A DNA stretch of 47,649 bases. Origin: a virus. The notes under the pieces are model-generated. The model ran no database searches. It was not told the origin of the DNA and worked only from the letters and a program-made list of their open reading frames with translations. The position numbers and the translations under genes were made by a program. Positions 1 to 47,649 of this stretch are shown here, one piece after another (position 1 is the first letter of the stretch; every line of letters begins with the position of its first letter). The stretch spans positions 1 through 47,649 of IMG/VR virus record IMGVR_UViG_3300008954_003537. One strand, 5' to 3'.

Positions 1-373
1 TGGGAATATATCCCCTATCGGGGCCCAAACCGGTGGCTGTGGCTGGTACCAAAACATAAAGAGTTACCACTCCATAGGTAGAGGGGCGTCCTGTGCTTTT
101 GTATCCTAAGATCTTGCCATGGCGAAGAATATTGCTATATTGATAAGAAGTATCTAAAAATGATTCATTAACATTATAATCCAGGTAAAAGGATAGCTGA
201 TCTCCCACATATGCTACCATATCCAACATCAATGCCCCAAAAGAGGCATCGCTAAAATCTTGAAAAGTATCTGGATAAAATCTTTCTGCGATTTCCATTA
301 AATCATCTCGAATACTTTCATAATCTCGATGAGTATAATCAATCGGTATAATCTTTTTTTGTTCGTCTGGCAT
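1..373 (-). CDS. Baseplate wedge protein gp6-like, N-terminal fragment
   Basis: Partial gene: it starts with ATG at 371-373 and stays open to the window edge (about 124 residues). The visible N-terminus carries the pattern typical of T4 gp6 homologues: DYTHRDYESIRDDL, then FYPDTFQDFSDASFGALMLD and VAYVGDQLSFYLDYNVNESF. In the family this protein dimerises and joins the baseplate wedges into a ring around the hub. It lies directly downstream of the gp25-like gene, the usual 25-6 order of T4-like phages. The C-terminal wedge-joining part lies outside the window, so total length is unknown. The family call is by motif recognition and is fairly secure. Confidence 0.88.
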   Translation of the reverse strand, partial: MPDEQKKIIPIDYTHRDYESIRDDLMEIAERFYPDTFQDFSDASFGALMLDMVAYVGDQLSFYLDYNVNESFLDTSYQYSNILRHGKILGYKSTGRPSTYGVVTLYVLVPATATGLGPDRGYIP

Positions 374-389
374 AAAAAACCCTCAATTT

Positions 390-758
390 TTAAATAGTAA
401 ATTCTAATAAATCTTTAGCACCAATTTCTGGAATGGCATACGCTATCGAGACGCCTAAACGATTATTGTCTCGATCTGCGGTACCAAAAGAAATCTGTAC
501 GATGGATACAACTGGCAAATAAATCTTTACTTGTTCTTTTATCTTTTTATTTATTGCCCCTTCTGTCCCTTGACCATAATTTTCAAATAAATAACGCTTA
601 ATCCCCACACCAAACTCTGGTACCATGATTCTTTCTCCAGGATTGGTTAAGATTAACATTTTTAAATTTTGTTTAATTAACTTTCTTATATTTCTAATCA
701 TCATATAGCCGTCATCAGAATTTCTTTCTAACGGTAATGCTACGCCAAAAGAAGCCAT
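390..758 (-). CDS. Baseplate wedge subunit gp25-like (GPW/gp25 family)
   Basis: A 122-residue protein of normal size for the gp25/GPW family (T4 gp25 is about 130). Family features visible are the N-terminal DGYMMIRNIRKLIKQNLKMLILTNPGERIM stretch (LLTxPGERxxxPxFG type: NPGERIMVPEFGVGIKRYLFE) and a C-terminal beta-rich half. It is a structural baseplate component linked to sheath initiation, not an active lysozyme. The start ATG at 756-758 has an AGAGAGG Shine-Dalgarno ten bases upstream. It sits between the 2102-residue virion gene and the gp6-like gene, consistent with a baseplate module. Confidence 0.93.
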   Translation of the reverse strand: MASFGVALPLERNSDDGYMMIRNIRKLIKQNLKMLILTNPGERIMVPEFGVGIKRYLFENYGQGTEGAINKKIKEQVKIYLPVVSIVQISFGTADRDNNRLGVSIAYAIPEIGAKDLLEFTI

Positions 759-785
759 TTTGTTTTTACCTCTCTATAATTAGGG

Positions 786-3700
786 TCAATCTTCCTTTTC
801 ACAAAGTTCTCCCTTAGAATTAAAGGGATTGTCCCTCAGCATTCGCCTCTGCCAACGGGGCAATAAATGCTGGCCTGTTGGAGGTTTTAAAGCCTCTCTA
901 AGCCCATTTAACAGAATCTTCCCTGGAGTATCACTGTCATCTTCGATTCCTGCTTCAAAATCTCTAGAATTATAATGAACTTTAAATAATTTTTTAATGC
1001 GTCTTTTTGAATTTCTCAATAATACTTGATCCCACTCATCCCATGTCTTTACAAAAGGAGTAAACGTACTCTGTCGATCCTCCACGTTTGCCCATCCCTC
1101 TACGGCGGGTTCGGAAGTGGCAACTCCATCGTCTACCGTCACCATCATTCCAGGCTTTTGATCTATGTCGCCGGCGTCGTCGCCTCCAAAGGCTATTCCC
1201 TTCTCGACAGTAAGTTCTCCAATCGACGGCAAAAATCCTTCAGCGTTATAAATTGCCAGTAAAGCTGTCATTTTCTTTAGAGGAAAAACATACTGTCCTA
1301 CCAACTTGTATGTGTCATCTTGTTTCAACATATTAATCAAACAAAGCAACAACTTGCTATCACCTACGAAGGGCGCTATTTCTCCAATAGATGTATCAAG
1401 CGCATCAACTTCTACTGTTGTTACGGGATAAGCAGTGCCATCCATTACTACTGAAAATTCCAAACCGTATCTTATTCCCAATTCTCCATCGAGTCCTACA
1501 ACTTTTCCGCCAGCATCTGTCACCAGTTCTAAGGTGCCAGGATACACTTCAGATATCAATAAGTTATTATCATTAGATTTAATAGTTTCGAGAGCAGTAT
1601 CGGGCGCTACTTTCACGCCATCAATACTTATATATTTTTCAATTAAAAATGGTTGTTCTGTGCTTGCTGTCGCTCCAGTTCCGTAATCTTGCACATCCCC
1701 GATTGGCACAACTACCTGATCTGCCACAGGACGCAGGCTGGCGTGATCATCCTCTACATGAAACTCGCCAGCCATATAAATGGTGTCACCATTTTCATCC
1801 ACATAAACATGATAATAGCCTGTATACATTTCTCCAGTATCTGCGTCTGTAAATTCGGTACCATTAGTATATAATTCTTCCCCTTCGGTTGGCAACGCAA
1901 CTACTTCCTCTTTAATGTCTTGACCTAAAGTCAAACTACTTCCTTGAGTGAGATTCTCAAAAAGATAATAATCTAAATCAAATACGTCAGGAGCCATTCC
2001 TACGCCTTCTAAATTATCAATAAATTTCTCACCCATATAATTTAACTGTTCGTTAACCAACTCTTTAAGCACTAATTTTGCAGCTTCTTCAGTCTCTTGT
2101 ACCGCTTGGAGGTTCATATTGGAACGATAATTTTTTAAAGTTTTAAAAATGCTTACTTCGTCAAGCTGTTTTGCTTCCTTTAAATCGCTTCGATAAGGAT
2201 AAGGATAGGCATCTTGCAGATCGTTGATTTTGAGCATAGCTGCCAATACATTTTCAGGTGGATTCATAATATTTCCATCCATCACTCTTCGGGAATACAT
2301 TTGAACCGATTGCTCTAAAAATGCATACCAAAACTCACTATCTTTAAAGGGCCCTTGAAAGAGTTTCTTTCGAGTGTTTTTAAATTGTGATTCCATATCC
2401 TCTACGATATATTGCGCGAAGAGGGAACTAAAGACTTCTGTGAATTTAGGATAAAATTTAGTAAAAGTTGCCATTCCTTTGATAAAGTGGACGCTTACAA
2501 AGATTCGAATAGCTGCCGTAATAAGCCCCTGAATTGCCGCTACAGATGGTCTTTCTAGTATTCTATTATAGGGGACTTCCACCACACAATCAGGATCCGA
2601 TTTTAATCTTTCGTCTACAGGCAATGTAGGATACGCATCATCTATAATACTTTGAATTTCTTCAAAATCTACCAAATCAGTCCGTTGAGGCTTGCATGGA
2701 CTTAACTCAGGAAACATTACATCTACAAAGCCTAGCCAGCCTTCATTTTTCAAAGGCTTAATATAAATCGGAGGATTCATGTAATTCCCTCCGTATTGTG
2801 CGGGATCTAAGTAGAAAACTCTATTTTCATCGTCACGTTGGCCGCTATCAACTTCATACTGCATTCGACTAACGCCCAAAATCATATCATCATTAGACAA
2901 GGTGTCCCCATCATCATTTGTGGCATCGAAGTAATCCTCACCATCGTCGGTTACATATTCGGTGTCTTCTTTGGTTAGATTGTCGAATACGGCGCCGTAA
3001 TCAAACGATCCAGTGTTTGCCGCGATATCGCTAGCCAAGGTAGAAAATAACGTAGACATAAATTCGTCATGAAATGTTTTAACATTTCCGTTTGATACAC
3101 TAGCTCCATTATTGTTTAATATTTCAGTTAAAAGCACAATCTGAGGCATATATGTCGATTGCGAGTCAAAAGTTCCTAGAAAGTCTGGATAAGGATCAAA
3201 ATCAATTCCATCGAGAGTATTGTCTACCGATAAAAACTCAAATTTTCTATCATAAATAATTCCCGCTTCTTTTGCTGTGCGCTTGAAGTCTGCCTTTTCC
3301 GCCTTTGTCATAAAAGGGATTGTAGAAAAATCCAAATTGGCTGCAGCATTATATAATGTAGTAAGAAGAACTCGGGCATTATCGCTAGGAGTTTGAATTT
3401 CCTCTCCATCTATCTCTATAATTTCAGAACGATTCATTGCATTGCCGTCTGAATCTTCTATCAAATCGGAAAGGAAAAAATCTAATTCAAAACCGAATGA
3501 AAAATCTTGATCCGTGTCTCCCTTTGCTAAATCTCTATACGACAGGGAGACATCTGGAGTCTTTTTGCGCGCATTACGTGTCATCTTAACCGACTCTGAT
3601 TCGTATTCTACAGTAGTGGTGTAGTTGTAACCAAAATCAGGCAAAGATAATAAATCTATATTTTTACCAAATCGATCAATATTTAACATCTCAAAAGACT

Positions 3701-6700
3701 GATAAAAATAATCGTCTGATTCCACTTCATTGTTAGAAACAAAGGTAGTGTCCAAGTCCTCTAACTCGCCTTTTAAATGTCCAGCGACTTCTGTTGGAAA
3801 AGCACCTCGTTGTCTGTTGATGGCTGCGACTTCGCTGGATCCATCTTCTTGGGCTTGATCGTCGTTTATATAAAAATCAACCCAACGGCGTCTATTAAAC
3901 ACTCTTCGATAGTGCGCAGTCAAAGGCATTCCCATAGTATCTGCAAGAATCATGTTTATAAATCCCCATTGATTTCTAAAGGGGCCGTTGCCCAACATAT
4001 CATAAGAAAACGCTAGCTTTACCTGTTCCAAATCTCCTCCCAAAGCAGCCGATACCGTAGCCTTTTGTTCATCAGTTTCAAAAGGAAGAAGTCCGTTATC
4101 GCAGCCAGGATCAGATACTAGAGGCGGCATGTTATTGGCAATATAGTTGGGAATGCCGCCTTGCAAAATATCAGCCAAATCTTCCAAATCGTCTAACATC
4201 TTAGGCTTCATAGCCTCACACTGGGCTGCAGTTGCTCTCCCCGCTAGAAGACTACATCTTAAATTATGAAAATCTTCCAATTGTTGAGGTGTAGCACACA
4301 AGCTAGGATTGGCAGGTAATAGAGGGCCAACTGGATTATTTACCATATCTTGCATTTGAGCTTTAAAGCTAGCCGGCATTAAATTGCCAGCATTTTGAAA
4401 AAAATTGCCCATCGATTCTTTATTGGGGAATGCCGATTGCATATCGGGGTACTCATAATCAATAATAGTTTTAGCAATATCTAAAAATTCATTAGAAGGA
4501 TCCCCCAAGAAGGCATTCATCATTTCAGTTCTAGAAACAGCAGAAGCAAGATCTTCTGAAAGTGCCAAGACTTGCTCTCTGTCTGCTAAAGCTGCTCCAC
4601 CAGAGCCCAAAGAATTGAACATATCTACAATTGTATTGTCTATTTGCTCATCAGGCGTGTCATCGCCACAAATTGATTCCCGAATAATATCCTTAAAAGA
4701 GGTTCTTTGAGTGCCACCTGCCAATGCTGCAACTGCAGATCCGGCTGCTCCTAACATACTACACAGGGCATTGCCTATTATTTCACAAATTTTTACAAGC
4801 AACTTCATCATGATCTTCAAGATTAATTCTTGTAATGCTGTTCTAATTGCCAGCCAAATGAACGCTTTAATATCTGTCCATTGAGGGATCCACCCAAAAG
4901 GATTATTTAAACGAGGAAATGTAATATCCTGAATACTGCGGCACCACGGCAATTCAATATCCTGAATAAAATCCATGACACTCGGGTTAAAGAGTGGTGG
5001 ACGTGGACAATCCAACAAAGCGATGATACTACTTACAATTGGGGCGCCGGGGAATTTATTAAGTTCGTCCAAAAGTTCTAACAGATTGTCTTGATATATT
5101 TCCAAGAGAGCCTTAATATACGCCTCCATAACCACATTAGAACTAAGAGCATTTTGATTAGCTTCTGAACCTATATCCATTTGTTGAACCAATGTTCTTC
5201 GTGCTAATTGAGAAGATTGTTGCATCTCTGCAGCAGACATCTCGGTGGGGTTTTTTCGCTCCTCTTTGCGGGCTTCTCTTTTTTCTTGTCTTGTTTCTTT
5301 CCTTGTTTTTTCTTCAGCGGCGGTTTCCCATGGTTTTTCCCATTCTAATTTGCCGGCTATGGTGTCTGACATTTGCTGATTAGTTGAGCCTTCTTTGAAA
5401 ACATCTCCCTCTTCTAGCTTCTTTTGAACAAGCGCGTCCAACTCTGCTTGCTTGTCTGGAGGCAGCCCAACAAATAAATCGCCAAAATTCTCCAATCCCA
5501 TAGCAGTAAGGGCACTCTTTATCATGCCACCAAGCGCCTCTTCCAAAGATAAGCCTGATAATAAACAACCAATTGCATCTATAAGCAAATCAAAAAGTCC
5601 ACAAATTTTAATCTTATCGAAGCCTTCTTTCCATACTACATTTAAAATATCCAACCCATTGCCATATCCGGCGGCCTGTCCAAGGATTCTCGCACATAAA
5701 TTAACGAAAACAGCCTCTTCTTGTTGAAGCTGTTTAAATGCTTGCTCAGTCGCCATCGTTTTAAGGCTTTTCATGCTTCTCGCGTTGGGATCATAAATGA
5801 GATTCATCTGAAGATCATCTGTAATAACTTCTCCCAAAGAAGCACGACATAGGCTATCACGGAACTGATATGCTATAGCGTCACCGATACTAAAAACATC
5901 ATCTAAGATATCTTGGCCAAGTTCTTTTGCTTCGTTTCTTAAAGCGTCTGATATACAACTCATTGCTGTGTTTGCGGGATCTGTATCTCCATACACAGAA
6001 TTTGTAGTATCATATACGAGGGGATATGTGTGTTCTTTAATAAATTCAAGCCATGGCTTGGGCGTGCGCGCAGTAAAATCGGTTTCCATTTTTTCTACAC
6101 GAGCAAAATAAGCCATAGCGGTTGGATCTTTCCAAGCGGACATTGCCAATAGAGGTTTTAATTTCTTATTAAACATAATCGGCTTTTCGCCGCAGCCTTC
6201 TGTCCAAATTTTTAATCTTTTGAGTACAAATTCTTTACTAAATTTAAACTCCATCTTAACAACACGATCATTAAAGGCACCACCAAATCCCCCCACACCG
6301 GGCAAATTGTAGCCCTTTTGTATTAAGAATTTGTCTAATTGAGTTAATGTCTTTCCCATCAAAGAAGTGGGAAAGAAGCCTGCATCCCCATACATTTCCA
6401 AGGGAAATACAGCGTTACTTTCGTCATAAAAAAGATTTCCACCTTCCAATCCTCGATACATCTTCAAATAACGATTATATAAATTAAGGCCTTTGCGAAT
6501 TCTGATAAGGCGCCCTTTTAGGGTAAAAGCATCATAAGTAACAATTGTTTCTGTGCCCTCATCCTCTTCTTCGTCATCTTCTGATTCTTCTTCGGCATCC
6601 TCTAAATTCTGTAAATCATCATAAGGAACTGAATATAAAAGCTTTAATCTTGAGAAAGGACGAGGATCCAAATCATATGCAGTATATTCGATAACTGCCT

Positions 6701-7094
6701 TAACGGCATCAACAGATTCTTCTGAATCATCTTTATCATATATATTCAAGAGAGAAGCAATCGCGTCCTCAACATAAAAATCAAACCGCGTTTCCATAGC
6801 CTCATCAGATTTTTCATCTGTTAAGTTAGGATCATCTAGCATTTGTGGCGGAATAGTTGTTTTAAACTTAGTTACCACTGTAACCTGATATTTACATGTC
6901 TTTTCGTTTAAAAACGGCTCTTCTATCGTCTTGGTTTTCCAATCATCCACTAATGCATTCGGATTAGGAGAACATGCGAGATCGGGACATAGTGCATCCT
7001 CGACATCGATTACCTCTTCACAAACGTCTATTAAGCCGTCGCGATTTTTATCTTGATGATACAAAAATGATGATTTCGTTGTTTCGTCTGCCAT
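786..7094 (-). CDS. Giant virion (probable baseplate/tail) structural protein, 2102 residues
   Basis: No precise family recognised. The gene occupies over 6 kb between the baseplate lysozyme genes and gp25, so a tail or baseplate role is inferred from position. Residues 15-26 form a textbook EF-hand calcium loop (D15, N17, D19, G20, I22, D23, E26). An acidic run lies near residues 165-185, a lysine/glutamate/arginine-rich helical stretch near 585-620, and a strongly hydrophobic helical block with Ala/Gly-rich end near 745-795. Cysteines recur throughout (for example CPDLACSPNPN near the N-terminus). ATG at 7092-7094 has AAGGA six bases upstream. Its size is far above T4 gp7 (about 1030), which it might replace. 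Confidence 0.72.
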   Translation of the reverse strand: MADETTKSSFLYHQDKNRDGLIDVCEEVIDVEDALCPDLACSPNPNALVDDWKTKTIEEPFLNEKTCKYQVTVVTKFKTTIPPQMLDDPNLTDEKSDEAMETRFDFYVEDAIASLLNIYDKDDSEESVDAVKAVIEYTAYDLDPRPFSRLKLLYSVPYDDLQNLEDAEEESEDDEEEDEGTETIVTYDAFTLKGRLIRIRKGLNLYNRYLKMYRGLEGGNLFYDESNAVFPLEMYGDAGFFPTSLMGKTLTQLDKFLIQKGYNLPGVGGFGGAFNDRVVKMEFKFSKEFVLKRLKIWTEGCGEKPIMFNKKLKPLLAMSAWKDPTAMAYFARVEKMETDFTARTPKPWLEFIKEHTYPLVYDTTNSVYGDTDPANTAMSCISDALRNEAKELGQDILDDVFSIGDAIAYQFRDSLCRASLGEVITDDLQMNLIYDPNARSMKSLKTMATEQAFKQLQQEEAVFVNLCARILGQAAGYGNGLDILNVVWKEGFDKIKICGLFDLLIDAIGCLLSGLSLEEALGGMIKSALTAMGLENFGDLFVGLPPDKQAELDALVQKKLEEGDVFKEGSTNQQMSDTIAGKLEWEKPWETAAEEKTRKETRQEKREARKEERKNPTEMSAAEMQQSSQLARRTLVQQMDIGSEANQNALSSNVVMEAYIKALLEIYQDNLLELLDELNKFPGAPIVSSIIALLDCPRPPLFNPSVMDFIQDIELPWCRSIQDITFPRLNNPFGWIPQWTDIKAFIWLAIRTALQELILKIMMKLLVKICEIIGNALCSMLGAAGSAVAALAGGTQRTSFKDIIRESICGDDTPDEQIDNTIVDMFNSLGSGGAALADREQVLALSEDLASAVSRTEMMNAFLGDPSNEFLDIAKTIIDYEYPDMQSAFPNKESMGNFFQNAGNLMPASFKAQMQDMVNNPVGPLLPANPSLCATPQQLEDFHNLRCSLLAGRATAAQCEAMKPKMLDDLEDLADILQGGIPNYIANNMPPLVSDPGCDNGLLPFETDEQKATVSAALGGDLEQVKLAFSYDMLGNGPFRNQWGFINMILADTMGMPLTAHYRRVFNRRRWVDFYINDDQAQEDGSSEVAAINRQRGAFPTEVAGHLKGELEDLDTTFVSNNEVESDDYFYQSFEMLNIDRFGKNIDLLSLPDFGYNYTTTVEYESESVKMTRNARKKTPDVSLSYRDLAKGDTDQDFSFGFELDFFLSDLIEDSDGNAMNRSEIIEIDGEEIQTPSDNARVLLTTLYNAAANLDFSTIPFMTKAEKADFKRTAKEAGIIYDRKFEFLSVDNTLDGIDFDPYPDFLGTFDSQSTYMPQIVLLTEILNNNGASVSNGNVKTFHDEFMSTLFSTLASDIAANTGSFDYGAVFDNLTKEDTEYVTDDGEDYFDATNDDGDTLSNDDMILGVSRMQYEVDSGQRDDENRVFYLDPAQYGGNYMNPPIYIKPLKNEGWLGFVDVMFPELSPCKPQRTDLVDFEEIQSIIDDAYPTLPVDERLKSDPDCVVEVPYNRILERPSVAAIQGLITAAIRIFVSVHFIKGMATFTKFYPKFTEVFSSLFAQYIVEDMESQFKNTRKKLFQGPFKDSEFWYAFLEQSVQMYSRRVMDGNIMNPPENVLAAMLKINDLQDAYPYPYRSDLKEAKQLDEVSIFKTLKNYRSNMNLQAVQETEEAAKLVLKELVNEQLNYMGEKFIDNLEGVGMAPDVFDLDYYLFENLTQGSSLTLGQDIKEEVVALPTEGEELYTNGTEFTDADTGEMYTGYYHVYVDENGDTIYMAGEFHVEDDHASLRPVADQVVVPIGDVQDYGTGATASTEQPFLIEKYISIDGVKVAPDTALETIKSNDNNLLISEVYPGTLELVTDAGGKVVGLDGELGIRYGLEFSVVMDGTAYPVTTVEVDALDTSIGEIAPFVGDSKLLLCLINMLKQDDTYKLVGQYVFPLKKMTALLAIYNAEGFLPSIGELTVEKGIAFGGDDAGDIDQKPGMMVTVDDGVATSEPAVEGWANVEDRQSTFTPFVKTWDEWDQVLLRNSKRRIKKLFKVHYNSRDFEAGIEDDSDTPGKILLNGLREALKPPTGQHLLPRWQRRMLRDNPFNSKGELCEKED

Positions 7095-7103
7095 AATGTT
7101 TCC

Positions 7104-8147
7104 TTATGTTGTGAACACGTTTTTACTTTCAATGAAACGATATCCTTGGCGCATCAAATGATTCGCCTCCCACATCATTTTATTATTACGAATTTGTTGC
7201 ATAGGGCTTAGTCCTCGATTAACTGTCATAATTGTATTAAGCCCAATAACGCCTCCTAAAGAAGCGCCGGCGGCTGGTGCGCCGGGCCCTGCGGTGGCTG
7301 CAACAGCAGGAGGGAGAGCCGCATTAATCCTTATCTGAGCATTAATAAAGCCATCTAAAACTGCCCATAACTCATCAATAATCTCACTTAAATCTCTGAA
7401 ACATTCTACTGTGTTTTCTCCCAAAGCTATTCCCTGCAAAGTATTATATGTCTCTGGCGAATTAAATAGTCCTCCTTTGACTTCTCGGGCCTCTGCATTG
7501 TTGCCGGCAATCAATTCAATTTTAGGCGCTGGCAACAGCTTTCCGCCTAGGGAGTTTGGTTCTCCCTTAGATCCAAAGCCTTTAGCTCCATCTCCAGCGC
7601 CGGTTACTATCTTCACCCCTTCTCTTCCAACGATTCTAACTCCATCTGCCTTGATACCAACACCCGAACGTTTTTCCATAACTCCGGAGGCGCCACCAAC
7701 AATCGCAAAATTAGTATCGATATCAGTTAATTCACTAATATATATTCTAGCCGCATCAGCGAAAAAATTAGAACCCACAGTGGAGCCTTCTTTGGCGCCC
7801 TTTCCGCCTCTGGCACCTGCCATTCTGCCAACTACCATATCAATACTTCCATAAGGTGCCTTTGCTCCTGTCCCCGAAGCTTTGGTATTGGGGCGATCCG
7901 ATCCAAAAACAATTTGTGCGCGGGCGCTCATATCAGGAAGAACTTTTTCATTAGCTGCAACCTTGTAAGAAATCGCCGGTGCGGGCCCTACAGTATGAAA
8001 CAAGCCTGAATCTGGAGGTATCACATTGGGGTTAACTGCGCCCTCAGATACCAGTTTAGAACTCCAAGGACTTATTGCTGCTTCTGCTGTCAACCCTTTT
8101 GCGGAACGTGCTGCCTCATCGGGCCATAAAGGTATTTTTTTTGTCAT
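7104..8147 (-). CDS. Baseplate hub/spike-associated structural protein
   Basis: A 347-residue protein without an assigned enzyme domain. The middle has alternating beta-strand segments (DAARIYISELTDIDTNFAI, GVGIKADGVRIVGREGVKIV) that resemble tail-spike or OB/needle type repeats, flanked by Gly/Ala-rich low-complexity stretches (MAGARGGKGAKEG and an Ala/Pro-rich region near residue 285). The C-terminus is helical. Similar proteins accompany the spike genes of marine T4-like phages; this is from memory of such neighbourhoods, not a search. ATG at 8145-8147 follows AGGAAAACGAT. It lies between the two hydrolase-bearing proteins and the giant structural gene, so a hub or spike accessory role is likely. 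Confidence 0.6.
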   Translation of the reverse strand: MTKKIPLWPDEAARSAKGLTAEAAISPWSSKLVSEGAVNPNVIPPDSGLFHTVGPAPAISYKVAANEKVLPDMSARAQIVFGSDRPNTKASGTGAKAPYGSIDMVVGRMAGARGGKGAKEGSTVGSNFFADAARIYISELTDIDTNFAIVGGASGVMEKRSGVGIKADGVRIVGREGVKIVTGAGDGAKGFGSKGEPNSLGGKLLPAPKIELIAGNNAEAREVKGGLFNSPETYNTLQGIALGENTVECFRDLSEIIDELWAVLDGFINAQIRINAALPPAVAATAGPGAPAAGASLGGVIGLNTIMTVNRGLSPMQQIRNNKMMWEANHLMRQGYRFIESKNVFTT

Positions 8148-8177
8148 ATCGTTTTCCTATATAGTTTTTAAAACTAA

Positions 8178-9575
8178 TTAGCCACTCTCGGCGGATTGAG
8201 GATCAGTGTCTTCAGGATCGCCGCCACCCTCGCCGGCGCATACCATCGGAGCGTGACACTCCTCGGCAGGTACTGCGCTTGGATCCGCCAATAAAGGAGG
8301 AACTCCATATTCAGCTGTCGCAACAAGCACATCCGGCTCGATGTAACTCAAATTATCATTAAAAGCACGATTCCAACTTCGTGAATCTTTTGCCGATCTA
8401 TTTGGATTTGCTCCAGTACCAGATGCAGGGTTGCGCCAAAACCAATTTCGACACTTCTCTTTCAAAGCATCAAGTGGGCCGGCAGTTCCTTTGGCTGGCC
8501 GGCTACCAATATGTTGAAAATGAACGGGATCTTTTCTCCAACTCGCATATATTCGATTATTAGAGCCTGGATATTTTGGATCATATTGAGTAGTCCGATA
8601 TCCATACCATAAAATATTATGTCTTAATGCAATATCGGCTATTTCTTTCCATCTCGTGGATGATGATGCTGAAGTGATCTTCCTGCCGTTCTTTGTAGCA
8701 TTCATATCAATTGCAAAACCATATTGATGATCTGAATTACACGGGCGATCTGCAGCTTTTGAAGGCAAAAGCTTTGTATATAACAGCCATTGATGCTTGG
8801 CGCTACGGCGGGCGGAAGTTATCTGAGGAGCAATACCAACGGCGCGCAGAGACGCAAAAAATGCTTCAAAATCGGCGCGAACAGAACTATCCAACACATC
8901 AAGACTTTTCTCAAATCTAAAATAATTAATTCCTTGTTTAGATGTATCTTGGTAGCCCGACATTACCCCTCCTTGGGGTTGGATAACCATCCCTCCACCT
9001 ATGCCGACACCCACTGTCGCCCAGTCGATTGCTTCATCAAAAGCTGTAGCAATCGCAGCGCATTCTTCTGCAGCTAATCCTTCTTCTTGTCCATATGCGG
9101 CGGCACGTTGATTTAAGGGAACGAGAATTTCAAGATACGAACCAATTTTAAGATCATAAGGGCGATCTGCAATGGTACCCACTGGCAACCGTTTTAATTT
9201 TACCAACACTTCGTCACCTTTTGAAGGGCGTTCATTAATACTTAACGAACGAAATTCAGTATGCCAGCTTATTAAATTATCAGCAGCATCTCTGTCTGCT
9301 AAATAATCCGGATCGCAAGGATCATCATACAACTCAACATGTGGAGAATTTGGACCAATTATTCTTCCAAAAAATTTCCACTTTCCTTCGTCTTTGCCCT
9401 GGCTTGACGGCTCCATGGGAACCGGAGTTGATAAAACAACCGCTCGAAATTGCCCTTTGCTATATCCTTTACCAAAAACATTTTTTTCTAAGCTTTTAAC
9501 AAGCGCGCGCTTCCACAACGACATCCCGCTGCGTGGAGTAGTGAACTCGCTAGGATCTTCTTCGTATTCGCTCAT
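8178..9575 (-). CDS. Baseplate-type protein with M15 (VanY-like) D,D-peptidase domain
   Basis: 465 residues in two parts. Residues about 25-185 match, motif for motif, the N-terminal half of the neighbouring amidase protein (LSTP, DDPCDPDYLADR, HTEFRS, KGDEVLVKLKR, AEECAAIATAFD). The C-terminal part is a zinc peptidase of the M15/VanY type: SDHQYGFAIDMN near residue 280 (SxHxxGxAxD) and DPVHFQH near 350. It should cleave peptide stems of peptidoglycan. Placement in the tail module and the shared domain point to a spike-associated local lysin rather than a soluble endolysin. A Pro/Glu/Asp-rich tail follows. Its ATG overlaps the stop of the upstream gene (ATGA), indicating coupled translation. 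Confidence 0.85.
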   Translation of the reverse strand: MSEYEEDPSEFTTPRSGMSLWKRALVKSLEKNVFGKGYSKGQFRAVVLSTPVPMEPSSQGKDEGKWKFFGRIIGPNSPHVELYDDPCDPDYLADRDAADNLISWHTEFRSLSINERPSKGDEVLVKLKRLPVGTIADRPYDLKIGSYLEILVPLNQRAAAYGQEEGLAAEECAAIATAFDEAIDWATVGVGIGGGMVIQPQGGVMSGYQDTSKQGINYFRFEKSLDVLDSSVRADFEAFFASLRAVGIAPQITSARRSAKHQWLLYTKLLPSKAADRPCNSDHQYGFAIDMNATKNGRKITSASSSTRWKEIADIALRHNILWYGYRTTQYDPKYPGSNNRIYASWRKDPVHFQHIGSRPAKGTAGPLDALKEKCRNWFWRNPASGTGANPNRSAKDSRSWNRAFNDNLSYIEPDVLVATAEYGVPPLLADPSAVPAEECHAPMVCAGEGGGDPEDTDPQSAESG

Positions 9576-10708
9576 TGAAGTGGGCCCGTTCCCTGACTTA
9601 CGACTGTCAACATCTTGTCACGAATATCATCAGTCATAGGACCGGCATCGCCTTTGACTCCGGTACTTATTTCGCTATGTTGATAAACGCTCGCAATAGA
9701 AGGAAATTTCTTTTTTAAACCTTCTACTAATACAAGACCAGCTGCCAGTTGAACATCTGTGTAAGGCTCCCACGCTTTCATGCTTCTACTTCCTGCAGGA
9801 TGTGGATAATGTGGCCAATCTTGCGGGGCTTCGTCTGTTGATTTAAACCCTTCATTTTCGAAAGCAATTCCAATCGTAGTACTATTGTATCCTGGGCCAG
9901 CGTGATAAGACATTCTATTCGTTTTCACAATTTGAACAATTGTGCCATCTTTCTCAATAAGAAAATGATAAGACAAACCATCTCTCCCAAGAGAACCAAT
10001 AGTGGCTTCGCTCTGGCTATTGGTGGTATAATGTAAAACAATACCTTCCCAATCAGAAATCTCCTTTTGTGGGCGCACCAACATGGCATCCAATCTGTTT
10101 TTAAGAGTTACCCCCTCTAATACATCTAAATTTGTGTCATTAGACGGGCGCGCTTGAGGGTTCATGCCGCCTACGGTACCTCCGGTGGCATCATCAAAAG
10201 CTGTCGCAATCGCAGCGCATTCTTCGGCGCTCAAATTGTTTCCACTACCAGGAGTATAGGCGCCTGCAATATCTGCCAAAGGAATAGAAATTTTTACATA
10301 GTCTCCTAATTTTTGATCATAAGATTCCTGTCCGAAAACACTAGTTTGTTGTCGCTTAAGTCTCACAATCACTTCGTCTCCTTTTGCAGGCTTTTCAGTG
10401 ATCCCTACAGATCTAAACTCGGTATGGGCCTGGATTAAATTGTCTGCTGCAACTCGATCAGTTAAGTAATCAGGATCACAAGGATCGTCTAAGAGTTCGC
10501 CATGAATCTCTGCGATTCTTCCATAAAATTTATATTTTTCTATTCCCGATTGTGTGCGCGCATATACCAAAGGAGTAGATAATACTCGTGCACGGAATTC
10601 ATCTTGGCTATATCCCACTCCAAAAGTGTTTACTTCAAATGATTCTTCCAGCCAATGGCCCAGCAACCCTATAGCTTGAGACGGATCAGAAAATACAGAC
10701 CAATCCAT
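9572..10708 (-). CDS. Baseplate-type protein with N-acetylmuramoyl-L-alanine amidase domain
   Basis: 378 residues. Residues about 20-175 are paralogous to the N-terminus of the next gene (LSTP, DDPCDPDYLTDR, HTEFRS, KGDEVIVRLKR, AEECAAIATAFD). From about residue 215 comes an Amidase_2/PGRP-like fold: IVLHYTTN (first zinc histidine), SYHFLIEKDGTIVQIV, MSYHAG, IGIAFENEG, and near the end QHSEISTGVKGDAGPM, in which the second histidine and the Asp of KGDAG would complete the zinc site. The substrate would be the amide between MurNAc and the stem peptide. Start ATG at 10706-10708 has AGAGAGG. It lies immediately after the gp55-like gene and a small helical gene. Confidence 0.87.
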   Translation of the reverse strand: MDWSVFSDPSQAIGLLGHWLEESFEVNTFGVGYSQDEFRARVLSTPLVYARTQSGIEKYKFYGRIAEIHGELLDDPCDPDYLTDRVAADNLIQAHTEFRSVGITEKPAKGDEVIVRLKRQQTSVFGQESYDQKLGDYVKISIPLADIAGAYTPGSGNNLSAEECAAIATAFDDATGGTVGGMNPQARPSNDTNLDVLEGVTLKNRLDAMLVRPQKEISDWEGIVLHYTTNSQSEATIGSLGRDGLSYHFLIEKDGTIVQIVKTNRMSYHAGPGYNSTTIGIAFENEGFKSTDEAPQDWPHYPHPAGSRSMKAWEPYTDVQLAAGLVLVEGLKKKFPSIASVYQHSEISTGVKGDAGPMTDDIRDKMLTVVSQGTGPLQ

Positions 10709-10709
10709 T

Positions 10710-11006
10710 TTATGCCTCTCTTTTGCCTTGAATTATATCAAAAATACCGTCTTTGTCTTCTTCCGACAACTCAAATGCATTTGGTTGTTCTTTTTGTCTA
10801 AGTCCGATAATCTTAACCAACTGTTCATTAGATCGCTGCATAGTTTCGATGTGCTTTGCTGCCACGGGACTTAAATATTTGTTTTGTTCGGCATCGGAAG
10901 CAATTTGATTTGCAATCTCATTAAGAAACTCTCTCGCAACTTTTCTATCACTACGAATATTATCAAGAGCTTCGCTGATAAGTTCTTTAAGATTGTCCTT
11001 TCTCAT
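10710..11006 (-). CDS. Small helical protein next to the late sigma factor, unknown function
   Basis: 98 residues, predicted almost entirely helical and highly charged, beginning MRKDNLKELISEALDNIRSD and ending in an acidic-hydrophobic segment (LSEEDKDGIFDIIQGKREA). No family recognised. The ATG overlaps the stop of the gp55-like gene (ATGA), so the two are probably made together. In T4, gp55 works with the small co-activator gp33, whose C-terminus contacts the sliding clamp; position, size and the acidic-hydrophobic tail make a gp33-like role imaginable, but no sequence motif proves it. Confidence 0.55.
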   Translation of the reverse strand: MRKDNLKELISEALDNIRSDRKVAREFLNEIANQIASDAEQNKYLSPVAAKHIETMQRSNEQLVKIIGLRQKEQPNAFELSEEDKDGIFDIIQGKREA

Positions 11007-11713
11007 GTGCCACTATTCTCCCAATCATGCTTAAAATTACCATATTTCTTACGAAATTTCTTAAGCGAGTTAACGATTTGTTTGGTATTTAAACCCGTAA
11101 TCTCGCGCAGGTATAAATAAATAGCTTTTTTGTTAAAAATTTCAATATCGTCTTTTGATTCAAAAAGAATATTAATAGCTTTATAAACCTTTATATCGTT
11201 TTCTTTCATTTGAGAAACATCCCATGAACTTAATTCGGTATAAAATGATTTCCAGAATTCTTCGGACTCACGATAAGTGAGATAAGAATCATCAGTAGAT
11301 AAATATTGTTCCTCGTAAGACTTCGAAATGTTCTCATAATCGATCTCTCTTCGATTGCGTTTTTGTTGTCGTTTTACTTTGTGTATAAACCAATTTTTGG
11401 TAATAACACTAAAATAAGAAAACGCCGCCGATCCCTTACTAGGATCATATTTGTCTAATATCGTCATCAGCCAAATTTTACATTCATCTCGGAGCGAGTC
11501 ACAATTAGGTAAGTTTGTAAATTTATAAGTAAAGACTATTTTATCTACCATTTCATCAAAAGCTGGTTGAATGTAATCTATATAAAGCTTAGTTCTTTCC
11601 TTTATGCAATCGGTGTTTGAGTATTGAATAATTGCGTTTTCATGATCAATGGTAAAATAATAATTTTTACCCTTCTTCTTCCTCTTCCTCTTCGGCTGAG
11701 TCTTTTTTATCAT
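11003..11713 (-). CDS. T4 gp55-like late-transcription sigma factor
   Basis: 236 residues. The central segment DPSKGSAAFSYFSVITKNWFIHKVKRQQKR is the sigma region 2-like signature of the gp55 family (FSYFxxIxKNxxIxKxK), preceded by helices with LRDECKIWLMTIL and followed by C-terminal helices ending in KKFRKKYGNF. In T4 this protein replaces sigma70 on host RNA polymerase and directs late promoters together with gp33 and the clamp. The N-terminus is strongly basic (KKTQPKRKRKKKGK). ATG at 11711-11713 lies within the upstream gene and lacks a clear Shine-Dalgarno, so the exact start is uncertain. The tail genes it would activate follow immediately. Confidence 0.82.
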   Translation of the reverse strand: MIKKTQPKRKRKKKGKNYYFTIDHENAIIQYSNTDCIKERTKLYIDYIQPAFDEMVDKIVFTYKFTNLPNCDSLRDECKIWLMTILDKYDPSKGSAAFSYFSVITKNWFIHKVKRQQKRNRREIDYENISKSYEEQYLSTDDSYLTYRESEEFWKSFYTELSSWDVSQMKENDIKVYKAINILFESKDDIEIFNKKAIYLYLREITGLNTKQIVNSLKKFRKKYGNFKHDWENSGT

Positions 11714-12011
11714 TCAGTTCGGCTTCCTTTTCAGTTAGTGAATAAATATATTCAAATGTATCCAGTTGTTCATTAAACGAAACAGCATGCTCCAAGAGGG
11801 CATGCAGAGTATCGTCTCCATAGAACGTTTCCAATTCGTAAACACTTTGCAAGTGATTGGCAAAGGAATTTACCATTTGTTGTAAATCCCCTAGCTCTTC
11901 TGAAATTGACAATAGGCGAAGAATTGCTTCCCGAACATATGCAATCAGTCCAATGTTGAAAGCAACGGAAAGCGCTACAACAATTGCCAATATTATTTCA
12001 AGTCGGCTCAT
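11667..12011 (-). CDS. Small membrane-anchored coiled-coil protein
   Basis: 114 residues from ATG at 12009-12011, chosen because AAGGAG lies four to five bases upstream; an in-frame TTG at 12026 would put this Shine-Dalgarno inside the gene. MSRLEIILAIVVALSVAFNIGLIAYV forms one N-terminal transmembrane helix, followed by a helical, probably coiled-coil segment (LLSISEELGDLQQMVNSFANHL) and a very acidic tail (DSAEEEEEEEG). The last 47 bases overlap the gp55-like gene. Function unknown; proteins of this architecture are common near gene 55 in marine T4-like phages. Confidence 0.72.
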   Translation of the reverse strand: MSRLEIILAIVVALSVAFNIGLIAYVREAILRLLSISEELGDLQQMVNSFANHLQSVYELETFYGDDTLHALLEHAVSFNEQLDTFEYIYSLTEKEAELNDKKDSAEEEEEEEG

Positions 12012-12267
12012 AATTCTCCTTTTCAACTTCTTCTTTCTGTTGTTTTAAAATTTCACGATTTGCTTCAATGTATTCTTTAGTTAAATCGCCAATCTTGCCA
12101 TTGTGTGTCTCAACGGAATTGTTTTTTATAATAAACGGAACAGATAATCTTTTCTTCATGGTGTTGTTATTGTCGCAAGCGTCACAATCTGTATACGTTT
12201 CCTCAAATCCATGAAATACTGTAATTATAATTCCGCAATTATCGCATTCGTAATTATAACGAGGCAT
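11998..12267 (-). CDS. FmdB-like zinc-ribbon protein
   Basis: 89 residues from ATG at 12265-12267 (MPRYNYECDNCG). This start is preferred over an upstream one because the family begins with MPxYxYxCxxCG. Two CxxC knuckles, CDNCG near residue 8 and CDAC near residue 29, form the zinc ribbon; MKKRLSVPFI follows, again family-typical. The C-terminal half is helical and charged (REILKQQKEEVEKE). FmdB-type proteins are presumed regulators with little functional proof. The start overlaps the end of the preceding gene by 14 bases and its end overlaps the next gene. Confidence 0.75.
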   Translation of the reverse strand: MPRYNYECDNCGIIITVFHGFEETYTDCDACDNNNTMKKRLSVPFIIKNNSVETHNGKIGDLTKEYIEANREILKQQKEEVEKENYEPT

Positions 12268-12469
12268 TTGGATCGTTTGTCTCGTTAGCATCTTCTGCAT
12301 TAATAAGATCTTGTGGCATCGTTACGGTGGGAGGATTCTTAACAATAAGTCCTTCTGTGCTTTCTTCAATTTCGAATCCTTGAAGAATCGGAACAATATC
12401 CGTTTGGTGTAATAACGACTCTTGAAGAGCCATCATGATTGCCCCTAGGGCTTGGTTTGATAAATGCAT
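12254..12469 (-). CDS. Small conserved phage protein, unknown function
   Basis: 71 residues beginning MHLSNQALGAIMMALQESLL, helical for about 30 residues, followed by GLIVKNPPTVTMP and an acidic Asn/Asp-rich tail. ATG at 12467-12469 has a strong AAGGAG eight bases upstream. No domain assigned. The conserved-looking N-terminal helix and its position before the zinc-ribbon, membrane and sigma-factor genes resemble small-gene clusters of marine T4-like phages, but that resemblance is recollection, not a computed match. Confidence 0.7.
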   Translation of the reverse strand: MHLSNQALGAIMMALQESLLHQTDIVPILQGFEIEESTEGLIVKNPPTVTMPQDLINAEDANETNDPNASL

Positions 12470-12470
12470 A

Positions 12471-12836
12471 TTAATCTCCTTTTATAATTCTATGACTATC
12501 GCTATCAAAGTGTTGTGTTGAAAATTCAAATAATTCTGAATCTTGTAGTGCTATCATTTGGTGCCTTAACCCTCGATAAACGTGAAAATTATCACCAGGA
12601 TTAAGCACAATCTGCTCTGCTTCCTCAATGTTGTCCTGTTCGCTATATTTTACTATCATTAAACCTGACTGTAAGTAGAACACTTCGTCTTTTAGTTTAT
12701 GATAATGCCAGGAACATCTTTTTTGATTTTCAAAATATAAAAGCTTTCCACAATATTCTTCATTATTTACAATCCATCTTTCCCATCCCCAGCCTTTGTC
12801 TACATGCTTCATTCCTAAATCAATTGAATTAGTCAT
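12471..12836 (-). CDS. Cupin-fold sugar isomerase/epimerase-like protein
   Basis: 121 residues from ATG at 12834-12836, which has GAGG seven bases upstream. A single cupin domain is visible: motif 1 HYHKLKDEVFYLQSG (HxHx4Ex6G) and motif 2 NPGDNFHVYRGLRHQM (PGxxxH with a further His). This resembles the metal-binding cupin of type II mannose-6-phosphate isomerases rather than RmlC. It could act on a sugar phosphate or nucleotide sugar made by the glycan island, of which it is the last gene. It overlaps the upstream dehydrogenase gene by eight bases. Substrate unknown. Confidence 0.75.
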   Translation of the reverse strand: MTNSIDLGMKHVDKGWGWERWIVNNEEYCGKLLYFENQKRCSWHYHKLKDEVFYLQSGLMIVKYSEQDNIEEAEQIVLNPGDNFHVYRGLRHQMIALQDSELFEFSTQHFDSDSHRIIKGD

Positions 12837-13677
12837 TTGGACCCTCTTTGCTAATAGCTCCTTCAATATAGAGCCAATTTAGATTTTGTCTTACTTCCAT
12901 ATTTTTCTCTAATGCCGCTCTCATAACTGAAGGTTTTGTATCGTTTTCCTCAAAACAGCGAATGAATGCACTAATATCTTTAGGAAAACATTTTCCCCCA
13001 AAACCATAGTCTCCATCTGTGCCGGGTACCTGGGTGTGCATGGGATTAACCCATCCTGAGCTTAGAATACCAGCCATCGATGCATCCCAAGAAACATCCA
13101 TTTTTTTAGCTAGTTGATAAAATTCATTGAAAGCAGAAATTTTAACAGCGTAAAAGCAATTACACATGTATTTGATAAACTCCGCTGTCTTCGCATCTGT
13201 CTCAATAATTTTAGTATGAGGGAATCTATTCCTATATAGTTTTTCCACCCGACTACGGGGCTCCGGGGCGCCCCCAATCACAATGCGAGCGGGGTTCATG
13301 AAGTCCATGCGTGCCGTTCTTTCTGAAAGGAATTCTGGATTAAAAACAATATTCATTTGAGGATATTTTTTCATATAGCGATCCGTGGTTCCGGGAATAG
13401 CTGTCGATTTAATAATGACAATACTGTGAGGACTAATCAGTGCGCTTATATCTTCCATGACAGAATCCATAATGGACAAATCAATGATGCCTGTTTTGGC
13501 ACTGGAAGGAGTAGGAACAGAGACAACAATAAATTCACTATTTTTTATTACATCGTCAAAAGAATGCGTAGAAAGTTTCTCGTTTTTGTCATAAATTCTC
13601 AAAGTTGCACATAGAGAAAATCCATGCGCGACTGCAGAGCCTACGAAACCGTTTCCAATAATTCCTAAATTAATCAC
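12829..13677 (-). CDS. UDP-glucose/GDP-mannose-type nucleotide-sugar dehydrogenase, short form
   Basis: 282 residues from GTG at 13675-13677; the Rossmann motif GIIGNGFVGSA follows at once and sequence further upstream is the tail of the previous gene in another frame. Family marks: VSVPTP, IIKSTAIPGTT, FNPEFLSE, and the catalytic cysteine in FGGKCFPKD. The family oxidises C6 of UDP-glucose or GDP-mannose to the uronic acid with NAD+. Typical enzymes have 390-450 residues; this one ends shortly after the catalytic Cys region, so the C-terminal nucleotide-binding domain appears missing. GGAG lies three bases before the GTG, a tight spacing helped by overlap with the upstream stop. Confidence 0.85.
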   Translation of the reverse strand: MINLGIIGNGFVGSAVAHGFSLCATLRIYDKNEKLSTHSFDDVIKNSEFIVVSVPTPSSAKTGIIDLSIMDSVMEDISALISPHSIVIIKSTAIPGTTDRYMKKYPQMNIVFNPEFLSERTARMDFMNPARIVIGGAPEPRSRVEKLYRNRFPHTKIIETDAKTAEFIKYMCNCFYAVKISAFNEFYQLAKKMDVSWDASMAGILSSGWVNPMHTQVPGTDGDYGFGGKCFPKDISAFIRCFEENDTKPSVMRAALEKNMEVRQNLNWLYIEGAISKEGPND

Positions 13678-14506
13678 TCTCTCTCCATTCTTTAAATTTT
13701 TCAAACACATATTCTGGCTCTGGATGCCAACTATGTGCCGACAAGAACAAAATAGGAGTATTATGTGGGTTCCAATTTTCATTATATCTAAGACGATTGC
13801 CGTCCTTAGACCATACCACATGTGGACAATGACACAAACTAGCCAAATGCATGGGCCCCGAAGAAGGACCAAATGCGCATTTTGTGTTCGCCAAGATACT
13901 GCACAATTGCTCTAAATCTATTCCACGCAAATCCTCGGCGCCATCAATACACAAAGATTCGTCTTTTGTTCCAATACATGCAACACTTTTTCCTTCTTCT
14001 TTTAATAAAGCCAAAAGCTTGTCCCAATTTTCGGTACTCCAATTATCCTGTTTTCTTAATTCTCTGGCTCTTGCATGAAAGACATAATCATATTTCACGG
14101 GATGGCTGTCATTATTAAAAATAATATATTTAGGCATAATTGTTATTGTACCAAAATTAAACCGTTCTGTGTAATGAGTCATTGGTGGCCACCCGATACG
14201 CCTAGGGACAAAAATGGATGTATTCTTATTCAATTGAATGTTCTCGCGTTGAATAACGTCTTTTAACTCTTTCTCCGCATTAAATCCATGCATAAAAAAA
14301 GAATCAGCTAAGCCAGTATTAGGATTGCATATGAGATAATCATCAGCAAAATCGGCATATAAATAAGTAGAATTTTCTCTACAAACTATAATGGTTTTAT
14401 CAAAATGTTCTGACAAGCTTCTCACATAGGCATGCCATGCAAACAATTCCCATCCAAACTCTCCTGACCAGGGGCCAGCTATTAATGTCTTATCTAAGCT
14501 GTTCAT
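13670..14506 (-). CDS. GT9-like (heptosyltransferase-type) glycosyltransferase
   Basis: 278 residues. The C-terminal half carries the GT9/heptosyltransferase acceptor-nucleotide pattern: YVFHARARELRKQDNWS, SVACIGTKDESLCIDGAEDLRG, then the hallmark FGPSSGPMHLASLC and PHVVWSKDGNRLRY. In bacteria GT9 enzymes transfer heptose from ADP-heptose to LPS core. Because this phage also encodes ADP-heptose synthesis genes further upstream, heptose transfer is a reasonable inference, though the N-terminal half (GPWSGEFGWELFAWHAYVRS) is divergent from LPS heptosyltransferases and another donor cannot be excluded. The start overlaps the previous gene by 17 bases. Confidence 0.75.
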   Translation of the reverse strand: MNSLDKTLIAGPWSGEFGWELFAWHAYVRSLSEHFDKTIIVCRENSTYLYADFADDYLICNPNTGLADSFFMHGFNAEKELKDVIQRENIQLNKNTSIFVPRRIGWPPMTHYTERFNFGTITIMPKYIIFNNDSHPVKYDYVFHARARELRKQDNWSTENWDKLLALLKEEGKSVACIGTKDESLCIDGAEDLRGIDLEQLCSILANTKCAFGPSSGPMHLASLCHCPHVVWSKDGNRLRYNENWNPHNTPILFLSAHSWHPEPEYVFEKFKEWRESD

Positions 14507-15362
14507 GTAAGTCTACTATTTTCTCTGCCCATTTTAATCGAGTATATTGCTTTACTGTCTTATTGCCGTGCTTAGCAATTTTACTAGCTTCTTCTTGGTT
14601 CACAAGATAATATTCTATTTTTTCATTTAAATCGCTAACATTATCAAAGATAACAAAATCTTTCTTATCATTAAACATATCTTGTCTGCCTGTCCAATCA
14701 TTTGTGAGTAAAAAACCACGGGCTGCCAATATTTTGTAAACTCTATCCGACGCACCGTTACTCGTACAAAAATTAAGATTTATCTTTGTTTTGCTTGCTT
14801 GTAGTGCATGAGCAGCGCCATGCGCATCAGAAATAACTCTTATGGGATGGCTTATTTGTTTTATCATCTCTTCTCGATCTCCGTAGATATTGCCAATAAA
14901 GCTAACATCATGGATTTTTTCCACATCGTGAGGCTTTTCAATATCCTCATCATATCCTTCGCAAACATGAAAAGAGCTTGTATTAATCTTCAAAGCCTCT
15001 TCTAAAACGTTTATCTTGTCGCAGCAAAAATAATCAACTAATCTTGTTTTTCTTCTCATTTCATCATTATAAGAGACAAGGGGATCCATAAACCACAAAC
15101 ACGTGTGAGTAAGTTGTTGGATTCTTTTAAACACCTCTTCCGACACCACATTGCATTTACTATAAACAACAAGATCAAATTTGTTATTTTCCACAACAGA
15201 AATCAAATGTGCATCTCGTTCCTGGTTTCCGAGCTTTAGTGCTTTTTCCCTATAGTTATACCCTGCAACTTGATGTCCTAGTTTCTTAAACGATAAAAGC
15301 TGAGAGGTGTTTGTAGACTTCCTATCAGCATCAAATACTCCGATAAACAATATTTTTGTCAT
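14490..15362 (-). CDS. CgeB-like glycosyltransferase
   Basis: 290 residues with a GT-B type organisation. N-terminus MTKILFIGVFDADRKSTNTSQLLSFKKLGH; middle TCLWFMDPLV and DVSFIGNIYGDREEM; C-terminus KTKINLNFCTSNGASDRVYKILAARGFLLTND, the pattern of CgeB/Glyco_trans_1_2 proteins (short donor-binding half with R-xx-E/K-x-x-A-x-G). Donor and acceptor unknown. ATGA overlap with the upstream gene indicates coupling. It belongs to the glycan island between a GT8-like enzyme and the GT9-like enzyme. Confidence 0.75.
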   Translation of the reverse strand: MTKILFIGVFDADRKSTNTSQLLSFKKLGHQVAGYNYREKALKLGNQERDAHLISVVENNKFDLVVYSKCNVVSEEVFKRIQQLTHTCLWFMDPLVSYNDEMRRKTRLVDYFCCDKINVLEEALKINTSSFHVCEGYDEDIEKPHDVEKIHDVSFIGNIYGDREEMIKQISHPIRVISDAHGAAHALQASKTKINLNFCTSNGASDRVYKILAARGFLLTNDWTGRQDMFNDKKDFVIFDNVSDLNEKIEYYLVNQEEASKIAKHGNKTVKQYTRLKWAEKIVDLHEQLR

Positions 15363-16048
15363 TTATACCAACGCTTATAATCTAACATCATCTGCTCTAC
15401 TTTCGTTCCTACGCCATCATCAAAAATTCCGGCACCTGCATAATGTATTATATGTGATTGAAATCTGTCAGGGCTTCCATTCCAAGCTTCAGAGAACATC
15501 GTCATATGGTTAAACTGAAAAGGCAACTCCATTAATTTAAAATTGTTTTTCCTTATTAAATACCCCAAATGCACATCATCACTTCCAAAGCCTGTCCAAA
15601 ACATATTGTCTATCTTTTGATAAATTTCTCTATGAGACTTAGAAGAAATAAAAACACCGGTATTAATATAACCCGAAAACCAATCAATAAACCCAAACTT
15701 TCGTTGGGCATTCAAAATGCAACTCAAACGAGCTTGACGACGCGATCCTTTATCTTCAAAAATAGAACCAACATGATCCGGTGGAACTATTTCAAATAAA
15801 TTTGGACATGTAGGAGATAACACCATATCAGTATCTAGATGAAGAATTCTATCGTATGTTTCGTGAAGCTCATAGTGTTTCATAATTCTATAATGGGGGC
15901 GGCCGTCGCCTGAATCCGAAACAGGGTCATGATCTAGAACCATGAAGTCGGCGCCGGCATTCTTAGCATATTTTTTAAGAATAGGGTGAGAAATATCCGA
16001 CATCTGCTTAACTCTCTCGTCCGATCTTGTAGAGATCAACAATTTCAT
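15359..16048 (-). CDS. GT-A (GT8-like) glycosyltransferase
   Basis: 229 residues from ATG at 16046-16048 (MKLLISTRSDERV), chosen because AAGGA lies eight bases upstream; an earlier in-frame start would add a non-conserved stretch overlapping rmlA. The DxD metal motif is visible in YDRILHLDTDMVLS, with GRPHYRIMKHYEL before it and WFSGYINTGVFISSK, the typical acceptor-side N-T-G segment, after it. The fold should use a nucleotide-sugar with a divalent metal. Substrate unknown. It sits two bases after the rmlA-like gene. Confidence 0.8.
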   Translation of the reverse strand: MKLLISTRSDERVKQMSDISHPILKKYAKNAGADFMVLDHDPVSDSGDGRPHYRIMKHYELHETYDRILHLDTDMVLSPTCPNLFEIVPPDHVGSIFEDKGSRRQARLSCILNAQRKFGFIDWFSGYINTGVFISSKSHREIYQKIDNMFWTGFGSDDVHLGYLIRKNNFKLMELPFQFNHMTMFSEAWNGSPDRFQSHIIHYAGAGIFDDGVGTKVEQMMLDYKRWYK

Positions 16049-16049
16049 T

Positions 16050-16772
16050 TTATCTTTCCTTGTACATTGACCAGTTGGTAGAATGATAAGAGTCCATAGT
16101 TCCAGCATCTGCCCATCGATCTTTTAACACCATATAGCTACATTGTTTTCTATCTATAAAAAAGTTATTAACAGTTGAAATTTCATATTCTCCCCTGTCT
16201 GAAACGGGGATTTCATCAATTATATCAAATACTTTGTTGGTATAAAAATATATTCCAACGCAAGCCAAATCTGTTTTTGGTTTCTCGGGCTTCTCTTCTA
16301 CTTCAATTAACTTCTTTTTCTTAAAAACTCCAACCCCATATCTTCTGGGATCTGGCACATGTTTGAAAAACAACATACATTCATCTGAACCGTTTTTAAA
16401 CCTCTCAAGATGAGGGCCCAAGTTCTCTTTAAAAATATTATCGCCCAATATAACAACACATGACGAATCATTGACAAAATCTTTACATAATTTCAATGCG
16501 CCGGCGATCCCATCGGGGCGATCTTGAACTTTATAAGTAAACGAGCACTCATATTCAGCACCACTGCCCAATAGAGTCATAATTCCTCCGCAATGCTCAA
16601 CACCAGTAACAATCATAATATCTTTAATTCCTGCCTCAACCAGTCGTTTAATTGGATGATGAATCATGGGCTCTCCCCCGCACGGAAGAAGGTGCTTGTT
16701 TGTAACCTTAGTAAGCGGGTACAATCGAGTACCCATGCCGCCGGCAAGAACTATTCCTTTAATGTCTTTCAT
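16050..16772 (-). CDS. rmlA: Glucose-1-phosphate thymidylyltransferase-like (RmlA)
   Basis: 240 residues. The nucleotidyltransferase signature GIVLAGGMGTRLYPLTKVTNKHLLP is at the N-terminus, with the conserved GDNIF (metal Asp), VEEKPEKPK and GEYEISTVNN segments in order and a final WADAGT motif. The family makes dTDP-glucose from dTTP and glucose-1-phosphate. Length is short against the usual 290; the C-terminal helical extension is reduced, as in some archaeal and phage homologues, so another sugar-1-phosphate cannot be excluded. The dTDP-glucose 4,6-dehydratase gene overlaps just upstream, supporting the dTDP-sugar role. Confidence 0.88.
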   Translation of the reverse strand: MKDIKGIVLAGGMGTRLYPLTKVTNKHLLPCGGEPMIHHPIKRLVEAGIKDIMIVTGVEHCGGIMTLLGSGAEYECSFTYKVQDRPDGIAGALKLCKDFVNDSSCVVILGDNIFKENLGPHLERFKNGSDECMLFFKHVPDPRRYGVGVFKKKKLIEVEEKPEKPKTDLACVGIYFYTNKVFDIIDEIPVSDRGEYEISTVNNFFIDRKQCSYMVLKDRWADAGTMDSYHSTNWSMYKER

Positions 16773-17712
16773 TATACCACTCTATTGTTTTTTTCATTCC
16801 TTGTTCAAAGGAGACTTTCGGTTCCCATTCTAATTCTTCTCTCATTTTTGTGTTGTCTATGGCATATCGAAAATCATGCCCTGCCCTGTCCTTCACATGT
16901 TTTATATAATCGGAAGGAAGAACTTTCAGCAAGTCACAGATAGATTCGATAACATCTATATTTCTTTTCTCGCAGGTGGCACCTATACAATATGTCTCTC
17001 CTAAAGCTCCGGTCGCGAATACTTCCCACAAACCTTCACAATGATCTTTTACATATATCCAGTCCCTGACATTTGTCCCTTCCCCATAAAGCGGAATTTT
17101 TCTATCACTTAGAATCGATCTGATTACTGTTGGTATGAATTTCTCTTCATGTTGTCTGGGGCCATAGTTATTACAACAATTAGAAATTGTTACAGGCATT
17201 CCATACGTATAATAATATGACTTAACAAGAAAATCAGAAGCAGCTTTAGATGCTGAATATGGATTGCGAGGATCATAAGGGGTAGATTCTGAGAATTTTC
17301 CAGTATCTTCCAACTCGCCATATACTTCATCAGTGGAAACATGATGAAATCTTTCTACATTCCGCTCGCGGGCGATCTTAAGTAAATTAAAAGTCCCAAC
17401 TATATTACTTTCTATAAAAGCGCGTGGATCCAGAATTGAGTTGTCTACATGGCTCTCTGCCGCTAAGTGTACAACGTGTGTGATGGCATGCCTAATAAAA
17501 ACATCTAATAATTTCGACGGATCGCATAAATTCACTTTTTCAAAGAAATATTTCTCATCATTTACAAATTCTTCTGTGTTGCTGACTTTGCCGGCATATG
17601 TAAGATCATCTAAATTAACAATTTTGGTTATAAGATCTCTCTTTGTCTCCAAAACCATCTCTATAAAATTGGAACCTATAAATCCGCTGCCACCTGTAAC
17701 AAGTAAATTCAT
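16759..17712 (-). CDS. rmlB: dTDP-glucose 4,6-dehydratase (RmlB)
   Basis: 317 residues. Extended short-chain dehydrogenase with TGGSGFIGSNF (NAD-binding), the Asp-Thr-Tyr-Ala-Gly segment LDDLTYAGK, HLAAESHVDNSI, the catalytic STDEVYGE (Asp-Glu pair) and YSASKAASD (Tyr-x3-Lys), then NNYGPRQHEEKFIPT and GTNVRDWIYVKDH. These are diagnostic for RmlB, which converts dTDP-glucose to dTDP-4-keto-6-deoxyglucose. Somewhat shorter than the usual 350. ATG at 17710-17712 has GAGGGG. Overlap with rmlA (14 bases) marks a coupled pair. No RmlC or RmlD is present in the window, so the product probably feeds another branch. Confidence 0.95.
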   Translation of the reverse strand: MNLLVTGGSGFIGSNFIEMVLETKRDLITKIVNLDDLTYAGKVSNTEEFVNDEKYFFEKVNLCDPSKLLDVFIRHAITHVVHLAAESHVDNSILDPRAFIESNIVGTFNLLKIARERNVERFHHVSTDEVYGELEDTGKFSESTPYDPRNPYSASKAASDFLVKSYYYTYGMPVTISNCCNNYGPRQHEEKFIPTVIRSILSDRKIPLYGEGTNVRDWIYVKDHCEGLWEVFATGALGETYCIGATCEKRNIDVIESICDLLKVLPSDYIKHVKDRAGHDFRYAIDNTKMREELEWEPKVSFEQGMKKTIEWYNERH

Positions 17713-18989
17713 CCGCCCCTCATATCGCCAAAGCCACCAAATTGCGACGAATCTGCCAATCTTTCACATAAAAGCAAATCGTATTTGGTTTTAAAATAAG
17801 CTTGCTGAGCTTTTAATTCAATATTTGTAAAATGTTCCGTATACCAAAAATCATTAGAATATTCGTCTGCTTTTTCCCAATCAACATTCTCATGCAACGC
17901 AGCATCATATAGTGCAGTTCCGGGATAAGGGCAGAGAATTGTAAAACCAACCACATCAGGTTCAATCTCATCAATCAGCTTTTCAGTTAATAATAAATCA
18001 TCTCTAGTTTCATTGGGCATTCCGAACAAGAAGAACCCTCTTCTCTCTACACCATATTTCTTAGCCCAAGCAAAAACGTTTTTTATTGTCTTTACTCGCA
18101 AACCCTTTCCAATATCGCGTAAGATTCTGTCGCTTCCGCTTTCACAGCCAATATTAACTTGGTGACATTGGGATTTCTTGAGCCAATCAAACATCTCTTC
18201 GTTAGCAAACGAAGCATGAATCAAACATTCCCATTCAGTCGTGATGCCTCTTTTTATCTTTTCTTTGCAAAATTCAATTACAAAAGCGGCGGATATATCA
18301 AAAGTGGCATCCACAAACTTAAAATAATTTAAGTCTAATTGCTCAATGACGTGCTCTATTTCATCACAAAGTTCTCCGACTTCCCTCGTTCTTATTGGAT
18401 TGTTTCTTCTATTAAATCTCCCTGTGACAATTCTTTCCGCGCAAAAAGCACAATTAACAGGGCAAACCCTATTACATTGAAACGATGCAATTCGTTTGCC
18501 GTTCATGGTTTCGCAAAGTTCTACTGTTCTATAATTTTTGATTATTTCCCTATCTGGCCATTCTAATTCATGCATAGATGGCTTAGTGCCTTGAACAACA
18601 GGATCTGTTCTGCCGTTTACGATCTCTAAAAATACCTCTTCCCCCTCTCCAATAACTACTTGATCTACCTCATCATATACGGCACAGTCAAGAGGCAAAG
18701 CGGACGGGTGGAATCCTCCAAATACTGTTCTTGCTTTTGAATTAATTTTCTTTATTTCCCCTGCCAATCTAAGAGCATGTGGCCAAGCTGGAGAAGTGCA
18801 AGAAAACCCTACCACATCTGCGTCGGCACATGCCTCTATAATTGTTTCATCTGAATCAAAATTGCCTTGAAAACACTGTAAATCCAAATCGCCCTTAAAG
18901 TGTTTTTTCAAATAGGCCGCAATAAAGCCCAATCCAATTGGTTCCCATATATTTTCATAATATGGTTGCACCAAAATTACTTTTGTCAT
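17709..18989 (-). CDS. B12-binding-domain-type radical SAM protein
   Basis: 426 residues. N-terminal about 130 residues form a Rossmann-like B12-binding-type domain (VILVQPYYENIWEPIGLGFIAAYL, DVVGFSCTSPAWPHAL, FGGFHPSALP, VIGEGE) though the classic DxHxxG cobalamin motif is absent. The radical SAM cluster motif CPVNCAFC (Cx3Cx2C) is near residues 175-182, followed by FKFVDATFD, VNIGCESGSDRILRDIGKG, and RRGFFLFGMPNETRDD, all typical of this superfamily. Such enzymes perform methylations, sulfur insertions or rearrangements on unactivated carbons. The substrate is unknown; the setting between rmlB and a DegT-like gene suggests a sugar or lipid-linked glycan. Strong GGAGG Shine-Dalgarno. Confidence 0.88.
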   Translation of the reverse strand: MTKVILVQPYYENIWEPIGLGFIAAYLKKHFKGDLDLQCFQGNFDSDETIIEACADADVVGFSCTSPAWPHALRLAGEIKKINSKARTVFGGFHPSALPLDCAVYDEVDQVVIGEGEEVFLEIVNGRTDPVVQGTKPSMHELEWPDREIIKNYRTVELCETMNGKRIASFQCNRVCPVNCAFCAERIVTGRFNRRNNPIRTREVGELCDEIEHVIEQLDLNYFKFVDATFDISAAFVIEFCKEKIKRGITTEWECLIHASFANEEMFDWLKKSQCHQVNIGCESGSDRILRDIGKGLRVKTIKNVFAWAKKYGVERRGFFLFGMPNETRDDLLLTEKLIDEIEPDVVGFTILCPYPGTALYDAALHENVDWEKADEYSNDFWYTEHFTNIELKAQQAYFKTKYDLLLCERLADSSQFGGFGDMRGG

Positions 18990-19621
18990 CTGTTCCCTCC
19001 GGTATATATTGAATATTTAGATAGATCTTGATATTCGAATGCTAAATCTTCGTTGTAATCGGAGATCCCAGCCATTAAGACACACCCTCTTGCTGCAATC
19101 TCAGGTAGCATATAATAGTTCCACCCCAACATATCAAAATTATCTACCATATGATCAACTGGATTTCTGCCGAAATAGCGCGCTCGTTTGAGCCATTCCG
19201 AAGCGTCTTTGTTATCAGTTAAGATCATGGCGCCTTTTCCTAGTTTTAAGAATTTATGTGGGCCACTAAAAGATATGCACTGAAATTGGTTGGATCGGTA
19301 CATATCTCTTCTAAATCTCAACGCACTGTCCCAAACTGGAAACGGCTCTAGCTTATATTCCCCCTTTAGCTTGGTGCCCTGTAACGCAGGGTGCTCGGGG
19401 TTAAATTTTACTCTATTTCCTGCTTGAATTATAGTGCAGGGTACCGACATGAACGTTCGAGACGGAATTGTTATTTCTTCACCTTCAATTTGAAGATATT
19501 TCATACACAAAAAGAGTCCATTTGTTGCATTATCAACAGACACCGCATAGGGTGCGCCACAATATTCAGCCACCATTTGTTCAAATATATTTACCACCTC
19601 ATAGGCATTGTGTTTAATCAT
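18986..19621 (-). CDS. Truncated DegT/DnrJ/EryC1-type aminotransferase
   Basis: 211 residues, only the large PLP domain of a family normally 370-390 long. Visible: YCGAPYAVSVDNATNGLFLCM near residue 20, the candidate PLP-contacting Asp in PVWDSA (about 98), and the Schiff-base lysine in SFSGPHKFLKLGKG (about K123). It ends soon after residue 200 without the C-terminal domain, and the radical SAM gene overlaps its stop, so no remnant follows. Full-length relatives transaminate 4- or 3-keto dTDP sugars. It may be a degraded enzyme, or a minimal form working with a partner. A sigma70-like promoter lies just upstream; Shine-Dalgarno is weak. Confidence 0.78.
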   Translation of the reverse strand: MIKHNAYEVVNIFEQMVAEYCGAPYAVSVDNATNGLFLCMKYLQIEGEEITIPSRTFMSVPCTIIQAGNRVKFNPEHPALQGTKLKGEYKLEPFPVWDSALRFRRDMYRSNQFQCISFSGPHKFLKLGKGAMILTDNKDASEWLKRARYFGRNPVDHMVDNFDMLGWNYYMLPEIAARGCVLMAGISDYNEDLAFEYQDLSKYSIYTGGNR

Positions 19622-19631
19622 AGTTTTCTTT

Positions 19632-19660
19632 ATAATAACTTATTAGGACGATTTTGTCAA
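19632..19660 (-). promoter_or_regulatory. Sigma70-like promoter before the DegT-like gene
   Basis: Minus strand: TTGACA (19655-19660), a 17-base spacer and TATTAT (19632-19637), 11 of 12 matches to consensus. The -35 box overlaps the stop of the FkbM-like gene upstream. A start at about 19625 would leave a leader of only four bases or so before the ATG at 19619-19621, so translation could be nearly leaderless, in keeping with the weak Shine-Dalgarno. Confidence 0.6.
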
Positions 19661-20385
19661 CCATTTTTCATCTTTTCTTTAGGGATGCAGATATATTCGC
19701 CCCAGGCTGAAAGTGTTTTTCTTCTATTCCCCTCCTGATCAAATACCATATATTCTAATTCGTTGTCAAATTTAGTAAAATCAAAGCCTCCATCCTCCAC
19801 TTCAACAAACCCTGGATATCCTTCTTCGTATTTATCTTCTAATCCTTTATGATATCCGATTTGCCATATCGGCCGAATGTTTTCTAAAAGATTTGTCATT
19901 CCAAACAAAGCTATCGTTTCCATTCCTTCAATATCCATCTTTACCAAATTCGGGATCTTTAAAGAATGTTCTGCCATATAATCGTCTAAACGAACATATG
20001 TGATATTCCGTGGCTCGGGCGGAGTATCCGTGCAATCATTAAATCTAGTGAAAACAGTTTCATTCTTATTACTAACTGCAATTGGCAAGACTGTTATGTT
20101 GTAGGGAGATGTATTAAGTTTATTTCTTTCATAATTATCCGGAAATCCTTCAAAAGCTATAACTTCCATTCCCTCCAAAGCCATTGGTATGGCATAGGTT
20201 CCTATATACGAACCAATATCATATACAACGCTATTGGGCTTTAACAGCTTTAATATATCATCATAATTATGATCAGGTCGCTGAAATAAAGTTCCTTCTC
20301 GGATAAATTTATCCATATTCCACCCAGTCGGCAATAAATCATGAAAAATAATTTTATGATTTTTATATAAGATTTCTTTATTCAT
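19657..20385 (-). CDS. FkbM-family methyltransferase
   Basis: 242 residues. SAM-binding motif I is VVYDIGSYIGTYAIPMA, acidic end of strand 2 is VIAFEGFPDNYERNK, and the FkbM mark is LVKMDIEGMETIAL. The family O-methylates sugars and related small molecules. The C-terminal part (IWQIGYHKGLEDKYEEGYPGFVEVED) fits the family. ATG at 20383-20385 follows GAGGAAACATTAA. It is one of three FkbM-type enzymes within 4.3 kb, each different in sequence, suggesting several methyl positions on the glycan. The last bases serve as a promoter for the next gene. Confidence 0.86.
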   Translation of the reverse strand: MNKEILYKNHKIIFHDLLPTGWNMDKFIREGTLFQRPDHNYDDILKLLKPNSVVYDIGSYIGTYAIPMALEGMEVIAFEGFPDNYERNKLNTSPYNITVLPIAVSNKNETVFTRFNDCTDTPPEPRNITYVRLDDYMAEHSLKIPNLVKMDIEGMETIALFGMTNLLENIRPIWQIGYHKGLEDKYEEGYPGFVEVEDGGFDFTKFDNELEYMVFDQEGNRRKTLSAWGEYICIPKEKMKNG

Positions 20386-20404
20386 TTAATGTTTCCTCTT
20401 TCTC

Positions 20405-21091
20405 TTAGTATCCAAATTCACTCGCATACACGCCCAGTTGCTCAAACAAGGCATCTAAATCTATTGGGTGATCTTTATAAAATCCATCATATATTTCATC
20501 CCTTCTCTTGTAAAGAGCTACTTGACCCTTGTCTAAAGTCTTATATCTCTTTCCTTTTGTTGTTTTTACCGTACCGCGATATCTACTTACAAAATTTTCC
20601 ATCTCATCTTCATAGGGAATACCGCAAAATTTACAAACCGCTTGGGTTGTCTCTTTGAAATTTAAAATCATATCTTCCATCTTAACTAAAGTAATTCTGT
20701 TCGGATAGTTTTTCTTAATATAATCATATACTTGTTTCATCCACCCAATGTCTTCTAAACATCCTTCAAAAGTGGCATCATCAGATAAAATAGGAGTATC
20801 ATTTCCTGGCTGTCCCCTGTAAATTTTTGAAAGAGCAGTATCTCTCAAGTCTCTTATTGTCCATAAAATTAATAGATCTGGATTATTGTCCATAAGACTC
20901 TTTACTTGATTTAAATCATCGACGTATGCTGTATCGCATTTGCTTAAATAATTTTTATATGATATTTGGCCACGTCTAACAACATTTTTGTCTTCTGCTA
21001 TCGGAGTTGCTCTTAAAACACTAGAGCCTCTTAATGTCTCCAAAAGTATATTTGTACCAGTTCTTCCACAACTTAATATCAAAATACTCAT
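20405..21091 (-). CDS. Sulfotransferase family protein
   Basis: 228 residues. The N-terminal P-loop-like 5'-phosphosulfate motif is LSCGRTGTNILLETL, and the 3'-phosphate motif is LLILWTIRDLRDTALSKIYR (RDxRDxxxS). Then ITLVKMEDMILNFKETTQAVCKFCGIPY, a typical sulfotransferase helix-turn segment. The family transfers sulfate from PAPS to hydroxyl or amino groups of carbohydrates or lipids. Presence in the glycan island suggests a sulfated sugar. It requires PAPS from the host, since no PAPS synthesis gene is visible. GGG before ATG at 21089-21091. Confidence 0.82.
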   Translation of the reverse strand: MSILILSCGRTGTNILLETLRGSSVLRATPIAEDKNVVRRGQISYKNYLSKCDTAYVDDLNQVKSLMDNNPDLLILWTIRDLRDTALSKIYRGQPGNDTPILSDDATFEGCLEDIGWMKQVYDYIKKNYPNRITLVKMEDMILNFKETTQAVCKFCGIPYEDEMENFVSRYRGTVKTTKGKRYKTLDKGQVALYKRRDEIYDGFYKDHPIDLDALFEQLGVYASEFGY

Positions 21092-21094
21092 ATT

Positions 21095-21358
21095 TTACCC
21101 TTTGTCCTTTCCATACATTTTCGTACTCCCTTGTTTATACAGTTTTTGTACTTCTCCAGATTTAATCATATGGTTTAAAGCTTCATCAATCTCTTGTATC
21201 AAATCATTCCTTTGCGAATTCGCAATATTGGTAATTCGGCATGCATCCGCAATTTCCTTATCAGTTGCGTCTTTTTTTCTTTTTATGTCTTCTGCAGTCC
21301 AAACTCGTATATTAACAATTGTTAGCTTATCGATTAAACTTCCTATAGTGTCCGCCAT
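21095..21358 (-). CDS. Small helical protein of glycan clusters (DUF4254-like?)
   Basis: 87 residues, helical, beginning MADTIGSLIDKLTIVNIRVW and containing ACRITNIANSQRNDLIQEIDEAL. Short proteins with the TIGSLIDKLxIxNxxxW start occur next to glycosyltransferases in bacterial polysaccharide loci; I associate them with the DUF4254 group but cannot verify this. Strong GGAGGAG Shine-Dalgarno before ATG at 21356-21358. It lies between an FkbM-like and a sulfotransferase gene with only short gaps. Biochemical role unknown. Confidence 0.6.
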   Translation of the reverse strand: MADTIGSLIDKLTIVNIRVWTAEDIKRKKDATDKEIADACRITNIANSQRNDLIQEIDEALNHMIKSGEVQKLYKQGSTKMYGKDKG

Positions 21359-22024
21359 CTACTCCTCCGCTTTCTGATCATCACGAGCTAAAAAACTTTT
21401 CTGATAAGTAGTATTGAATGATTCTGGCTCTGCCTGAGCCTCTTTTGGGAAGTGGATCTTTGCAAGTTCAGCAAACTGCTCATACCACGGATCCTTAACT
21501 TTTTCATAACCAAAAGATTCTAAATATTTATCAAGTTTTTGCCGGTTTTCTTTATTTATATGAACTGTCTCAATGCGAATGGCTCTTGGCATTACTATAG
21601 TAAAATCAGTTGTCATCGCGATTTGATAATCTTGGCGTTCGGCGTCTATTACCAATAAATCAAATTCTACACCATTAAGGTTGTGTTTGGCAACTAAATC
21701 GTGCAATGTCATACAATAAACATATTCGTCATCTATTCCTATTTTTTTAATATCGATTTCTTCAATATAGGACATCACAAAATCATCCTTGCCATGTAGC
21801 ATTATTTTAACTTGAGCATCGGGAGATCGTGATTCTCCGGAAACAATTGCTACTTGTTCAAAAATACTGTCAGTAAGATAAGAATAATGTTCCTTAAGTT
21901 TTTCAAACGAAGTCTTAACCGGTTCTACAAAAATACCATTCCAATTATTTTGAGGGACAAGCCACCACATAATATCTGTCATGGATTTGCCGGTGTGGGC
22001 TCCAATTTGAATAAAATTAATCAT
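21359..22024 (-). CDS. FkbM-like methyltransferase
   Basis: 221 residues. Begins MINFIQIGAHTGKSMTD, a compact SAM motif I, followed by NGIFVEPVKTSFEKLKEHY (strand 2 Glu), and FDLLVIDAERQDYQIA where FkbM enzymes have the IDxEGxE segment; here Asp-Ala-Glu-Arg replaces Asp-x-Glu-Gly. This substitution suggests divergence in the active site. C-terminus is charged (EPESFNTTYQKSFL). ATG has AGGAG and overlaps the stop of the upstream methyltransferase by eight bases. Probably modifies a sugar of the glycan. Confidence 0.75.
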   Translation of the reverse strand: MINFIQIGAHTGKSMTDIMWWLVPQNNWNGIFVEPVKTSFEKLKEHYSYLTDSIFEQVAIVSGESRSPDAQVKIMLHGKDDFVMSYIEEIDIKKIGIDDEYVYCMTLHDLVAKHNLNGVEFDLLVIDAERQDYQIAMTTDFTIVMPRAIRIETVHINKENRQKLDKYLESFGYEKVKDPWYEQFAELAKIHFPKEAQAEPESFNTTYQKSFLARDDQKAEE

Positions 22025-23258
22025 TTTGGGCTCCTATGATCTCGAATTCGGGGCATGGAACGATAAACTTTCCGCCGCCATTAAGAAAATCAGCCTCTCG
22101 ATCTACAAATTCCTTAATAAAGTGCCATGGCAGTACAAGCAAATAATCAGGCTCAGCATTTCTCATTTCCTTTTCAGATATAATAGGAATATTAGTACCT
22201 ACTACAAATTTACCAAATTTTTGAGGACTTCTTTCAGCAATCGCTGTAATATCCTCTGTTGTGAGTCCATAATATTGCAACAATGTATTTCCTTTTGTGG
22301 ATGCCCCATAGCCATAAACTGTTTTTCCTTTTGCTCTCTCCGCTCGAATAAACTCAACCGTCTCTTTTTTCATTTTCTCTAACTTTTCATAAAAATCATA
22401 CCACACTTGAGGATCGGAAATGTCCATATGTTCTTCTTCATATGATAGCAATGTGTTAACTCTAAAATTACAAACATCCCTGAGCGGTGTTGTTCCGAAT
22501 GAAGTCTCTTTCGCAATATCTTTTTGCAAATAAATGCGGCAACTACCTCCATTAGTATCGTTGAGGGAACAATCTACTATCTTAAATCCGTGAGGTTCCA
22601 TTAGCTTTTTAATGCTGCTTAAAGAATGATAATATACATGCTCATGGCAAATATTATCAAAAGCCATTTGTTTAAGCATCAAAGGAGTATAGGAAATTTG
22701 GATTATCCATATGCCATCATCATCAAGCACTTTTTTAACATCCTGGATAAAGTCTGTAGGATCGTCCAGATCATAAAACATAGCAATGGTAGTAATAACT
22801 TTGCACTGTTTATCTCCGTAGCCCGTTCTCTGATAGGCATCATAAGAAAAATAATCTTGAACCACCACATCGGCTAGTTGAGAAGAGAACTCCAAAAATG
22901 AATCTTCAACCGGATCAATCCCAATTTTTATAAATTCTTCAGGAATAAAATTAAACATCGTACCGTCATTACATGCGATGTCCAACCATACGTCTCCTTT
23001 GTTGTATCTTATTCTGCTGCTGGCTTCTTCTGCTATATTTTTCAATTGATTTGTCATAGAAGCATTGGTGCCAGAGCGATACCAGTACGTTCCATACATC
23101 TTGTCTGGATCGACGGCTTCAGTTAATCTTGCGGCTCCAATTTGTTCATCCATTATCAACGTGAGACAGTCTTTCTGTCTCCCCTCGTATTCCGACGATA
23201 TATCTGTTAAAAAATCTGAAACATAAAGTTCCCCTAAATCCAATAAAATTTCTGACAC
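22017..23258 (-). CDS. SAM-dependent sugar C-methyltransferase
   Basis: 413 residues, starting with GTG at 23256-23258 behind a clear AAAAGGAG. SAM motif VWLDIACNDGTMF near residue 90; ICHEHVYYHSLSSIKKLM (the EHxxYxS active-site region of NDP-hexose C-methyltransferases); and a C-terminal Rossmann-like domain with YGYGASTKGNTLLQYYGL near residue 315. This is the TylC3-like architecture that adds methyl to C3 of dTDP-4-keto-6-deoxy sugars. The usual N-terminal zinc cysteines are not visible. It pairs logically with the rmlA-rmlB products, giving a branched-chain deoxysugar; the exact substrate is inference. Confidence 0.87.
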   Translation of the reverse strand: MSEILLDLGELYVSDFLTDISSEYEGRQKDCLTLIMDEQIGAARLTEAVDPDKMYGTYWYRSGTNASMTNQLKNIAEEASSRIRYNKGDVWLDIACNDGTMFNFIPEEFIKIGIDPVEDSFLEFSSQLADVVVQDYFSYDAYQRTGYGDKQCKVITTIAMFYDLDDPTDFIQDVKKVLDDDGIWIIQISYTPLMLKQMAFDNICHEHVYYHSLSSIKKLMEPHGFKIVDCSLNDTNGGSCRIYLQKDIAKETSFGTTPLRDVCNFRVNTLLSYEEEHMDISDPQVWYDFYEKLEKMKKETVEFIRAERAKGKTVYGYGASTKGNTLLQYYGLTTEDITAIAERSPQKFGKFVVGTNIPIISEKEMRNAEPDYLLVLPWHFIKEFVDREADFLNGGGKFIVPCPEFEIIGAQND

Positions 23259-23897
23259 TTACTCACTCCTTTTAAGATAAAAATCATTTATTTTCCATCT
23301 AGCATCTTTTTGATACCCAAAGTTTTTCATATAGGCTTCTATTTCGGGATCGTTAAAGTTGTTCTCCACTACTAATAATGGAATATCCCAATATGCAAGA
23401 TCCAAGCCCTTTAACACGTCAAGTTCAGTCCCTTCTGTATCAATTGAAATAAAATCTATATTATTTTCTACATTATGTTCAGTAAGAACTGTATTGAGAG
23501 TTTTTACTTCCACATTTATTTGACGCGTCTCATTGATGATATGGTGATGCTGTTCAACGAGTCGTTGATCTGGCATTAAACCACTCACCGACGACATTAT
23601 GTTCTTTTTGCCTATATCAAACACTGTAAAGGGAACATTTTGTTGATTATCGCTCCCACAAGCACATTGAATGGCTTCTTTTCGGGTTTTTTTAATCATT
23701 TCAAAATATCCCGGATTAGGCTCTATACATAGTGCTCTCCAACCTAATTTTTCAAAATATAAAGTATTTGAACCTCTCGTACCGTTTGCTGCCCCCACTT
23801 CAACGCAAACTCCCATATTCTTATTACAAAAATATAATTCTATTAGCACGTCAGTACTGAACTGACCATAATATCCTGATTTTGGCTCATACAGCAT
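23259..23897 (-). CDS. FkbM-family methyltransferase
   Basis: 212 residues from ATG at 23895-23897; an in-frame TTG five codons upstream is also possible. Motif I is GVCVEVGAANGTRGSNTLYFE, then WRALCIEPNPGYFEMIKKT, CACGS, and IDFISIDTEGTELDVLKGLD, the standard FkbM order (IDxEGxE). It likely O-methylates a sugar. The start overlaps the preceding gene by 11 bases. It is clearly a separate branch from the two other FkbM-like proteins nearby. Confidence 0.86.
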   Translation of the reverse strand: MLYEPKSGYYGQFSTDVLIELYFCNKNMGVCVEVGAANGTRGSNTLYFEKLGWRALCIEPNPGYFEMIKKTRKEAIQCACGSDNQQNVPFTVFDIGKKNIMSSVSGLMPDQRLVEQHHHIINETRQINVEVKTLNTVLTEHNVENNIDFISIDTEGTELDVLKGLDLAYWDIPLLVVENNFNDPEIEAYMKNFGYQKDARWKINDFYLKRSE

Positions 23898-24648
23898 TGT
23901 TCTGTTTCTCAATAAAAGTTAAAATATAATCTATGTCTGCCATGTGAGGGATTTCATCGGTACTAGTTCCGTATGGTCGGGGGCAGTTCCAACGAGGAAA
24001 AGGCACACCCTTACGATAAACATTACAAGTATAATATAAATCTTTCTTATCGGGTAGTGAAATAATTTTGGCTCCGTCCTGGCTTGCTTCCTTATTATTA
24101 ATCTCCGAAAGCTCAAACTCCCAGGCTGAAAATCCTGGCTTTAAATACTTTTGAAAATATTCCTTTTTCCAAATTGAAGGATGGAGACTTGTCCTATATG
24201 ATGCTCCTTGGTGTAAAACCCTTAAATTAGGCTTGTCGTCATTCCATACATCATCCCAACTGCCTATATAGTGTAATGGATCGGTGTGTTTATTCAGGTG
24301 AGAATCCAACATTGCTTTTGAGGCTCGATTGTTTTTAATTTCGTCTTCTAATATCTTAAATTTCTTGATATCCACATGATCTAATAGCATCACATCTTCA
24401 ACTGTAAAAATAAAATATTCATCCTCTAAACTATCGATATAGGGGATTAACGGATCCGTCCAAAGTTTTCCGAAATCAGATTGATTCCCTAAAGAAACAA
24501 AACTACAATTTTCGGGCAACTCACAGTGTGGGCGCTTATCAAATCCCAAAAATACTATCTCTTGCCCTGGAAAATACTTATTAAACAGAGTATAATAGGG
24601 TTCTATTAGAAATGAATAATTGTTGGATGTAGCCACTAATACCTTCAT
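23887..24648 (-). CDS. Putative GT-A-like glycosyltransferase
   Basis: 253 residues. N-terminus MKVLVATSNNYSFLIEPYYTLFNKYFPG is a Rossmann-like strand-helix start. DEYFIFTVEDVMLLDHVD resembles the acidic metal site of small GT-A enzymes found in LPS clusters (xxxLEDxxLxxxVD). SFVSLGNQSDFGKLW and LHQGASYRTSLHPSIWKKEYF fit the acceptor half of that group. No known CAZy family can be assigned by eye. AAGGG precedes ATG at 24646-24648. It directly follows gmd in the transcript, so a GDP-sugar donor is possible. Confidence 0.65.
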   Translation of the reverse strand: MKVLVATSNNYSFLIEPYYTLFNKYFPGQEIVFLGFDKRPHCELPENCSFVSLGNQSDFGKLWTDPLIPYIDSLEDEYFIFTVEDVMLLDHVDIKKFKILEDEIKNNRASKAMLDSHLNKHTDPLHYIGSWDDVWNDDKPNLRVLHQGASYRTSLHPSIWKKEYFQKYLKPGFSAWEFELSEINNKEASQDGAKIISLPDKKDLYYTCNVYRKGVPFPRWNCPRPYGTSTDEIPHMADIDYILTFIEKQNNAV

Positions 24649-24649
24649 T

Positions 24650-25615
24650 TTATCCCTTACTATTCAATTGAATATCATTATCGATCATTTTTTTCACCAT
24701 TTCATCAAATGTAGTTGTCGGTTCCCATCCAAATTTGTTTTTAGCTTTGCTGTAATCACCAATCAAAAAGTCAACCTCTGCCGGCCGGAAGTATTTCTGA
24801 TCCTGTACGACATATTCGCCCCAATCATGAATGCCTATACTTGCAAAAGCTGCATCTAAAAAATCTCTAATTGAATGCTTCTTTCCAGTTGCAATCACAT
24901 AGTCATCAGCCTCATCTTGTTGCAAGATCATCCACATGGCTCTCACGTAATCAGGGGCATACCCCCAATCTCTTTCGGCGTCTAAATTGCCTAATGTTAT
25001 TTTATCAGCAATACCTAGATGAATTTTTGCAACGCCATCCGTTATCTTTCGAGTAACAAATTCAATGCCACGACGTTCTGATTCATGATTAAACAAAATG
25101 CCACTACATGCGAAAATGCCATAAGATTCGCGATAATTCTTAGTTATCCAATGCCCATAAAGCTTTGATACTCCGTATGGGCTTCTCGGATAAAAACGCG
25201 TGGTTTCGCGTTGTGGATTTTCTGTAACTTTACCAAACATCTCGGATGTGGATGCTTGATAGAATTTAATATTTTTTCCATATTCTCTGATGGCTTCTAA
25301 CATTCTTAAAACGCCCAAAGCATCAATATTGCCAGTTGTTTCAGGAGTGTTCCAACTCTCGCCCACAAACGACATGGCTCCCAGGTTATACACTTCATCA
25401 GGATCGCATTCCTTAATACAACGAAATAATGAATTTTGATCAGCTAAGTCGCCATTAATGAACCTTATTTTCCCTTCAAGATGTTTTGTGTTAAGTCTTA
25501 TTTTGGTAGAGCATCTTCGCTCCATGCCATAAATATTATATCCCTTGTCCAATAAAAAATCGGCAAGATAGCTGCCATCTTGGCCATTAATTCCGGTGAT
25601 TAGTGCTGTTTTCAT
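24650..25615 (-). CDS. gmd: GDP-mannose 4,6-dehydratase
   Basis: 321 residues. Diagnostic motifs: [19 protein letters not shown] at the N-terminus, [27 protein letters not shown] (catalytic Thr-Glu), [13 protein letters not shown] (Tyr-x3-Lys), FNHESERRG, and [20 protein letters not shown]. The enzyme turns GDP-mannose into GDP-4-keto-6-deoxymannose, precursor of GDP-fucose, GDP-rhamnose or GDP-perosamine. Slightly shorter than usual (345-370). A phosphomannomutase is encoded about 10 kb upstream, but no mannose-1-phosphate guanylyltransferase or a following reductase is visible in the window. AAGGG Shine-Dalgarno. Confidence 0.96.
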
Positions 25616-25956
25616 TTTTGTCCCTTATTAGAATTTGTGAAACGGAAAAAGTTGATATCGTTGATGCCTTTATCGTCTATGTATATGTCGCCGGATGGTT
25701 TTCCTAAAAATAGGTGGTGATATCTAACTCCCCATCCTTCTAATTGCCTTTTAGTGTCCTCTTCAAAAGCAGTGCATGCATATGCCACGGAATTATTGCT
25801 TCTTCCCATTCCTCTTGCGGTGTGGAAAATTATTGTATTTCCCTCATCGTATAATTGATTGATATGCTCTATCCGATCCATATAGGGAATGGCAAAGCCA
25901 TAATTCCCGCTCGTTAGTGAACAAATAGTTCCATCAATATCAAACACATACGTCAT
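25612..25956 (-). CDS. Small HAD-superfamily phosphatase
   Basis: 114 residues from ATG at 25954-25956 ([12 protein letters not shown]), chosen for the strong GGGAGG nine bases upstream and because the HAD motif I (DxDGT) sits right at the start. Other motifs: [12 protein letters not shown] (motif II Thr), [13 protein letters not shown] (motif III Lys and motif IV Asp-Asp). Such minimal cap-less HADs occur in capsule and LPS loci. Between the heptose kinase and gmd, it could remove the C1 phosphate of heptose-1,7-bisphosphate in place of GmhB; it lacks GmhB's zinc-binding cysteines, so this is only inference. Confidence 0.8.
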
Positions 25957-26746
25957 AAAATAAAGCCTCCCGAATATCATCTGGTGTTAAAACATAGGTA
26001 CCCATATGGGTAACTGAAATTGCTGCCATTTTGTTAGCCATAGGGATTGCTGCTTCAATTTTGTTTTTGCATAAATAGCCAAAAACCAAGGCAGCGAGAA
26101 ACACATCCCCAGCGCCACAAACGTCAAACACTTCTTTTGGCGCTGTTGTATAGTTTTTTCCTTGATATATGGCGCCTCTCTCTCCTAAAGTAACCACAAA
26201 TTGAGGATTGTCAAGATGTTTTTCTATATTTGAATATTCTTTTTCATTAATCTTGATAACGGAGTCAACAAAACAAGTTAAATCTTTCTTTTTAGTATCT
26301 ACGAAGACTGGAATTTTATGTTTAGCAAACAAAGTCGTTAATCTCTTACAAGTATTATACCTTAAAAATCCTTTATTGTAATCACTAATTACAACAGCAT
26401 CGTATTTTTTTAAAATACGCGGGGATGGGGTGCCAATGTCCATTTCTCTTCCGAGTTCCTTTTCGCCTTCATCCCAGCGTAAAATATGCTGGCTATATCT
26501 CTGATCAATAAATCTGTGTTTTTTAGTAATTTCTTCGCTTGTATAGTGATCAACTTTGATTCCAAAAGATTCAAGATTTAATCTCACATTAGAAGACATC
26601 CCTAATTTAGTTTCCTGGCTATATTCTTTGAAGACAGGCACTGGCGCTTCAGGACTAATCCTTTCACATACGCCATAATGATACACGTCCTCGCAGCTAT
26701 CACCGCAAAGCAGAACATTGTATGATTTTTGTTGTTGAAAAACCAT
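25940..26746 (-). CDS. HldE-type heptose-7-phosphate kinase domain (PfkB family)
   Basis: 268 residues, corresponding to the N-terminal domain of bacterial HldE (RfaE). The HldE mark ISPEAPVPVF is near residues 30-40; VVISDYNKGFL, FVDTKKKDL, INEKEYSNIE and FDVCGAGDVFLAAL (catalytic Asp in GAGD) follow in order. HldE kinase phosphorylates D-glycero-beta-D-manno-heptose-7-phosphate at O1. A little shorter than the usual 315-330 residues. GAGAGG before ATG at 26744-26746. It overlaps the adenylyltransferase gene by 47 bases: the two activities that E. coli fuses in one protein are separate here and in reversed order. Confidence 0.92.
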   Translation of the reverse strand: MVFQQQKSYNVLLCGDSCEDVYHYGVCERISPEAPVPVFKEYSQETKLGMSSNVRLNLESFGIKVDHYTSEEITKKHRFIDQRYSQHILRWDEGEKELGREMDIGTPSPRILKKYDAVVISDYNKGFLRYNTCKRLTTLFAKHKIPVFVDTKKKDLTCFVDSVIKINEKEYSNIEKHLDNPQFVVTLGERGAIYQGKNYTTAPKEVFDVCGAGDVFLAALVFGYLCKNKIEAAIPMANKMAAISVTHMGTYVLTPDDIREALFYDVCV

Positions 26747-27119
26747 CTATCCTCTCAAAAAATACCACATTTTTAGCATGCTCTCCTCCAATTACACGCT
26801 TATTTTTATAGTCGCTTCCTACTACCATTAAATCGGGCGCTGTTTCTTTTACCAATTGAATTAATCCATCATCAGAATCAAAAATAAAAACAGCATCGAC
26901 GCACCGGAGAGATTCAAGCATATAAGCACGATTATCTTGTGTATTAATGGGCCTGCCATTGCCCTTGTTTTCTTTAACTCTTCTGTCCGAATCAATTCCT
27001 ACAATCAAATAGTCACAACTTTCCTTAATAAACTCTAACATCTGAATATGTCCAACGTGCAAAATATCAAAACAGCCATTAGTAAAGCCTATAATCTTAT
27101 CTGTTCCAAAATTTGACAT
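26700..27119 (-). CDS. HldE-type heptose-1-phosphate adenylyltransferase domain
   Basis: 139 residues, equivalent to the C-terminal domain of HldE. The nucleotidyl-transfer motif is TNGCFDILHVGHIQML (HxGH near residues 21-24); also IVGIDSDRRVKENKG, RPINTQDNRAYML, VVGSDYKNKRVIGGE and the terminal FSTTKII segment, all family-typical. It activates heptose-1-phosphate with ATP to give ADP-heptose. AAGGAGG precedes ATG at 27117-27119. It lies between the epimerase and kinase genes with overlaps on both sides, so the three are probably translated as a unit. Confidence 0.93.
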   Translation of the reverse strand: MSNFGTDKIIGFTNGCFDILHVGHIQMLEFIKESCDYLIVGIDSDRRVKENKGNGRPINTQDNRAYMLESLRCVDAVFIFDSDDGLIQLVKETAPDLMVVGSDYKNKRVIGGEHAKNVVFFERIDGFSTTKIIQCSALR

Positions 27120-27990
27120 ATTCAGAAATCCCTCCTTTTAATGATATAAAGGGCTTTGCATATTGACCGTAGTTATGCAGTTTGGCAGTGTTTGCCTGAG
27201 TATAACGCTGATATTTTTCTACCAAAGAGTCAGGCATCGGTATTTCCTCTACTTCGAAATCATAATACTCGCCTAATATCTTGGGAATTTCAGTGAAAGG
27301 CTGAGGAATGCCTGTACCGCAGTTAAAAATACCACTAATATGAGGGTTTTCAATAAAATGATCATTAACGCTCACTACATCTTCAACATAAATAAAATCA
27401 CGCAAATAGTTGTCGCTATTTTCAAAAATCTTAATTTTTCCTCCTGCGTCAATTTGCTTCTTAAACTGACACATCACCGATGCCATGGCGCCCTTTCTAT
27501 CTTCCCATGGCCCATAAACATTAAAATAGCGCAATCCTACTACCTGTGGAATATTTGTTTGACCCAAATAAGAGTTTACATATTCGTCAAAGAGCTTTTT
27601 AGATTGTCCATAGATATTTTTTGGTTTAAGCTTAGAGGGCTCGTCCTCCCTATAAGGACCATCGCCATAGACAGCAGCAGAAGATGCATATATAAATCTA
27701 ACATCATACTCTAAACAGATTCTAAATAAATCAAAGCTATAATCAAAATTATGGCGCATCATATAAAAAGGATCGTACACGGTAGTGTCCGAACAAGCGC
27801 CTTGATGAAGAACTACTTTGATTCGATTACGAAAATCCTCTTGTTTCATCTTTTCTAAAAATTCATGAGGATCCATCATAGGAACAGAAGCATGCTTTTT
27901 AAAATCAACCAAAAGAACATCATGTTTATCGACTAATCGTAAATAAAGATTCCAGCCAATAAACCCACTGGCGCCGGTAATAACTACCAT
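27097..27990 (-). CDS. hldD: ADP-L-glycero-D-manno-heptose 6-epimerase (HldD)
   Basis: 297 residues. ITGASGFIGWNL is the NAD(P)-binding motif; LHQGACSDTT is specific to HldD; YASSAAVYGDG, KNIYGQSKKLFDEYV (Tyr-x3-Lys) and VVGLRYFNVYGPWEDRKGAMASV complete the family pattern, as does LRDFIYVEDVV. It converts ADP-D-glycero-D-manno-heptose to the L-glycero form, the donor for LPS inner core. Normal length is about 310. GAGAGGATATAA before ATG at 27988-27990. It leads a heptose gene set that continues with the adenylyltransferase, kinase and a HAD protein. Confidence 0.95.
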   Translation of the reverse strand: MVVITGASGFIGWNLYLRLVDKHDVLLVDFKKHASVPMMDPHEFLEKMKQEDFRNRIKVVLHQGACSDTTVYDPFYMMRHNFDYSFDLFRICLEYDVRFIYASSAAVYGDGPYREDEPSKLKPKNIYGQSKKLFDEYVNSYLGQTNIPQVVGLRYFNVYGPWEDRKGAMASVMCQFKKQIDAGGKIKIFENSDNYLRDFIYVEDVVSVNDHFIENPHISGIFNCGTGIPQPFTEIPKILGEYYDFEVEEIPMPDSLVEKYQRYTQANTAKLHNYGQYAKPFISLKGGISEYVKFWNR

Positions 27991-28833
27991 TTATATCCTC
28001 TCTATGAGATTAACAAAATATTCCAAAGCCTCAATATTTTTTTGTTCTATTGTATCAATAAGCTCATCACCACTCTGTTCGCTATATGGTTCGCTAAAGA
28101 ATCCGATTCTTTTTTTATTTGTAGCTACTCCTAAGTTAAGCATTTTGGCTTCGGCACAAATGCGAGAATATGTCTCCAGCACAGTTGGTAAAAAAATAAA
28201 GTTTTTGCATGCCGCCATCTGCTCTAGAAAATGATAATAATTAGAACTATGCATTTCTAGAGGAGTAATGTTTTGCGAATTACAATAGTTCATAGTTGCA
28301 GTATAATTTTTAGTAGGATTGGCGCTTTTCATGATACCATAATCATGTATTTTTGGCTCCTTGTTTAATTTCCTTAATAATGTTAATGTCTCCGGGCTCC
28401 ACAAGCTACAACCAATACTGTGAACCTGAGCATTGGGAAGATTTAACTTCATTACTTCTTGGCAAATTCTGCTTAATACTACAACAGTTTTAGCATTATT
28501 ATAAAACCTCTCATTAACCAAGCAACTTGTGGGTGCCTTAAAATTCGGAAACCTAGAAGGATCTCTAGTGATTACATATTTGTGATCATGTTCATAAATG
28601 ACATAGGGAACATTATTAATGATATATTCTTTAATAGTATCTGGCAACCAAACAAAATTTCCAACAACAACCGCATCTACTTTTTCAATATTCTGAACGG
28701 TTACTTGATTACACTTGTGTGTGAGAACTTCAAATTGTTTTATCAAATGACGAATAAGATTAGCATCGTTACTCTCGCCACCCCCAAGCAACTCATCACG
28801 GAACAGATCAGCAATAAATGCTATCCGTTTCAT
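27991..28833 (-). CDS. Glycosyltransferase (GT4-like, short)
   Basis: 280 residues. N-terminal IAFIADLFRDELLGGGESNDANLIRHL is a GT-B opening; VGNFVWLPDTIKEYI and YVIYEHDHKYVITRDP are typical of phage and bacterial GT4-like enzymes; C-terminal LPTVLETYSRICAEAKML contains the E-T-Y-S-R-I-C-x-E-A signature that corresponds to the EGFGLxxLEA donor site. Donor unknown. Its ATG overlaps the stop of the preceding GT4 gene (ATGA), giving a run of three glycosyltransferases. Confidence 0.76.
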   Translation of the reverse strand: MKRIAFIADLFRDELLGGGESNDANLIRHLIKQFEVLTHKCNQVTVQNIEKVDAVVVGNFVWLPDTIKEYIINNVPYVIYEHDHKYVITRDPSRFPNFKAPTSCLVNERFYNNAKTVVVLSRICQEVMKLNLPNAQVHSIGCSLWSPETLTLLRKLNKEPKIHDYGIMKSANPTKNYTATMNYCNSQNITPLEMHSSNYYHFLEQMAACKNFIFLPTVLETYSRICAEAKMLNLGVATNKKRIGFFSEPYSEQSGDELIDTIEQKNIEALEYFVNLIERI

Positions 28834-30083
28834 AGCATTTCAATCTCTGATAGTGATTTCAGCCATTCTTTTTCTTCTTCTGATGGAGAGTAAATAGCAT
28901 CCACCATTTTCTGATGCATAATTTCCGGAGAAAACCGTTGGAATAGATTGTCGGCGTATTCCACCGCTGCATCTTTTACAGAGGAGTTCTTATTAAGATC
29001 CTCGTAGCATAATCTCATTTGCTGTTTAGCTGATTTTTCTTGCGGATATGCCCACATAGATTCTTTTATAAGAACATGTTCCCAGAAAGCCTCATCGGGA
29101 ATAGGTTGAATATCATATCTCACGCTATAAAATCTTTCGCGGCCAGATTCATCTATCAGAAAATCCAAATGCCCCGACCAACCAACAGTAACCACAGGTA
29201 AGCCACAATATGCCGCCTCAAACAAAGGCAAGCCAAACCCTTCGCCATGAGAAAACAACACTAGTGCATTAATCTGCGGGTGTTGATATAGGGCGTGCAT
29301 TTCCTCATCTGTCATATCTCCATGGAGGAGGTAGATTTTACAAGTACGCTCGCCGTGATTATCTCTAAGGTAGGATTGAAGATCAAACAGAATTTTTTCA
29401 CGATCCATAAGACAGTTTTTAGCCACATTTGTCTTTAACACCAAACCAACCTCTTCCGTCTGAAATTCTTCTACGAACCATTTTACGGTATTGAAAAGAT
29501 TTTTACGAGGGCCAGCTTGAGCAACACAAAGGAAATTAAAATTGTTTGTGAGTTCAATGTCCAAATCCTCTAGATTGTCGTATTCTTTTACCGGATAATT
29601 TACCACTTCTATGGGTGTTTCCAGTTTAAGGCGCATTTCGTTGCCAGTACCGTCATCGCGTGTCATTGTATAAAGTGTTTCCGCAAACGTTCTCTTGGAA
29701 TGTTCTGAAACCACAATAATTTTGTCCATTTCATTCGCTTTTACAAGCCATTGTGCTGCCACCCTTGTAGTTTCAATGCCTGCAGTTACTCCTACGTTAT
29801 AGGGTGCCATTTTTTGCCATTCATTAGGAATAGTTACTTGAACAGATATATCAAATTGTCCACCCTGTTGCATATAGGCAATTGTTTTTTCAATAGTTCT
29901 ATCAATCCAAAGTCTTTCTTCGGATGACTCGTTTAGCCAAGATGTTTGTCCCCATTGTAAAGGTTGAATAAATATTTCAAACATTTCGCTGCAGCTGCGG
30001 AGAGATCTTAAAACAAAGCGAGCATGCTCCCCATAACCAGATCGAGTTAAGAGCGGCCCTTTTAATATGACTTTCTGTTTCAT
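28830..30083 (-). CDS. GT4 family glycosyltransferase
   Basis: 417 residues from ATG at 30081-30083 (MKQKVILKGPLLTRSGYG), chosen for a strong GGAGG five bases upstream. GT-B fold marks: TRSGYGEHARFVLRSL at the N-terminus, MDKIIVVSEHSKRTFAET in the linker, FLCVAQAGPRKNLFNTVKWF, and the donor-site signature FSHGEGFGLPLFEAAYCGLPVV. The retaining GT4 family uses nucleotide sugars such as GDP-mannose or ADP/UDP sugars. The start overlaps the previous GT4 gene by four bases. Probable assembly enzyme for the island's glycan. Confidence 0.9.
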   Translation of the reverse strand: MKQKVILKGPLLTRSGYGEHARFVLRSLRSCSEMFEIFIQPLQWGQTSWLNESSEERLWIDRTIEKTIAYMQQGGQFDISVQVTIPNEWQKMAPYNVGVTAGIETTRVAAQWLVKANEMDKIIVVSEHSKRTFAETLYTMTRDDGTGNEMRLKLETPIEVVNYPVKEYDNLEDLDIELTNNFNFLCVAQAGPRKNLFNTVKWFVEEFQTEEVGLVLKTNVAKNCLMDREKILFDLQSYLRDNHGERTCKIYLLHGDMTDEEMHALYQHPQINALVLFSHGEGFGLPLFEAAYCGLPVVTVGWSGHLDFLIDESGRERFYSVRYDIQPIPDEAFWEHVLIKESMWAYPQEKSAKQQMRLCYEDLNKNSSVKDAAVEYADNLFQRFSPEIMHQKMVDAIYSPSEEEKEWLKSLSEIEML

Positions 30084-31363
30084 GCAACCTCCAACATATG
30101 CCAACGTTTATATCCAGTTCGGGATCCCCACGAACCATGGTTCTCAATTGTTTTATCCATTATGTCAATCCATCCTTGTTGATATTTTGCAAAACTATAA
30201 TTATCATTTACATGTTGCATGCCTCCGAGGGACATTTTTTTATAAGCTTTTTTGCTCACACTAAGTGCTTTTTTAAGAGTATTAGAAAAATCCTCTTGAG
30301 ATAACCTATCTTCATAAATATAGGGCACTTGGAGCGAACCAATAACCGCTTTTGAAGCCGGTTGTATGCCCCATCCAAACCACTCTTTTCCATTAGTAAC
30401 TTGCTCTTGAAGCCCTCCTGTCATATTAACAATAATAGGAGTGCCGCACGATAACGACTCCAATGTTGACAAGCCAAATCCCTCAGCATCGCTGATATTG
30501 AGAGTAAAATCTGCAGCATTATACATACCTGCTAAATGTTCAGGTTCAATTTTTGATGTAGATATCAACACTTGTCCATCGTTAACCCCTAAATGATTGA
30601 TAATATGCGGCAAGTCTTGTCCATGGGGATCTCTAGCGTCTGTATGCATTAACAGCGTTGCTTGATCGTGCCCGACTTCATCTAAAAATTCCTTAAACCA
30701 CCAAATCAACGTACCCGACTGCTTTCGTCTAGCATTCCGATTGTTCCAGAAGAAAATTTTCTTATTAGGATTCTTTAAGTTTACAGTACTGTTTTGAATT
30801 CTATTTCTTACTTCCGTAACTCTCGCTTTTTCTTCGTCTGTTTTATAAAGGTGAAAGATGCCGGGATCTACGGCATGAGGGTGATAACATGATGATACGC
30901 CTGGGGCGACATCTTGTAAAATTTTGTGAGTTACTTTTGAAATACACACCACTTCATCTGTAGAACGATAAAATTGTCCATTAAAAGAGGGTGCGGGAAA
31001 ATTATCCCACACATGATAATATATCATTGGAAGATGAGTACGAATCTCATTCTCTATTTCCCACAACCATCCAAAAAAGCGGGGATCTGTCATAAACCAT
31101 AGAGCATCTGGCGTTTCTTTTTGTATGATAGAGCGAATAATTTCATGATTTCCATACCCATCGATGGGAAATATGCGCCAATCATCACCCCAGGGCTCTA
31201 CCTTTTGGGGACGATAATCTTGATGTTTGACGGCACCTCCTAAGCAAATAAATTGATATCTATCCGTTTTAAGAAGAGTTTCAATAAAATACTTAGTCTG
31301 AGTCCCAACACCAGAAGGGGATAAAGGGTGATCTGAAATCACCAGGATTTTCTTTTTTGTCAT
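30080..31363 (-). CDS. GT4 family glycosyltransferase
   Basis: 427 residues. ILVISDHPLSPSGVGTQTKYFIETLL (N-terminal GT-B opening), TDEVVCISKVTHKIL, KKIFFWNNRNARRKQSGTLIWWF, and the donor signature ISDAEGFGLSTLESLSCGTPIIV. Same class as the next gene but not a close duplicate. It is the first gene of the glycan island in transcription order, following the exonuclease gene by nine bases. GAGG precedes ATG at 31361-31363. Substrate not predictable by eye. Confidence 0.9.
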   Translation of the reverse strand: MTKKKILVISDHPLSPSGVGTQTKYFIETLLKTDRYQFICLGGAVKHQDYRPQKVEPWGDDWRIFPIDGYGNHEIIRSIIQKETPDALWFMTDPRFFGWLWEIENEIRTHLPMIYYHVWDNFPAPSFNGQFYRSTDEVVCISKVTHKILQDVAPGVSSCYHPHAVDPGIFHLYKTDEEKARVTEVRNRIQNSTVNLKNPNKKIFFWNNRNARRKQSGTLIWWFKEFLDEVGHDQATLLMHTDARDPHGQDLPHIINHLGVNDGQVLISTSKIEPEHLAGMYNAADFTLNISDAEGFGLSTLESLSCGTPIIVNMTGGLQEQVTNGKEWFGWGIQPASKAVIGSLQVPYIYEDRLSQEDFSNTLKKALSVSKKAYKKMSLGGMQHVNDNYSFAKYQQGWIDIMDKTIENHGSWGSRTGYKRWHMLEVA

Positions 31364-31372
31364 TAATTTACC

Positions 31373-32140
31373 TCATGGACAATGTTTAGTGTGTCTAAAA
31401 TTACAGTTATGGCAAGAGAGACGATTCTTGATGTGTCTCTTGTTTTTAATATTGTACAGCGCCTTGTTCAAAAGTTTAAGCGCATTTTGTGTTTTTTTCG
31501 GGCCGCTTGTAACTCTAAAAAATTCAACTCTATTATATTTCGCCGTTCTCTTCAATAGAGCGAAATGTGTTTCGATATCTTTTGGATCAATGTCCAGCTT
31601 CTGCGCAAAGAACTGTTTGTACAAAGTCAATTGATAAGTCACCATTTTGTCGTTCTTTTTGCGCGCGTCCCAGCCCCAGGAACAAGTCTTCCAATCAAAG
31701 ATATGAATTTTCTTATCATGAGGCGTCATCACTACGGCGTCAATAAAGCCTTTAAAATGATAATCTTCCTCACCATCGATTGGTACCATTAGCGGCATTT
31801 CGACATAAAGAACCTCATATCCATTTTCAAAATAATCATCAAGCGCTCCTTTTATTTCAGGGATAATTTTTTTTCCTTGTCCCATCATATCATAAATGAG
31901 TTGTTGATTGATATCTACATTATCATCAAGAGATGCTAAATTCTTTTCGAATTCATGAATAAAAAAATCATCATCTGTATCTTCTAAAAGTAATTTCTTT
32001 TCGCATACTGAGTGCATTGCACTCCCAAAAGCGGTATATTCGTTCCCCTTAAAACCTGATAACTTATCTATACGGGTAAGTTTATGGTAGAAAGCACAAA
32101 AGACCCAGTCTTTTAGCTCTGAATAAGATATATGTGGCAA
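31373..32140 (-). CDS. PD-(D/E)XK exonuclease, Cas4/RecB-like
   Basis: 255 residues beginning with TTG at 32138-32140, which has GGAG five bases upstream. Nuclease core: FGSAMHSVCE (motif with His), FKGFIDAVVM (catalytic Asp), HIFDWKTC (D-x-K), and a QLTLYK helix (QxxxY). An early cysteine (WVFCAFYHK) and three C-terminal cysteines (CHNCNFRHTKHC) match the iron-sulfur arrangement of Cas4/AddB-type nucleases. T4-like marine phages commonly carry such an exonuclease, presumably in replication-recombination. A sigma70-like promoter lies directly upstream, so this gene could lead the transcript covering the glycan island. Confidence 0.87.
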   Translation of the reverse strand: MPHISYSELKDWVFCAFYHKLTRIDKLSGFKGNEYTAFGSAMHSVCEKKLLLEDTDDDFFIHEFEKNLASLDDNVDINQQLIYDMMGQGKKIIPEIKGALDDYFENGYEVLYVEMPLMVPIDGEEDYHFKGFIDAVVMTPHDKKIHIFDWKTCSWGWDARKKNDKMVTYQLTLYKQFFAQKLDIDPKDIETHFALLKRTAKYNRVEFFRVTSGPKKTQNALKLLNKALYNIKNKRHIKNRLSCHNCNFRHTKHCP

Positions 32141-32162
32141 ATTAACTCCAAGTGCAATCTAT

Positions 32163-32191
32163 ATTGTAACACCTTGATCAGCGTTCGTCAA
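32163..32191 (-). promoter_or_regulatory. Sigma70-like promoter before the exonuclease/glycan block
   Basis: Minus strand: TTGACG (32186-32191), 17-base spacer, TACAAT (32163-32168), 10 of 12 matches. The -35 box lies in the last codons of the metallopeptidase gene and the -10 box just after its stop. It is followed by a short leader with GGAG and the TTG start of the exonuclease. It is well placed to give an early, host-polymerase transcript of 31.4 kb downwards. Confidence 0.6.
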
Positions 32192-32876
32192 GTTTTTTTT
32201 CATTTTGTAACAGCACCAGCTTTTTATATAGTTGAGGAGATAACTTTTTTAAGAAATTATGATTAGAATCTAAATAAAATTCTACAAATCCTGTAGCAAA
32301 ATATTCTTTTAGGGAGGTAGCCGCATAAGGAGTGACAAATAATCCCTCCATAAGAGATGCCAGCTTATCATAGCCCACAGTTTCATAAAGGAACATATCG
32401 AATTCTTCATCATATTCCGGCTCTAAAAAGAAGCTTAATGGAGCCTTAAAGCCTTGCGCCCACAATAAATCATGTAAATATTTACGTTTTCTTAAAAACT
32501 CTTTTTTGATTTTCTGATCTGCATAAATCGGATATCCATAAACTTCTTCTATCGCATGGGCAATCTCATGAACAGCATCTTCAAATAGGCTTTGAGAGTC
32601 AGCCGAAGCGGAGGAAATATGGAGGGCGCCATCTTTATAAAAAGCGCTGATTTTTTGTTTTTCGAATTCTTCAAACCACCCAATAATAACCATTTCAATT
32701 TCACGTCGAAGATGTGCGGGTACCACCTCTTCCATCTTGGCTATGACATGTTCAAGATCAATCTTTTTATTTAAAAGAGGATCTTTAACATATACGTGAA
32801 GTCCCGAAGATGTATAAAAATTACTCAGTTGTTCTACTAAGCTTTTCTGCGTATTCGTTAAATAATCTGTCAGCAT
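32178..32876 (-). CDS. HEXXH zinc metallopeptidase-like protein
   Basis: 232 residues. The zinc motif is FEDAVHEIAHAIEEVYG (HEIAH) near residue 102, with later FLYETVGYDKLASLMEGLF and LKEYFATGFVEFYL which may supply the third ligand (Glu). N-terminal part is helical. Proteins of this type recur beside phoH in T4-like marine phages; their substrates are unknown. AGGA lies seven bases before ATG at 32874-32876. The first 56 bases overlap the preceding small gene, unusually long for this genome, so the true start could be slightly further downstream. Confidence 0.78.
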   Translation of the reverse strand: MLTDYLTNTQKSLVEQLSNFYTSSGLHVYVKDPLLNKKIDLEHVIAKMEEVVPAHLRREIEMVIIGWFEEFEKQKISAFYKDGALHISSASADSQSLFEDAVHEIAHAIEEVYGYPIYADQKIKKEFLRKRKYLHDLLWAQGFKAPLSFFLEPEYDEEFDMFLYETVGYDKLASLMEGLFVTPYAATSLKEYFATGFVEFYLDSNHNFLKKLSPQLYKKLVLLQNEKKLDER

Positions 32877-33114
32877 CGTCTAGTCCTACTTGGTAGCCGC
32901 GAAGGTAGTTTTCCTCCGCGATAGCATACATAAATTCTGGAAATTCGACTGCCAGAATCTCTGCAATCATATTTACAGTCACTTCTTCGTGATCCAATTT
33001 GGTTCCCACATATTGTACTAAATAATCTTTAAGTTCCGAATCAGACACAACTGGCATCCCCAACAAGGGATTAGTGTGAGCCTCTTCTTCTGTTTTTACT
33101 TTTTCTTTTTTCAT
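32821..33114 (-). CDS. Small conserved phage protein, unknown function
   Basis: 97 residues, beginning with charged KKEKVKTEEEAHTNPLLGMP and continuing as helices (DSELKDYLVQYVGTKL, MIAEILAVEFPEFMYAIAEENYLRGYQVGL). The FLRGYxxGLxD-like segment is recognisable in many T4-like marine phages, without known function. AAAGGAA precedes ATG at 33112-33114. It lies between PhoH and the metallopeptidase and overlaps the latter by 56 bases. Confidence 0.72.
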   Translation of the reverse strand: MKKEKVKTEEEAHTNPLLGMPVVSDSELKDYLVQYVGTKLDHEEVTVNMIAEILAVEFPEFMYAIAEENYLRGYQVGLDDADRLFNEYAEKLSRTTE

Positions 33115-33122
33115 TTTTTCCT

Positions 33123-34460
33123 TTATAGAGCTTTTGACGCCAAAGTCGCCAGTTCGCTACGTTCTCCTTTTCTAAATGTTACATGGCCCGCAATAGGATA
33201 TTCTTTGAATTTCTCTATTACATGAGCTAAACCATTTGATGTCTCATTAACATAAATATTATCAATTTGTTCAATATCCCCTGTTAATACAATTTTTGTT
33301 CCTTCGCCAATTCTGGTGATAATGGTTTTAACTTCATGCATTGTTAAGTTCTGAGCCTCGTCGATAATAATATATGCATTGGATATTGAGCGTCCACGAA
33401 TATACGTTAAAGCTTCGATTTCTATTTTACCCTTTTCCATATACATTTGTAAAGCGCTTTTCTCATTTCCTAGCAAAAACTGCAAATTATCCTGAATTGG
33501 CATTAGCCAAGGTAACATTTTTTCTTCCATCGTGCCGGGCAGAAAGCCAATATCTTTTCCGAGTGGTTGCACTGGGCGCGAAACAATCATCCTCGAATAT
33601 ATATTTCCTTTATCTCTTATTCCGATTGTTTGCTGGAGTCCAGCAGCAATGGAAACTAAAGTTTTGCCAGAGCCAGCCCTTCCAACAAGTGTCACCATTT
33701 TTACAGATGGATCTAGGAGCAAGTCAATTGCGGACGCCTGCTCCTTGTTCCTTGAATTAATTTTCCATTCATCTATCTTGTCATTAACAACTTTTTTAAG
33801 AGGAGTGTAGTGGTTATAGAAGCGCGCAATGGCGGATTTTTTCTCATTAGCATTGGACACCATTAAGATGTACTGGTTTGGATACCAAATATCTTTTGTT
33901 TCTTCTTTCCCTATCAATATCTCCTCTCCATTATAAAAACGATCAATTACCTGATCATCGACGCTATGAGTGGTAAAGCCAGTATAAAGCTCATCCGACG
34001 ACACTACTGCTTTTTCGGTTAAGTAATCTTCTGATATTAATCCAACTGAATCACTTATTACTCTCATATTAATATCGCGAGATACAATAATCGTTTTTCT
34101 TCTGGGTATTAGATTTTGTATTACTTTTGCTGTGGCAATAATTACATGATCAGGGACATTGAGATCTAAATCTGGAGGAAATATTATGTCCTTAAGACAG
34201 TCGTAAGACATTACTCTCAAAATACCCTTTCCCTTACCTATTCGGACTCCTTTTTGGAGATTACCTTTGTTTCTTAATTCATCCAATAAGCGTATTATAC
34301 GTCTAGCGTTAACACCTACGTTATCTTGACGTTTTTTATGCTTATCAATTTCCTCTAATACCTTTAAAGGAACAAAGATATCATGATTCTTAAATTTAAA
34401 TATTGCTTCTGCGTCTGTTAAATGTACACTAGTATCTAAGACATAGTTGTTTTTAGCCAT
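33123..34460 (-). CDS. phoH: PIN-domain PhoH-like ATPase (PhoH2 type)
   Basis: 445 residues. N-terminal PIN nuclease-like domain: YVLDTSVHLTDA, VPLKVLEEIDKHK, NARRIIRLLDEL, DHVIIATA and IVSRDINMRV with the acidic residues of a PIN site. C-terminal PhoH ATPase: VTLVGRAGSGKTLVSIAAG (Walker A) near residue 260, MIVSRPVQPLGKDIGFLPG, and IIIDEAQNLTMHEVKTIITRIG (Walker B), then GDIEQID. Bacterial PhoH2 proteins act as RNA helicase-nucleases. Many phages keep only the ATPase part; this one has the full two-domain form. ATG at 34458-34460. Confidence 0.93.
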   Translation of the reverse strand: MAKNNYVLDTSVHLTDAEAIFKFKNHDIFVPLKVLEEIDKHKKRQDNVGVNARRIIRLLDELRNKGNLQKGVRIGKGKGILRVMSYDCLKDIIFPPDLDLNVPDHVIIATAKVIQNLIPRRKTIIVSRDINMRVISDSVGLISEDYLTEKAVVSSDELYTGFTTHSVDDQVIDRFYNGEEILIGKEETKDIWYPNQYILMVSNANEKKSAIARFYNHYTPLKKVVNDKIDEWKINSRNKEQASAIDLLLDPSVKMVTLVGRAGSGKTLVSIAAGLQQTIGIRDKGNIYSRMIVSRPVQPLGKDIGFLPGTMEEKMLPWLMPIQDNLQFLLGNEKSALQMYMEKGKIEIEALTYIRGRSISNAYIIIDEAQNLTMHEVKTIITRIGEGTKIVLTGDIEQIDNIYVNETSNGLAHVIEKFKEYPIAGHVTFRKGERSELATLASKAL

Positions 34461-34474
34461 GGTTCACCATATAA

Positions 34475-35092
34475 CTAATTAGTCTGCAACATTTCTTCTA
34501 ATCTTTCTTTAATATATGATTCGCTATAGCCATAAACACCATCATATATAACCCGATTACGGTCAATAAAAACAAAAGTAGGATAAGCCCCAATAGGATA
34601 AGCCCCCTCATCGGGATCTCCTATCAAATCTGTGCTTCCTAATAAAACTTTCGCTGTCGTAATACCATATGCATCCATCCAAGCGGTGGCATCGGCAGTA
34701 TCTGGCTGATTATTCTCAACATCTGCTAATAAAACAGTCACAATTTGCACTCCTTCTGAATCGTATTCATCTTGAAGAGATTGAGATGTCTGCGCAGCGG
34801 AGCGGCATGCCGAACACCACATTGTGGAGAAATCAAGGACAACAATGTCGCCTTTCTGGCTATATAATTCCCATGTCTGTAGTACGTGATCTGGGAGAAC
34901 TAAATTACACACTGTATCTCCAATATTTTGACTACAATCTTCAGACGCGTGTACTCCGTAAACAGTTGAACCAGTGTCCTCGTTTTCAACAACTCCCACA
35001 ATAACTTCATCTGCTGCAGCAGCTTCAGTGTCTATTGTCACTGGTGCGCTTTTAGTACAAGCAAATAATAATAAAAACAATAATTTAAACAT
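34475..35092 (-). CDS. Thioredoxin-like (TlpA-type) lipoprotein
   Basis: 205 residues. MFKLLFLLLFACTKS is a short signal peptide with a lipobox-like LFAC, so a membrane-anchored periplasmic protein is predicted. A spacer rich in Ala/Glu/Asp follows, then a thioredoxin fold: DIVVLDFSTMWCSACRSAAQ with the redox pair C-S-A-C near residue 92, VTVLLADVE, and IGAYPTFVFIDRNRVIYDGVYGY with the cis-proline (YPT). TlpA-like proteins reduce or oxidise disulfides in the cell envelope. Phage genes of this kind are uncommon. GAGGG precedes ATG at 35090-35092. A 47-base gap separates it from the upstream gene. Confidence 0.85.
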   Translation of the reverse strand: MFKLLFLLLFACTKSAPVTIDTEAAAADEVIVGVVENEDTGSTVYGVHASEDCSQNIGDTVCNLVLPDHVLQTWELYSQKGDIVVLDFSTMWCSACRSAAQTSQSLQDEYDSEGVQIVTVLLADVENNQPDTADATAWMDAYGITTAKVLLGSTDLIGDPDEGAYPIGAYPTFVFIDRNRVIYDGVYGYSESYIKERLEEMLQTN

Positions 35093-35139
35093 AATAATTC
35101 CCTCTTCTATTAGTAACTATTAAGCTTTTTTAAATTTCT

Positions 35140-35634
35140 CTATCTTTCTGAGTGCGCCGTGTCCGTTCTTACTGGCGTATTACCTGTTCCTTTTGCTCTT
35201 TTAACCAAATCTGATGAGCTTTCTGACTTGGTGCTGCCTCCAACTCCCCACATCAACTCAATACCCAATTTATTACAGACATCAACTTCAGGTGTATTAG
35301 TTTTCTTTCTATCACCACCATTTGCAAAATATGTTGGCTTGTGACGCCTAATCGCTTCACAAACGGTACCGTCTGTGTCATTGACGGAATCTACTAAAAC
35401 GACACCCTTAATAGCATCTAATACTTCTTTTCTTTGATCAAACGTCATAAAAACAAAGCCTTTCTTGCGATATAGCCATTGGTCTGAGTTTGCTATAACG
35501 ATTACATCGCCAAATTTAGCCGCATCCAAAATGAGCCTAATATGTCCTACGTGTACAGGATCGAATCCACCCGATACCATCACGGTTGGCCTAGGCCCTT
35601 CTTTTCCATCAAACATTTCTAATGATACTGTCAT
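35140..35634 (-). CDS. Cytidylyltransferase-like nucleotidyltransferase
   Basis: 164 residues. VMVSGGFDPVHVGHIRLILDA holds the HxGH motif of the glycerol-3-phosphate cytidylyltransferase/HldE-C/PPAT superfamily; VIVIANSDQWLYRKKGF, MTFDQRKEVLDAI and VVLVDSVNDTDGTV follow, with ANGGDRKKTNTPE as the later binding loop. A C-terminal Ser/Thr-rich tail replaces the usual ISSTxI segment (SSSDLVKR). It activates a sugar or polyol phosphate, substrate unknown. Strong AAGGAG before ATG at 35632-35634. It is next to the phosphomannomutase, so a role in nucleotide-sugar supply is likely. Confidence 0.82.
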   Translation of the reverse strand: MTVSLEMFDGKEGPRPTVMVSGGFDPVHVGHIRLILDAAKFGDVIVIANSDQWLYRKKGFVFMTFDQRKEVLDAIKGVVLVDSVNDTDGTVCEAIRRHKPTYFANGGDRKKTNTPEVDVCNKLGIELMWGVGGSTKSESSSDLVKRAKGTGNTPVRTDTAHSER

Positions 35635-35647
35635 TTTATCTCCTTTT

Positions 35648-36466
35648 TTAAAATCTACGCATTAGTTCTTCTATAATATAGTTGTCTATTATCTCTATTG
35701 TCTCTTCCGGGCTCCCTGTTTCAAAAGCGCGCTGTTTCGGCTTAAGAAAATTAAATATTTCATAATCATTTCCACCAACTCCACATCTATCACCTACAAA
35801 CCAAAAATCCCAATCTCCTTCTTCGAAGTGGCTCAGAGCATATGTTTTATCCCATCCTTTGGGATATATATCAAAAGATGTGTTGCCTCCGAGCTTGATT
35901 GTTGCATCAAATTCATTGTTTTTTACAAAATCACATAACACATCAAAATATTTACTACGTATTTTGTACTCTTTATCCATCTTGGTAAACTCTTCTCTTT
36001 GTTCTGGTGTGGCATTGCGACCGATTGGGCACCAGTTAATCATCGACTCACGGTTCTGTATGAAATGCCCCGACAACGGAATTGTATAATCTGCGTTCTG
36101 AACTATCTCTCCCTGAAGAGTGCACAATTTATTCAAAATTTTATTAAAAATATCTTCACCAATGTGCCTCTCCATAGAAACATTGTGTATTTCATGAAAA
36201 AGAAGATTTTCTTCTGCGTGGGGTATAAAATATTTTGTACCATTACAGGGCAACAAGTGACAATTGCTACGAACAATAGGATCATTCAAGACTGGCCACA
36301 ATTGTTCCTTAATATATTCCATATCGCTTCCTGTTACAAAAGCAATCTCTGCATATCTAGCTAACTCTCTGAGAACTAACAACATATTCTTTTCTATAGA
36401 CTGCCTTGCTTCTGTCAGGGTTCCATCAACATCAAACAGAACAAGGGTATTGGGTACAATAATCAT
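35648..36466 (-). CDS. Eukaryotic-type phosphomannomutase (HAD family)
   Basis: 272 residues from ATG at 36464-36466, selected for GAGGAG and ATGA overlap with the upstream stop. HAD nucleophile motif LVLFDVDGTLTEAR (D12, D14), then VTGSDMEYIKEQL, FIQNRESMINWCPIGRN, REEFTKMDKEYKIR, GGNTSFDIYPKGWDK and FVGDRCGVGGNDYEIF. This order matches human PMM1/PMM2, the alpha-PMM1 HAD family, and not the bacterial ManB/AlgC phosphohexomutase fold. It interconverts mannose-6- and mannose-1-phosphate, the precursor for GDP-mannose and thus for gmd in the glycan island. Normal PMM length is about 250. Confidence 0.93.
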   Translation of the reverse strand: MIIVPNTLVLFDVDGTLTEARQSIEKNMLLVLRELARYAEIAFVTGSDMEYIKEQLWPVLNDPIVRSNCHLLPCNGTKYFIPHAEENLLFHEIHNVSMERHIGEDIFNKILNKLCTLQGEIVQNADYTIPLSGHFIQNRESMINWCPIGRNATPEQREEFTKMDKEYKIRSKYFDVLCDFVKNNEFDATIKLGGNTSFDIYPKGWDKTYALSHFEEGDWDFWFVGDRCGVGGNDYEIFNFLKPKQRAFETGSPEETIEIIDNYIIEELMRRF

Positions 36467-36723
36467 TTTCTCCTCTGGGTAGGAAATGCCCAAAAATCGT
36501 CATCTTTTTCTGAAATTGTTTCATATCGATTTGCACATTGGCATTTCCCGTAAACCACATAATCTAATCTTCCATATTGCGCACATGATGACTCACACTG
36601 TGTTATCACTGCTGGGAAGTTTGCTTGGCGAGTATATTCATATATCGCATAGCACGTAGCGAGACTCACTACTAACACAATTTTAAAAATATATTCTAAT
36701 CTATCTCTCTCAATTTTATCCAC
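36463..36723 (-). CDS. Small single-pass membrane protein with cysteine-rich outer domain
   Basis: 86 residues from GTG at 36721-36723, with AAAGG eight bases upstream. A charged N-terminus (DKIERDRLEY) precedes one transmembrane helix (IFKIVLVVSLATCYAIYEY). The following part carries four cysteines as CESSC and CQC, which would form disulfides if exported to the periplasm. Function unknown. It lies between another membrane protein and the phosphomannomutase, with overlapping reading frames on both sides. Confidence 0.65.
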   Translation of the reverse strand: MDKIERDRLEYIFKIVLVVSLATCYAIYEYTRQANFPAVITQCESSCAQYGRLDYVVYGKCQCANRYETISEKDDDFWAFPTQRRK

Positions 36724-36953
36724 AAATTAAGCCTTTTGTCATAGATTAATCTATTTCGTGCCAGATCATCTCTAATATCCTCATTAGGATACACTATATC
36801 TGGAACAAGTGTAGGATAATTTATCAATTCTTCAAATTCTCTTTTGATTTTTCTTTTATGCTGTAAGTAAATAATGCCAGCAAACAAAAGCATGCTCGCC
36901 ATAAATAAACCAAATATTAGGTAAAAATCATTCAGGATTGATAACGTAACCAA
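36696..36953 (-). CDS. Small single-pass membrane protein
   Basis: 85 residues, apparently starting with TTG at 36951-36953 (GGGAG about 12 bases upstream, so the start is uncertain). DFYLIFGLFMASMLLFAGIIYL is one transmembrane helix, followed by a basic stop-transfer segment (QHKRKIKREFEEL) and a soluble charged tail. Orientation by the positive-inside rule is C-terminus in the cytoplasm. It overlaps the von Willebrand lipoprotein gene by 26 bases and the next membrane protein gene by 28. No family recognised. Confidence 0.62.
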   Translation of the reverse strand: MVTLSILNDFYLIFGLFMASMLLFAGIIYLQHKRKIKREFEELINYPTLVPDIVYPNEDIRDDLARNRLIYDKRLNLWIKLREID

Positions 36954-37833
36954 CTTCGATTAAACTCCCTTCTGATGGTATAAAATCTAAATATACCGTA
37001 TTTGTGTTAGATAAATAGTACCATTCTTCTGTTGGGATTTTGTCTAAATAAACAACGATACTATCTTCAACAGGCGTATGATTTAAATTAATATAATCTA
37101 TGGGGCCTGTCAAAAAGGTACTATCTGACAACCAGGCTTCCCAATCGGTACAAATATCAATTCCCATTTTGCCATAATATGCTACTAAATCAATATATTT
37201 GTCCCCAATGTTGATAGAGGAATATTCACATTCACTATTTTCTGTTACAACTATAGCCACTGCATCGTGTTGTACGTCGCTATATTCCGCCTTGAGCCAT
37301 TCATGCATTACGGATGGAGTAATGCTGCTTTGTTCATCTTCATCTGAAATAAAAATAAATAATTTGTCTGCAGTCTCTCTAAGAAATTGAATTCCTTCAT
37401 CAGTAAATGAAAAATCATACAAAGCATGAAAACCTTCCTCTTTGCTATCAAGGCCCAATTGATATGGTGCTAGTAAAATATCAATAGATGTTGACATTAT
37501 ATCATAAGGACCAATAAAATATGGATCCCTTAAAGAGCTATTAATAAAACCAATCTGATAATCGAAGGTAATAGTCTCAATATCACCTTTTAATAGCTCA
37601 ATACCACGACTAACTTGTTCATAGTTATCGTTCATTGAGCAAGAGGTGTCTAGTATTACCAAAACATCTAATTGTTCTGTTTCGGCTGGCTGAACTAATG
37701 ATTGAATTATAACTTCTGTCGGGAGAATCTCTTCTACGTCTTCCACCACAGTGGATATCCCGAAATCTTGGACACATCCAAAAATCATAAACAGAGCTAA
37801 ATATGTATAAGTTAAAACCTTCCTAATGATCAT
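36928..37833 (-). CDS. Von Willebrand factor A domain lipoprotein
   Basis: 301 residues from ATG at 37831-37833 (a GTG one codon earlier is also possible). MIIRKVLTYTYLALFMIFGC is a signal peptide with lipobox-like IFGC. LDVLVILDTSCSMNDNYEQ near residue 60 supplies the MIDAS motif (DxSxS), and LFIFISDEDEQSS a later acidic strand, typical of a VWA domain with metal-dependent protein binding. The C-terminus has beta-rich repeats (VEDSIVVYLDKIP, NTVYLDFIPSEGSLIEVGYV). VWA lipoproteins are common in bacteria such as Myxococcota-like groups but rare in phages. It may alter the host surface or bind envelope proteins; this is inference. Confidence 0.82.
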   Translation of the reverse strand: MIIRKVLTYTYLALFMIFGCVQDFGISTVVEDVEEILPTEVIIQSLVQPAETEQLDVLVILDTSCSMNDNYEQVSRGIELLKGDIETITFDYQIGFINSSLRDPYFIGPYDIMSTSIDILLAPYQLGLDSKEEGFHALYDFSFTDEGIQFLRETADKLFIFISDEDEQSSITPSVMHEWLKAEYSDVQHDAVAIVVTENSECEYSSINIGDKYIDLVAYYGKMGIDICTDWEAWLSDSTFLTGPIDYINLNHTPVEDSIVVYLDKIPTEEWYYLSNTNTVYLDFIPSEGSLIEVGYVINPE

Positions 37834-37885
37834 CACAATCGCAAGGAGTATATCCGCAGCATGGACACCTAAAATTAGGATCCAC
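37823..37885 (-). CDS. Candidate cysteine-rich microprotein, 20 residues
   Basis: Starts with GTG at 37883-37885 and ends with TAG at 37823-37825. The product would read MDPNFRCPCCGYTPCDCDDH: five cysteines in CPCC and CDC, suggesting metal binding. A very strong AGGGAGG Shine-Dalgarno lies five bases upstream, and the stop region overlaps the start of the VWA lipoprotein, which itself lacks a Shine-Dalgarno. It may be a real microprotein or a leader that couples translation of the lipoprotein. Too short to judge from composition alone. Confidence 0.4.
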   Translation of the reverse strand: MDPNFRCPCCGYTPCDCDDH

Positions 37886-37910
37886 AGCCACCTCCCTACT
37901 AGTACTTAGT

Positions 37911-38114
37911 TTAGTCGAGGGGAAAGAGATCTTCTTCCTTAACTTTTCTAATAGTACCTTCGCCATCGATAAAAATTTCATAATCATAATAGGCTCCCTC
38001 TTGAAATACCTCTAATATGACTGCTCGTTTGGTTACTTTGAGCAATTCAGAGTCTGGGAATAATACATAGTTTACAAATTCATCTTGTTGATAGCTTTTC
38101 TTCTTCTTGCTCAT
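37911..38114 (-). CDS. Small protein, unknown function
   Basis: 67 residues: a basic start (SKKKKSYQQDEF), then beta-rich segments (AVILEVFQEGAYYDYEIFIDGEGTIRKV) and an acidic end (EEDLFPLD). The pattern looks like a small SH3/KOW-like beta barrel, which is a guess from the alternation of strands. ATG at 38112-38114 lies within the end of the preceding gene, with only a weak upstream AGCGG. Nothing indicates a pathway. Confidence 0.6.
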   Translation of the reverse strand: MSKKKKSYQQDEFVNYVLFPDSELLKVTKRAVILEVFQEGAYYDYEIFIDGEGTIRKVKEEDLFPLD

Positions 38115-38274
38115 TAAATGTCCGCTTCGTTATTAACTCTTTTCTCTTCAATCTTTTTTTCTTTTCTATCAAATGCCATAAATCCTCTAATTGATCCTTA
38201 AAAATATCATTAGCTACCTTTTTTTTTCTTTTGGATTTATCACTAAGGCTTGGAGTTCTGCGCTTTTTTGGCAT
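38080..38274 (-). CDS. Small highly basic protein, unknown function
   Basis: 64 residues, nearly half charged and mostly Lys/Arg (PKKRRTPSLSDKSKRKKKV at the N-terminus; KKKRLKRKELITKRTF later) with a short amphipathic helix between (FKDQLEDLWHLIEK). Nucleic-acid binding is plausible from charge only. ATG at 38272-38274 overlaps the TAA of the upstream gene (TAATG), supporting its reality through coupling. It overlaps the following gene by 35 bases. Confidence 0.58.
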   Translation of the reverse strand: MPKKRRTPSLSDKSKRKKKVANDIFKDQLEDLWHLIEKKKRLKRKELITKRTFNEQEEEKLSTR

Positions 38275-38522
38275 TAATGAACTTCTCCATCAACAATATC
38301 TTTTCTACGAATTTCTCTAAAGCCTTTTAAACTAGGAGGCTCTTCATCGTTATTTCGTTTGCGATATTCATATTCCGCAAGATATCCCATTGTTTCTATT
38401 ATTCCGTCATTCTTGCCATTCATATCTTTAGATCTAAAGAATAAATCGCTCACTATGGCGTCAAGTGTCTCATCTGATAAAGCTTCAAAAAAACAATTCA
38501 GATTCATTGTCTCTGTTGGCAT
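38274..38522 (-). CDS. Small acidic protein, unknown function
   Basis: 82 residues from ATG at 38520-38522 (MPTETMNLNCFFEAL), chosen for AGAGG five bases upstream; an earlier in-frame start would include that site. Helical first half (SDETLDAIVSDLFF), then a segment with YLAEYEYRKRNNDEEPPSLKG. No family recognised. The Shine-Dalgarno begins right after the tmRNA 3' end, with no terminator between, so the gene is probably on the same precursor transcript as the tmRNA. Confidence 0.6.
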   Translation of the reverse strand: MPTETMNLNCFFEALSDETLDAIVSDLFFRSKDMNGKNDGIIETMGYLAEYEYRKRNNDEEPPSLKGFREIRRKDIVDGEVH

Positions 38523-38536
38523 TTTTCCTCTCAAAA

Positions 38537-38874
38537 TGGTGGAGTGCAGGGGAATTGAACCCCTGTCCAGAATATCTCTAATACTAAGTCATTCACAAGC
38601 TTGGTCAGTTTACTATCACAAACTGACAAAGATAGATGGTTATAATCTAATGCTTACCATCCTGTTGCATTAGATGGGTTGATTTTTGCAACTTATCTGT
38701 TGTTTTGCTCAAATTGGATAGAAGGCTTTGAGCAGCCTCCTCGATTATGCCGCTAGTGCGACTGCTTCGAAGTGTTTGTTGTTATTGGCAACTATTAAAT
38801 TTGAACTGTTGAGGTCGTATCTAACCTACTTGCACTCTTTATTTTCCTTACCCTGTCGAAACCATTAGCACCCC
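38537..38874 (-). ncRNA. ssrA: tmRNA (ssrA), one-piece
   Basis: Full-length tmRNA of 338 bases. The 5' end reads GGGGTGCTAATGGTTTCGAC, the canonical start, and the 3' end has a T-arm (AGGGG-TTCAATT-CCCCT) and GCACTCCACCA with encoded CCA. The seven-pair acceptor stem includes G3:U70, the identity element for alanyl-tRNA synthetase. An internal reading frame (38745-38789) gives the degradation tag. tmRNA rescues stalled ribosomes by adding the tag and releasing them. A possible poor promoter lies just upstream; processing from a longer transcript is also possible. This is the only stretch in the window over 300 bases without a protein gene. Confidence 0.96.
38745..38789 (-). other. tmRNA tag-peptide reading frame
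   Basis: Within the tmRNA, resume codon GCC at 38787-38789, preceded by AATAGTT (compare TTAGTC before the resume codon in E. coli), then fourteen codons and TAA at 38745-38747. The encoded tag is ANNNKHFEAVALAA, to which the charged alanine is added in front. It ends in ALAA, the ClpXP/ClpAP recognition end shared with most bacteria, but is longer than the usual ten codons. Confidence 0.93.
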
Positions 38875-38884
38875 TTAGTATATA

Positions 38885-39091
38885 TCACTTCTTACAAACA
38901 ATGACACCAACTGGAGAATGATCTTTATCATCTAGCCAAATTAGTGTCTCTTTTTTGGTTTTTTCTTTTACAGAAAATTTAAATTCAATTTCTTTATTTG
39001 CTTTCTTAAGAGCTAAAGCTTGTGTTTTGTGTTGGCTAATCAAGTCTCCCTGAATAAACCTACCATTCCATTTATAAAGCTTGCAAATCAC
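38885..39091 (-). CDS. Small basic protein, unknown function
   Basis: 68 residues from GTG at 39089-39091, with AGGA eight bases upstream. Starts ICKLYKWNGRFIQGDLISQHKTQALALKKANKEIEF, then FSVKEKTKKETLIWLDDKDHSPVGVIVCKK; strand-helix-strand alternation suggests a small alpha/beta fold. Basic overall. It overlaps the upstream gene by 20 bases and ends 10 bases before the tmRNA. No family recognised. Confidence 0.58.
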   Translation of the reverse strand: MICKLYKWNGRFIQGDLISQHKTQALALKKANKEIEFKFSVKEKTKKETLIWLDDKDHSPVGVIVCKK

Positions 39092-39311
39092 AAATCATAT
39101 CCTGTGGTTCAAAGACTCTAATAGTATCAATTCTGAACCAATTAGTATCAGTGTTAGAAGAAGGCGAATTATACATATTCGTTGGTTTTCCATTTAACCA
39201 ATTAACTTTAACCCATTTCCACGTGGTTTCGTTTTTTTCATCTATAACGTTTCCAAATTGAATTTGGTTTACACCATGAATATGGTATACCGATTTACCG
39301 ACTAATGACAT
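39072..39311 (-). CDS. Small beta-rich protein, unknown function
   Basis: 79 residues: SLVGKSVYHIHGVNQIQFGNVIDE, then TTWKWVKVNWLNGKP and NWFRIDTIRVFEPQDM. The strand pattern and aromatic residues resemble small SH3-like barrels that phages use for protein or nucleic-acid binding, but this is a structural guess. Strong AAGGAG before ATG at 39309-39311. It is three bases after the helix-turn-helix gene and downstream of an internal sigma70-like promoter. Confidence 0.62.
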   Translation of the reverse strand: MSLVGKSVYHIHGVNQIQFGNVIDEKNETTWKWVKVNWLNGKPTNMYNSPSSNTDTNWFRIDTIRVFEPQDMICDLQAL

Positions 39312-39313
39312 TT

Positions 39314-39667
39314 TTACTCCTTATCTTTAAAATAATCATCAACTTCATATGTCTTAAGAAGTTTTACGAATTCTACATATGTCAATCCTAGAAATCTAGC
39401 AGCATCCTTTTTTGATTTGGTAGTGGATATTGCAAATTTCAGTAATGACTCCTTTATAATATACCCTGTTTTTCTCCAAATGTCAAGTCCATAGAGACGA
39501 TTATTGATCATTTTAGCAGAAAGTTCTAATTTTATAGCTATTAAATCTTCAAGTGTCAGTGAATTAATGAGAACTAACAAGCTATCATCAATTTTATTTT
39601 CATTAATCAGATAATTGATAACACTTTTGTATTCAGTTGTGCTTTTTCTTTTGTTATGCTTTTTCAT
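39314..39667 (-). CDS. Putative Fis-like helix-turn-helix protein
   Basis: 117 residues. The C-terminal part LKFAISTTKSKKDAARFLGLTYVEFVKLLKTY fits the Fis/NtrC-type (HTH_8) pattern: a helix, an A-A-x-x-L-G turn and a recognition helix ending in L-x-x-Y. The N-terminal half is helical (LINSLTLEDLIAIKLELSAKM). DNA binding is inferred. It is the first gene after a sigma70-like promoter and contains a second one, so it may be an early regulator. ATG at 39665-39667 lacks a clear Shine-Dalgarno. Confidence 0.65.
   Translation of the reverse strand: MKKHNKRKSTTEYKSVINYLINENKIDDSLLVLINSLTLEDLIAIKLELSAKMINNRLYGLDIWRKTGYIIKESLLKFAISTTKSKKDAARFLGLTYVEFVKLLKTYEVDDYFKDKE
39458..39486 (-). promoter_or_regulatory. 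Sigma70-like promoter inside the helix-turn-helix gene
   Basis: Minus strand: TTGACA (39481-39486), 17-base spacer, TATATT (39458-39463), 11 of 12 matches to consensus. It lies in the coding sequence and could drive the two small genes downstream and the tmRNA. Coding constraint could explain the match by chance. Confidence 0.48.
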
Positions 39668-39738
39668 GTACTATTATGATAGTATAACTTTATATAACTA
39701 ATATTAAATTAAGAAGACTACCAAGAATTAATATAATA

Positions 39739-39767
39739 AATGTAATCACGGATGTTTTAGGTGTCAA
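39739..39767 (-). promoter_or_regulatory. Sigma70-like promoter upstream of the helix-turn-helix gene
   Basis: Minus strand: TTGACA (39762-39767), 17-base spacer, TACATT (39739-39744), 10 of 12 matches. It lies in a 113-base AT-rich gap between the helix-turn-helix gene and a virion-like gene, and would give a leader of about 65 bases. Position at a change from virion-type to auxiliary genes supports it. Confidence 0.6.
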
Positions 39768-39780
39768 GGATTATTTTAAA

Positions 39781-40386
39781 TTATTTTGCTTTAGGTACTA
39801 ATTGTATTGTTAAAATTTTACTGCCGGCCCCATGTTGCCCATCAGTTATCTGTGAATTGACTAATTCATAGGTTGATGCCGATGGGAGATCGGGATTAGC
39901 ATTAAAAAAGTCTTTGAGCAATTGCGATGCAACACTTTTCACCATCATAGATGCCGCAGCCTCCTTGGATGTTTTATTGCCCATTATATTTTCGCCAGAT
40001 TCGACTTCAATATTGAACGTTCCATCTCCATTATCAAAGACTTTTCCGCTAGCGCCATTGCCATAATCTTTTGAAAAATCCGCTTCAACTTCAGCTTGTT
40101 GTGCTGCCGCATCAGCATCTCCCCCTACATCTGTTTCATATTCCTGAGAAGGACCACCTGGGCCCGCAAGCTGTGTCATGAGCGCTGCTTTGGCGCCTAA
40201 TTTAGCTAACCAAGCCGGCATTACTTCTTCGAGTTGTTCTTCCGTTAAATAAATGCCTCTTTTACTGTATTCTTCGTGTAGAAAAGTCTTAAGTTGATTA
40301 TGAGATTTAAAAGCTTTTTGTTTGAGAGCATCTGCAATCTTTTCTTCAATAAGATATTTATTCCAATTTTCCATTATGAGTTTCAT
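39781..40386 (-). CDS. Probable virion/prohead protein with N-terminal W-x(2-3)-L-I-E motif
   Basis: 201 residues. N-terminus MKLIMENWNKYLIEEKIADA, of a type seen at the start of several proteins in this region (Trp, then an L-x-E). An LIE sequence could be a T4 gp21-like prohead protease site (L/I-x-E). A charged helix follows, then Gly/Ala/Asp-rich low complexity (AGPGGPSQEYETDVGGDADAAAQQA) and a compact C-terminal domain (GKVFDNGDGTFNIEVESGE, KILTIQLVPKA). Function unknown; a head-associated protein is inferred. ATG at 40384-40386. Confidence 0.6.
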   Translation of the reverse strand: MKLIMENWNKYLIEEKIADALKQKAFKSHNQLKTFLHEEYSKRGIYLTEEQLEEVMPAWLAKLGAKAALMTQLAGPGGPSQEYETDVGGDADAAAQQAEVEADFSKDYGNGASGKVFDNGDGTFNIEVESGENIMGNKTSKEAAASMMVKSVASQLLKDFFNANPDLPSASTYELVNSQITDGQHGAGSKILTIQLVPKAK

Positions 40387-40388
40387 AA

Positions 40389-41267
40389 TTATAGTTCCAG
40401 TTCTTCTGCACCCGCTTCAGGCGCCATTTCTTCGCCACCGCCGCCTTCTGCTTCTGCTGCAGCTGTATCATATGCCTGATTTGTTGGCTCATCAACTTCT
40501 GAAGATAATTCTCCTTCAAACTTGTCAAAATAAAGTTTAAGGTTAGCTATTAAATAATCGTAAAACAGTTCTTGATCTTCAGTATTGGATAAAAGCTCAT
40601 ATGCATCAATAACACTACTTTGAATCTTCTTAAATGATTCATATGCCATATTTCTCCCGGTTTCATCTGCGCCCTCGACTCCCGAACCAAATTCTTCGCG
40701 AGGATCGGCTTCTTCCTCTTCGTCTTCAGCAGCAACTTCCGCATCGGTGCGAATATCAATAAATTTATCTTCATCGGCGCCGCCAATGTCTATATCTACA
40801 GCTTCTTCTAGTTCGCGCGTAATCTCCGCTGTATCTTCGCCTCCAGCCTCATTGTTGGTTTTTGCCGGCGTTAAAGCATCGATAACAGCATTAATAATGT
40901 GGGCTCTGAATGATTCTCTTTGCTCTTTGGCGGTTGTAAGCAGTTTATAGTCAGTTTCAAGAACAGGAACGATTTTCTTTAATAAATCTTCCAAAACGTT
41001 TATCCCAGTTGACTTATTGGGGGCAGGATCACCGTCAGGTGTACTTGCTTCTATTAGGATATTCATTTCACGTTTAATAAACTGTCGAACAATACGACGA
41101 AATTGATTTTCTTCATTTAGCGCCGATACTTCATAATCTAATAATTGTTGAATAATATTTTTTAGTCTTTTTTCTTCATTCAATTGAGCATTTTCTCTTT
41201 TACTCTTGACATGTCGAATCAAATGACGTATATTATCTCTAAGCTTCTCTTCTTCTCTTTGGTTCAT
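40389..41267 (-). CDS. Probable virion protein with N-terminal helical repeats and acidic tail
   Basis: 292 residues. Three related helical units at the N-terminus (EEKLRDNIRHLIRHV, EKRLKNIIQQLLDYE, ENQFRRIVRQFIKRE) lead to MNILIEASTPDG, where LIE followed by A matches the T4 prohead protease cleavage pattern. The middle is helical and the C-terminus is very acidic with an Ala/Glu/Gly-rich end. An internal head or core protein processed during maturation is plausible. GAGG nine bases before ATG at 41265-41267; the start is within the end of the upstream gene. Confidence 0.6.
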   Translation of the reverse strand: MNQREEEKLRDNIRHLIRHVKSKRENAQLNEEKRLKNIIQQLLDYEVSALNEENQFRRIVRQFIKREMNILIEASTPDGDPAPNKSTGINVLEDLLKKIVPVLETDYKLLTTAKEQRESFRAHIINAVIDALTPAKTNNEAGGEDTAEITRELEEAVDIDIGGADEDKFIDIRTDAEVAAEDEEEEADPREEFGSGVEGADETGRNMAYESFKKIQSSVIDAYELLSNTEDQELFYDYLIANLKLYFDKFEGELSSEVDEPTNQAYDTAAAEAEGGGGEEMAPEAGAEELEL

Positions 41268-43588
41268 GTTACAATGCCTCTTTCAATAAGTAGTTCATAT
41301 ACTTCCTTAACTAAACTCATGTCTATATTTTCGTTTTTTCTCTTCTTTTTCTTTTTCGCCGGCCATTTTTTAACCGACGATGATCCCAAAGGGAACGGTG
41401 CGCCATATCCTCCTACGGCGCCGACACCTGACTCTTCTTTGAGCGGTTCAAATATTGACAATAAATCATTTATTCTTTCTTTAGGTATAAATTCAGATAA
41501 TGCTTTTCGTGCTGTCGGATGGTTAGGGTTTTCTTTTAAATCGCTAATTAGATCGCGCATTGCACTGGCACTAAAGGGAGTTCCACAAGCGCGATCAGTA
41601 CATTCTACCGCGTTTTCTTCTATATCCATTATTTCCAACCCTGGTTTAACGCTTTTGCTATTATGTACTCCCTTCCACCGATGCCAATCAGGAATTCCGT
41701 TTTCATCAGGTTTTGTACTAGCACCTAAAATAACCCGATGTTTATCCGGATCTAATGGGCCACTAGTTCCAATATAATCATAAGCAGCCTGAACGGGGGA
41801 CGCGTAATCCGATTCAGTATCGATATATATCTCGGCGCCCGATATTTGCGGCAAAAAAACATCTTCCCATACTTTCCTTGCGTGAGATTGTACAACTTCA
41901 GTGCCATCTTTTAAATATCTGCCCTCTTTGGTGGGTTTAGAGATTAAAATGATAACTTTATCAGCTTTGTCTGCATATTTTTGAACCATATCAGCGTGTC
42001 CTTGATGTGGTGGTTTAAAAGCACCTGGAACAATCGCAATTGTCTGTTTTCCCTCTGGCGTAAACTCGCTATCCACGACAGGATCTTCATTTTCGTCTTC
42101 AAACTCAAGAACTACTGATTCTTGCAAGAAGTTTTTAGTATAATTATAAACAGTATTGTATATAACAGACTGAGCATCTTCTTGGCGTACAGATTCTACA
42201 ACCAAGCCGCCACTTAAAAGATCCTCATATACAAAGAATGGGACGTTTCCTGGGACATGTCCTGCTCCTTTCATTTCGTCCAACCACTCTCGAAGGGTTT
42301 TGGTGATTTTAGTGTCTTTTGACACATTGATGGTGAGACTTTTTGCTAAACCCTCATTCATTCCAGAACGACGTGCTCTCCCAATCAATTGATTAGCCAT
42401 GGCAAACGCCCCAGTAAGCTTATAAATCTTACCTGAGCCTGGTGGATATTCAAAAGTAATCCCCTCTAAAGAAGAGGCTACATTTTCAATGTTTCCAAGT
42501 TTGGATAGTTGCTTGTCTATCAATTCGGCAGCTTTAGGATCACCACTATCAGCTAATTGCTGTAAGTATACTATTGATTGTTCTAATTCTTGACGCATTC
42601 GTATAACTTCTTCGTCGTGTGCGTCTACAAAAAAGCTTTTCATTCCCCGCAAGACTTCGATAGCAAAATCGCTAATAGCTATTTCTATTGGCTTTAAAAT
42701 AGAAGCAATAACTTTCTTAGAGTTAGTTTTTGTTCCTAGTTTTGAGATAATCGGTTTTAACTCACGCGGAACTCTTCTTTTTAGATCAGCAGCGCCTATT
42801 CCCCTTTCCTTAGCTTCGTCTGGATCGAGAACTAAAATCAACATATCATCAATAACATCCCTAGGCAATCCACCTTCTTCGGCATATTGTCTTAAATAAA
42901 GCTCTACTAAATCTCCTAGTGTTTTATTGAGTCCTACTGGTTGTGCAAACCTCTCAATTTCCGCTGTTACTCGCTCTAAAGCAGAGCCATCTGCTAAAGC
43001 TTGAAGCTCAACGAGCTTTGGGCCATTAACTCTCCAGACTTCTTCACCTACTTGACTTTCGGCAGCATCCATAAGCTCCGATAACTCTTTAAAGGCGGCA
43101 TCGGCTAAATCTTCTAACCTTTTCTGTTCTTTTTTGTCTTCTTGTTCGCCAACATACACCAATCCGTGTAAGACAACTTCGGGAGATGCGTAGTGAATAA
43201 TATTTGGATTTTTGGGATACATAATTTCCATATTTACGTACCTTTCCCCGCCAGAAAAAAGATCTTGGAGTGTTTGTGCGTCTAAGCTTTTTAGAGCAGT
43301 TGTGATGGCGCTGAAGCCGTTCATAAACGCATCCTTGGCGCCATGCACCTTCCACTTGTCTGCATATTCAGCAACAGTCATTCCGCCCTTCGCAATATCG
43401 CTTTTATTACGAGCCGCTCGAAAATCACCGGCAGAATCTACAGACAGAAAAAGGTTTTGCCCATCAACCTTTTCTGTGACTTTTTTTATCTCTGCACGAG
43501 CAACCTTTCCAAGAACATCTAGTATTTCATTAAATGTGAGGTCCAAATCTTCGGACAGATGCGCCATATGTCCACCAAGTCCGCCCAT
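41264..43588 (-). CDS. Ligase-like KxDG domain fused to NMNAT-type nucleotidylyltransferase
   Basis: 774 residues. N-terminal part has KVDGQNLFL (K40-x-D-G, ligase/capping lysine motif), FRAARNKSDIAKGGM and YVNMEIMYPKNPNIIHY, as in a large group of marine phage proteins related to polynucleotide ligases. A helical middle (residues about 170-480) follows. The C-terminal part carries GAFKPPHQGHADMV near residue 520 (HxGH) and FSASAMRDLI near 675, the two binding motifs of NMNAT/NadR-like adenylyltransferases. A Lys-rich stretch (WPAKKKKKRKNE) precedes the end. Activities are inferred: nucleic-acid end joining or NAD-linked adenylyl transfer. Confidence 0.78.
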   Translation of the reverse strand: MGGLGGHMAHLSEDLDLTFNEILDVLGKVARAEIKKVTEKVDGQNLFLSVDSAGDFRAARNKSDIAKGGMTVAEYADKWKVHGAKDAFMNGFSAITTALKSLDAQTLQDLFSGGERYVNMEIMYPKNPNIIHYASPEVVLHGLVYVGEQEDKKEQKRLEDLADAAFKELSELMDAAESQVGEEVWRVNGPKLVELQALADGSALERVTAEIERFAQPVGLNKTLGDLVELYLRQYAEEGGLPRDVIDDMLILVLDPDEAKERGIGAADLKRRVPRELKPIISKLGTKTNSKKVIASILKPIEIAISDFAIEVLRGMKSFFVDAHDEEVIRMRQELEQSIVYLQQLADSGDPKAAELIDKQLSKLGNIENVASSLEGITFEYPPGSGKIYKLTGAFAMANQLIGRARRSGMNEGLAKSLTINVSKDTKITKTLREWLDEMKGAGHVPGNVPFFVYEDLLSGGLVVESVRQEDAQSVIYNTVYNYTKNFLQESVVLEFEDENEDPVVDSEFTPEGKQTIAIVPGAFKPPHQGHADMVQKYADKADKVIILISKPTKEGRYLKDGTEVVQSHARKVWEDVFLPQISGAEIYIDTESDYASPVQAAYDYIGTSGPLDPDKHRVILGASTKPDENGIPDWHRWKGVHNSKSVKPGLEIMDIEENAVECTDRACGTPFSASAMRDLISDLKENPNHPTARKALSEFIPKERINDLLSIFEPLKEESGVGAVGGYGAPFPLGSSSVKKWPAKKKKKRKNENIDMSLVKEVYELLIERGIVT

Positions 43589-43852
43589 TTATCGTTCCTC
43601 GTTTTCATTTAAGCTTTCTTCAAGAATATTGAGCTTTTCCTGTAACATTTGCACTTCATTTTGCATTCTGCGTGCATGTCTCTTAATTTCTTTCAATTGT
43701 TGACTAGCTAAAGACAAACGACGCTTTTCCACCATTGTTCGCGGTTTAAAATTATTAACAAATTCTTGAAGCCCCTGAATATAGGTGAAAATTGTCCTAT
43801 CTTCCACCGTCTCGTTTAAAAGAAAACTTTTCCACGTTCTTTTTGAAAACAT
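43589..43852 (-). CDS. Small coiled-coil protein with N-terminal W-x-x-F-L-L motif
   Basis: 87 residues. MFSKRTWKSFLLNETVED at the N-terminus contains the Trp/Leu/Glu pattern shared with neighbouring virion-like proteins; the rest is helical and basic then coiled-coil (LKEIKRHARRMQNEVQMLQEKLNILEESL). ATG at 43850-43852 overlaps TAA of a small upstream reading frame (TAATG), so it is probably translated by coupling. No function known. Confidence 0.65.
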   Translation of the reverse strand: MFSKRTWKSFLLNETVEDRTIFTYIQGLQEFVNNFKPRTMVEKRRLSLASQQLKEIKRHARRMQNEVQMLQEKLNILEESLNENEER

Positions 43853-43998
43853 TATTGATCCTTCTGCTCCTCTTTTAGTTTTGCTTGTAGTTCTCTCAAA
43901 AGCATCTTTTTACGATGCCGTAATAAAAGAAGTTTGAGCCACAAACGTTTCCGCGCTAATTTCTCGCGAATCTTGTCTTTTATATTCTTTATCCATTC
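43852..43998 (-). CDS. Unassigned small basic reading frame, possible frameshift extension
   Basis: This frame codes EWIKNIKDKIREKLARKRLW and continues as a basic helix to a TAA at 43852-43854. It has no good ATG; the nearest AUG would leave only 16 residues, and a TTG about 30. It would be reached from the upstream gene by a minus-one slip at CAAAAAG (43998-44004), just before that gene's stop at 43989. Its own stop makes TAATG with the next gene, and its helical, charged content looks like protein. Independent translation or frameshifting are both possible. Confidence 0.35.
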   Translation of the reverse strand, partial: EWIKNIKDKIREKLARKRLWLKLLLLRHRKKMLLRELQAKLKEEQKDQ

Positions 43999-44885
43999 TT
44001 TTTGGATTGCTTTGCTGCAATATTGCGCAATGATTGACGAATAAGTTGGCGTACTTTCTCTTCTCGGAGACGAGAATCTTCGGGCCCACGAATATGGGGT
44101 CCTTTACGTCCTCTGGCGCGTCGTTCTTCTAGCTCTTCGCCCTCTTGGTTTTCTTGGTACGTTCTACTGCCTCCAGATCCGACTATATCTTCCACATCGA
44201 CTTCTTCGTCATCATCGTCACCGACAGCGTCTTCTAAGTCAACACCAACCGCGCTAGCTAAAGCATGTAGTGCGTCTTTCGCCTTTCCAGCTAATCCTTC
44301 TACGTCGTCTCCTTCGTAATCCTCACCAGCGTGGGTTTTCGACTCATCACCTTTATGTCCGGTGTAGTCTTCTTCGCCTGGACGAGTGCGAGACTTCTCA
44401 TCTTTGCCCATTCCCCAATCAGGATCATGTCCCTCTTCAAGTTCCTCATGGCCCTCATCATAATCGCGATCTTTCTTTAAAGCACGCAAGTGCTTTTCAA
44501 TTGCTTCGATATGATCTTCGTCGTGCCATGCATTGTCTTCGTAATGTCTCTTTTCTTCTTCACCACTGTCTTCCGTAATGCTATTTTCATTGACATAAGC
44601 ATCATCACCTTTCTTTTCACCCCGGCCTTTGCCGCTTGTCTTCTTTTTGGTGGCTTCAGCACCGCGTTTTTCGGCTCCCTTGCGCTTATCCGCTCCGGGC
44701 TTCTCCTTTTTGGCGGTATAATCTTCTTTTTCGTCATCAGCGTCTTTTTCGCCCTCTTTCTTGCCAGTTTTGTGCCAATCCTTCCCGGCTTTCTTCTCAT
44801 TTAGGGTATCTAGAGTAAATCCAAACCCCCAAGCTTCTGAAAGGAGTGTTGTAAGCTCCTTGTTTTTCCAATTTTTAGTAGACAT
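43989..44885 (-). CDS. Nested in-frame product of the metallopeptidase gene
   Basis: Alternative product of 298 residues starting at ATG 44883-44885 (MSTKNWKNKELTTLLSEAWG) inside the longer gene. AAAGGAG lies eight bases upstream, stronger than the signal at the full-length start. The new N-terminus would have the Trp and L-x-E pattern seen at the N-termini of other proteins here, which supports real initiation. It would lack the HELVHH domain and consist of the charged tail only. Confidence 0.5.
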   Translation of the reverse strand: MSTKNWKNKELTTLLSEAWGFGFTLDTLNEKKAGKDWHKTGKKEGEKDADDEKEDYTAKKEKPGADKRKGAEKRGAEATKKKTSGKGRGEKKGDDAYVNENSITEDSGEEEKRHYEDNAWHDEDHIEAIEKHLRALKKDRDYDEGHEELEEGHDPDWGMGKDEKSRTRPGEEDYTGHKGDESKTHAGEDYEGDDVEGLAGKAKDALHALASAVGVDLEDAVGDDDDEEVDVEDIVGSGGSRTYQENQEGEELEERRARGRKGPHIRGPEDSRLREEKVRQLIRQSLRNIAAKQSKKNG

Positions 44886-45302
44886 CGTTTTAACTCCTTT
44901 TTGTAGATGCTCAAAATAAATAGTACCTTTTATGCCGTCTTCCCAGTCTCTAAAACATAAATTTCCCTTTTCATATGCTTCTCGTTCCATACCGCGTAAA
45001 TGCGGGTTGTTTTGAGCATATCCTTCGCCCATTTCTCCTTCATGATCAAATTTACCATTACAATTTTGAGTATGGTGCACCAATTCATGAGAAAGTGAAC
45101 GCATTATGTCTTTAGGATGACGATCCGTAACGTATAATGTTACAGATTCGGCTTGAGGATCATAAAAAGCAGTTTTTCCAAGAGGATTTTGCGCATTTTC
45201 GGAATCTTGTCGCAAAAAGAGCTTTGGTGGGCGTTTAAAGCCCATTTGCTCTTGTGCATAAGGCATAAATTGTTTAATTAATGTTTTGAGAAGATCATTC
45301 AT
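43989..45302 (-). CDS. Zinc metallopeptidase-like protein with long acidic/charged tail
   Basis: 437 residues. N-terminal domain: FLRQDSENAQNPLGKTAFYDP and MRSLSHELVHHTQNC, an HELVHH zinc site (HEXXH) with a later Glu (EREAYEKGNL) as the possible third ligand. From about residue 145 the protein is extremely charged (Lys/Glu/Asp/Gly) with repeats of similar short motifs. The C-terminus (LREEKVRQLIRQSLRNIA) resembles the helical repeats of the 40389-41267 protein. A strong internal start is found at residue 140. Likely a structural or assembly-related protein; processing by protease is possible. Confidence 0.7.
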   Translation of the reverse strand: MNDLLKTLIKQFMPYAQEQMGFKRPPKLFLRQDSENAQNPLGKTAFYDPQAESVTLYVTDRHPKDIMRSLSHELVHHTQNCNGKFDHEGEMGEGYAQNNPHLRGMEREAYEKGNLCFRDWEDGIKGTIYFEHLQKGVKTMSTKNWKNKELTTLLSEAWGFGFTLDTLNEKKAGKDWHKTGKKEGEKDADDEKEDYTAKKEKPGADKRKGAEKRGAEATKKKTSGKGRGEKKGDDAYVNENSITEDSGEEEKRHYEDNAWHDEDHIEAIEKHLRALKKDRDYDEGHEELEEGHDPDWGMGKDEKSRTRPGEEDYTGHKGDESKTHAGEDYEGDDVEGLAGKAKDALHALASAVGVDLEDAVGDDDDEEVDVEDIVGSGGSRTYQENQEGEELEERRARGRKGPHIRGPEDSRLREEKVRQLIRQSLRNIAAKQSKKNG

Positions 45303-45340
45303 AATAAATATAACATAAATAGTTAGGAAATATCAAAAAA

Positions 45341-45616
45341 TTACTCTTTTTCAACATCTAATTCTATTGAACGTGAAACTAGTCGCAAACTAAGGGTAAA
45401 AAACTCAATTTCCACTGATGGTTCACTCAGCGGAATTACTGTTGAAACAGAAACTAGGCGGTTGCCACGAATTTCATTTTTCAATTCAGTAACCACTCCA
45501 TATTTCAAATTCCATTCGTCATCTATACCATTCCAGATGCTCCACTCTACGATATCACCGATGTGAAACTCATCTGAGGTTAATTCTCCAAAATCAGGCT
45601 TTTTTTTCATTGTCAT
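45341..45616 (-). CDS. Small conserved phage protein, beta-rich
   Basis: 91 residues from ATG at 45614-45616 (MTMKKKPDFGELTSDEFHIGDIVEW); a longer in-frame reading to 45694 looks like sequence of the overlapping upstream gene. The segment GDIVEWSIWNGIDDEWNLKYGVVTELKNE has the strand pattern of a small barrel, followed by EFFTLSLRLV. Similar DFGELTxDEFxIGDIVEW proteins are familiar from marine T4-like phages, function unknown. Overlaps the upstream gene by 23 bases. Confidence 0.65.
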   Translation of the reverse strand: MTMKKKPDFGELTSDEFHIGDIVEWSIWNGIDDEWNLKYGVVTELKNEIRGNRLVSVSTVIPLSEPSVEIEFFTLSLRLVSRSIELDVEKE

Positions 45617-45788
45617 TTTCACTATAACTAGAACTGTGTTGGGCGATTGTCTCATAAGTCCCAGTGTCCTCATCGAAAAAGACTTTTTCATCACTTAATT
45701 TGATGATTTTTCTTTCTTTTGTTGAATAATTAATAATCTCCACTTCAATATGAGGAGACCATCGTGTCTTTTTTCGTTTTTTACCCAT
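45594..45788 (-). CDS. Small protein, unknown function
   Basis: 64 residues: basic start (GKKRKKTRWSPHIEV), beta-like middle (IEVEIINYSTKERKIIKL) and an acidic-polar tail (SSYSENDNEKKA). ATG at 45786-45788 overlaps the end of the small membrane protein gene upstream (GATGGGTAA). Function unknown; it is supported mainly by its tight linkage with neighbours on both sides. Confidence 0.55.
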   Translation of the reverse strand: MGKKRKKTRWSPHIEVEIINYSTKERKIIKLSDEKVFFDEDTGTYETIAQHSSSYSENDNEKKA

Positions 45789-45933
45789 CTTTTCTTAGAA
45801 TGTTACACTGAGCCAAAAAAATACATGTCAAAAGGGTAATAACGGTAAAATCATAATCAAATAAAAGATAAGATATCCATACTAATAAAAAGGTGACTAG
45901 TGTTTTCCAGATATAACTAAATTCGAATAACAT
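45781..45933 (-). CDS. Small hydrophobic membrane protein, 50 residues
   Basis: ATG at 45931-45933 to TAA at 45781-45783. Product starts MLFEFSYIWKTLVTFLLVWI and contains two hydrophobic stretches (about residues 11-25 and 29-43) ending in CNILRKDG, so a small membrane protein with one or two helices. Its ATG overlaps the TAA of the upstream gene (TAATG) and its end overlaps the start of the next gene, a pattern unlikely by chance. Function unknown; size would suit a lysis or membrane-modulating role but there is no further support. Confidence 0.6.
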   Translation of the reverse strand: MLFEFSYIWKTLVTFLLVWISYLLFDYDFTVITLLTCIFLAQCNILRKDG

Positions 45934-46337
45934 TAATTAAATCCTATTTCCTCGATTTCTTCTGTTTCAATAGCAATTATCTGTGATGATTTCATATATA
46001 TCAAAATTCTACCTCTATCATCTTGAGTATAATCAACAACATAAGCATCAGTTCCTCTTTCAATCCTCACGAGCGATTTTTTAGTGGGCGAATAGCACCA
46101 CATCGTTCCTTTTCCTTTCACTCTCACAGTTGGGAGTAGTTCACCATCATCCTCGCCCATCTTGCCAGTGATGTGCTTAATAATTTTCATTATTCGCTTT
46201 TCGTCAACGTATTCCCATGTCATATAATAACTAGAATTTAACAAAACCAATCTTATAGCAGGAAAACAAGCATATTTTATATGAGATCCATCATATTTGG
46301 CGACTTTACAAAAATTGTCCTGCAGCAATAATGCCAC
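45933..46337 (-). CDS. Hypothetical protein, start uncertain
   Basis: 134 residues if it starts at GTG 46335-46337, but the start is uncertain; MTWEYVDEKRIMKII or MKIIKHITG (ATG at about 46190) are also possible and the upstream part has no good Shine-Dalgarno. The C-terminal half is beta-rich: VKGKGTMWCYSPTKKSLVRIERGTD, VVDYTQDDRGRILIYM, SSQIIAIETEEIEEIGF. No family recognised. It overlaps the coiled-coil protein gene at its 5' end and the small membrane protein gene at its stop. Confidence 0.55.
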   Translation of the reverse strand: MALLLQDNFCKVAKYDGSHIKYACFPAIRLVLLNSSYYMTWEYVDEKRIMKIIKHITGKMGEDDGELLPTVRVKGKGTMWCYSPTKKSLVRIERGTDAYVVDYTQDDRGRILIYMKSSQIIAIETEEIEEIGFN

Positions 46338-46635
46338 CTATAAGAGATTGGACGACTACGAAAACGGTAACGGCTTTAGTTTTAAATATTTTTAATTCTT
46401 CGACATCTTTAAGCGCCTGTGACATCTGAGGAGGGGAAACTATTTCGTCCATTTTATCTTTCCATGCTTTCAAATCCTGCAAACGATCCTCTTTTGCTTT
46501 TAATTCTGCCAATTGTTCTTTAACACTTACAAGATCATCGCGAAGCGCATTAATTCCGTCCGATAAATTTTCTAATTGTTTAAGAACAAGATTAGAATAT
46601 TGTTCCCATCCTGAATTCGCATTTTCTATTGACAT
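46306..46635 (-). CDS. Coiled-coil protein with C-terminal membrane anchor
   Basis: 109 residues. Residues about 15-80 are a heptad-like coiled coil (LKQLENLSDGINALRDDLVSVKEQLAELKAKEDRLQDLKAW); residues about 87-107 (AVTVFVVVQSLIGGIIAAGQFL) are one hydrophobic C-terminal helix. Proteins with this layout are common in phages and are sometimes called holin-like or tail-associated; neither can be shown here. AAGGG ten bases before ATG at 46633-46635. It follows a 63-base gap after the tail-fibre-like gene. Confidence 0.66.
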   Translation of the reverse strand: MSIENANSGWEQYSNLVLKQLENLSDGINALRDDLVSVKEQLAELKAKEDRLQDLKAWKDKMDEIVSPPQMSQALKDVEELKIFKTKAVTVFVVVQSLIGGIIAAGQFL

Positions 46636-46698
46636 TATAATACAACCCTTTTGTGATGTGCAATCTTAAATAGTCTAACTTAAGCTTATGTGCTTTGC

Positions 46699-47649
46699 TT
46701 AAAGCGTAGTAGTGTTAAATTCCCACACGCAAATTGCTGTGCATGCATTTGTCGAATTATTGGGATTAATACTTACTCCAACAAAGCTTTCGGCTGTAAA
46801 ATGAGAAAGTCCCGTAAAATTATAAACAGAAGTAGTGTATCCATTATTAACTGGTGTAACAGTAACTGTCTCAATTGCGGTAGTGTTCACGCCAGAATCC
46901 GTATTCGAGCCTGTATGGACACCCACTACCACCGAACCAGCCTGTCCGGATTGAGGACGGAACATAACTTTTAATAATCTTCCATCAAAAGGAGCTATCA
47001 TCCCTACTTTATATCCTGGGCTTGTAGAAGTATGCTCAGAGAGATCATAAAAAGGAATATAAGTGTTGTTCGTGCTGGTTCCTGTCCAAGCATGATGAGT
47101 AACATGAACTTGCTTGCCTCGTAGTTCCCCATTGATGACGGCAGCACCGGTGACTTCTAGTCTAGTGCCGCTAAAAGTGAAATTGGCTTCCCCTTGAACC
47201 GTATTGGAATTAACAGAAGTAATAACACGATTATCTCCCGCTGTATTGTAAGTGGTAATAGGACTAGATCCTCCACCAGCAGATTCCGTAAGTACCAATT
47301 GATTGGCAGCGTTTACGCCCAAATAGCTTCCGGGGCCCCCTAATGAAGCAGTTGTTAAGCCCATAATAGTAACAGAATCTGGCGCCCCCGTTCCTAAATA
47401 CGTATTTCCGCTAACAATAAGGTGACTCTTGGTAGTAACGGATCCAGTAGCAGCTATAGTAGAACCAAATTGTGCGGCACCGACAGCTTTAAGCAAGCCA
47501 GAACCAGAGAGGTACCCACCATAGATCGCAGATCCCGTGATTCCAAGAGAAGCTGAAATTTCACCAATGACTGTAAGAGTGTATGGTGGTTCATCGGTAC
47601 CGATTCCTACTTTGTTAGAACCGGCATCTGTGTGTAATATCACCTCACC
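46699..47649 (-). CDS. Tail-fibre-like structural protein, C-terminal part
   Basis: Open at the window edge, so 5' end is missing (the apparent GTG at 47641-47643 is internal: a Gly-Glu precedes it). Begins with NKVGIGTDEPPYTLTVIGEISAS, a typical fibre-tail segment, continues with Ala/Gly/Ser/Thr-rich beta repeats (ASLGITGSAIYGGYLSGSGLL, TIAATGSVTTKSHLIVSGNTYLGTG), and ends in a beta-sandwich-like head (GRLLKVMFRPQSGQAGSVVVGVHTG, FTGLSHFTAESFVGVSINP). This composition is that of receptor-binding fibres or capsid decoration. Stop TAA near 46699. Host specificity cannot be inferred. Confidence 0.72.
   Translation of the reverse strand, partial: GEVILHTDAGSNKVGIGTDEPPYTLTVIGEISASLGITGSAIYGGYLSGSGLLKAVGAAQFGSTIAATGSVTTKSHLIVSGNTYLGTGAPDSVTIMGLTTASLGGPGSYLGVNAANQLVLTESAGGGSSPITTYNTAGDNRVITSVNSNTVQGEANFTFSGTRLEVTGAAVINGELRGKQVHVTHHAWTGTSTNNTYIPFYDLSEHTSTSPGYKVGMIAPFDGRLLKVMFRPQSGQAGSVVVGVHTGSNTDSGVNTTAIETVTVTPVNNGYTTSVYNFTGLSHFTAESFVGVSINPNNSTNACTAICVWEFNTTTL

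Follow-up and report, generated by a model that had tools for sequence, protein, structure and literature searches.

A complete one-piece tmRNA gene with a clade-specific tag in an uncultured, apparently T4-like phage lineage

Genes for tmRNA, an RNA that releases stalled ribosomes and labels incomplete proteins for degradation, are uncommon in phages; a survey of 18,146 phage genomes found ssrA in 402, a share stated as 2.3% (PMC9004378), which bears out the remark of the first-pass annotation that only some phages carry it. When such a gene is met on a phage contig, the question is whether it is intact and in use, and to what end. We addressed this question for a gene in a 47,649-base IMG/VR virus contig, which was analysed at its full length and is called the window below.

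The tmRNA gene of the window

ARAGORN called a single tmRNA in the window, at 38537-38874 on the minus strand, with the tag ANNNKHFEAVALAA; the mature ends enclose 338 nt. The match to the covariance model RF00023 had identical coordinates and was full-length (model positions 1-374), with a score of 98.9 bits (E 1.5e-37), about twice the gathering score of 47. All elements lie on the minus strand. The acceptor stem is formed by the 5' strand GGGGUGC (38868-38874) and the 3' strand GCACUCC (38541-38547), with G3 at 38872 and the equivalent of U70 at 38543, and both the discriminator A and the CCA end are encoded (38537-38540). The T-arm AGGGG-UUCAAUU-CCCCU is found at 38548-38564, and all its 5 pairs are intact in 100% of aligned cells. 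The tag reading frame with its TAA stop occupies 38745-38789, where the resume codon GCC is followed through 14 codons up to TAA.

The gene has a tRNA-like domain with G3:U70, T-arm and CCA, an open tag frame with a degron-like LAA end and a stop codon, and pseudoknots both before and after the tag (PK1-PK4), as is characteristic of a one-piece tmRNA. The model of the permuted two-piece tmRNA (RF04321) scored 54.3 bits on an overlapping stretch, as against 98.9 bits for the one-piece model, and was rejected, the one-piece order being complete. ARAGORN, RF00023 and the sequence itself thus agree with the first-pass annotation, which had read the stretch as a complete phage tmRNA with these named elements, leaving the strand unstated, and had proposed the RF00023 search as its check. 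The tmRNA is very probably phage-encoded, complete and functional, as judged from its sequence.

Relatives, the shared tag and the host

A 774-aa protein encoded at 41264-43588 was used as query and led to 19 related viral contigs. A full one-piece tmRNA is present in 12 of them; the other seven comprise six contigs no longer than 22 kb and one of 90 kb. The tags of the relatives include ANNNNHFESVRLAA, ANNNTHFEAARLAA, ANNNLHFEQRLAA and ANNNNFYDVALAA. As these 12 tmRNAs were located via the neighbour protein and not via the tag, the likeness of the tags is not a selection effect, and since the relatives have the tmRNA in the same operon, the gene is not a stray copy.

Pattern-based scanning of viral contigs enlarged the set to at least 96 distinct one-piece phage tmRNAs with ANNN-initial tags, mostly ANNNxHF[E/D]...LAA. 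The pattern for this larger set required ANNNx[HY][FY][ED], so that conservation of the motif is there partly by construction; the LAA end was not required and is present in 88 of the 96 listed tags. Tag codons in these 96 tmRNAs vary synonymously while the residues are held, which is partly a result of the search method. The predominant ends are QRLAA, VRLAA and ARLAA, most relatives having RLAA rather than ALAA. The tags listed are of 13 (n=47), 14 (n=42), 15 (n=6) or 23 (n=1) residues. The first-pass annotation had described the tag as unusually long: its 14 residues do exceed the commonest bacterial length of 10 (PMC11915505), but such a length is normal in the phage clade, where 95 of the 96 listed tags have 13-15. 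The RF00023 scores of the relatives range from 92 to 124 bits (window 99), compared with a maximum of about 206 among the bacteria searched.

Other viral tmRNAs were also met. Two outlying one-piece tmRNAs, in contigs L057 (3203-3612) and L109 (600-959), have the tags ANNNTEIVMVHPALIAALEGAAA and ENNNENLALAA respectively and probably belong to other lineages. Many IMG/VR contigs (for example L009, L013 and L075) have two-piece tmRNAs with the recurrent tags ANTSDSAANNIVAFSRSTVAA and ANDAQFALAA.

The tag had been taken in the first-pass annotation as a strong clue to the host, and this was not borne out. The pattern R-TTGC-ANNNx[HY][FY][ED] was scanned in genome_contigs over 84,980 species genomes, with one genome per species and an exact RTTGC prefix. 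It gave 23 stretches, only two of which are tmRNAs, both in phage-like contigs within metagenome bins, one of Neomarinimicrobiota and one of Flavobacteriales. One of these contigs has the small upstream gene of the window, and in the other a tubulin-like ORF occurs together with small ORFs of phage type. No bacterial chromosome among the about 85,000 species genomes fits the tag pattern, and the tag therefore identifies no host; with the exact prefix and one genome per species, the scan may have missed a host that is not represented or whose tag departs slightly from the pattern. The Neomarinimicrobiota bin also contains a tmRNA of its own (tag ADYGYAAAA), and the tmRNAs fetched from Neomarinimicrobiota and Bacteroidota have other tags, of 8-10 residues in nearly all. 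Because the tmRNAs of both phyla differ in their tags, a host assignment by binning was rejected and the bins are not counted as host evidence. There is a precedent in the OM43 phage Melnitz, whose ssrA is from a bacterial lineage different from that of its host (PMC9004378).

Two further observations may be added. In a 4.7 kb contig (L154), a tubulin/FtsZ-like ORF, recognized by eye, lies at 823-2040 on the minus strand; some 0.6 kb separate it from a tmRNA of phage type whose tag is ANNNYHFESVRLAA. In the Flavobacteriales MAG SZUA-1004 (G002:C126; L166, 1493-1926), ARAGORN called a permuted two-piece tmRNA with the tag ANNADYTRNYSYALAA, the intervening segment of which contains a 28-codon ORF, MESKLLIGTFILLGFVVLGVWVFVTYAL.

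A phage-specific, conserved tag (ANNNxHF[ED]..LAA), unlike those of Neomarinimicrobiota and Bacteroidota, could point to a role in retagging, in which the phage tag would replace that of the host and alter degradation, or would feed amino-acid recycling from host proteins. In E. coli, LAA is the contact for ClpX, and RLAA instead of ALAA could weaken recognition by ClpA. However, with LAA kept in most tags a ClpX-type fate looks unchanged, and RLAA ends are found in some Bacteroidota tags too. Amino-acid recycling has been put forward for phage Melnitz (PMC9004378). On balance, we consider retagging or redirecting to be unlikely as the main role of this tmRNA.

The phage operon and conservation of the RNA structure

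The window encodes two baseplate wedge proteins, a late sigma factor-like, a PhoH-like and an exonuclease protein and two endolysin-type proteins, and its gp25-like protein has 31-38% identity to T4-like and cyanophage proteins among the matches listed. These genes and matches indicate a fragment of a tailed phage, which is probably T4-like. Searches of INPHARED isolates gave no DNA match for the window region, and at the protein level only remote matches for the neighbour proteins and none for the small upstream protein. The phage group is apparently uncultured and T4-like, and no isolate or earlier description of it was found. Judged from the gene families of the contig and the operon shared with relatives, the tmRNA lies inside the phage genome and not in a host flank.

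Other genes of the window deserve mention in their own right. A long block of sugar-nucleotide/LPS-type genes extends over 12471-31363 and includes GDP-mannose dehydratase-like, UDP-glucose dehydrogenase, glycosyltransferase, radical SAM (with B12 domain) and methyltransferase genes. The protein encoded at 35648-36493 (minus strand) matches the eukaryotic phosphomannomutase family PF03332 (E 4.8e-40), which is unexpected for a phage. Two lipoprotein-like ORFs, one VWA/integrin-beta-like (36928-37836) and one thioredoxin-like (34475-35092), are also on the minus strand, and in many relatives the thioredoxin-like gene precedes the tmRNA by about 200 bp.

The genes flanking the tmRNA are all read leftward. 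The upstream neighbour, a 68-aa gene at 38885-39091 (minus strand), has its stop codon ending 10 nt before the tmRNA. The downstream ORF (38274-38522, minus strand) starts with ATG at 38522, 15 nt past the CCA, with TTG at 38534 as an alternative listed start, and a ribosome-site-like stretch, GAGAGGA, directly follows the CCA and precedes this ATG. As the tmRNA is closely flanked by genes of the same direction, its excision from a longer transcript is very likely needed. A promoter-like TTGACA-17-TACATT at 39739-39767 (minus strand) lies in the gap upstream of the operon and is weak, such sites being not above chance there. The T4 late promoter TATAAATA was considered and rejected; its count was not above chance and none lay near the tmRNA. 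The neighbour genes are on the same strand and in unchanged order in the relatives. In 22 contigs of the phage group, of up to 293 kb, neither SmpB nor a tyrosine integrase was detected; these contigs are fragmentary. SmpB was detected in all ten bacterial controls and the integrase controls were likewise detected. Given the lack of SmpB in these contigs, that of the host would be used.

The RNA structure was assessed in a 45-sequence alignment covering the acceptor stem, T-arm, connecting helix, PK1-PK4 and a fifth hairpin/pseudoknot. Pairing was found in 90.3% of cells and two-sided changes in 49 of 78 pairs; cells with two-sided changes numbered 318, compared with 84 in shuffles and 21-51 in slid structures. 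The structure was drawn from the window sequence, which favours the percentage paired somewhat and the two-sided changes less. PK1, upstream of the tag, lies at 38803-38827 (helices 4-6, 83-96% of cells paired). The other pseudoknots, also on the minus strand, are PK2 at 38707-38739 (helices 7-8, 93% and 99% of cells paired, 7 pairs changed on both sides), PK3 at 38681-38702 (helices 9-10, 99% and 79%, the second helix of 3 pairs being weaker) and PK4 at 38635-38675 (helices 11-12, 14 of 15 pairs changed on both sides). PK2 and PK4 are the strongest. A candidate fifth pseudoknot is located at 38604-38634 on the same strand (helices 13-14); its hairpin is well supported, and a pairing of the loop to upstream sequence is possible but weak, with two-sided changes in 1 of 4 pairs. 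The foldable pseudoknot region whose absence the first-pass annotation had held to count against a tmRNA is thus present: the window sequence allows the pseudoknotted helices to pair, and the relatives show covariation in them.

In the 96 listed tmRNAs, the acceptor stem is wholly paired in 95 and G3:U70 is found in every one, and positions 4-7 of the stem covary, with GC/AU/CG exchanges. A covarying stem with an invariant G:U third pair is expected of a tmRNA selected for charging by alanyl-tRNA synthetase. The A at -4, equivalent to A86 of E. coli, is kept in the upstream sequences of the relatives. Conservation of this extent indicates that the RNA is useful, and does not in itself tell for which use.

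RNAalifold placed a 4-pair hairpin around the resume codon (alignment columns 104-107 with 115-118). In the window, this possible hairpin at 38778-38792 (minus strand) would pair GUUG (-3 to +1) with CAAC (the last base of codon 3 and codon 4). The combination of base -3 and the third base of codon 4 is G-C in 66, A-T in 24, A-C in 6 and G-T in none of the 96 listed tmRNAs. On a tree made without these columns, the informative independent pairs all agree (6 or 7 of 7; median p 0.0156 by a two-sided sign test), and no comparable link was seen for the third base of codon 3 in the same tree test. A possible helix around the resume codon, which could block the upstream sequence, has been noted in E. 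coli (PMC2481249). The hairpin is supported by covariation and is weak alone; it is regarded as a candidate because the helix in isolation has a free energy near zero and a competing register exists.

Genes for tmRNA are common integration sites, and an origin of this kind has been suggested for other phages (PMC9004378, PMC11590407), so that the gene could be a copy of host ssrA, taken over when it served as an attachment site or when excision was imprecise, with no role of its own. Against such a remnant stand the full-length gene in a same-strand operon, its unchanged place in many relatives, the deep divergence with covariation, and the scan in which no bacterial chromosome had the tag of the window. 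The negative search for tyrosine integrase in the 22 contigs is consistent with this. The remnant reading is largely refuted already by the long-term structural conservation, and we hold it to be very improbable. It is just as improbable that the RNA is a decoy inhibiting host tmRNA by titration of SmpB, as does the TLD-like RNA of mycobacteriophage DS6A, a TLD-only RNA that inhibits tmRNA (PMC4131195, PMC11915505), since a decoy would not need the pseudoknots, resume region, tag and stop codon that are all conserved here.

The upstream gene and the proposed function of the tmRNA

In 49 sequences, the window included, the gene immediately before the tmRNA encodes the 68-aa protein or a homolog of it. 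At 39 of these 49 loci, the window not among them, the upstream frame enters the tmRNA and stops inside it, at nt 6-8 (24 loci), within 10-13 (2), at 25-27 (10) or within 38-41 (3). Mapped on the tree, presence or absence of the overlap has switched 6 times or more and its offset 14 times or more, so that overlap persists even though the reading frame moves. The protein is conserved across relatives and has no Pfam family above cut-off. The predicted fold of one homolog (L227) has a pLDDT of 91; the fold search gave no PDB match at E<=0.001 and one unnamed viral model of 64% identity. The protein was also considered as an ArfA-like rescue factor and rejected as such, there being no homology or fold match to a known rescue factor.

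In bacteria, RNase P cuts the 5' end of tmRNA (PMC3985003), and the arfA mRNA is non-stop and repressed by trans-translation (PMC10107115). With a stop codon inside the tmRNA and an RNase P cut at its 5' end, the upstream mRNA would become non-stop. It is conceivable, though we advance it tentatively and as unlikely, that in this clade the tmRNA and the small upstream gene form a self-regulating pair, the product of the gene being tagged for destruction by the same tmRNA. The small protein would then accumulate only when trans-translation is saturated or failing, as does ArfA. The overlap in the relatives resembles the logic of ArfA in E. coli in that the small protein gene would be non-stop and hence a tmRNA substrate; unlike there, the cut is predicted to be made by RNase P, at the end of the tmRNA, and not by RNase III, and the overlap is absent in the window, where the position of the stop codon would leave the pair uncoupled. 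Alternatively, the overlap may be only genome compaction. The overlap found in many relatives suggests a mechanism, open to experiment, by which a virus could produce non-stop messages itself.

For the tmRNA itself, the sequence evidence makes it highly likely that a lytic, T4-like lineage of myoviruses encodes it in functional one-piece form and that it supplies ribosome rescue. It would be co-transcribed with its neighbours and excised by host tRNA-processing enzymes, charged with alanine through G3:U70 and then bound by host SmpB. It would enter ribosomes stalled on stop-less mRNAs and append the 14-residue tag, and the -LAA end would target the tagged proteins to a ClpXP-like protease of the host. 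The phage would most likely benefit by sustaining ribosome rescue during infection, when host mRNA is being degraded and transcription of host ssrA may fail. The gene is complete and conserved in sequence, with covarying structure, a charging determinant, a conserved tag and a place in an operon, and from these we infer expression, charging, use of SmpB, proteolysis and the benefit to the phage.

Phage tmRNAs are already known, and that of the window is another phage-encoded one-piece tmRNA. Streptomyces phages (for example CeilingFan and Jay2Jay), mycobacteriophages Bxz1 and Wildcat and Bacillus phage G are likewise large tailed phages with a complete one-piece tmRNA, and the Streptomyces phage tags, of 11-13 residues, have an ALAA end like the LAA-type end of the window. 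Unlike the gene described here, they have other tags, similarity to the present family is limited to a 58-nt 3' stretch (84.7% identity among the matches listed), and no phage kinship was seen. The OM43 phage Melnitz and pelagimyophages are, similarly, marine phages of T4-like type that have ssrA in an operon and in which no integrase was found (PMC9004378), but theirs is a permuted two-piece gene of alphaproteobacterial type with a glutamine riboswitch, whereas the window has a one-piece gene and another tag. Bacterial one-piece tmRNAs (RF00023) share the TLD with G3:U70, PK1 before the tag, later pseudoknots and the LAA end; the phage RNAs differ in their low bit scores and in a longer, clade-specific tag. 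What is new is the phage-specific tag clade, the covariation around the resume codon and the overlap of the upstream gene in relatives, though not in the window.

Only 2.5% of the one-piece phage tmRNAs in a phage survey were marine (PMC9004378). One-piece tmRNAs are thus reported to be rare in marine phages, and the large uncultured lineage described here retains one under strong selection. Its approximately 96 natural variants may be used to address what a phage gains from a rescue system of its own, which tag residues are important, and whether pairing around the resume codon is in use.
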